From: a virus
Length of the DNA: 24,573 nucleotides
Strand: one strand, 5' to 3'
IMG/VR virus record: IMGVR_UViG_3300021197_000720
Location: 1-24,573 of that record
Positions 1 through 24,573 of this stretch are shown piece after piece. The notes beneath the pieces are model-generated. The model saw only the letters and a list, made by a program, of their open reading frames with translations. It ran no database searches and had not been told where the DNA came from. How positions within the stretch are numbered: position 1 is the stretch's first letter; the number at the start of each line of letters is the position of its first letter. The position numbers and the translations under genes are program-made.

Positions 1-215
1 TGTATCAGATGATAGAGGTTAGCAAGATCTTAAAGAATAAAAGGTCCTATATCTCCTTTTGTATGCACGACTCTCTTGTAATCGACTTTTGTAAAGAAGA
101 TAAGGAAGTGGTCTCCACTATACATTCAATATTTTCAAAAACAAAATTTGGAGATTATAAAACAAATATATCTGTTGGAAGAGATTACGGGAGTATGATA
201 AAAATGAATTTTTAG
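1..215 (+). CDS. C-terminal end of a family A (Pol I-like) DNA polymerase, partial
   Basis: The reading frame is open from the left edge (codons at position 3 onward) to the TAG at 213-215, so this is probably the tail of a gene that starts outside the window, not a 68-residue protein from the ATG at 9. The residues FCMHDSLVIDF resemble motif C of family A polymerases (hydrophobic-x-HD-E/S), in which the Asp binds a catalytic metal. A small alpha/beta stretch follows, ending in NISVGRDYGSM, which fits the C-terminus of such enzymes in marine phages. Ser replaces the usual Glu after His-Asp. If correct, the phage carries a Pol I-type enzyme as well as the DnaE encoded at 17246. The assignment rests on about 70 residues and could be wrong. 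Confidence 0.5.
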   Translation, partial: YQMIEVSKILKNKRSYISFCMHDSLVIDFCKEDKEVVSTIHSIFSKTKFGDYKTNISVGRDYGSMIKMNF

Positions 216-231
216 CACTAGTTAGGAGTAT

Positions 232-2157
232 ATGACTGGATTATTAAAAGGATTATTCACCTTCTTGGTCCTCGCGATAGCCTCTTGCGGCGACACGGGA
301 CTCGATGCGCCAAACACATCTTCCGCACTGGATGTCCCTCAAGCTGTCAATGAAGATCCAAGACCAGTCTTGTCCCAAGCCGAGTATGAGGCAAAATGCC
401 TCCGAACAGAATATTATTTTTGTCCTGGTGTCAACGGACCTCTATATCGTATCAAAGTTATAAAAGATATCTGTAAAGACCCCATCGAAGTAATACACAT
501 TAGCGAGTGTGAAGAATTTTTAGAGTGCAATCCAAGCAATTTTCATATGGGTGAAGAGGACTGCACGACGTCCAATGGACTCCCAGGTACTAAAAAGATC
601 TATTGCGATAAGGGGTATATTAAAGAAGGCGCGTGTGAGACTGATTGTATGGAAGAGGTCTGTGACGGTCTGGACAACGATTGCGACGGCGAGACGGATG
701 AAGACCAGCTTAATGCGTGCGGCGAATGTGGTATAGAGCCTTCTGAAATCTGCGACGGCATAGACAACGACTGCAACGGATACATCGATGAAGACTTGAT
801 TAGACCGTGCTCTACTATTTGTGAAGGCGGGTATGAAACTTGTATCGACGGAGTATGGACCGCCTGCACGGCTAAAGAGCCTCAATCTGAAATGTGCGAC
901 GGGATCGACAACGATTGCGACGGGGCAATTGATGAAGGATTAGACTGTCTATGCACAATACAGGATATCGGAACCCTCTTTCAGTGCCAAGAAGACCCTC
1001 TTTTGTGCGGATCTGGATATAAGACTTGCGAGTGCAAAGATAAAGATTGTACGTCACTCGGATTCACTCCATGTTATGCAATGTGCCACTGGCAAGACCC
1101 TCCTGATCCTAACTGCGACCCTCTAGGAGGAAAGCCACTTCCATACGAACTTTGTAACAATCACGATGATAACTGCAATCAGCTTATAGATGAGGATTTA
1201 TTTGAGATATGCTATACAGGACCCGTAGAAACAATGAACGTTGGAATATGCCAGTCTGGCATGATGACCTGCGAGAAAGGAAGTTGGGGCAACTACAGCG
1301 ACGAAGGTTACTTCATCTCGGGATACTGCAAAGGAGAGGTGCTTCCTCTTGCAGAAGATAAATGTAACGGTGAAGACGAAGACTGTGACGGCGACGTCGA
1401 TCAGAACAAAGAAATGCAAGATACTGACATTCTCTTTATTGTTGACTGGTCTGGCTCAATGGAGAGCGAGATCGAAGCAGTATTGATTGCCCTTAACGAG
1501 TTTGCTAAGAACTACTCTGACGAAGAGGTCATACAATGGGGACTAATGGTCGCCCCAAGAACTCCCGGCAACTTTGGACAATACAACTATCTAGAGCTTG
1601 TAAGTGATATGGCTTCTTTTGAAGATTTTATGTATGACTTCTCGTCATTAGACAAAAATACTATGAACGGTCAGTTCGAAATGTTATATGATGCTCTTTA
1701 TCTGGCTTTGATGGATCTATCGTCTTCCGAGCCTTGGCAGTTAGACGAATTAACCTGGGCTACTATGGTTAGTAACGCTGTAAAAGAGTCAGTTCCCGAG
1801 TTACAAAATTTTAAAGTTAGCTGGCGACCAAACGCAAAGAGAGTTATAATCGTGTTTTCTGACGAACATGGACAAAGTTATTGGATACCAAAAGCCCTCG
1901 TCGGAGGAAGCTGGAGCACTGATATAGATGGCACAACACAGGACATCTTACTAAAAATGATTTCAACAGCGGCTGATACCTCAATTTATACTTTTAGCAC
2001 TGAAGGGTGCAAGAACTCTGTAATGCCTTATGGTGCCACTGGCTGGGAGCCACTAGCTCTTGCCTCTGGTGGTAAATGGTTTAAGCTGAAACACAGCCCA
2101 GCAGAGATGTATACTAATCTTATGGAAATCATCGAAGAAGAAGTTTGCACCGAGTAG
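232..2157 (+). CDS. Lipoprotein with five MopE-like repeats and a von Willebrand factor A domain
   Basis: 641 residues. The N-terminus has a Lys, a hydrophobic run and a lipobox I-A-S-C with Cys19, so export and lipid anchoring are expected. Five Asp/Cys-rich repeats follow near residues 142, 172, 220, 306 and 376; the first three read CDG(L/I)DNDC(D/N)G followed by acidic residues, and the last two are degenerate. This is the MopE-type putative metal-binding motif common in surface proteins of Myxococcota and relatives. A von Willebrand A domain begins near residue 400 with a MIDAS motif DWSGS (Asp405). The Cys-rich middle suggests disulfides or metal ligands outside the cytoplasm. The start ATG has GGAG seven bases upstream, and AGAGG at the end of the gene serves the next gene. 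A surface role such as adhesion, host-envelope change or superinfection exclusion is inference; such a protein is unusual in a phage. Confidence 0.85.
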   Translation: MTGLLKGLFTFLVLAIASCGDTGLDAPNTSSALDVPQAVNEDPRPVLSQAEYEAKCLRTEYYFCPGVNGPLYRIKVIKDICKDPIEVIHISECEEFLECNPSNFHMGEEDCTTSNGLPGTKKIYCDKGYIKEGACETDCMEEVCDGLDNDCDGETDEDQLNACGECGIEPSEICDGIDNDCNGYIDEDLIRPCSTICEGGYETCIDGVWTACTAKEPQSEMCDGIDNDCDGAIDEGLDCLCTIQDIGTLFQCQEDPLLCGSGYKTCECKDKDCTSLGFTPCYAMCHWQDPPDPNCDPLGGKPLPYELCNNHDDNCNQLIDEDLFEICYTGPVETMNVGICQSGMMTCEKGSWGNYSDEGYFISGYCKGEVLPLAEDKCNGEDEDCDGDVDQNKEMQDTDILFIVDWSGSMESEIEAVLIALNEFAKNYSDEEVIQWGLMVAPRTPGNFGQYNYLELVSDMASFEDFMYDFSSLDKNTMNGQFEMLYDALYLALMDLSSSEPWQLDELTWATMVSNAVKESVPELQNFKVSWRPNAKRVIIVFSDEHGQSYWIPKALVGGSWSTDIDGTTQDILLKMISTAADTSIYTFSTEGCKNSVMPYGATGWEPLALASGGKWFKLKHSPAEMYTNLMEIIEEEVCTE

Positions 2158-2165
2158 AGGTTTTA

Positions 2166-3014
2166 ATGGATACAATAATTGGACTCGGCGCAGCCGGGTG
2201 TAATATAGCGGAAAAGTTTGCCGAATACTCTCAATATAAAGTATTGAAAGTGGATTCTGAAAGGCGACCTTTTGACTGGCTTAACAAGGGCTTTAAGTTA
2301 ATTCCTGAACAAAAATCCCCTGAAGAATACGAAGAGAACTGTCCTTTTCTAGATGACTTGATTGAAGAGATTGATGGTGAAATCCTTTTTATTCTTGCAG
2401 GAGGAGGCAAAATCAGCGGCGCTGCATTGCGGATACTTCAGCAGCTTCAAGATAAGAAGGTTAGTATCTTATATATCCAGCCAGATACTGACCTCCTACC
2501 AAGGACAGCAAAGCTACAGGAAAACCTTACTTATGGCGTCCTCCAAGAGTACGCACGATCTTCCGTCTTCGAAAGGATTTATCTTGTCAAGAACTCTGCT
2601 GTTGAAGATATACTGGGAGAGATCTCTATAGCTGAATATTATAATAAGATTAACGATTTCATCGTATCAGCTATCCATATGATTAATGTGTTCAAGCATT
2701 CAGAACCAATTTCGTCAAACTTTGAAGAGAACAACGTCGCAAGCCGAATTACAACCTTTGGCATGGTTAATCTTGAAGATGGCAAGGAGACTTTATTTTT
2801 CCCCTTGCAATTTCCGCGTGAAAAGATATACTATTATGCAATAAATAAGAATAGTCTTAAGAACGATAAGGGATTGCACCGAAAAATAATGCAACAGGTA
2901 AAATCTAAAATAGATAATACAGAAATTAGTGTAACTTATGGAATTTATTCCACTGATTATGATGACGATTATGTATATTCTGTTGCAAACGCTAGTTTCG
3001 TACAAAATTCTTAA
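2166..3014 (+). CDS. Divergent tubulin/FtsZ-like GTPase family protein
   Basis: 282 residues from the ATG at 2166, chosen because AGAGG lies just upstream and the nucleotide-binding loop then starts at residue 6; an in-frame ATG at 2145 would overlap the previous gene. Residues 6-13 (GLGAAGCN) match the tubulin/FtsZ T1 loop. Residues 79-85 (GGGKISG) have the spacing of the signature GGGTGSG but with K-I in place of T-G. Residues 158-172 contain IND (Asn163-Asp164) inside a hydrophobic helix, like the central H7 helix of FtsZ (AND). The expected T7 loop GxxNxDxxD after H7 is not evident; only SNFEENN is seen. At 282 residues it is shorter than FtsZ or PhuZ. It may build a filament in the infected cell or bind GTP without hydrolysing it; both are inference. 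Confidence 0.65.
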   Translation: MDTIIGLGAAGCNIAEKFAEYSQYKVLKVDSERRPFDWLNKGFKLIPEQKSPEEYEENCPFLDDLIEEIDGEILFILAGGGKISGAALRILQQLQDKKVSILYIQPDTDLLPRTAKLQENLTYGVLQEYARSSVFERIYLVKNSAVEDILGEISIAEYYNKINDFIVSAIHMINVFKHSEPISSNFEENNVASRITTFGMVNLEDGKETLFFPLQFPREKIYYYAINKNSLKNDKGLHRKIMQQVKSKIDNTEISVTYGIYSTDYDDDYVYSVANASFVQNS

Positions 3015-3022
3015 CTTTCATA

Positions 3023-3050
3023 TTGACTTTGATTTGTAAGGCGGTATAAT
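3023..3050 (+). promoter_or_regulatory. Sigma70-like promoter ahead of the gp32-like gene
   Basis: TTGACT at 3023-3028 and TATAAT at 3045-3050 are separated by 16 bases. The site lies in the longest gap of this part of the window, between the tubulin-like gene and the single-strand binding protein, leaving a leader of roughly 110 bases. Confidence 0.7.
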
Positions 3051-3167
3051 ATGTTCATCTACGATCGTAAGAGTTACGAGAATTATCGTGATGCGATCTT
3101 GTATTTTATTGAGAAGCTTGGAAGATTTGCCGAGCTTACTTTAGCTAAATTCAAAAGGAGAATATAA
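3051..3167 (+). CDS. Possible 38-residue leader ORF before gp32
   Basis: An ATG at 3051 opens a 38-codon frame whose TAA stop overlaps the ATG of the next gene (TAATG). AAGGCGG lies six bases upstream of it. The peptide starts MFIYDRKSYENYRDAILYF and ends basic (FKRRI). Its ATG directly abuts the -10 hexamer, so transcripts from that promoter would start downstream of it, and only read-through from upstream could translate it. It could equally be untranslated leader. Not recognised. Confidence 0.3.
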   Translation: MFIYDRKSYENYRDAILYFIEKLGRFAELTLAKFKRRI

Positions 3168-3913
3168 TGGCTATTAATATGGATAAGATGAAGCAGAAGC
3201 TAGAAAGCCTGCAAGGAAATGGAAATAAAAAGAGTGCCTTTTGGCGTCCTCAAGACGGTGAACAGGTTATTCGTATCGTCCCCACAGCCGATGGCGACCC
3301 GTTTAAGGAATATTGGTTTCATTACAACCTTGGAAACAACCCTGGGTTTTTGAGTCCAAAGAAGAACTTTGGCGAGGATTGTCCGCTAGACAGTTACGTT
3401 CGTGATCTTTATCGCCAAGGCGACGAAGAGAGCATTAAGATGGCAAAGAATCTTTCTGCCCGCCAGCGCTTCTTCTCTCCGGTGGTAGTCCGTGGCGAAG
3501 AAGATCAGGGTGTCCGCATCTGGGGATTTGGTAAAATGGCTTATCAAGAGCTATTAAATCTTGTTCTCAATCCCGATTATGGCGATATTACGGATACAGA
3601 AGAAGGTACAGACCTTGTTATTAAATATGGTAAGCCCCCCGGCGCACAATTCCCGCAAACTTCAATTACTCCTCGTCGAAAGACAACAAAACTCTTTGAT
3701 GAGGATGAGAAAGTCTCGGCTGCTTTAACGCAAATCCCTGACTTTGATAGCGTTTTCGAGAAGAAGAGTGCAACAGAGGTGCAGTCGATGCTTGATGACT
3801 TTATCGCAAGCCAGCTTGGTGATGATGACGAAGTAGAGAGTGCCTCCACTGAAAGTCAGAAATATGGTGGAGATTCCATCGATAGTAAATTTGACGAACT
3901 TCTGCAAGAATAA
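3167..3913 (+). CDS. T4 gp32-like single-stranded DNA-binding protein
   Basis: 248 residues. It coats single-stranded DNA at the fork and during recombination, working with UvsX and the helicase encoded downstream. The N-terminus is basic with a Lys-rich amphipathic stretch. The core includes SAFWRPQDGEQVIRIVPT, PFKEYWFHYNLG and RFFSPVVVRGEEDQGVRIW, the OB-fold pattern of gp32 relatives. The C-terminal 50 residues are strongly acidic and end in DSKFDELLQE, like the gp32 tail that contacts partner proteins. T4 gp32 has a His-Cys3 zinc site; here only one Cys is present in that region (EDCPL), so zinc is probably absent. GGAG sits seven bases before the ATG. The gene has its own consensus promoter and a leader of about 110 bases. 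Confidence 0.85.
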   Translation: MAINMDKMKQKLESLQGNGNKKSAFWRPQDGEQVIRIVPTADGDPFKEYWFHYNLGNNPGFLSPKKNFGEDCPLDSYVRDLYRQGDEESIKMAKNLSARQRFFSPVVVRGEEDQGVRIWGFGKMAYQELLNLVLNPDYGDITDTEEGTDLVIKYGKPPGAQFPQTSITPRRKTTKLFDEDEKVSAALTQIPDFDSVFEKKSATEVQSMLDDFIASQLGDDDEVESASTESQKYGGDSIDSKFDELLQE

Positions 3914-3921
3914 TAGTCTGC

Positions 3922-3953
3922 CCGCAGGGAGGCACGGGGTTACAGGTGTCTCA
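3922..3953 (+). repeat. 32-base hairpin repeat, copy 1
   Basis: Identical to 4197-4228. The arms GAGGCAC (3929-3935) and GTGTCTC (3946-3952) form a 7-bp stem with one G-U pair around the loop GGGGTTACAG. It ends 26 bases before the ATG of the Hc1-like gene, just ahead of an A-rich stretch and the AAGGA ribosome site. No T-run follows, so it does not look like a classical terminator. Confidence 0.85.
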
Positions 3954-3979
3954 CTTCACAACAAAAAAAAAGGAACAAA

Positions 3980-4177
3980 ATGAATAACGATACAAATACA
4001 CCAGATACACTTACTAATATGATTACCCTTCTAGAAGAAGTGCGAACGGATTATAATAAGTTCTATGTTGATGGCAATGCATCCGCAGGCACCCGAGTCC
4101 GCAAGGCAATGCAGCGGATCAAGACCGATGCTCATACTGTACGCACTCATGTACAGTCAACAAAGAACGGCGGCTAG
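3980..4177 (+). CDS. Hc1-like histone H1-type DNA-binding protein
   Basis: 65 residues. The pattern LLEEVRTDYNKF, DGNASAGTRVRKAM, then a basic helix (RIKTDAHTVRTHVQ) matches the layout of the chlamydial Hc1 family: an acidic/amphipathic helix, a GNxxAxxRxRK turn, then a basic helix. Such short forms lack the long Lys/Ala tail of Hc1. The likely role is binding DNA or RNA in the infected cell or inside the head. A strong ribosome site AAGGA precedes the ATG. The gene is bracketed by the two copies of the 32-base hairpin repeat, one before it and one before the next gene. The family match is by pattern only. Confidence 0.6.
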   Translation: MNNDTNTPDTLTNMITLLEEVRTDYNKFYVDGNASAGTRVRKAMQRIKTDAHTVRTHVQSTKNGG

Positions 4178-4196
4178 CTCTTCAGTTAGTCGAACA

Positions 4197-4228
4197 CCGC
4201 AGGGAGGCACGGGGTTACAGGTGTCTCA
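4197..4228 (+). repeat. 32-base hairpin repeat, copy 2
   Basis: Exact copy of 3922-3953. The stem is 4204-4210 with 4221-4227, and the loop is 4211-4220. It ends 23 bases before the ATG of the FKBP gene, almost the same position relative to the start codon as copy 1. Upstream flanks differ (CC in copy 1, AC in copy 2), which sets the repeat limits. Confidence 0.85.
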
Positions 4229-4251
4229 TTTACACAAAACAAGGATTTTTA

Positions 4252-4689
4252 ATGAGTTTGATTACTAAAGGACATAACGTGAAGGTCCATTATAAAGGCA
4301 CGTTGACAGATGGTACAGAGTTCGACAATTCGAAAACACGAGGAAACCCAATTCAAGTCCAAGTGGGGTCGGGTCAATTGATTAGCGGATTTGATAGTGC
4401 CTTGCAAGGAATGGGGCTTGGCGAAGTTAAGACATTTACAGTTAAAACTGATGATGCCTATGGTGCAGTCAAGGAAGATGCAATCCAAGAGTACCCCAAG
4501 ACTGTGTTCCCACAAGGATACGAGTTTAGCGTCGGAGCCACTGTCCAAGGAGCAAGCCCTACAGGTGAACAGGTTCTAGCTCGGATCATTAGTCTTGGTG
4601 AGAGCACGGTCGTTCTTGATCACAATCACCCGCTGGCTGGTGAAGACCTTACCTTCGAGGTAGAGATTATTGATATTGAAGGCGAATAG
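4252..4689 (+). CDS. FKBP/SlyD-type peptidyl-prolyl isomerase
   Basis: 145 residues. It catalyses cis-trans isomerisation of prolyl bonds and acts as a folding helper. The FKBP core is clear: VKVHYKGTLTDGTEFDNS, then ISGFDSALQGMGLGEVKTF, and AYGAV at the active-site edge. The insertion in the flap and the late LDHNHPLAGEDLTFEVEI motif are those of the SlyD branch, which carries an extra chaperone domain. The His/Cys-rich metal-binding tail of SlyD is missing. No signal peptide, so cytoplasmic. With the GroES-like gene at 11891 it suggests the phage supplies folding aids for its own proteins. AAGGA precedes the ATG, and the next gene starts three bases after its stop. Confidence 0.93.
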   Translation: MSLITKGHNVKVHYKGTLTDGTEFDNSKTRGNPIQVQVGSGQLISGFDSALQGMGLGEVKTFTVKTDDAYGAVKEDAIQEYPKTVFPQGYEFSVGATVQGASPTGEQVLARIISLGESTVVLDHNHPLAGEDLTFEVEIIDIEGE

Positions 4690-4692
4690 GCT

Positions 4693-5496
4693 ATGAAATC
4701 ACCATTACGTTATCCAGGCGGTAAAACCCGTGCTGTTAAAACAATAATGGAGTTCATTCCCGAGGATTGTGGGGAGCTTTGCTCCCCCTTTCTCGGTGGT
4801 GGATCGGTTGAATTAGCCTTGGCAGAAAAAGGGATTAAAGTTCATGGCTACGACTTGTTTGAGCCTTTGACTTGGTTTTGGAAAGCTCTCTTAGAATCGC
4901 CACAAGAGCTAGCCCGAGTTGTTGGCTCATTTAGAAAAGACCACAGTCTTTTTGAATTAAACGATATCAAGGTTAAAGGTCTTTTAAAAGAAGACTTTAC
5001 TAAGATACGCGAAGAGTTGAGAGAGGAAAGCAAGTACTCCATAACTAACGCAGCAAAGTTTTATGCGATAAATCGCAGCAGCTTCTCAGGAGCTACCTTC
5101 AGCGGCGGATGGTCTCAACGCGCAGCATACGCAAGATTTACTAACTCTTCAGTTGAAAGAGTCAGGAATTTTAAAGAACCCAATCTAAGTGTCAAGTGTG
5201 AAGGATTTAAAGAATCCATTTCAAAACACCCTGACACTTTTTTGTATTTAGATCCTCCTTACATGCTTGGAAAGAAATCAGACAAGCTTTACGGGGATAA
5301 GGGAAGCACTCACTCTGGTTTCGACCACGATGGGCTACATAGCCTATTGACAAAGAGATCAAACTGGGTTCTGTCCTATAACGATTGCGATGACATAAGA
5401 GACTTATACTGTGATTATAATATTGTAGAAGCCAAGTGGTCCTACGGTATGAATAAGAGCAAGAAGTCTTCTGAGCTATTAATCATAGCTAAATAA
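4693..5496 (+). CDS. dam: D12-class DNA adenine N6-methyltransferase (Dam family)
   Basis: 267 residues. It transfers a methyl group from S-adenosylmethionine to adenine N6. Motifs are in the D12-class order: PLRYPGGKTR near the N-terminus (motif X), SPFLGGGSVEL (motif I, cofactor binding) and LYLDPPYMLG (motif IV, catalytic DPPY). Length is as expected for Dam. No restriction nuclease lies beside it, so it looks like an orphan methylase that could protect phage DNA from host enzymes or mark it for packaging or repair; the target site cannot be told from sequence. The start follows the FKBP stop by three bases and uses a weak purine stretch, so translation is probably coupled. A 7-bp GC-rich hairpin lies within its first 35 codons (see 4771-4787). 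Confidence 0.9.
   Translation: MKSPLRYPGGKTRAVKTIMEFIPEDCGELCSPFLGGGSVELALAEKGIKVHGYDLFEPLTWFWKALLESPQELARVVGSFRKDHSLFELNDIKVKGLLKEDFTKIREELREESKYSITNAAKFYAINRSSFSGATFSGGWSQRAAYARFTNSSVERVRNFKEPNLSVKCEGFKESISKHPDTFLYLDPPYMLGKKSDKLYGDKGSTHSGFDHDGLHSLLTKRSNWVLSYNDCDDIRDLYCDYNIVEAKWSYGMNKSKKSSELLIIAK
4771..4787 (+). other. Intragenic GC-rich hairpin in dam
   Basis: GGGGAGC, a TTT loop and GCTCCCC form a perfect 7-bp stem, followed by CTTTCTC. It lies inside the coding frame. It could slow or end transcription but may be chance. Confidence 0.45.
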
Positions 5497-5517
5497 AACA
5501 ACAAAAAAGGAAAACAA

Positions 5518-6624
5518 ATGGCTAAAAAAGCAACTAAGATAGGGCGTCTGAGCCTGACAGAGATGAAAAATCTAATTAATAAGAAGGTGGGGATGTCCGT
5601 CGCCCATGACCTAACCAAGGATAACCCAACCGAAGTGAAGCAATGGATTCCAACGGGCTCCCGCTTTCTTGATTCGATTATCTGTAGAGGAAAGACAGCA
5701 GGAATCCCAGTCGGTAAGATTACAGAGATCGCCGGCCTCGAAGGGGCAGGCAAGTCTTGGATGGCAACCCAGGTTGCTGTAAACGCTCAAAAGATGGATA
5801 TGGATGTTGTCTACTTTGATTCAGAGTCAGCCATCGATCCAGGATATCTAGCTGCACTTGGCGTAGATCTTAACAGGTGTCTGTATGTACAGGCGACTTC
5901 AGTCGAAATGGTCCTAGAGACTATTGAAGAGTTGTTGGGCTCCAATGAGGGACAAATGCTGTTCATTTGGGATTCCTTAGCTTTAACGCCTGCCATCTCG
6001 GACGTTGAAGGCGACTTCAATCCTCAATCCTCAATGGCAGTAAAAGCCAGGATTTTAGCTAAGGGTATGTCGAAGCTGACCGTGCCTATTGCTAATGCAC
6101 AGGCTACCTTCTTGGTTCTTAATCAGTTAAAAACTAACATTGCTTCTAACCCTGCGCAGCGAATCGAGGTAATGACTAACCCTTGGGTCACACCCGGCGG
6201 TAAAGCTATGCATTATGCTTATTCTCTGCGTGTATGGTTGACTGGTCGCAAGTCCAAATCATCCTTCATCATGGATGGAAATGATAGGATCGGCTATCAG
6301 GTTCAGGTAAAGTTGGAAAAATCAAGATTCGGAACAACAGGAAGGAGATGCAACTTTAACATACTATTTACTGGTCAGAACCCCGGCATTCAAGACGAAG
6401 AAAGCTGGCTCGATGCTTTGATGTCCTCTCCGAATATTGTACAGTCTGGAGCTTGGTATTCATTAATTCATAAAGATGGAACTCCAGAAAAGTTCCAAAG
6501 CAAGACGTGGACTAAGAAATTACAAAATGAGAAATTTAAACAAAGAGTTATTGAATTAATAGAGGATGAGATCGTCAAAAAGTATGACCAAAAAATGAAC
6601 AAGGTCGATTCTAAAGGAGAATAA
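5518..6624 (+). CDS. uvsX: UvsX/RecA-like recombinase
   Basis: 368 residues. An ATP-dependent strand-exchange protein for recombination-driven replication and repair. Walker A is at residues 73-80 (GLEGAGKS) and Walker B at about 147-153 (MLFIWDS, Asp152). The preceding TGSRFLDSIICRG and GIPVGKITEI are the usual start of the RecA fold. The conserved LNQLKTN segment and TPGGKAMHYAYSLRVWLTG agree with UvsX proteins of T4-like phages (T4 UvsX has 391 residues). The N-terminal 25 residues (LSLTEMKNLINKKVG) could be the subunit-contact helix. It lies downstream of gp32 and upstream of the exonuclease and helicase, its usual partners. AAAAAAGGA precedes the start. Confidence 0.92.
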   Translation: MAKKATKIGRLSLTEMKNLINKKVGMSVAHDLTKDNPTEVKQWIPTGSRFLDSIICRGKTAGIPVGKITEIAGLEGAGKSWMATQVAVNAQKMDMDVVYFDSESAIDPGYLAALGVDLNRCLYVQATSVEMVLETIEELLGSNEGQMLFIWDSLALTPAISDVEGDFNPQSSMAVKARILAKGMSKLTVPIANAQATFLVLNQLKTNIASNPAQRIEVMTNPWVTPGGKAMHYAYSLRVWLTGRKSKSSFIMDGNDRIGYQVQVKLEKSRFGTTGRRCNFNILFTGQNPGIQDEESWLDALMSSPNIVQSGAWYSLIHKDGTPEKFQSKTWTKKLQNEKFKQRVIELIEDEIVKKYDQKMNKVDSKGE

Positions 6625-6625
6625 A

Positions 6626-6994
6626 ATGAGTGTTTGTGTATTGTATATTATGTTAAGTGGTGGGGTCTTTATGACACCCACTTGCATTCCAGCCGATGGT
6701 GTTATCTATCCAGATAAGATTGTCTATGCCGATTCGATTCCTGATATTTATCCGTATGTATCTTATCGGACACCAGTACGCCGACCCTCTATGGTATATC
6801 GCGATTGGAGACCGCTTCCATATCGCCGTGATCACAACTGGCGTTCCCCACGCAGAGCCCACCGTCGTAACATTACGATTAACCGCCACTACTACCAGGG
6901 AAGAAAGCCCATCAGCAAGCCGGTGAACAAGAGAAGAGTCAAAACCGTGCGCAAAAAGAACAAAAAGAAAAACAAGTTTAATAAGAAGAAATAA
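6626..6994 (+). CDS. Hypothetical basic protein, possibly exported
   Basis: 122 residues, not recognised. The first 25 residues are hydrophobic with two Cys and could be a signal sequence or membrane segment, though no early basic residue is present. The middle is rich in Pro, Tyr and Arg, and the last 30 residues are almost all Lys, Arg and Asn, so the protein is extremely basic. It starts one base after the uvsX stop with AAAGGAG upstream, which supports this start. Binding to nucleic acid or to an acidic cell surface is possible, but nothing in the sequence settles it. Confidence 0.6.
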   Translation: MSVCVLYIMLSGGVFMTPTCIPADGVIYPDKIVYADSIPDIYPYVSYRTPVRRPSMVYRDWRPLPYRRDHNWRSPRRAHRRNITINRHYYQGRKPISKPVNKRRVKTVRKKNKKKNKFNKKK

Positions 6995-7008
6995 CTATTT
7001 ATAACGTT

Positions 7009-7338
7009 ATGCAAACTCTTCGTAATCTTAGAAGAATAATCAAAGAGCAGCTAGAAACTGCCGAGTATAAGGCTCTTGTCGAGATTCATTATGACCGTGA
7101 ATTCAAAGTCACAGAGATATTGGATCAGGTAAGAGCTTTATGTGGTATCGTCATCGTCAACTCTGAATCTACCGAGAAGATGACAGATAGAAAAGAAAAA
7201 GTTCTTACAAAGATTAAATTTTATGCACTTGGAACATCCACGAATGAATTCATTGCCAAGATGGTCGATAAAGCATTGTCGATTGACGGTATATACGCAT
7301 TCAGGATCAAGAAAGTAAAAACAAATAAAAAATCCTAA
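7009..7338 (+). CDS. Hypothetical protein with a capsid-targeting-like N-terminus
   Basis: 109 residues, not recognised with certainty. The N-terminus MQTLRNLRRIIKEQL is an amphipathic basic helix ending in I-K-E (residues 11-13), similar in form to T4 internal head proteins. The rest reads as a small alpha/beta domain: KVTEILDQVRALCGIVIVNS, then a charged turn, KIKFYALG, and a helix and strand ending FRIKKVKTNKKS. The VxEILxxVRAL...V.V..S and final AFRIKK resemble small conserved proteins of marine phages. No clear ribosome site precedes the ATG, so the start could be coupled to the gene before it. The function is unknown. Confidence 0.65.
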   Translation: MQTLRNLRRIIKEQLETAEYKALVEIHYDREFKVTEILDQVRALCGIVIVNSESTEKMTDRKEKVLTKIKFYALGTSTNEFIAKMVDKALSIDGIYAFRIKKVKTNKKS

Positions 7339-7347
7339 GAGGTTATA

Positions 7348-8310
7348 ATGAAGAAGCAACGATGTCTTATCATAGACATGTTTAATATGTTCTACCGAGG
7401 ATGGATAGTCGATCCCTCCTTATCAGTTAACGGTGATCCCATTGGAGGACTAAAGGGCTCCTTGAAGATCCTTCAAAAGTTACTACGCGAGACACAACCC
7501 AACAGGGTTTTCATTTGTTGGGACGGACCCGGCGGTTCGCAACGCAGACGAAGCATCAATAAAGGATATAAGGAAGGTCGAAAGCCTGCAAAGGTTAACT
7601 GGGATAGCACCTTTCTTTCACCAGCCGCCAAAGAAGAAAACAGGAAATGGCAGCAAGTTCGTTTAATGGAATACTTTAACAACATGCCCCTGTGCCAGCT
7701 TCTTCTTCCTTCCGTAGAAGCAGATGATATCATCTCGTTTGTTAAAGACGCTTCTTGTTTAAAGGGATGGCAGAAAATTATTGTATCTAGCGATAAGGAC
7801 TTCTTCCAACTGGTCGATTCTGAAACAATCCTGTATCGACCAATCCAGAAGCAGCTTTTAAATGAAAAAGACATTCTTGAAAATCACAAGATACACCCTC
7901 AAAATATGGCCCTTGCTCGTGCAATCGTCGGAGATAAAAGCGATAACCTACCTGGAATCGCTGGTATCGGACTAACGACCGTGGCAAATCGTTTCCCTTT
8001 CTTGTCAGATGAGGAATCTCACACCATTGACGAGGTTCTTAAACACTGTCAGAATGCCAACTCAACAGCCAAGGCATACACTAACATCATAGAAGGCGAA
8101 GATATCGTCCGCCAAAATTATAAAATGATGCAGCTTTATGCTCCAAGCATTAGTGTCCAAGGCAAGACATATCTAAGAGAAACAATTAAGAATTGTGAGA
8201 TTACGTTCAATAAGACTGAAATTAAGAAGATGATGATTCAAGATGGCTTCGGAGAATTCAACTGGATAGACCTATATCAAATTTTTAATAGAATATCGGT
8301 TGAAAAGTGA
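7348..8310 (+). CDS. 5'-3' exonuclease / flap endonuclease (T4 RNase H type)
   Basis: 320 residues. It removes RNA primers and 5' flaps with bound metal ions. The PIN-like core acidic motifs appear in order: LIIDMFNMFYRG, VFICWDGPGG followed by the basic arch region RRRSINKGYKEGRKP, then LPSVEADDIISF, IVSSDKDFFQLV, and the helix-hairpin-helix region GDKSDNLPGIAGIG that grips DNA. All expected Asp residues are present. Length matches T4 RNase H (305) and stand-alone Pol I exonuclease domains. GAGG before the ATG gives a clear start. It sits between recombinase and helicase genes, as expected for primer removal at the phage fork. Confidence 0.9.
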   Translation: MKKQRCLIIDMFNMFYRGWIVDPSLSVNGDPIGGLKGSLKILQKLLRETQPNRVFICWDGPGGSQRRRSINKGYKEGRKPAKVNWDSTFLSPAAKEENRKWQQVRLMEYFNNMPLCQLLLPSVEADDIISFVKDASCLKGWQKIIVSSDKDFFQLVDSETILYRPIQKQLLNEKDILENHKIHPQNMALARAIVGDKSDNLPGIAGIGLTTVANRFPFLSDEESHTIDEVLKHCQNANSTAKAYTNIIEGEDIVRQNYKMMQLYAPSISVQGKTYLRETIKNCEITFNKTEIKKMMIQDGFGEFNWIDLYQIFNRISVEK

Positions 8311-8328
8311 GAACCGATTCAGTATAAT
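8300..8328 (+). promoter_or_regulatory. Sigma70-like promoter before the helicase gene
   Basis: TTGAAA at 8300-8305 and TATAAT at 8323-8328 are 17 bases apart. The -35 lies in the last codons of the exonuclease gene and the start point would be near 8335, just ahead of the helicase ATG at 8352. Confidence 0.65.
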
Positions 8329-8351
8329 AGAGAAATAAACATGGGACAGAA

Positions 8352-9731
8352 ATGCAAAAAGAAAACATCAGCTTCTCAAAATATGGCAAGAATTTTCAAG
8401 AAGTACTCGCTTACTTAATTCTTGAAGATCGCCCCTTTTCGGAACAAATAGAAGAAGTGCTTGACGTTAACTTTTTTGAGTTAAATTACTTAAAAGTTTT
8501 TGTCTCTAAGATATTCAACTACCGAGCCAAGTACAAGGTTCATCCTACCTCAAAGATCTTTGATTCTATTATAAGAACAGAGCTAGATGATGAATCTGAA
8601 GCGACACGTGAGCAGGTCCGTCGATATTTTGCCCGCTCAATCGTAAGAGCCCCCACTGACGGCGAATATATCAAGAGCACTGCCCTCGACTTTTGCAAGA
8701 AGCAGAAGCTAAAAGAAGCGATATTAAAATCTGTTAACCTGCTTCAGAACTCTTCGTATGATGAAATCAAGAAATTGATAGACGATGCCTTGAATCTTGG
8801 TATCGATAACGATTACGGTCATGACTTTCAAAAAGATTTTGAATTGCGATATGAGCTTCGAGCACGAAACCCCGTGTCCACCGGATGGGATAAACTTGAT
8901 AACCTAACAAAAAATGGTCTTGGGAAGGGAGAGCTTGGCGTCGTCATTGCCCCCACCGGAGCAGGTAAGTCAATGGTTCTCGCTCATCTGGGAGCAGAAG
9001 CGGTCAAAGCAGGACGCAACGTTGTACACTATACACTAGAGTTGTCAGAAGAGGTGACAGGGCTCCGTTACGATAGTTGTATTAGCGGCGTCCGCCTGGG
9101 CGATCTACACTCAATGAAAGACATGGTGTACGACTCGATTAAGGAAGTCGAGGGTAAGCTAGTCATTAAAGAATACCCAACCAAATCAGCATCAGTTAAT
9201 ACTTTGCACTCTCATCTAGAAAAGTTACAAAAAAATAAAACAAAAATTGGAATGATTATAGTAGATTACGGTGATTTGCTCAAACCAGTGGGAAGTTATA
9301 GGGAGAAAAGGAATGAGTTAGAGTCTATTTATGAAGGACTCCGTGCTTTAGCACAAGAATTTGAATGTCCTATCTGGACAGCCTCCCAAACTAATAGGTC
9401 TGGTTTGAACGCAGAAGTAATTACGATGGAATCTATCTCGGAAGCGTTTAGTAAATGCTTTGTTGCAGATATGATATTTTCAGTTTCACGAACAATAGAA
9501 GATAAGAACACAAACCAAGGTCGCATTTTTGTAGCTAAAAACAGAAATGGACCAGATGGGCTTGTATTTCCTATCTTTATGGACACATCAAGAGTAAAAA
9601 TAAAGATACTGGACGCCCCAATTGTTTCAGATGAAAGAAAGCCGGTGAATAAACTTGTTGAGGTTTATCAGAAAAGCAAGAAGGAGTTCAATAGCGCAAA
9701 AAATGAAGGAAGTAAAGATGCAAACAGCTAA
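8352..9731 (+). CDS. DnaB/T4 gp41-like replicative helicase
   Basis: 459 residues. A hexameric 5'-3' helicase that unwinds the fork. The N-terminal 150 residues are helical, like the DnaB primase-contact domain. The RecA-like motor domain follows: VSTGWDKLDNLTKNGLGKGELG, Walker A PTGAGKS (Lys206), HYTLELSEEV, the Walker B-like IGMIIVDYGDLL, and TASQTNRSG, a typical DnaB-family motif. No primase gene is seen in this window. The ribosome site is weak (GGGACAG). The last 14 bases overlap the start of the ribonucleotide reductase gene, so the two are probably made together. Confidence 0.9.
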   Translation: MQKENISFSKYGKNFQEVLAYLILEDRPFSEQIEEVLDVNFFELNYLKVFVSKIFNYRAKYKVHPTSKIFDSIIRTELDDESEATREQVRRYFARSIVRAPTDGEYIKSTALDFCKKQKLKEAILKSVNLLQNSSYDEIKKLIDDALNLGIDNDYGHDFQKDFELRYELRARNPVSTGWDKLDNLTKNGLGKGELGVVIAPTGAGKSMVLAHLGAEAVKAGRNVVHYTLELSEEVTGLRYDSCISGVRLGDLHSMKDMVYDSIKEVEGKLVIKEYPTKSASVNTLHSHLEKLQKNKTKIGMIIVDYGDLLKPVGSYREKRNELESIYEGLRALAQEFECPIWTASQTNRSGLNAEVITMESISEAFSKCFVADMIFSVSRTIEDKNTNQGRIFVAKNRNGPDGLVFPIFMDTSRVKIKILDAPIVSDERKPVNKLVEVYQKSKKEFNSAKNEGSKDANS

Positions 9732-11574
9732 TCAAATATTATCAGATATCACAGTGCATATGAAATATGCACGTTATTTACCCAAGAAAGAAAGACGGGA
9801 AACTTGGAAGGAACTTGTTTCGAGAAACAAGAAGATGCATATTAAAAAGTATCCCGAGCTAAAAGAAGAGATTAATCAGGCGTACAATTACGTCTATGAT
9901 AAAAAAGTCCTCCCTTCTATGCGCTCTATGCAGTTTGGCGGCAAACCCATTGAGGTCGCACCCAACCGTATTTATAATTGCGCTTATCTTCCTATTGATG
10001 ATTGGCATTCCTTTAGCGAGGTAATGTTTCTTCTCCTTGGAGGTACTGGTGTAGGGTATTCAGTTCAAAAGCACCATGTTGAAGCTCTTCCAGAAGTTCA
10101 GAAACCAAGCTCAAAAAGAACTCGCCGGTTTTTAATTGGCGATTCTATTGAAGGCTGGGCTGATTCCGTTAAGACTTTGCTTCGTAGCTATTTTCACGGA
10201 GGATCTAGGATAAGGTTTGATTTTTCAGACATCCGTCCCAAGGGTTCGCGACTAGTTACTTCTGGTGGCAAAGCACCGGGACCTCAACCTCTCAAAGAGT
10301 GCTTATTAAAAATCGAGGGTATACTTGACGCGAAAGAAAATGGCGACAAACTTGAGCCAATTGAAGTACACGATATTGTTTGTTATATTGCCGATGCTGT
10401 ACTTGCCGGTGGCATTCGTCGCGCTGCTCTTATCTCTCTTTTTAGCGCCGACGATGAAGAAATGCTCGCCTCAAAAGCTGGTAAATGGTGGGAAACTAGC
10501 CCCCAGCGAGGTAGAGCGAACAATTCAATTGTCCTGATGAGACACCGCATAACAAAAGAATACTTTGCGGAGCTATGGGATAGAGTAAAAGCCTCAAATT
10601 CAGGTGAACCAGGGTTTTATTTTACTAACGATAAGGACTGGGGGACTAACCCTTGCTGCGAGATCGCTCTGCGACCATATCAGTTCTGTAATTTAACAGA
10701 AGTGAATGTTAGCGACGTTGACTCACAGGAAGAATATGAAGGAAGAGTCCAAGCTGCATCGTTTATCGCAACTTTGCAAGCAGGGTACACTGATTTCCAT
10801 TACCTACGCGATATCTGGCAACGTCACACGGAAAAGGACGGACTCATTGGCGTGTCTATGACGGGCATTGCCTCCGGTAATGTTTTAGGTCTTGATATGA
10901 CCAAGGGAGCGAGACTGGTTAAAAAAGAAAACCAAAGAGTTTCAAAGCTGATAGGAATCAAACCAGCAAGCCGCACAACCTGCGTAAAACCTGCTGGAAC
11001 AACTTCCTTGACACTAGGAACTTCATCTGGGATTCATGCTTGGCACAACGATTACTATATCCGCCGTATCCGAGTCGGTAAGAACGAGCCTATCTATACT
11101 TATCTCTCTATTAACCATCCCGAGCTTGTTGAAGACGAGTACTTTAGACCGCACGATACGGCTGTAATTTCAGTACCACAGAAAGCTCCTGAAGCTGCGA
11201 TTACACGACACGAAAGTGCCTTACAACTCTTAAAAAGGGTGAAGAAGGTCAGCCAAGAGTGGATTAAGCCCGGTCACCGCCGAGGACAAAACACTCATAA
11301 TGTCTCTGCCACTGTATCGATTAAAGATTCAGAGTGGATCGACGTAGGCGAGTGGATGTGGGAAAACAGAGATTACTATAATGGGCTTTCTGTTTTACCT
11401 CATAACGGGGGCTCATATGTACAGGCTCCGTTTGAAGACTGCTCCTCAGAGAAGTATGAGAAGCTGGCTGAAGCCCTCAGTAGCGTGAATTTATCTAAAG
11501 TAGTTGAGCTTGAAGACAACACAGATCTCAAAGGAGAGCAGGCGTGCGCAGCAGGAGCCTGCGAGGTCACTTAA
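9718..11574 (+). CDS. nrdJ: Adenosylcobalamin-dependent (class II) ribonucleotide reductase, monomeric RTPR type
   Basis: 618 residues from the ATG at 9718, chosen for its AAGGAAG site and a 14-base overlap with the helicase gene. It reduces ribonucleotides to deoxyribonucleotides using vitamin B12 cofactor, needing no oxygen. Residues line up with the Lactobacillus leichmannii enzyme: Cys88 in NCAYLP (redox Cys119), NPCCEI with Cys313 and Glu315 (thiyl Cys408, Glu410), and Cys324 in FCNL exactly 11 residues later (Cys419). The tail Cys610 and Cys615 have the C-x4-C spacing of the swinging pair (Cys731/736). PAGTTSL is the phosphate loop. It is shorter than the 739-residue reference. The host or its surroundings must supply B12. 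Confidence 0.93.
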   Translation: MQTANQILSDITVHMKYARYLPKKERRETWKELVSRNKKMHIKKYPELKEEINQAYNYVYDKKVLPSMRSMQFGGKPIEVAPNRIYNCAYLPIDDWHSFSEVMFLLLGGTGVGYSVQKHHVEALPEVQKPSSKRTRRFLIGDSIEGWADSVKTLLRSYFHGGSRIRFDFSDIRPKGSRLVTSGGKAPGPQPLKECLLKIEGILDAKENGDKLEPIEVHDIVCYIADAVLAGGIRRAALISLFSADDEEMLASKAGKWWETSPQRGRANNSIVLMRHRITKEYFAELWDRVKASNSGEPGFYFTNDKDWGTNPCCEIALRPYQFCNLTEVNVSDVDSQEEYEGRVQAASFIATLQAGYTDFHYLRDIWQRHTEKDGLIGVSMTGIASGNVLGLDMTKGARLVKKENQRVSKLIGIKPASRTTCVKPAGTTSLTLGTSSGIHAWHNDYYIRRIRVGKNEPIYTYLSINHPELVEDEYFRPHDTAVISVPQKAPEAAITRHESALQLLKRVKKVSQEWIKPGHRRGQNTHNVSATVSIKDSEWIDVGEWMWENRDYYNGLSVLPHNGGSYVQAPFEDCSSEKYEKLAEALSSVNLSKVVELEDNTDLKGEQACAAGACEVT

Positions 11575-11577
11575 TAC

Positions 11578-11605
11578 TTGACTTTATAATTTTAGTTGCT
11601 ATAAT
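11578..11605 (+). promoter_or_regulatory. Sigma70-like promoter after the RNR gene
   Basis: TTGACT at 11578-11583 and TATAAT at 11600-11605 with a 16-base spacer, in the 60-base gap between the reductase and the next small gene. It would drive the GroES and PEP carboxykinase genes. Confidence 0.7.
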
Positions 11606-11634
11606 ATGAGATATAACTACCCAAGGAGAATTAA

Positions 11635-11889
11635 ATGAGTGAGCAAGAAAAAACCAAAGACGAATACATTGTTGACTTTATTAAAGCGTTCAAAGCTGTA
11701 GAAGACGAGATGGAGCCTTACAAAGAGCACCGCCGAGACTTAAAGAAAAATTATGTTGATAACGGCTGGATCACGAAAGACGAGCTTCGTTATGTCATTA
11801 AGGCGTACCGCATGCTATCCTCTGATAACGAAAATTTTGAACACTTCTCCGAGATCTATGATAAGATTTCTTCAAAGCTAGGAATTTAG
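11635..11889 (+). CDS. Hypothetical small helical protein
   Basis: 84 residues, highly charged and predicted mostly helical. The stretch MEPYKEHRRDLKKNYVDNGW followed by ITKDELRYVIKAYRML faintly recalls GapR (DUF2312) nucleoid proteins, in which a coiled coil is followed by a short helix pair, but the match is too weak to name it. AAGGAG lies ahead of the ATG, and the promoter at 11578 is just upstream, so it is the first gene of a small unit with the GroES-like and PEP carboxykinase genes. Confidence 0.7.
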   Translation: MSEQEKTKDEYIVDFIKAFKAVEDEMEPYKEHRRDLKKNYVDNGWITKDELRYVIKAYRMLSSDNENFEHFSEIYDKISSKLGI

Positions 11890-11890
11890 T

Positions 11891-12181
11891 ATGAATCCAG
11901 TTCCCTTTAACCGTCACCTCCTTGTCTCTAAACAGTTAGAGCAAGGAGAAGAAAATAAGAGTTTGGTCCTTGTACCGGAAGAGTATAAGCAGCGTGAGGC
12001 ATTTGCCATGGTAAGTGTCGTCACGCCAGCCCAAGACTGTAACTCTCAATGGTCACCGGGGGATACGGTTATCGTACCAACTCATACAATTGAGACTCTA
12101 TCTGTAGGTGGTGAGCAATATCATCTAGTATTAGAAAACCACGTACTAATGGGGCTTCTCGATAATATTAAAGGTGAATAA
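11891..12181 (+). CDS. groES: GroES-like co-chaperonin (gp31 role)
   Basis: 96 residues, the normal GroES length. It caps the GroEL ring; in T4, gp31 replaces host GroES so that the capsid protein can fold. The GroES pattern is visible: PVPFNRHLLV at the start, LVLVPEEYK in the mobile-loop region, PGDTVIVP in the core, and QYHLVLENHVLMGLL at the end. No GroEL gene is in the window, so the host chaperonin is the likely partner. AGGA precedes the ATG. Its TAA stop overlaps the ATG of the PEP carboxykinase gene by one base, which implies coupled translation of the two. Confidence 0.85.
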   Translation: MNPVPFNRHLLVSKQLEQGEENKSLVLVPEEYKQREAFAMVSVVTPAQDCNSQWSPGDTVIVPTHTIETLSVGGEQYHLVLENHVLMGLLDNIKGE

Positions 12182-13647
12182 TGAGAAATCTATCCCGCGC
12201 AGCGCTGGTCTACTGGACCTTGTTTAAAAAAGTTAATAAGCCCCGTCTTACAAACGACGGGGCTTTAGTCGTTGAGACTACTCCTCATACAGGACGATCG
12301 CCAGATGCGAAGTATATTGTAAGAGACGAGATTACTGATAAACTCGTTGACTGGGAGAATAATCAGCCTATTAGCGAAGAAGAGTTTGAAGAGTATTCAA
12401 GCAGCTTCCTCTCAGAGGCAGAGACCCATCGCTTTTATGAGCAAGATTTGTATGCCTGTGCCGATGACAAGCATCAGCTTCCTATTCGAGTTAACACCAT
12501 AAAGCCCTGGCACTCTTTGTTTGCAAAGAACATGTTCTTTAAACCATCCCCAGAGGAGATTAAAGATTTCAAGCCAGAGTTTCAAGTTTACTCAATGCCA
12601 TCGTACACTGAAGAACCAAGGGTGATCATTTCCTTCAAGAAGAAGATAATCTTAATCAGTGGCACAGATTACGCAGGTGAGATTAAGAAAAGTGTGTTCA
12701 CAGTGCTGAACTTTTTATTGCCTCAAAAGGGCGTACTGCCAATGCACTGTTCTGTAAGCCTCCGCGAAAAAGATCACAAGTCTACCGTCTTTTTTGGATT
12801 ATCCGGCACAGGAAAGACGACGCTATCCTCGGATACCTACAGCTATCTTGTCGGAGACGACGAGCATGGCTGGTCATCAACCGGACTGTTCAACTTTGAA
12901 GCGGGATGCTATGCCAAGACTATACGCCTCTCCCCAGATAAAGAGCCTTTGATTTTTGACGCCTGTCATAAGTTTGGAACGATTTTAGAAAACGTAGTCG
13001 TTAAAGATGACGACGCTGACTTTGATGATGCGACCCTCACAGAAAATACCAGAGCTTCTTACCCTTTAAGTTTCATCGATAACATATGGCTTGAGCCCCG
13101 GTGTGAACATCCAACTAATATTATCATGCTGACGTGTGACGCTTATGGGGTCCTCCCACCAGTGGCACGCTTAGATCCTGACAAGGCAGTCGAACAGTTT
13201 TTGCTTGGCTATACAGCAAAAGTGGCAGGAACAGAAAAAGGAGTCACGGAGCCAGAGCCCACGTTCTCGCACTGCTTTGGCTCCCCTTTTATGCCTCTGC
13301 GCCCTGGAGTATATGCAGAGTTATTGCGCTCCAAGATAAAGAAGCATAATGTTAAGTGCTGGCTTGTGAACACTGGTTGGCAAGGCGGACCATATGGCGA
13401 AGGCTCCCGTATCGATATCGCAGTCACACGTAAGATCATCGACGCAATCCAGGATGGGGACTTTGATGAGGATAAATGTAAGTATGTTTGGCATTCTTAC
13501 ACCGATCTTGAAGTTCCTGACAGCGACAAGGTTCCTTTGGATATGAGATTTCCAGAGCGCGGCTGGGCTTCTAAAGAGAAATATGTTGAGACCGCACGAA
13601 GCTTAATGAGCAAGTTTATTAATCGTTTAAAAACAATGACTTTGTAA
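12181..13647 (+). CDS. pckA: ATP-dependent phosphoenolpyruvate carboxykinase
   Basis: 488 residues against about 530-540 in bacteria, with the shortening mainly at the N-terminus and at the extreme C-terminus. It converts oxaloacetate and ATP to phosphoenolpyruvate, CO2 and ADP, the first step of gluconeogenesis from the TCA cycle. All recognisable active-site parts are present: TGRSP (Arg39), DYAGEIKK (Tyr164, Lys169/170), MHCS (His189), the kinase loop GLSGTGKTTLS (206-216), VGDDEHGW (Asp226/227), TENTR (Arg291) and TAKVAGTEKG, then LVNTGWQGG. So it looks active and of the ATP, not GTP, type. It lies between a GroES-like and a lytic transglycosylase gene, with phage codon style and no sign of decay. 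A metabolic role during infection is inference. AAAGGTG precedes the start. Confidence 0.95.
   Translation: MRNLSRAALVYWTLFKKVNKPRLTNDGALVVETTPHTGRSPDAKYIVRDEITDKLVDWENNQPISEEEFEEYSSSFLSEAETHRFYEQDLYACADDKHQLPIRVNTIKPWHSLFAKNMFFKPSPEEIKDFKPEFQVYSMPSYTEEPRVIISFKKKIILISGTDYAGEIKKSVFTVLNFLLPQKGVLPMHCSVSLREKDHKSTVFFGLSGTGKTTLSSDTYSYLVGDDEHGWSSTGLFNFEAGCYAKTIRLSPDKEPLIFDACHKFGTILENVVVKDDDADFDDATLTENTRASYPLSFIDNIWLEPRCEHPTNIIMLTCDAYGVLPPVARLDPDKAVEQFLLGYTAKVAGTEKGVTEPEPTFSHCFGSPFMPLRPGVYAELLRSKIKKHNVKCWLVNTGWQGGPYGEGSRIDIAVTRKIIDAIQDGDFDEDKCKYVWHSYTDLEVPDSDKVPLDMRFPERGWASKEKYVETARSLMSKFINRLKTMTL
12238..12265 (+). other. Strong hairpin inside the start of pckA
   Basis: The arms 12238-12247 (AAGCCCCGTC) and 12256-12265 form a perfect 10-bp stem around an 8-base loop. 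It resembles the stem of an intrinsic terminator but lies within codons 20-29 and is followed only by TTTA on this strand. On the opposite strand a six-T run follows after six bases. Confidence 0.7.
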
Positions 13648-13766
13648 ATAAATTTGGATTTTTGGATTTTGAGCCCTAGTTATCGTGGAATTATGATGAG
13701 GGTTTATCAAACATAGGATCAGTCTGGTCTAAAAACAGCCACCCTTTATAATCGGAGATATGAATA
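13648..13766. other. Intergenic gap, 119 bases
   Basis: It holds no convincing ORF. It starts with the near-repeat GGATTTTTGGATTTTGAG. A TATAAT at 13747-13752 lacks a good -35, so a promoter is possible but unproven. CGGAGATATGAATA carries the ribosome site for the next gene. Confidence 0.5.
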
Positions 13767-14339
13767 ATGATTAATTTTACACTCGCACTAGCGACTTTAC
13801 TAACAACAGCAACTACAGACCCTTCCTACCAAGACTTGGTATTCGAAGCACAATACTCCTGCCACAATGCGAACCCAGACACCGTTAAAGAAGAACTTTT
13901 ATGGGACTTGGTAAAGGTAGAGAAGAAGTACAACGTGCCATCATCTTTAAAAGGAATGGTCTTAGCCGCCTCTTGCTCGGAGTCTGGATACAATCCAGCA
14001 GCAAAGGGAGACTACAGGGTTATCAAGAACAAGAGGTTGCCAATGGCAATCGGTATCCTTCAGCAATGGCCTTGGTATGAAAAGGCTTATGGGATCAATA
14101 GAACGAAGCACGTTGAGGCAGCAGATGCCTGGATGAAGCACATACAGAAGAAACTTCATGTTGCCGAGAGGAAGTGCGGATTCAAAAATCTAAAAAAGAA
14201 ATGGATTGCAGCTTGGGTCACAGCTATTAGGTATCCGAAACCAGAGGGCAGGTGCTATGAAAAGCCCCGTCACCTTCGGATCCTTAAAAAGTGGCACCGT
14301 AATATCAAGAACTCCAAAAACAAAGAGGATGGATGCTAA
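13767..14339 (+). CDS. Exported lytic transglycosylase / lysozyme-like protein
   Basis: 190 residues. A hydrophobic N-terminus (residues 1-17, small residues before Asp18) suggests a signal peptide, although no early Lys/Arg is present. The SLT-like core includes LKGMVLAASCSESGYNPAA, in which Glu72 is in the position of the catalytic Glu (E-S-x-xNP), followed by MAIGILQQWPWYEKAYG, the equivalent of the G-L-M-Q-l motif. The C-terminus is very basic. Four Cys (32, 70 and two later) could form disulfides outside the cytoplasm. It likely cuts peptidoglycan at lysis or entry. It lies away from any recognisable holin in this window. Confidence 0.75.
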   Translation: MINFTLALATLLTTATTDPSYQDLVFEAQYSCHNANPDTVKEELLWDLVKVEKKYNVPSSLKGMVLAASCSESGYNPAAKGDYRVIKNKRLPMAIGILQQWPWYEKAYGINRTKHVEAADAWMKHIQKKLHVAERKCGFKNLKKKWIAAWVTAIRYPKPEGRCYEKPRHLRILKKWHRNIKNSKNKEDGC

Positions 14340-15178
14340 GGGGTCATTTGTATCATTGGAAAGAATTAGTAATAGGAGAAAATCTAAATGCTATCATCTA
14401 TGCAAATCAACACAGCACTAAAATACTCGCTCTTCACGAGCCTACTATATTACCTTTCGACAAGTTTTGTACTTCATATGATTTGGGGCTAAAAAGCATC
14501 AATGAAGGAGATTCCAAGTATGAACTTGTTAGAGAACTTACGTTCAAGGCGGCTATTGACGGTCAGCATCCTTTTGCCGATAATTTGGTTTCTATCAAAA
14601 TCACTCCTGAAGAAAACCAAGTCAAAGTCGTAACCAAGAACGGTTCAGTTGTTCATATTGAATATGAAAAATTACGTATTTTCAACCCTGAAGGCATCCA
14701 GGGAATCCCTTTTGAGATAAACGAGAGGACTGATAATTATAAAGTTATCGACTGGTTTGATGTCAGATCTGGCGCAGGTCACAAGTTTGACTTCCTTGAA
14801 GACCCTGAAAATTCATTTGTAAATAAGATATATTTCTATCTTTCCGAACGAATCGATGGGAACGTAAGATATAAAGATCTAGCATCAGAATCTATATTAA
14901 CAAAGCAAGAATTACATAGTCCTGATTATTCTGACACTGTTGCTCGACTTAAGACTATCTCGATGATGAAAGAAGCAGGTATTAACGGACAATCAAATGG
15001 AGTCCGTCAGTTCTTACCAATACGCCTTGAGCTTTATCATCGAGAAGTTATACCAAACAAAGCATTTGACTTTGTTGAAGAAGGCAATATAATAGTTGAT
15101 AATAGAACCGAAGAGAATGTTTTAAATGAGTGGATTTCATCTTGCAGGAATAGTGCCAGTAGCAGGGCAACCGCTTGA
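14333..15178 (+). CDS. Unknown protein, first gene of an overlapping trio
   Basis: 281 residues, not recognised. It overlaps the end of the transglycosylase gene by 7 bases; AGAGGA lies four bases before the ATG, which favours this start, though the start is not certain because the next in-frame ATG is far downstream. The protein appears soluble with mixed strands and helices: NAIIYANQHSTKILAL, a strand-rich part QVKVVTKNGSVVHIEYEKLRIF, and a helical end with KTISMMKEAGING and LPIRLELYHREVIP. Its last 53 bases overlap the following gene in another frame, an unusually long overlap. The strict pairing suggests that it works with the nucleotidyltransferase-like product. Confidence 0.75.
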   Translation: MLRGHLYHWKELVIGENLNAIIYANQHSTKILALHEPTILPFDKFCTSYDLGLKSINEGDSKYELVRELTFKAAIDGQHPFADNLVSIKITPEENQVKVVTKNGSVVHIEYEKLRIFNPEGIQGIPFEINERTDNYKVIDWFDVRSGAGHKFDFLEDPENSFVNKIYFYLSERIDGNVRYKDLASESILTKQELHSPDYSDTVARLKTISMMKEAGINGQSNGVRQFLPIRLELYHREVIPNKAFDFVEEGNIIVDNRTEENVLNEWISSCRNSASSRATA

Positions 15179-15992
15179 CTTCAATATGCCTTGGCATGAT
15201 TCGCTAATGCCAATCTCCCAAAACTACTTGGCTGTTGAAAGGGCGGTTATTGAATGTGCTTATGCTGGTTGCGAGACAATATGGCTCATCTGCCATACGG
15301 ACATGCAGCCTTTGATAAGGCATCGTCTTGGAGATTATGTCCAAGACCCTGTTTGGATTAATCGCAGATATGAACTTCAAAGAGACAAATTCCACAAGCC
15401 AGTGCCTATCCACTATGTACCTATCCATCCAAGAGATAGAGAGAAGCGTGACTGCTTATCTTGGAGTGTGCTGTACGGCGCATGGATGTCTCAAAAGGTA
15501 TGCGGAAGGTTAAGCATTCATTTGAAACCTGATATGTATTACACAGCATTCCCTTATGGAGTCTACCACGTTTCGAAAGTTCGGGAGCATCGAAAAGCCA
15601 TATCTTCCAAGAGACCTTTTTATCTTTCACACAATGGAAAGACAATAATTGATGGTGAGTATCTAGCCTTCACAGCAACCCCCGATACGTTTAGGAGGTT
15701 GAGTTCCGAAGTGGCTGTAAAATCAACTGGTGTTTATGAGGACGAAGCGAGAACAAAGAAACTACCTATTGAAGAAAGATATTCTTATAGGCACTTTAAA
15801 CTTGAGCAAGTTTTTGATACACTGTCTTTAGACGGAGCAAAGGTTCACGAATTGGAAAGATACTGGAGAATTGATTCTTGGGAAGAATACAAGAAGTATA
15901 TGGCTGTCGAGAAGGCACATATCAGAAGGCCAGGTAAATCCCTCTTGTCTTACAAAGAATGGAATGGAATTGGAGTAGACGAAATTGAATGA
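15126..15992 (+). CDS. Nucleotidyltransferase-like protein (GT-A/NTP-transferase fold)
   Basis: 288 residues. The start HLAGIVPVAGQPLDF, followed by LMPISQNYLAVERAVIECAY and AGCETIWLICH, follows the pattern of sugar-nucleotide and other NTP transferases: a Gly-rich nucleotide loop, a substrate helix, then aGc..I.lv. The usual GxGxR lysine/arginine signature is altered, with PVAGQPL in its place, so the substrate is unclear. The C-terminal half has Tyr/Arg-rich segments and no known motif. The start at 15126 is needed to include the N-terminal loop and makes a 53-base overlap with the previous gene. Its TGA overlaps the cysteine synthase start by 8 bases. A role in modifying a nucleotide, sugar or protein is inference. 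Confidence 0.6.
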   Translation: MSGFHLAGIVPVAGQPLDFNMPWHDSLMPISQNYLAVERAVIECAYAGCETIWLICHTDMQPLIRHRLGDYVQDPVWINRRYELQRDKFHKPVPIHYVPIHPRDREKRDCLSWSVLYGAWMSQKVCGRLSIHLKPDMYYTAFPYGVYHVSKVREHRKAISSKRPFYLSHNGKTIIDGEYLAFTATPDTFRRLSSEVAVKSTGVYEDEARTKKLPIEERYSYRHFKLEQVFDTLSLDGAKVHELERYWRIDSWEEYKKYMAVEKAHIRRPGKSLLSYKEWNGIGVDEIE

Positions 15993-16839
15993 CATAAACA
16001 ACCTAATTGGTAACACACCATTTATAAAGCTAGGTGAAAAGCTTTATGCAAAGCTAGAAACTTATAACCCTTCGGGCTCTATCAAAGACAGGATGGCTTC
16101 TTATATCCTTTCGAAAGCCTTAGAGCGTGGAGATCTACAAGGAAAAGACACCATTGTGGTGGCTTCCTCGGGAAATACTGGCATCGCTTTTTCAATGCTC
16201 TCGGCTGCCCACAGCCTTGATTGTGTTGTGATTATGCCTTGCAATATGAGCGAAGAACGAAAGCAAATGATGAGGGCTTACGGCGCGACCATTGTTGAGG
16301 TTGGACCAAGTGCGTTCAAAGATGCAATATCTCTCCGTGATAAGATGCTGGAAGAGAATTCTAATTACTGGTCACCCAAACAATTCAGCAACCCTGACAA
16401 CATTGAGTGCCACCGTCGCACCACTGCTGTAGAGATAGCGCAATCTGTCCTAGAAATACCCGCACGTTTGTCAGCCCTTGTAAGCGGAGCCGGTACAGGG
16501 GGAACGATTATGGGATGTCAATCCTACTTCCCTCGGTTATGGAAGGAAACCAAAATGCTCCTAACAACCCCAGCCGAAGATGCAGCTACTCATGGGATAC
16601 AAGGGATCAATGACGGCGCTGACTTTTTAGTGGACAAGAACCTGATCGATGAGGAGCTACTGGTGAGTACTGAAGACGCCAAGCAAAGAGCCAGCCAGCT
16701 AGCAAAAGAAAATGGCTTGCTCGTCGGCATCAGTTCTGGCGCAAACGTCCTCGCCGCCGAGCGATGGATAGAAAAAAACAATCCCACCGGAGTGGTGGTA
16801 ACCTTTCTTTGCGATAGAGGAGAAAGGTATTTAAGTTGA
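15985..16839 (+). CDS. Cysteine synthase-like PLP enzyme (O-acetylserine sulfhydrylase family)
   Basis: 284 residues. The family makes cysteine from O-acetylserine (or a related serine ester) and sulfide. The PLP Lys34 is in NPSGSIKDR, the substrate loop ASSGNTG is at 60-66, the phosphate-binding GAGTGGT is mid-protein, and GISSGAN and CDRGERYLS close the fold. All key residues are present. It is shorter than CysK (about 320) and ends right after the GERYLS motif, so the C-terminal dimer segment is trimmed. The only in-frame start is the TTG at 15985, because a TAG lies three codons upstream and the ATG at 15989 is in another frame. GGAG precedes it. Tight coupling to the two upstream genes suggests a joint pathway. 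Confidence 0.88.
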   Translation: MNDINNLIGNTPFIKLGEKLYAKLETYNPSGSIKDRMASYILSKALERGDLQGKDTIVVASSGNTGIAFSMLSAAHSLDCVVIMPCNMSEERKQMMRAYGATIVEVGPSAFKDAISLRDKMLEENSNYWSPKQFSNPDNIECHRRTTAVEIAQSVLEIPARLSALVSGAGTGGTIMGCQSYFPRLWKETKMLLTTPAEDAATHGIQGINDGADFLVDKNLIDEELLVSTEDAKQRASQLAKENGLLVGISSGANVLAAERWIEKNNPTGVVVTFLCDRGERYLS

Positions 16840-16872
16840 ACGTAACTATTTAATAAAGACGGAGTTAGTATA

Positions 16873-17181
16873 ATGAAATATGATGATTTAAAAAGCGTTA
16901 TTAGAGAAGTTCTTGATGCCGATGACGGCTTTTGGGCTCGCACGCTGAAGACCAAACCGCAAACCCGAATGGTCCCCTCGGATCCTCGACCCGCACCCAA
17001 GGAAACTCCACGAGTAGCGGATAATCTAGATGGCGCTGAAGTGTTTGCTACAGAGGAAGAAGCTCGTAAGCATATGAAAGCCACCTTTGATTCAACGGAT
17101 GCGGTAAGGCGCATCGTCCGTAAAACCAAAGAAGGTCAATACTTCGTTCAGGTCGTCAACGATCCAAAAAAAGGAACTTGA
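16873..17181 (+). CDS. Hypothetical protein with a capsid-targeting-like N-terminus
   Basis: 102 residues, not recognised. The N-terminus MKYDDLKSVIREVLDADDG has the form of T4 internal head protein leaders, with I-R-E at residues 10-12 as a possible protease site. A Pro/Arg-rich linker (residues 33-50) leads to a small domain, VFATEEEARKHMKATF and RRIVRKTKEGQYFVQVV, which could be a helix plus two strands. CGGAG before the ATG supports the start. It lies between the cysteine synthase gene and the promoter of the polymerase gene. Confidence 0.65.
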   Translation: MKYDDLKSVIREVLDADDGFWARTLKTKPQTRMVPSDPRPAPKETPRVADNLDGAEVFATEEEARKHMKATFDSTDAVRRIVRKTKEGQYFVQVVNDPKKGT

Positions 17182-17192
17182 TTAAATAAGGC

Positions 17193-17221
17193 TTGACTTG
17201 TCACGATTCCAACACTATAAT
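17193..17221 (+). promoter_or_regulatory. Consensus sigma70 promoter for the DnaE gene
   Basis: TTGACT at 17193-17198 and TATAAT at 17216-17221 with the ideal 17-base spacer, in the 64-base gap before the polymerase ATG at 17246. The best promoter in the window. Confidence 0.8.
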
Positions 17222-17245
17222 ACTTGTAATCAATAGTGAGGAATT

Positions 17246-20200
17246 ATGCAACGCACCAAATCATCTATCCCTTTTGTCGGACTACACGCCCATTCAGTAG
17301 CAGGCTCGCCCTTCGATGCCCTTGGGTATCCCCAAGCTCATATGGACTATGCCTATAGTAATGGAGCCGATGCCCTAGCCCTAACTGACCACGGCAATAT
17401 GAATGGACTGGCTTATCAGATTCTTCATGCTAAAAAGATGAAGTCAGAAGGCAAAGAGTTTAAGCCAATCTATGGTTGTGAGGCATACTTTACTCCATCC
17501 GTAAAAGAGTGGAAAGAGGAATACAATAAAGCCCAGCAGGATAAGAAGACTGCATCTAAAGCGAAGAAAGAATCAGAGAAGATTACAGCCGAAGACGAGT
17601 CTGCCTCTAAGCGCAAGTCTAATAAACTCCGCAGCCGAAGCCATCTTATACTGCTCGCACAAAACCAAGAAGGATTAAACAACATCTTTAATCTTATTTC
17701 GGAATCCTTCCAGGGCGATAACTTCTATCGATATCCCCGCTTGGATTTCGAACTTCTTAAGAAGTACAACAAAGGAATTATTGCTTCCTCTGCTTGTCTC
17801 GGAGGCGTTTACGCCACCTTGTATTGGAACAATAAGGACAAGGGAGAAGAAGCTGTTTTAGAGGCTATGCGAGACACAACCAAAAAAATGTTAGATATTT
17901 TTGGTGACCGTTGGTATGGCGAATTACAGTGGATTAAGTCAAAGGACCAGCATAACCTTAATCACTACATCCTTCAAATGAAAGAGGAATTTGGAATTAA
18001 GGTAATCTCTACAGCAGATAGCCACTACCCGAGCCCTGACGCTTGGAAGGATCGAGAGCTATACAAACGATTAGGAATTCTACCAGCCATAACTAAATAC
18101 AAGGACAAGCCCGAAGAGTTACCGGACTGGCTCTCGCCTGATTTGCCGGAAGAGTTGGAGGAAATCGGCTATGAGTTATATCCTAAAAATGGCGATCAAA
18201 TGTGGGAATCCTATAAGGAATACAGCAAGTATTCTGACAGACCTTATAATGATTCTGACGTTCTTGACTCTATTACTCTTACCCATGATATTGCTTTCAA
18301 TCGTATTGAAGGGTTTATCCCTGATAATAAAGTTCGTTTGCCCTCGTTTGTGGTCCCAGAAGGACAGACAGCTACCAATGCACTGATTGCTCAATGTATT
18401 GATGGCTTAAAATCCCTTAAGCTCAATAAGAAAAATGAGTATGTAGAGCGCTTGCGACACGAATTGCGTGTCATCGATGAAAGAGGCTTCAGCAAATACT
18501 TCCTGACGATGAAGGCAATCGCGGATAAAGCCAACGAGCATATGCTTTCAGGTCCAGGCAGGGGCTCTGCCGCTGGGTCCCTAGTGGCATATGTTTTAGG
18601 AATCACGCAGGTTGACCCTATCAAGTATGGGCTGCTGTTCAGCCGCTTCCTGCGATCTGACGCCCAAGACTATCCAGATATCGATTATGATGTTTCTGAT
18701 GCTTTCGGTCTTAAGGAGATCCTGGCAGAGGAGTGGGGTCATAAAACTGTTATCCCTATTTCAAACTTTAATACTCTACAGCTTCGATCTCTGATCAAGG
18801 ACATCAGTAAGTTTTATGACGTCCCGTTCAAAGATGTCAACTCTGTTACGTCAGTAATGGAAAAGGAAGCTATGCCCAAAGCCAAGGCAAAGCATGGCAT
18901 CAAAGCAGGAGTATACGCTCCGACCTTCGAAGAGGTTATGGAGTTCTCTGAATCCCTCCAACGGTTCTTAAGAAACTACCCCCAGATTAAAACACACGTC
19001 GAGGCTTTGTTTGGTCAACGTCGTTCAACCAGTAGGCACGCAGGCGGCGTCGTAATCGGAGAAGACCTGGATAAGCATATGCCTTTGATTAGTTCAGGCG
19101 GTATCTTGCAAACTCCTTGGTCAGAAGGACAGAACGTCCGTCATCTTGAGCCTCTTGGCTTTATTAAGTTTGACCTTCTTGGGCTTTCAACTCTCGAAAT
19201 GGTTGAGTCCTGTATTAGGCACCTTCTCCAGAGAACCAAAGGCGTTGAAAATCCAACCTATGATGACGTTAGGTCCTGGTACAATAAGAACCTGCATCCT
19301 GATGTCATTGACCTGGAAGATAAAGCAGTCTATAAGCATGTCTTCCACAAGGGCAACTTTGTTGGCATCTTTCAGTTCACAAACGAAGGCGCACAGAAAT
19401 TCTGTAAAAGCGCAAAGCCAAATAACATTATTGATATCTCTGCTATCACTTCGATTTACCGTCCCGGTCCTCTGTCCGCCAAGGTAGACCAAGAGTACGC
19501 GAAAGCCAAAAAGAACCCTGATGGGATTCACTATGTCAACAACGTTGTTAAAGAAGTAACATCGGAGACAGCAGGGTTCCTCATCTTCCAGGAGCAGATT
19601 GCTCTTCTTGCTCATAAGCTGGGCAAGGACATCAGCTTGGATGAAGGGAACCTCCTCCGAAAGCTCTTGACAAAGAAAGGAACAGGCAAGGGCGCACAAG
19701 AGAAAGAAAAGATCAGAGTTAAGTTTGTGGATGGTTGCCTTGAAAAGGGTATCGACCGAGCCACTTCCGGTGCAATGTGGAAGAAGTTTGAGTACTTCTC
19801 TGGCTACGGCTTCAATAAAAGCCACGCGGTATCTTACTCCGTTCTCTCTTACCAGTGTGCTTGGCTATACTACTACTATCCAGAGTGCTGGGCTGCTGCG
19901 TTCCTCGACAAGGAGCCTGAAGCTCGCAAGGAGTTTGCAGTAAACCTGGTTCAAAAATATGGATTCAACGTTCAAAAGGTTGATGTTAATAAGTCAACAC
20001 AGCAATGGGAGATAGCCGAGGGCAATGTTCTGATACAACCCTTAAGCTCAATTAAGGGACTGGGTGACAAAGCCATCGAGCAGATATTAAACAACAGACC
20101 TTTCAACACTCCCGAGGAGCTTTTGTTCAGTGAGAACGTTGTTTACTCCAAACTAAATAAGAAAGCTCTTGAAGCTATGTGTGAGAGTGGCGCTTTAGAT

Positions 20201-20698
20201 ACTCTGGTGGATGAAAGGTTTACAGGGTTAAAACACTTTTGGCTTTCCTGTGTCAAGAATCGACCAAAGACCAAGAAGAAACTTGTCACTCACATTGAAG
20301 AGTATAAGACTAAAGACGACTTTACTCCAGAACAGCGAATTGAACACATCTCTTCGAGAACGGGCATCTACCCCTTCGACCTTGTGATGACTCATGAGAT
20401 TAGAGAGATGATTGACCGCTACAAAGTACCGCCTCTTGGCAACTGGGACCAAGCCCTCAAAGCAGCCTGGTTTATACCGAGGGAAATTGTAAAGCGGAAG
20501 ACCAAGACAGGTCGAGAATACTGGATTGTAAAAGTAATTGATGAAACATCTACGATCTCTACAATCCGCTGCTGGGGCATTGTACCAGGCTCGGATGTAC
20601 TTCACCTGAACAGGGTATACGCATCTTCTTTGGAATACCATCCTATCTGGGGATATTCCACGAAGTCTATTAGGCAGAACTTTAAACTATTAGGTTGA
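17246..20698 (+). CDS. dnaE: DNA polymerase III alpha subunit (DnaE type)
   Basis: 1150 residues, close to E. coli DnaE (1160). A C-family replicative polymerase. The N-terminal PHP domain keeps its metal ligands: His14 and His16 (GLHAHS), Asp48 and His49 (TDHGN), the EAYF Glu and ADSHY, so a metal-dependent proofreading activity is possible. The catalytic core has GPGRGSAAGSLVAYVLG, then PDIDYD with Asp478 and Asp480, and IKFDLLGL with Asp643, matching the three E. coli catalytic Asp residues. Further on are FQEQIALLA, GYGFNKSHAVSY, a helix-hairpin-helix (IKGLGDKAIEQI) and a C-terminal OB fold. The tau-binding end of E. coli DnaE seems short. No clamp gene is in this window. GAGG precedes the ATG. 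Confidence 0.96.
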   Translation: MQRTKSSIPFVGLHAHSVAGSPFDALGYPQAHMDYAYSNGADALALTDHGNMNGLAYQILHAKKMKSEGKEFKPIYGCEAYFTPSVKEWKEEYNKAQQDKKTASKAKKESEKITAEDESASKRKSNKLRSRSHLILLAQNQEGLNNIFNLISESFQGDNFYRYPRLDFELLKKYNKGIIASSACLGGVYATLYWNNKDKGEEAVLEAMRDTTKKMLDIFGDRWYGELQWIKSKDQHNLNHYILQMKEEFGIKVISTADSHYPSPDAWKDRELYKRLGILPAITKYKDKPEELPDWLSPDLPEELEEIGYELYPKNGDQMWESYKEYSKYSDRPYNDSDVLDSITLTHDIAFNRIEGFIPDNKVRLPSFVVPEGQTATNALIAQCIDGLKSLKLNKKNEYVERLRHELRVIDERGFSKYFLTMKAIADKANEHMLSGPGRGSAAGSLVAYVLGITQVDPIKYGLLFSRFLRSDAQDYPDIDYDVSDAFGLKEILAEEWGHKTVIPISNFNTLQLRSLIKDISKFYDVPFKDVNSVTSVMEKEAMPKAKAKHGIKAGVYAPTFEEVMEFSESLQRFLRNYPQIKTHVEALFGQRRSTSRHAGGVVIGEDLDKHMPLISSGGILQTPWSEGQNVRHLEPLGFIKFDLLGLSTLEMVESCIRHLLQRTKGVENPTYDDVRSWYNKNLHPDVIDLEDKAVYKHVFHKGNFVGIFQFTNEGAQKFCKSAKPNNIIDISAITSIYRPGPLSAKVDQEYAKAKKNPDGIHYVNNVVKEVTSETAGFLIFQEQIALLAHKLGKDISLDEGNLLRKLLTKKGTGKGAQEKEKIRVKFVDGCLEKGIDRATSGAMWKKFEYFSGYGFNKSHAVSYSVLSYQCAWLYYYYPECWAAAFLDKEPEARKEFAVNLVQKYGFNVQKVDVNKSTQQWEIAEGNVLIQPLSSIKGLGDKAIEQILNNRPFNTPEELLFSENVVYSKLNKKALEAMCESGALDTLVDERFTGLKHFWLSCVKNRPKTKKKLVTHIEEYKTKDDFTPEQRIEHISSRTGIYPFDLVMTHEIREMIDRYKVPPLGNWDQALKAAWFIPREIVKRKTKTGREYWIVKVIDETSTISTIRCWGIVPGSDVLHLNRVYASSLEYHPIWGYSTKSIRQNFKLLG

Positions 20699-20723
20699 CT
20701 TATACGATAAACGGAGGTATATT
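20695..20723 (+). promoter_or_regulatory. Possible promoter overlapping the dnaE stop and next ribosome site
   Basis: TTGACT at 20695-20700 and TATATT at 20718-20723 with a 17-base spacer. The -10 touches the ATG at 20724 and overlaps GGAGG, so transcripts from here would start inside the zinc-ribbon gene and could serve dUTPase. It may be chance. Confidence 0.4.
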
Positions 20724-20999
20724 ATGTCAAGTATGGATAAGAAATTTAGACGCAAAAAGTATAAAGAAAGTAAGAAAGATATCCAAGAGAAAATGACTTT
20801 CTTTGGGAAGCTCGGTGACCACTGTGAAACTTGTCAGTCACCGTTTGATAAGAAGAATCCGACACAGGTTAAGAGTTGGAATGTTGTTGTCAAAGAAGAA
20901 GAGGGCACCGTCCGCCTTTACTGTCCTACCTGCTGGGGCAAAGCCCTAAGTGTTATTGAGGACTTCAAGAAAAGGATAGAAGCAAAAAATGATAATTGA
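20724..20999 (+). CDS. Small zinc-ribbon protein
   Basis: 91 residues. Two CxxC pairs (HCETCQSPF and LYCPTCWGKAL) about 38 residues apart form a likely zinc ribbon. The N-terminus (MSSMDKKFRRKKYKESKKD) and C-terminus (FKKRIEAKND) are basic. Such proteins bind nucleic acid or RNA polymerase, but the partner cannot be told. CGGAGG gives a strong ribosome site. The last 11 bases overlap the dUTPase start, so the two are coupled. Confidence 0.75.
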   Translation: MSSMDKKFRRKKYKESKKDIQEKMTFFGKLGDHCETCQSPFDKKNPTQVKSWNVVVKEEEGTVRLYCPTCWGKALSVIEDFKKRIEAKNDN

Positions 21000-21447
21000 G
21001 TACACGAGAGTCAGAGACAACGTAATCCCTCCGACAAGAGGGAACCCAAGCGATGCAGGGTTGGACGTTTACTTTAACCCTATTGATGGGCAAGGAGTAA
21101 CGCTCGCTCCTGGTACGAGCGCCCGATTACAAACGGGGCTCCGCTTTGGCGTGCCTCACGGTTACATGCTCCAGGTGATGAATCGGTCATCCGTCGCAGC
21201 GAAGAGGAACCTCGTCGTCGGCGCTCATGTAATTGACTCTGGCTATGACGGTGAGGTGTTTATCGACTTACATAACATAGGCACCACACACCAGATAATA
21301 GGACCACAAGTTAAGATCGCACAAGTGGTCCTACTGCCGATAATCCCTTTCCGTGCGATGGAAACTGAATCAGGAAATCTTTACAACTGGTATCCAATCA
21401 CTATCTCTGATAGGGGCGATGGAGCTTTAGGGAGCACTGACAAGTGA
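20989..21447 (+). CDS. dut: Trimeric dUTPase
   Basis: 152 residues. It splits dUTP to dUMP and pyrophosphate, keeping uracil out of DNA and feeding dTMP synthesis. All five motifs are present: SDAGLDVYF (1), NRSSVAAKRNL (2), VIDSGYDGEV with the catalytic Asp (3), VKIAQVVLLP (4) and SDRGDGALGST (5). Motif 5 reads RGDGALGST rather than the usual RGxGGFGST. Length matches the homotrimeric class. It overlaps the zinc-ribbon gene at the front and the GTG of the endonuclease gene at its stop. It works alongside the ribonucleotide reductase in this genome. Confidence 0.95.
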   Translation: MIIEYTRVRDNVIPPTRGNPSDAGLDVYFNPIDGQGVTLAPGTSARLQTGLRFGVPHGYMLQVMNRSSVAAKRNLVVGAHVIDSGYDGEVFIDLHNIGTTHQIIGPQVKIAQVVLLPIIPFRAMETESGNLYNWYPITISDRGDGALGSTDK

Positions 21448-22067
21448 AAAACCAATTCAAACACAACGAAGACGGAACAACACACATCTTTGTGGAGACT
21501 AAGAATAAATACTTCCCAGGTAAACACACAATCATCATAGACACAGAAGACTGGGATAAGGTTAAGGAGTATAAGTGGGTGATTCAAGCCAACTCACATT
21601 GTAGCTACCCTTATGCCGGAACCAGCATCCCCCATCCAGACGGAGGGTGGTATCATTACACTTGGCAAGGCAAAGAGCTACGACGAAGACGAAGGACGTG
21701 CCTTCAACTCCATCATCTTATAATGGGAAAGCCCCGGAAGGGATTGGTTGTTGACCACATAAACCACGATGGTATTCGCACTGGATTAGACAACAGAAAA
21801 GATAATTTAAGAGAAGTAACCCCATCCCAGAATGGTCAAAACAGGCGGTCCAACAAAAACTCCTCCTCACAATATAAAGGGGTTAGCTGGGATAAGAGAG
21901 AAAAAAAATGGCAAGCACAAATTTTCCACAAAGGAAAAAAAACCCACATCGGCGTCTTCATCTGTGAGCATCAAGCTGCCCTAGCTTACAATGAAAAAGC
22001 TACAGAGTTATGGGGAGAGAATGCCCTATTAAACGAAGTGAAAACTCAAGAGGAGACAGGAGAATAA
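21444..22067 (+). CDS. HNH homing endonuclease with AP2 DNA-binding domain
   Basis: 207 residues starting at a GTG that overlaps the dUTPase stop (GTGA). A strand-rich N-terminus leads to an HNH core: LQLHHLIMG, then VVDHINHDGIRTGLDNRKDN and LREVTPSQNGQNRR, with the catalytic His, the Asn and the metal-binding His visible. An AP2-like DNA-binding domain follows: SSQYKGVSWDKREKKWQA, IGVFICEHQAALAYNEKA and LWGENALLN. This is the common free-standing phage homing endonuclease. No intron or split gene is evident beside it; dut and the next gene both look whole. It may cut the matching site of related phages and spread its own region. Confidence 0.93.
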   Translation: MKNQFKHNEDGTTHIFVETKNKYFPGKHTIIIDTEDWDKVKEYKWVIQANSHCSYPYAGTSIPHPDGGWYHYTWQGKELRRRRRTCLQLHHLIMGKPRKGLVVDHINHDGIRTGLDNRKDNLREVTPSQNGQNRRSNKNSSSQYKGVSWDKREKKWQAQIFHKGKKTHIGVFICEHQAALAYNEKATELWGENALLNEVKTQEETGE

Positions 22068-22068
22068 A

Positions 22069-22374
22069 ATGGAAAAAGCTAAGAAGAAAAAGAAAGGATG
22101 CGGACGCTGCCCCAACGTACCAGAAGGTCAAGGCTGCGCTCCTGCCTCTGAAAAGGTAGACCATCCCCCTCACTACAATGCTTCAAAGCTTGAAGTGATA
22201 GACGCAATTGAAGCGTGGGATCTGAATTTCAATTGTGGGAATGTCATAAAGTATGTCGTCCGCCACAAGCATAAAGGAAGTCCCGTTGAGGATATCGAGA
22301 AGGCAGTTTGGTATCTTAGTCGATACCTGGTGCAACTAAAGGAGGAAGCACGCCATGCAAGTACAAAGCCCTAA
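22069..22374 (+). CDS. DUF3310 (SaV-like) protein
   Basis: 101 residues. The Lys-rich and Cys-rich N-terminus (KKKKKGCGRCPNVPEGQGC) may bind metal or nucleic acid. The core VDHPPHYNASKLEVIDAIEA, NCGNVIKYVVRHKHKG and IEKAVWYLSRYLVQL is the DUF3310 family, often annotated as nucleotide kinase-like in phages although the activity is not firmly established. AGGAGAAT precedes the ATG. Its end overlaps the next gene by 20 bases and contains that gene's strong ribosome site AAAGGAGG. Confidence 0.88.
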   Translation: MEKAKKKKKGCGRCPNVPEGQGCAPASEKVDHPPHYNASKLEVIDAIEAWDLNFNCGNVIKYVVRHKHKGSPVEDIEKAVWYLSRYLVQLKEEARHASTKP

Positions 22375-23422
22375 AGATTGGTCTTATGATGAGAAGCTAA
22401 AAGAAACACTATCATATGATGATGTGTTACTACTACCACAATACAGCGAAGTAATGAGCCGCAAGCATATTGACTTGACATCAGAGCTAGACGATGTACT
22501 AAAGTTAGCACTGCCTGTCATCTCCAGCCCTATGGATACGATTAGTGAATCCGAGATGGCTTTGGCAATGGACAAAGCTGGTGGACTTTCTGTATTACAT
22601 CGCTATAATACAATTGATGAACAGTTGAGAATGGTGCGAAAAGTATTCAAAGCAAATCCCGATGCCAAACTCGCTGCTGCTATTGGAGTCACTGGTGATT
22701 ACTATGAAAGGGCGATGGCTATGTGTGAAGCAGGAGTACAAGTTTTATGCTTGGACGTTGCCCACGGACATCATGCCTTGGTTAAGAAATCCTTGACAGA
22801 ATTAAAGAATACTTTTGCTAGCTCTGTCCATATTATGGCTGGTAACGTGGCGACACTTGAAGCCTTCGATGCCCTATCTGAATGGGGAGCCGACAGCATC
22901 CGAGTTGGAATTGGCGGAGGTTCAATCTGTAGCACGAGACTAGTTACTGGTCACGGGGTGCCTACTTTACAGAGCGTCCTCGATTGTGCAAGAACAAAAT
23001 ATGATACAAAAATTATTGCTGATGGCGGTATTAAGACAACAGGTGATATGGTAAAAGCGTTCGCAGCCGGTGCTGACTTTGTAATGGCAGGCTCTCTTTT
23101 AGCAGGCACTAGGGAAACACCAGGAGATGTCCTTAAAACAAACGACGGAATTAAATACAAAGTCTACAGAGGCATGGCTTCGCGAAACGCGCAAAAAGAT
23201 TATCGTGGAAGATCCTCAACTCCAGAAGGAATTTCTACTACAGTCCCTTACAAGGGCGGTGTCGAGCAAATCCTTCAAGATTTTCACGGTGGGATTGCTA
23301 GTGGGCTATCTTATACAGGCGTTACTACCTTAAAAGAGTTCCAACAAAAGAGTAAATTTATTAAGCAAAGTACTGCTGGACGTACAGAAAGCAGCACTCA
23401 CATTCTAGGAAGGAACAAGTGA
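22355..23422 (+). CDS. IMP dehydrogenase / GMP reductase family enzyme without CBS domains
   Basis: 355 residues. The family interconverts IMP with XMP (dehydrogenase) or GMP (reductase). [14 protein letters not shown] opens the barrel; [40 protein letters not shown] with catalytic Cys192, and DGGIKTTGD follow. There are no CBS domains, and the length and Cys position are those of GMP reductase (about 345 residues, Cys186 in E. coli). The C-terminal [20 protein letters not shown] also looks GMPR-like. The flap ([11 protein letters not shown], then [14 protein letters not shown]) mixes both types: the Arg-Tyr of IMPDH (DRYFQ) is not clear but PEGI is IMPDH-like. So the direction is unsettled. 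The phage would adjust guanine nucleotide pools. The start has AAAGGAGG. Confidence 0.9.
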
Positions 23423-23724
23423 GGCTACTACCTATAACATCCTTGGCTCTGCTTCTGACTTGCACAGAGCCTATCATATACGAATGTGACGGCTGGGAAA
23501 AACGCGAGTGCCTGTACCCTAGTGGAGAAAGGGGCATTCAAAGGTGCTCCCGTGGGCAACCCTTTGGCGATCCAGTCAAAGCACGCACTTGGCAGTTTTG
23601 CAGTTGCTGCTTCGACACCAAAGAAGATCAGCATGGCATCTACCGTTATAGCGTTGATCCCGAATCTGGATGCTGGGAGACTGATTACGATCCTGCTGAA
23701 GCAGATACAAAAGGAGAAGAATGA
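23419..23724 (+). CDS. Small Cys-rich secreted protein, probable lipoprotein
   Basis: 101 residues from a GTG overlapping the previous stop (GTGA), with AAGGA just upstream. The N-terminus [15 protein letters not shown] is a signal sequence with Cys15 in a poor lipobox (L-L-T-C). The mature part has nine Cys, with spacing such as CDGWEKRECLYPSGERGIQRC and later FCSCC, which recalls the C...G.GxQxC repeats in secreted Myxococcota proteins. Disulfide bonding outside the cytoplasm is likely. The function is unknown. Confidence 0.7.
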   Translation: MRLLPITSLALLLTCTEPIIYECDGWEKRECLYPSGERGIQRCSRGQPFGDPVKARTWQFCSCCFDTKEDQHGIYRYSVDPESGCWETDYDPAEADTKGEE

Positions 23725-24062
23725 AAGACCCAACAATCCCAAGCCCAGCCGACCGTAAGAAGTTTATGTTCTACGATACGGGCAAGCGACAAACCGACTT
23801 GAAAGTTCGCTTAAGGACTGATAATTTAAACCAATCAATGTTCTTTCGGATGATGATGTCGGGCTACCTTGAAAGAGATGAGAACTTGATTATGTTTATA
23901 GAGAAATTTAAACGAGATAATCAATTAGAAGGTAGGTCACATTCAAAGAAGATACTTAAGGGAGTCGAAAAGGCTCAAGAGACAAAGAACAAGTTCGGAT
24001 TAGACGATACTGATATTGAGAATTTTTTTGACATAATGGAAGAGGAGCATCCAAATTTATGA
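23721..24062 (+). CDS. Hypothetical protein, possibly ribbon-helix-helix-like
   Basis: 113 residues, not recognised. The segment RQTDLKVRLRTDNLNQSMFF followed by RMMMSGYLERDENLIMFIEK could form a strand followed by two helices, as in ribbon-helix-helix DNA-binding proteins; the rest is charged and helical, with an acidic end (DIENFFDIMEEEHPNL). It overlaps its neighbours by four bases at each end (ATGA), so it is translated with the lipoprotein before it and the sigma-like gene after it. AAAGGAG precedes the start. Confidence 0.7.
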   Translation: MKDPTIPSPADRKKFMFYDTGKRQTDLKVRLRTDNLNQSMFFRMMMSGYLERDENLIMFIEKFKRDNQLEGRSHSKKILKGVEKAQETKNKFGLDDTDIENFFDIMEEEHPNL

Positions 24063-24334
24063 AATGTATTAAAGAGTGTAGGCAGAAGTGTAAAGCCTGC
24101 AAGGTTCAAGAATGTAGAATGTGGATAGATTATCCAGCAGATTTAAATTGTACCTATGAGACAATCAATAAGAATAACAACCTTTCACTGCGCGAAGTAG
24201 CCAAACGTCTGGACATTAGTTTCGTCCGCGTAAAGCAATTAGAGGACAAAGCGCTTGGCAAATTAATGAAAGCACTCAAAAAGGAAACCTCTTTGAATGA
24301 AGAGTATCTGCGAGAGCTTCTTATTTGTGAATAA
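24059..24334 (+). CDS. Sigma-70 region 4-like helix-turn-helix protein
   Basis: 91 residues. Residues 42-75 (LSLREVAKRLDISFVRVKQ, then LEDKALGKLMKAL) follow the region 4.2 pattern of sigma70 factors (tLeeVgkrlgvtreRVrQIe.kALrKLr), the part that reads the -35 element. No other sigma regions are present. The N-terminal 20 residues hold five Cys (CIKEC, CKAC, VQEC), which could bind zinc. Related short proteins occur in marine phages. It may bind host RNA polymerase and redirect it, as phage co-activators do; this is inference. It overlaps the previous gene by ATGA. Confidence 0.8.
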   Translation: MKCIKECRQKCKACKVQECRMWIDYPADLNCTYETINKNNNLSLREVAKRLDISFVRVKQLEDKALGKLMKALKKETSLNEEYLRELLICE

Positions 24335-24342
24335 AAAACAGC

Positions 24343-24370
24343 TTGTTAACGAATTAGTGAACTATATATT
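24343..24370 (+). promoter_or_regulatory. Possible promoter for the last gene
   Basis: TTGTTA at 24343-24348 and TATATT at 24365-24370 with a 16-base spacer, in the 95-base gap before 24430. An AT-rich inverted repeat (AAAGAT/ATCTTT, 24374-24390) ending in T's follows and could be leader structure. Confidence 0.35.
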
Positions 24371-24429
24371 GTGAAAGATAAAAAATCTTTTACTACTACT
24401 TTTAACAAATATCGCAAGGAGATTACCCA

Positions 24430-24573
24430 ATGAAAAAGCAAATGCTTAATGAAGGCGAAATTCGCAAGATGATGAAATTTGCAAACATCAAGAACCTTAC
24501 TGAAAACTTTTTAGAGACAAAGCTCGAAGAAGAGGAAGCAACAGACGAAGACACTCTCGAAGAGGGAGAAGAC
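24430..24573 (+). CDS. N-terminus of an acidic protein, cut by the window end
   Basis: 48 residues are visible and the frame is still open at the edge. AAGGAG lies eight bases before the ATG. The start MKKQMLNEGEIRKMMKFANI is basic and amphipathic, with L-N-E at residues 6-8 and later LTE, followed by an extremely acidic stretch (LEEEEATDEDTLEEGED). A basic leader then an acidic body recalls T4 prohead core/internal proteins, and similar leaders are common in marine phage structural genes. If right, head genes begin to the right of this window. Confidence 0.7.
   Translation, partial: MKKQMLNEGEIRKMMKFANIKNLTENFLETKLEEEEATDEDTLEEGED

Follow-up and report, generated by a model that had tools for sequence, protein, structure and literature searches.

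We describe a family of short structured RNAs that is widespread in phage contigs, is supported by covariation and lies outside Rfam 15. The element recurs in many marine phage contigs and was detected almost nowhere else, and two copies of it are present in the window analysed here, which is the whole 24,573-nucleotide stretch of IMG/VR record IMGVR_UViG_3300021197_000720. It folds as an H-type pseudoknot in which three bases 5' of a conserved GCAGG pair with the loop of the hairpin that follows, and its layout runs from these three bases through GCAGG, a 7-bp stem, a loop that pairs back and closes in ANAG, and a single A to a U-rich, nearly G-free tail. We give about an even chance to the reading that it is a pseudoknotted mRNA 3'-boundary element, acting as a leaky attenuator, as a barrier to 3' exonucleases or as both, between the mRNA of a gp32-like single-stranded DNA binding protein (ssb) and the genes downstream.

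Within the window, positions 3922-3953 are repeated letter for letter at 4197-4228, as a first-pass annotation of this DNA had claimed, and in a comparison within the window the match stretches to 35 nt at 97%. Both copies contain the stem GAGGCAC/GTGTCTC, whose 7 bp include one G.U pair, and the free energy of the 32-mer is -11.1 kcal/mol. The loop GGGGTTACAG is found at two places in the whole window, both inside the copies. Copy 1 is 8 nt downstream of the ssb stop and ends 26 bases before the ATG at 3980, and copy 2 is 19 nt downstream of the stop of a small histone-like (Hc1) gene and ends 23 bases before the ATG at 4252. The 7-bp stem, the distances of 26 and 23 bases and the gene names gp32-like, histone-like and FKBP given in that annotation all agree with our analysis (PF08804, PF07432 and PF00254 for the genes); the pseudoknot and the tight spacing behind the upstream stop codon are additional to it. 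All three pseudoknot pairs can form in copy 1, and the outermost position of copy 2 is unpaired, with A at 4196 opposite G at 4214. The features of this region are as follows.

3023..3050, plus strand: sigma70-like promoter TTGACT-16-TATAAT upstream of ssb, 11 of 12 consensus positions
3167..3913, plus strand: gp32-like single-stranded DNA binding protein (ssb), 248 aa (PF08804, E 3.4e-15; phrog_1192, E 2.9e-25)
3921..3923, plus strand: copy 1, 5' strand CCC of the pseudoknot helix, pairing with 3937-3939 (covariation); the repeat as first annotated begins inside this strand, 3922-3923 being its first two bases
3924..3928, plus strand: copy 1, conserved GCAGG (alignment conservation)
3929..3935, plus strand: copy 1, 5' strand of the 7-bp stem (sequence and covariation)
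3936..3945, plus strand: copy 1, loop GGGGTTACAG, of which 3937-3939 pair with 3921-3923 (sequence and covariation)
3946..3952, plus strand: copy 1, 3' strand of the 7-bp stem, followed by the usual A at 3953 and then the tail
3980..4177, plus strand: Hc1-like small histone-like gene, 65 aa (PF07432, E 1.9e-15), a cassette absent in the relative L012
4196..4228, plus strand: copy 2, whole element; pairs 4197:4213 and 4198:4212 possible
4252..4689, plus strand: FKBP-type peptidyl-prolyl isomerase (FKBP_C), 145 aa (PF00254, E 1.8e-21)
4693..5496, plus strand: D12-class DNA adenine methylase (PF02086), with no element ahead of the gene
5518..6624, plus strand: RecA/UvsX-like recombinase, closing the variable ssb-recA interval (PF00154, E 9e-37; gene order)

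The promoter-like site upstream of ssb is a common feature of these loci: of 170, 105 have a sigma70-like promoter in the 250 nt ahead of ssb where shuffles predict 18.8, and its commonest position is 80-100 nt upstream of the gene. Further near-consensus TTGACT...TATAAT sites occur in the window at 11578-11605, 15066-15093 and 17193-17221, which makes transcription units of the host sigma70 type likely here. Positions 2166-3011 hold the gene that most related loci have ahead of ssb; it is about 277-290 aa long in these loci and bears a GLGAAG motif. Its product had no Pfam match and no clear PHROG match, resembles FtsZ weakly (E 0.09) and is possibly an FtsZ/tubulin-like protein. Reading alone assigns ribonucleotide reductase to 9655-11574 and genes resembling PEP carboxykinase, cysteine synthase, DNA polymerase III alpha and IMP dehydrogenase to 12181-13647, 15985-16839, 17246-20698 and 22355-23422, respectively. 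Additionally, a VWA-type secreted lipoprotein-like ORF at 232-2157 repeats the motif CDGxDNDCDG, which is known from deltaproteobacteria and may hint at the host.

Both the stem and the pseudoknot helix covary, and this signal collapses in slid and shuffled controls. Across 157 distinct contexts loop base 4 and the base just 5' of CCGCAGG change together, with C-G found 77 times, A-T 36, T-G 21, T-A 7, G-C 4 and G-T once, and the 11 unpaired contexts miss one pseudoknot pair as window copy 2 does. Scans with a free 5' triplet, in which G was forbidden at loop base 3 or base 2, returned 44 matches comprising CGC:GCG (21), AGC:GCT (9), GGC:GCC (8), GGC:GCT (2) and four that were taken as chance (L317, L332, L340 and L341); one additional copy has CCCA...TGGG. 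Alignment A3 joins 65 of 87 main cores to 18 of 21 variant cores, the 11-nt-loop class, near-duplicates and three cores that have additional bases ahead of the stem having been removed manually. In these 83 cores 98.6% of cells are paired and the covariation score is 0.502, as compared with 0.206 when shuffled and at most 0.156 when slid. The 78-row alignment A1, which holds the distinct sequences among 248 copies after 4 of 252 loose matches were dropped, gave a similar result. At one stem pair 29 of the 83 rows have a sense-strand G.T wobble, which fits an RNA of that strand. GCAGG, the G at loop base 1, the ANAG that ends the loop and the GGC:GCC core of the stem are invariant or nearly so, and between loop base 4 and ANAG some copies accommodate additional sequence, either a hairpin or an insert. 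Selection, which had been suggested from the two window copies, is borne out for both sequence and structure. A plain hairpin does not need the conservation of GCAGG, the loop G and ANAG seen here, and this suggests an additional partner or an unusual fold; the conserved unpaired bases may hint at a bound partner or at a tight tertiary fold that resists polymerase or exonuclease.

The repeat is far from chance because its exact 24-mer core recurs in 30 IMG/VR stretches. With the stem letters left free, the pattern CCGCAGG-N7-GGGGTTACAG occurs in at least 119 IMG/VR stretches, and in nearly all of these matches the 7-mer is complementary to the sequence after the loop (L058, L101, L105, L109 and L123 were left out as chance matches without a stem). 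The pattern CCGCAGGGAGGCAC-N10-GTGTCT occurs in 78, and there is also a class with CCCACAGG and the loop AGGGTTATCAG. Identity among the ssb proteins beside the element falls to about 25% (median 53%), yet the core is nearly constant. The first-pass annotation had counted an absence of copies from related phages as evidence against its proposal, and the search instead uncovered this widespread family. Outside phage contigs the generalised pattern matches a single contig among 84,980 bacterial and archaeal genomes, namely one of 5.6 kb from a Flavobacteriales MAG, which has three copies and small phage-like genes, and one more copy lies on another contig of the same MAG. The consensus has no match in named phages; matches of the variant consensus to T7-like enterobacterial phages (BLAST 85%, E about 1) fall mostly inside the RNA polymerase gene and were taken as chance. 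The Rfam 15 covariance models gave no gathering match in the window and no match up to E 1 in seven other element loci, and up to E 10 gave one chance match in 3000-4800, located elsewhere than the element; membership of a known riboswitch class or Rfam family was rejected on these results. Among the papers listed by a literature search, we recognised none as describing the element; a paper on RNA structures of viruses and phages outside that list may do so. Long contigs (20, of 53-255 kb) carry merely 1-4 copies each, so the element is not a general-purpose terminator.

The usual gene order is ssb, element, a cargo gene with its own element repeated n times, recA, exonuclease and DnaB helicase, where ssb, recA and four cargo families were assigned by HMM and other families were taken from the window annotation. 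The element starts 6-17 nt behind the stop of the HMM-identified ssb gene in 120 of 122 distinct cases, a count restricted to elements at most 30 nt from that stop, and the 50 ssb-anchored loci include four farther offsets of 54, 60, 91 and 118 nt. The next start codon lies mostly 16-33 nt downstream of the element; some upstream ORFs in the start-distance survey were in the wrong frame, and placement was for this reason taken from the ssb-anchored counts. Pseudoknot-swapped variants in other phages stand behind a Cas4-domain exonuclease, an AAA ATPase and several families that have no functional name; the distance from the stop is mostly 6-12 nt, and that to the next start is often much longer. 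Because these variants behind unrelated genes hold the stop distance while the start distance varies, the upstream stop codon is the anchor and the distance to the next start codon is secondary. The first-pass framing of the repeat as an element of the following start codons is weakened accordingly by the unrelated copies, and a start-codon-anchored regulon was rejected. One phage contig (G026, with L309 and L343, and the contig of L256/L324) carries both forms, the element behind ssb and a swapped variant behind an AAA (MoxR-like) ATPase gene. TGA closes 1 of 122 element-bearing ssb genes versus 221 of 903 long ORFs; avoidance of TGA before the element was dropped as a candidate, as ssb genes of the other slot classes seldom end in TGA either, and TGA does close some element-bearing cargo genes. 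By reading, tRNA-like sequences directly follow the element downstream of ssb in L151, L181 and L290.

A survey of what fills the slot behind ssb, made with an ssb search blind to the element, covered 80 ssb loci of at least 599 relatives. The slot holds the element in 50 loci, a U-tract terminator in 14, a long hairpin in 6, the next gene directly in 7 and the contig end in 3. L233 is counted with the directly following genes since its terminator label lay, by reading, inside a gene, and in all seven such loci the element stands behind that next gene. Thus, a structured RNA follows ssb, or ssb plus one gene, in 77 of 77 informative loci. As controls we used 948 random windows and 60 informative slots after recA; the terminator criterion picked out 15 and 5 of these, respectively, and the long-hairpin criterion 64 and 7. 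The latter is so common that the six long hairpins alone are weak evidence. Long hairpins in the ssb slot of L240, L246, L277, L284 and L289 have loops with CCTCC, complementary to Shine-Dalgarno, and maybe form a second RNA family. On an ssb tree of 131 rows (dereplicated from 223) the element label changes 19 times and the terminator label 11 times, and well-supported branches force 14 and 10 of these changes, respectively; recombination between phages and long branches limit these exact numbers, and the tree makes it clear that element and terminator have been swapped repeatedly in evolution. Mel-JY01 and immuto, the nearest named phages with a related ssb, lack the element and leave hardly any gap ahead of recA, so its function would be dispensable in some lineages.

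The sequence behind the stem carries traces of a terminator. A G is present at tail positions +2 to +7 in 7 of 180 distinct contexts, where about 110 would be expected, and 66 of the 180 have a tail that qualifies as that of a terminator, against 10.8 expected. A G+C-rich hairpin behind a gene is also in place, with its 7-bp stem mostly 6-17 nt behind stops. A U-tract directly after the stem is absent from both window copies, which are among the 114 of 180 contexts that fail the U-tract criterion, and over all contexts it is enriched, not general. The earlier remark that no T-run follows the repeat therefore holds for the two window copies and not for the family, whose tail is U-rich and nearly G-free across the 180 contexts. 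Being G-poor and U-rich, with both window copies among the weak ones, the tail looks like a weakened U-tract; since 114 copies fall short, simple intrinsic termination is insufficient as an explanation.

The element most likely marks the end of the ssb message, because close relatives hold ordinary terminators in the same spot. It lies in the 3' untranslated region directly after the stop, chiefly of an ssb gene that usually has its own promoter, and transcription would be partly halted there, or 3'-to-5' decay blocked. The ssb message, or another upstream message, would in this way build up over those of recA and the cargo genes, which would be reached by read-through, and protein ratios may shift with it. 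The fold, the placement, the exchange with terminators and the promoter-like site upstream can be read directly from sequence; the halting of polymerase or exonuclease is what we infer. One of the candidates offered in the first-pass annotation, an RNA-processing or stabilising element, comes near to this preferred reading, and its start-codon framing and gp32 operator do not. A broader proposal, which we advance tentatively as a possibility, is that this tertiary-folded pseudoknot of about 32 nt represents a new class of phage cis-acting RNA that may block 3'-to-5' decay or answer to a bound factor, fix the ratio of ssb to recombinase and double as a joint for gene cassettes.

A regulated element is a rather doubtful alternative, in which a small ligand, or a protein of the phage or of the host, would bind GCAGG, the loop and ANAG and switch read-through, stability or downstream translation, as a riboswitch-like attenuator or operator. 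The near invariance of GCAGG and the strong conservation of the loop G and ANAG go beyond what pairing needs, extra hairpins are tolerated at one loop position as in many aptamers, and the start codon is mostly close downstream. These conserved unpaired bases are compatible with a riboswitch class, for which ligand binding is hypothetical. Against such regulation, the element stands behind the promoter-proximal gene and not in a leader, it alternates with terminators that look constitutive, the genes downstream are diverse, and Rfam riboswitches provide no match.

A gp32 translational operator, which the first-pass annotation had put forward, is improbable. On this model ssb would bind the pseudoknot, spread along the U-rich tail and block the next start, as T4 gp32 does on its own leader; PMC3014915 describes binding to a pseudoknot 67 nt upstream of the gp32 start and to an A+U-rich stretch, and here too a pseudoknot adjoins ssb and is followed by a U-rich tail. 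However, the window has no copy upstream of ssb, where an operator of the T4 type, in the leader of the gp32 gene itself, would lie. The element is 3' of ssb and also follows cargo genes, and no ssb was detected alongside the Cas4-like exonuclease, AAA ATPase and other genes that variants follow. Together with the plain terminators that relatives carry instead, this led us to reject the operator.

Gene content between ssb and recA changes at the element. Drawn from 14 multi-copy loci, of which L007, L220 and the window share one sequence, 30 locus pairs show cassette presence or absence breaking exactly there: the left flank of an element in one locus agrees with that of one copy in the other locus, and its right flank agrees with that of a later copy. 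For example, L012 has ssb, element and FKBP without the Hc1 gene, and its flanks have identities of 0.90 and 0.86 to the window. As flank matches switch at the element in these 30 pairs, it forms a seam of gene gain and loss. Homologous recombination between copies could add or drop small genes, and this mechanism is suggested because small genes between ssb and recA often bear their own copy. The exact breaks might otherwise be produced by a DNA-level site, such as a recombination seam, an origin or a packaging signal that merely looks like RNA, an explanation we hold to be very improbable given the common sense-strand wobble, the sense orientation at a narrow distance behind stop codons, the substitution by terminators and the expectation that any repeated sequence will recombine. 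Known stop-codon read-through signals have a similar distance and a pseudoknot fold, and the reading frame runs on uninterrupted across the element in 100 of 122 cases; stimulation of read-through by a pseudoknot just behind the stop is nonetheless scarcely credible and was rejected, as the window ssb closes with two in-frame stops (TAA TAG), the spacing is broad with offset frames of 49, 37 and 36 and no strong preference, and few stops are expected in the element by composition.

Because the element has been swapped repeatedly with plain terminators in its slot, its function is directly testable by replacement. The element could show how phages with ssb and recA in one operon make far more ssb than recombinase. 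It is also a small, well-bounded RNA fold for structural work.

Several known systems resemble the element in part. The closest parallel in position is the Rho-independent terminator of gene 32 in T4-like phages; PMC1524935 reports predicted terminators downstream of this gene in five of six genomes. Both are structured RNAs right behind a gp32 gene, and close relatives of the element phages have terminator-like hairpins in this slot. The element differs in its pseudoknot, its conserved loop and 5' segment and its mostly weak U-tract, and in most copies the gap to the next gene is too small for a promoter. The gene 32 mRNA pseudoknot of T4, T2 and RB69, as given in PMC3014915, is likewise small and H-type, in a gp32-type gene region with an A/U-rich stretch after it; it precedes gene 32, whereas the element stands behind ssb and unrelated genes. 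The promoter-early stem-loops (PeSL) of T4-like phages, said to be seams of gene gain and loss in work cited in PMC4503421, are also short repeated intergenic stem-loops at which genes are shuffled, as at the element. They are joined to an early promoter, unlike most element copies, in which the gap of mostly 16-33 nt to the next start is too short for one; the element differs further in its pseudoknot and in having few copies per contig. Two RNAs in PMC2864571 are comparable. The STAXI motif (RF01728) is a pseudoknot RNA near ssb-type genes, described there as tandem repeats, often with UUCG loops, in Enterobacteriales, and the element has no Rfam match at the thresholds applied. The L17 downstream element (RF01708) is a conserved structured RNA in the 3' UTR of the gene for an abundant protein, in another host group and behind another gene. 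Finally, the pseudoknot is supported by covariation, and a putative block to the enzyme would make the element, if it acts by blocking decay, a bacterial-virus counterpart of exoribonuclease-resistant RNAs that faces the other way.

Follow-up and report, generated by a model that had tools for sequence, protein, structure and literature searches.

The window, the whole 24,573-base IMG/VR virus record analysed here, carries a gene for an ATP-dependent PEP carboxykinase (PEPCK) between groES and a gene in the place of a lytic transglycosylase (SLT) (Table 1). This enzyme occupies the point at which a cell switches between sugar synthesis and the TCA cycle. The open reading frame, whose coordinates and family an earlier note on this DNA had given correctly, matches the Pfam profile PF01293 (PEPCK_ATP) with an E-value of 1.1e-178 and 595 bits against a cut-off of 26.5, and covers profile positions 5-458 of 465, a full-length match. 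Among the NCBIfam models, it exceeds the cut-off of the subfamily model NF006821 (400 vs 369), lies just under that of NF006820 (630.6 vs 636), and falls below that of the pckA equivalog TIGR00224 (528 vs 590 bits), a naming threshold and no defining feature of ATP-PEPCK.

One base, 12181, is common to the groES stop codon TAA (12179-12181) and the PEPCK start codon ATG (12181-12183), exactly the overlap that the earlier note had described. As for the flanking genes it named, groES stands on a Cpn10 match, whereas the product of the supposed transglycosylase gene matches nothing in Pfam, even at E 1, and nothing in PHROG, and is called SLT-like only by synteny with the relative L302, whose counterpart is a clear SLT (E 3e-22). 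The groES-PEPCK junction is also present in the related contigs G002 and G003, and a second contig (L002) encodes a protein identical to the window PEPCK over 416 aa; together these exclude an assembly chimera.

Table 1 Features of the window discussed in the text.
Feature	Position	Strand	Basis or remark
DnaB-like replicative helicase	8352..9731	+	phrog_19, E 1.6e-76
Candidate sigma70-type promoter, TTGACT-N16-TATAAT, TG before -10	11578..11605	+	Putative; ahead of o84-groES-PEPCK
o84, 84-aa gene, function unassigned, first in unit	11635..11889	+	Same place in relatives
Co-chaperonin GroES	11891..12181	+	PF00166 (Cpn10) E 1.9e-5, weak, above cut-off; phrog_3188
ATP-dependent PEP carboxykinase, 488 aa	12181..13647	+	PF01293, catalytic residues, model, tree, dN/dS of relatives
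Kinase-1a loop GLSGTGKTT, residues 206-214	12796..12822	+	Alignment with Salmonella/E. coli numbering
Asp226/Asp227 (E. coli D268/D269), metal-binding kinase-2 motif	12856..12861	+	Alignment
SLT-place gene beyond cargo slot	13767..14339	+	Lysozyme/SLT-like by synteny only
Cysteine synthase, CysK-like	15985..16839	+	PF00291, E 3e-59; NCBIfam best cysKM/cysK, below cut-off
DnaE-type DNA polymerase, phage replication hallmark	17246..20698	+	phrog_405, E 1.5e-220; conserved promoter 17193-17221
IMP dehydrogenase/GMP reductase family enzyme	22355..23422	+	PF00478, E 4.5e-109

Active site and predicted fold

The active-site motifs of ATP-PEPCK, reported as intact in the earlier note, were each found at the residue named there. 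R39, Y164, K169, K170, H189, the P-loop from G206, D226, D227 and R291 align with E. coli R65, Y207, K212, K213, H232, 248-256, D268/D269 and R333, the E. coli numbering being that of Salmonella plus one. R449 and T455 (E. coli numbering) are likewise present in the alignment with the Salmonella enzyme. Across 12 other viral homologues the catalytic residues are kept, except for the conservative replacements T255S in LR756504 and T455S in L011. As judged from these residues, the window PEPCK is catalytically complete.

The AlphaFold2 model of the protein has a pLDDT of 88.5, with a weak stretch at residues 345-355, which we take to be the mobile lid of the family. Its fold matches that of Thermus PEPCK (1xkv) with a TM-score of 0.94 at 45% identity, whereas GTP-type chains reach only 14-17% identity and a TM-score of at most 0.76; by its modelled structure, the protein is of the ATP type and not the GTP type. 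The Thermus thermophilus enzyme (1xkv/1j3b/2pc9) resembles it in fold, active-site residues and a GGPYG-type C-terminal motif, and differs from it in length (529 vs 488 aa), the window enzyme being phage-borne and carrying phage-lineage substitutions. E. coli PckA (1aq2 and mutants) aligns one to one at the catalytic residues, although overall identity is about 42% and the lengths are 540 and 488 aa. The window protein is thus some 40-50 residues shorter than these cellular enzymes, and its close phage relatives are likewise short.

The phage genome and the slot behind groES

Phage-type replication genes run throughout the window, bearing out its earlier description as a phage replication region. 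They include members of the families of DnaB-like helicase, UvsX-like recombinase, SSB, DnaE, dUTPase, HNH endonuclease and ribonucleotide reductase (RNR). A search of flanking contigs for structural genes, which the earlier note had proposed, located them on relatives. G002 (75 kb) is collinear with the window, most of its replication proteins being 85-92% identical, and upstream of the collinear block it carries terminase, portal, head protease, major head protein, tail sheath and tail tube; G005 (158 kb) and G009 (185 kb) have the replication block at lower identity, plus a terminase. The T4-type set (terminase, portal, gp21-type protease, capsid, contractile sheath and tube) thus lies on G002 and not in the window itself, and on this gene content we assign the window to a large T4-type tailed phage. 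The nearest cultured terminase, that of Flavobacterium phage immuto, is only 46% identical, which places the phage in an uncultured lineage.

Several other genes of these phages deserve mention. Many unrelated small proteins start with MKITKRQLRRIIKE-like tags, in the window (7009-7338, 16873-17181), on G002 (15086, 24166), on G009 (71214, 125621) and on G010 (17871-23229), with eight on G010 alone. The tags recall the T4 capsid-targeting sequence, which is cut by the head protease, and the tagged proteins are possibly internal head proteins. A VWA protein, secreted lipoprotein-like and with MopE-type repeats, is encoded in the window (232-2157), at G002:54031, G009:46 and G010:48145, and, as assigned by reading, in L146 and L167. 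Myxococcota-like bacteria commonly have such repeats, which may hint at a host of that kind. G009 also encodes a KamA-family radical SAM protein resembling lysine 2,3-aminomutase (154038-155345).

The window contains four matches to the pattern TTGACN{15,18}TATAAT where 0.07 would be expected, a count reached in 0/100 shuffles. DnaE, o288, the SSB gene and the o84-groES-PEPCK unit each have one ahead of them. G002 and G003 conserve the o84 site, which can still be recognised in G009 and G005. These sites suggest that a host-type RNA polymerase transcribes the PEPCK unit together with the replication genes, and that o84, groES and PEPCK probably form one sigma70-type transcript. Since similar promoters precede SSB and DNA polymerase, PEPCK would probably be made in the replication phase. 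T4-type late promoters (TATAAATA) are not enriched near PEPCK, so we make no claim of late expression.

The gene o84 occupies the same place in G002, G003, G009 and G005 (57-82% identity) and in many further relatives. In relatives found via their RNR gene, the order RNR, o84, groES, [slot], SLT-place gene, o281, o288, DnaE recurs, and of the loci examined only three, those of the window, G002 and G003, have PEPCK in the slot. It is empty in L298, whose groES stops at 7847 with the following gene beginning at 7870, and in L319, where 63 bases separate groES from the SLT-place gene. Elsewhere it is filled by ThyX (L312, slot at 11452-12162), by a SAM-lyase-like gene and ThyX (L297, slot at 11463-12909), or by a SAM-lyase-like gene and small ORFs (L299, slot at 11461-12156). 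The groES-SLT junction is a cargo hot spot in related phages, and a place to seek more swapped metabolic or counter-defence genes.

Adjacency to groES is not general, as in G005 and G009 the orthologous PEPCK lies next to dUTPase and IMP dehydrogenase (IMPDH), some 11 kb farther on. PEPCK was also absent from the 10 terminase relatives tested, which are contig fragments of 33-158 kb and so make the absence less than certain. The slots lacking PEPCK and its shifted site in G005 and G009 indicate that the gene is accessory and has moved. Full GroEL genes occur in G003 (24004-25503), G005 (134937-136436) and G009 (142199-143770; above the TIGR02348 cut-off), so the GroEL partner of the phage GroES is likely to lie just past the end of the window.

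Distribution, ancestry and selection

A profile scan of IMG/VR found about 205 contigs with a relative of the window PEPCK, and a terminase match is present on 14 of the 20 larger ones tested. PEPCK has no PHROG family, and a collection of 50,697 phage records yielded one convincing carrier, LR756504.1 (636 kb). The remaining matches resemble host sequence (e.g. Salmonella and Staphylococcus records), most of those to named isolates being likely contaminants. The earlier remark that PEPCK is not common in phages therefore holds for reference phages, although the gene recurs in environmental ones.

Database searches and a tree, both suggested in that note, placed phage orthologues closest (61-70% identity, against 51% for the best cellular sequences) and the window in a virus-only group. 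In a careful tree, the window and eight other viral rows are grouped (support 100/99), separate from all cellular rows, while viral rows outside this clade require further origins; a single viral origin of the 12 viral PEPCKs first sampled was rejected (AU p 0.011). A 99-row tree separates 64 viral rows, including the window, from 22 cellular and 13 other viral rows on a branch with SH-aLRT 99, this tree being quick, unrooted, subject to long-branch warnings and built without eukaryotic PEPCKs. For these reasons we regard it as probable rather than proven that the window PEPCK belongs to an old virus-only lineage which holds most of the sampled viral PEPCKs. In the second large virus group (L164-L213) a search for an NCLDV capsid gave no match, its control matching nowhere either.

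For those phage orthologues that have diverged less, pairwise dN/dS values of 0.035-0.09 were obtained; in pairs that include the window gene synonymous sites are saturated, and selection on it is read via its clade. PEPCK is under strong purifying selection among these phage relatives. G010 (61.7 kb, L126-L128) has only PEPCK, IMPDH, cysK, FKBP and the MopE protein in common with the window and none of its replication block, a gene content that makes cargo exchange between unrelated phages possible.

Viral PEPCKs have been listed before. In the available text of a survey of Kermadec and Diamantina trench sediment viruses, pckA is among the carbon-cycle auxiliary genes on viral contigs, with one sentence proposing a role in gluconeogenesis; unlike the present case, that survey line comes without genome context, tree or selection test (PMC12448302). 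PEPCK is named as a carbon-anabolism gene of ANME-1 viruses, which differ in being archaeal, the accessible text giving no nucleotide type (PMC9894754), and it is listed for giant viruses (PMC9270025). The ATP-PEPCKs of Catovirus and Klosneuvirus (BFVD) are likewise virus-borne (TM-score 0.84), although they belong to eukaryotic viruses and are 35% identical. LR756504.1, an uncultured phage, has an intact ATP-PEPCK of 44% identity that falls elsewhere in the tree and was probably acquired separately. We found no paper on the genome context, ancestry or selection of phage PEPCK, nor any that pairs it with GroES or places it in jumbo phages, in a search that most subscription papers and preprints lay outside. 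The window copy is a new and better-anchored case, with context, tree and clade selection.

A proposed role at the PEP-oxaloacetate junction

The earlier note had inferred an auxiliary metabolic gene, and its viral contig, virus-only lineage, complete active site and clade-wide purifying selection support this. With its phage location, catalytic completeness, selection and accessory status taken together, we class the gene as such on the sequence data. The companions of the gene bear on its possible role. PEPCK contigs carry the cysK family in 16/26 cases and the IMPDH family in 15/26; of the 13 window-side PEPCK contigs that reach 100 kb or more, 11 have the former and 11 the latter, three of these contigs being near-identical. 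The phage collection has matches in 76/50,697 records for cysK and 73/50,697 for IMPDH, a rough comparison that sets a query-based tblastn against a profile search and is affected by shared phage ancestry. Because co-occurring genes share that ancestry, this company is not an independent witness. In G015, cysK lies one short gene downstream of PEPCK. G013 (L133, L134; IMGVR_UViG_3300034403_000255), a separate phage-like contig that encodes a family A polymerase and a 5'-3' exonuclease, has PEPCK in the company of acyl-CoA dehydrogenase, thiolase, FadJ-type, FtsH and arginase-family genes, and its fatty-acid oxidation genes fit a gluconeogenic direction, with carbon from acetyl-CoA and the TCA cycle.

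PEP leads through 3-phosphoglycerate to serine, O-acetylserine and cysteine, with glycine/C1 units and ribose going to purines, a route that would tie PEPCK to CysK and IMPDH. This gene company leans towards PEP formation without settling the direction, for which the earlier note had offered both possibilities. We consider it rather probable that, in a large T4-type tailed phage, an ATP-PEPCK is kept as accessory cargo in the groES-SLT slot, is expressed in the replication phase, and forms PEP that feeds serine, cysteine and nucleotides. The enzyme would most likely convert oxaloacetate and ATP to PEP, CO2 and ADP, drawing TCA-cycle carbon from amino and organic acids into PEP and 3-phosphoglycerate. 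From there, carbon would pass to serine and, via the phage CysK, to cysteine, to glycine/C1 units for purines, and to ribose phosphate, thereby feeding a nucleotide synthesis that the phage IMPDH and RNR would also steer. A phage copy would, in addition, evade host control of pckA.

The phage PEPCK could instead run in the carboxylating direction, from PEP, CO2 and ADP to oxaloacetate and ATP, which would supply aspartate for pyrimidines and adenylate and save ATP. An aspartate demand is plausible given the phage IMPDH and RNR and, on G009 (148857-149855), an adenylosuccinate-synthetase-like protein of 332 aa, below all NCBIfam cut-offs and with a weaker PurZ match, whose consumption of aspartate would fit oxaloacetate formation. 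The solved relatives also include the enzymes of the succinate producers Actinobacillus succinogenes and Anaerobiospirillum, known to run carboxylating. This direction requires high CO2 and PEP, however; it is the Thermus enzyme that matches best in sequence and fold, and both the cysK company and the beta-oxidation genes of G013 favour PEP formation, so that we hold carboxylation to be unlikely, if worth keeping in mind. A protein that is catalytically altered or non-metabolic, serving for example in metabolite binding or host regulation, is quite improbable: the window protein differs at 23 of the 140 columns invariant among ten cellular PEPCKs and scores under the TIGR00224 equivalog cut-off, but the known catalytic residues are all intact, dN/dS among relatives is low, and the NF006821 threshold is passed. 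An origin of the contig from a bacterial chromosome, or as a chimera with a host pckA, can be dismissed despite the host-like PEPCK matches in the phage database, since the phage replication genes, the collinear virion-bearing relatives, the identical protein on a second contig and the higher identity to phage orthologues than to any cellular sequence rule out host contamination for the window contig.

A broader proposal can be made tentatively, and with some doubt: an old phage-specific PEPCK lineage common to large T4-type phages may form, with cysteine synthase and IMPDH, a carbon-to-nucleotide package that is exchanged among phages as a general direction-setting strategy. If true, the direction of the PEP-oxaloacetate step would be set by phages generally, and the gene would have been passed among phages and not repeatedly derived from hosts. 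With a selected copy borne by a phage, in a lineage that is environmentally widespread, the direction in which phages drive central carbon becomes testable on a single enzyme. Phage lambda CI represses the host pckA (PMC6359870, PMC11959909), and the window presents a contrasting extension, a phage that brings its own PEPCK. The roughly 205 viral contigs with such a gene, most of the sampled ones on one probably old virus-only branch, suggest that these phages have gained repeatedly by controlling the host PEP-oxaloacetate junction.

Follow-up and report, generated by a model that had tools for sequence, protein, structure and literature searches.

Of the three overlapping genes analysed here, the first two form a constant unit in a large group of phages, and the third stands apart from it. 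They lie in the window, the 24.6-kb virus record IMGVR_UViG_3300021197_000720 (24,573 nt), and an earlier note made from its letters had treated them as a trio: an unknown protein (gene 1, "g1"), a nucleotidyltransferase-like protein (gene 2, "NT") and a cysteine synthase (gene 3). The constant co-occurrence and order of g1 and NT in relatives make the two-gene g1–NT pair the well-supported unit, and the trio is none. The cysteine synthase is an auxiliary metabolic gene of its own, mobile and optional, that has landed in this slot as a passenger.

Table 1. Features of the window discussed in the text, in order of position.
Feature	Position	Strand	Basis and remarks
Ribonucleotide reductase (RNR), probably class II (B12-dependent)	9655..11574	+	PHROG 367 1.3e-131; Pfam RNR-II_ins_dom; same module as the pair
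GroES-like (Cpn10) co-chaperonin	11891..12181	+	Pfam Cpn10 1.9e-5; usual member upstream of the pair
Gene 1 (g1)	14333..15178	+	281 aa, ATG start; predicted flavoprotein (FAD-oxidoreductase) fold; upstream of gene 2 in 148/148 relatives
g1 residues 12-20, degenerate dinucleotide-binding loop V-I-G15-x-x17-L-x-A20	14366..14392	+	counts in 131 g1 sequences
Gene 2 (NT)	15126..15992	+	288 aa, ATG start; predicted RmlA/IspD-like GT-A nucleotidyltransferase fold, remodelled active site
NT residues 14-29, loop G-xx-LDFxxPWHDxLMP replacing the GxGTR...PK signature	15165..15212	+	conservation in 136 NT sequences
Gene 3, cysteine synthase (cysK/M family), accessory gene	15985..16839	+	284 aa, TTG start; PALP 3e-59
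DnaE-type replicative DNA polymerase	17246..20698	+	Pfam; constant downstream neighbour of g1–NT, 62/62 relatives with >7 kb downstream

Judged by conservation, all three open reading frames are real genes, because the closest relative (locus L002) keeps them at 71% (g1), 80% (NT) and 83% (gene 3) identity. The reading frames as first described, with overlaps of 53 bases between g1 and NT and 8 bases between NT and gene 3 and a TTG start for the latter, were confirmed by an ORF check and by their conservation in L002. TTG 15985 is the sole ATG/GTG/TTG in the open frame 5′ of the conserved part of gene 3; both this start and the −8 spacing are kept in L002, as is the g1 start at ATG 14333, and the −8 spacing recurs in locus L043. 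Fixed stoichiometry, which had been read from this packing, does not follow from it: overlaps occur in 12 of the window's 28 pairs of successive genes and reach 77 bases in one, and overlap alone is therefore uninformative on stoichiometry or a common pathway, so that overlap length was rejected as a sign of either.

NT relatives were gathered in four scans of viral contigs with different queries (40, 444, 391 and 492 confirmed, in overlapping sets), and the size of the three larger sets means that the pair marks a large environmental phage group. A total of 289 NT-bearing loci were analysed, of which 158 were non-redundant after filtering by a simple 4-mer rule. The g1 alignment is too variable for a pattern scan, and a single g1 query retrieved no relative from viral contigs; g1 was therefore traced by way of NT. 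In the non-redundant loci with at least 1.5 kb upstream of NT, g1 precedes NT in 148 of 148, overlapping it in 115 and separated from it by other genes in 19; since these loci were chosen by NT, the linkage shows that NT never occurs without g1, and not the converse. DnaE lies downstream of NT in every one of the 62 non-redundant loci with more than 7 kb of sequence on that side, and overlaps NT in 16 of them. The pair is found beside the replicative polymerase wherever this can be checked, yet tblastn, with two g1 and two NT sequences as queries, returned no relative in 50,697 phage records. Our literature search found no paper on the pair, which is no proof of absence.

Gene 3 is, as had been proposed, of the cysteine synthase family: it matches Pfam PALP at E = 3e-59, and its OASS motifs are intact in comparison with E. 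coli CysK/CysM (PLP Lys34, the SGNTG loop, GTGGT and DRGERYLS). The best NCBIfam model, TIGR01136 (5.5e-73), is matched at 245.9 bits against a curated cut-off of 344.15, below that threshold. Gene 3 looks to be an intact if divergent phage version of cysteine synthase, and from the intact catalytic residues we infer that its product makes cysteine. Its bond to the pair is loose. Among the 124 loci with enough flank, a cysteine synthase is near g1–NT in 25, lying directly after NT in 16, further downstream in 4 and between g1 and NT in 5; in one more locus, L233, it adjoins RNR, upstream of g1. A search centred on cysteine synthase gave 27 loci, 13 of them with no g1 or NT nearby, and profile searches of these 13 virus contigs (7 to 298 kb; some short fragments, seven above 65 kb and five above 150 kb) found neither gene, both being recovered in contig G001 with the same profiles. 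In the cysteine synthase tree, the copies between g1 and NT share one branch (100/99), and all other copies of the lineage fall on another (100/100), the latter including three pair-less phage copies, mostly on long branches and of unsure placement.

Staying together, as the earlier note had expected of all three genes, is thus a property of g1 and NT; homologues of gene 3 are scattered over several positions and over contigs without the partners, the very pattern named beforehand as speaking against a trio. One pathway for the three, in which the PLP enzyme would make a beta-substituted alanine for attachment to nucleotide, DNA or protein, could appeal to their lying side by side in the window and in 16 of 124 relatives; a copy beside the pair is, however, missing in 99 of the 124, no PALP enzyme was found in 11 of 14 large pair-bearing contigs, the gene moves about and occurs in pair-less contigs, and its motifs are those of an ordinary OASS, all of which makes this account very improbable. 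The proposed product, a beta-substituted alanine or a DNA modification, likewise found no support, NT being without the catalytic Arg/Lys and the 14 large contigs showing no thymidylate-synthase-type enzyme. As a mobile passenger independent of the pair, the cysteine synthase provides no basis for inferring what g1 and NT do.

The AlphaFold2 model of g1, built on an alignment from these loci (pLDDT 89.4, pTM 0.80), has the GR2-type FAD-oxidoreductase fold. Against PDB folds it matches PA4991 with Z 13.3 over 233 residues, and renalase, protoporphyrinogen oxidase (PPO) and UGM with Z 12–13; BFVD adds two unnamed viral proteins with the predicted g1 fold at 22–25% identity (TM 0.72–0.87). The GxGxxG dinucleotide motif is not preserved. 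Of 131 g1 sequences, 130 keep the initial glycine, G15, but only 23 have Gly at position 17; the third position is mostly alanine (A20 in 116, Ser in 12). Searches of g1 against Pfam, PHROG and PDB sequences, with single members and with alignments of 31 to 70 rows, gave nothing significant, and nor did hhalign against E. coli Glf. We therefore describe g1 as having, by strong prediction, an FAD-oxidoreductase-like fold with a degenerate canonical FAD signature.

The nucleotidyltransferase fold suggested for gene 2 is borne out by its AlphaFold2 model, which like that of g1 was built on an alignment from these loci and is confident overall (pLDDT 82.3, pTM 0.84), and which takes the GT-A (Rossmann-like) fold, the nucleotide-loop region at residues 18–33 being among its least certain parts. 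The closest match is a glucose-1-phosphate thymidylyltransferase (Z 15.9, rmsd 3.3 over 201 residues), in the company of other RmlA-type thymidylyltransferases and IspD (Z about 14–16 over 180–215 residues; Foldseek E 1.8e-7). Sequence searches with NT gave nothing significant in Pfam, PHROG and PDB sequences (single members and 31- to 70-row alignments) or in NCBIfam, which was run for NT and not for g1; none of 33 members reached significance against the Pfam NTP_transferase profile (best 0.17), and hhalign against E. coli RmlA and GalF was not significant. No sequence method confirms either fold, and both consequently stay predictions, though strong ones.

The signature loop GxGTR...PK, with its catalytic Arg and Lys, is absent from NT. 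In the hhalign register with GalF, which is not significant and is plausible by eye, the Arg position falls on Asp18 and the Lys of PKxMLP on Asp25. At the Arg position E. coli GalF itself carries a variant of low activity, so that the Arg assignment relies on the GalU family pattern. By the signature test NT is no canonical nucleotidyltransferase, because in this alignment conserved aspartates stand opposite both basic residues of the catalytic site. The loop that replaces the signature is itself strongly conserved (n = 136): W23 in 135, D25 in 134, H24 in 126 and D18 in 121. The near-invariant polar and aromatic residues of NT (H5, W23, H24, D25, E38, R67, Y97, D104, W113, S130 and R156) argue for a functional pocket in the predicted fold.

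The pair sits in a replication module composed of RecA, exonuclease, DnaB, RNR, Cpn10, g1, NT, DnaE, dUTPase and IMPDH/GMPR, in the slot between the RecA/UvsX-like gene and the polymerase; the RNR family is present in 119 of 140 loci and a Cpn10-like gene in 115 of 140. All 14 large pair-bearing contigs (132–203 kb) encode a T4-type Gp23 major capsid protein, which the window is too short to show. With one of these capsids as the single query, whose best matches covered about 60% of it at 42–50% identity, the nearest capsids were those of an uncultured 484-kb phage, Microcystis phage Mel-JY01, Flavobacterium phage immuto and Rhodothermus phage RM378. The carriers are uncultured T4-like phages, only distant relatives of T4 and nearest to Far-T4 by capsid. 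Neither g1 nor NT turned up when eight phage records, RM378 and further close capsid relatives among them, were searched by profile. The contigs are fragments, and statements of absence apply to the sequence at hand. With this in mind, no member of the thymidylate-synthase family, which is also that of dCMP hydroxymethylase, was found in the 14 large contigs, which may be incomplete, the control genomes being positive; the T4-type sliding clamp family gave no match in a search in which the controls gave none either. PurA-like genes in four loci were considered as a sign of the phage 2-aminoadenine (PurZ) pathway, which was rejected: judged by eye, these genes retain the Asp found in the GDEGKGK-type motif of PurA.

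What might the pair do? We tentatively propose that g1 and NT are the two components of one enzyme, whose substrate would be a nucleotide, a sugar-nucleotide or a DNA precursor that the phage needs for DNA synthesis; we rate this possibility a little short of an even chance. The two proteins would act jointly: NT would supply a remodelled substrate pocket, in which Asp18, His24 and Asp25 take the places of the Arg/Lys that normally hold the triphosphate and may bind a metal or some other ligand, and g1 would serve as a Rossmann-type partner or cofactor-binding subunit. That g1–NT is more specifically a new enzyme of two components, present throughout a major uncultured T4-like lineage, in which a rebuilt nucleotidyltransferase fold and a flavoprotein-fold subunit would make a novel nucleotide or DNA modification during replication, we consider unlikely. 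The canonical cofactor and substrate motifs are both degenerate, which goes against an enzyme, and a catalytic role for the pair is one that we infer.

About as likely as the two-component enzyme, and again possible rather than probable, is that both proteins have lost catalysis and that their enzyme folds now serve the replisome in a structural or regulatory way, for instance as DnaE partners translated with DnaE. The loss of the canonical catalytic signatures from both proteins would fit such a role, as would the unbroken linkage to DnaE with NT–DnaE overlap in 16 of 62 loci. The new NT loop, however, with its many near-invariant polar residues, is conserved beyond what a relic would lead one to expect; RNR, dUTPase and IMPDH, as neighbours, speak just as much for precursor metabolism; and a mutual-information test, weak at about 81 effective sequences, showed no sequence coupling to DnaE. 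The same test goes against the two-component enzyme too, with g1–NT coupling no higher than that of either protein with DnaE or RNR, and so does not tell the two accounts apart. As an enzyme, the pair would add a step so far unrecognised to the way in which widespread phages make DNA precursors or modify DNA; as a structural unit, it would be a case of two metabolic folds recycled into a phage replisome.

The closest parallel in genomic setting comes from the T4-like phages RB69 and Thanatos, in which GT-A-fold sugar-nucleotide genes between the polymerase and UvsX are tied to DNA pentosylation (PMC6024577, PMC12838424), RB69 keeping its candidate sugar-nucleotide module in the RecA/UvsX–polymerase slot (PMC6024577). 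The g1–NT lineage is alike in being T4-like and in using the same slot, and there is no sequence relation. One could picture the pair making an activated sugar for glycosylation of phage DNA, as in RB69 and Thanatos, with NT as the sugar-1-phosphate nucleotidyltransferase and g1 as a UGM-like mutase; the RmlA-like and UGM-like predicted folds and the shared slot would agree with this, and Thanatos TH1_063 is a demonstrated UDP-xylose pyrophosphorylase (PMC12838424). We nevertheless think it improbable. Thanatos TH1_060 retains the signature GMATR...PK, which acidic residues replace in NT, and Thanatos has a member of the thymidylate synthase/dCMP hydroxymethylase family adjoining TH1_063, whereas none of the 14 large contigs showed one. 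TH1_063 and TH1_060 were rejected as NT homologues (NT profile E 0.63 and 0.12, respectively, in a single comparison), and pentosylation of the RB69/Thanatos type was set aside on both counts examined, the dCMP hydroxymethylase-family gene and the TH1_060/TH1_063 homologue.

Among the Far-T4 phages (Roux et al. 2015, PMC4360716), the cultured representative RM378 is one of the closest named capsid relatives of the g1–NT lineage, and differs from it in having neither g1 nor NT by profile; the words DnaE, cysteine and nucleotidyltransferase are absent from the text of that paper. The predicted fold of g1 agrees over most of the chain with the FAD oxidoreductases PA4991, renalase, UGM and PHBH, from which g1 differs in its length of only 281 residues, in the rarity of the second GxGxxG glycine and in having no significant sequence match to them. 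NT shares its predicted fold with the GT-A nucleotidyltransferases RmlA, GalU and IspD, and the N-termini of NT and GalF align in register (not significantly); where these enzymes carry the Arg of GxGTR and the Lys of PKxMLP, NT instead has Asp18 and Asp25, and the strand expected to carry the metal-binding Asp reads FPYG (by eye). Cysteine synthase, finally, is a known organosulfur auxiliary metabolic gene of phages, encoded by the Lactococcus phages AM6 and P087 and by jumbo phages. Gene 3, matched best within the phage collection by an uncultured 635-kb phage (49%), shows no notable difference from these known phage enzymes: it belongs to the same enzyme family, with its catalytic motifs intact.

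Purine synthesis in the lineage of uncultured T4-like phages that carry the conserved pair of gene 1 (g1, predicted flavoprotein fold) and gene 2 (NT, predicted nucleotidyltransferase fold) may be influenced by the phage, as suggested by PurA-like genes in four of its loci together with IMPDH/GMPR. The replication module of the window includes a phosphoenolpyruvate carboxykinase gene, common to the window and its two closest relatives (the contigs of L002/L210 and L043/L209) and found in none of the remaining loci examined.

A pattern scan for NT across 84,980 bacterial and archaeal genomes returned only two relatives, L116 (PBOB01000035.1) and L117 (CP070664.1); both come from metagenome-assembled genomes and also contain g1 and the polymerase gene DnaE, so that the probable explanation is phage DNA placed in a cellular bin.

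Features of the window and of loci in other contigs
Feature	Location	Basis or remark
MopE-like copper-binding motif repeats	window 232-2157	weak VWA match
Relatives of the MopE-like repeat protein	L029 and L031, near 9.1-10.3 kb	
ATP-type phosphoenolpyruvate carboxykinase	window 12181-13647	Pfam 1.1e-178
Small secreted-looking protein with ESGYNP stretch	window 13767-14339	
HNH + AP2 domain protein	window 21444-22067	inside module
PurA-like adenylosuccinate synthetase	L011:6049-7053	by eye
PurA-like adenylosuccinate synthetase	L025:5592-6614	by eye
PurA-like adenylosuccinate synthetase	L114:14108-15109	by eye
PurA-like adenylosuccinate synthetase	L185:11549-12553	by eye

In L029, NT and DnaE flank the relative of the window's MopE-like repeat protein; in L031, the relative follows NT. 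The HNH + AP2 protein is probably a homing endonuclease. Directly upstream of g1, and overlapping it by 7 bases, is the ORF with the ESGYNP stretch, perhaps lysozyme-like, for which a Pfam search gave no match and to which a family present in 30 loci is related.

The longest overlap in the window, 77 bases, is between the ORFs of DnaB helicase (8352-9731) and ribonucleotide reductase (RNR; 9655-11574), whose TTG start at 9655 may be set too far upstream. Elsewhere, RNR adjoins or is close to the accessory cysteine synthase gene in five loci (L224, L228, L230, L231, and L233) and, judged by eye, in L232 as well; the majority of phages with this arrangement are without the g1-NT pair. The proximity may reflect a meaningful association, or else a common insertion hot spot.
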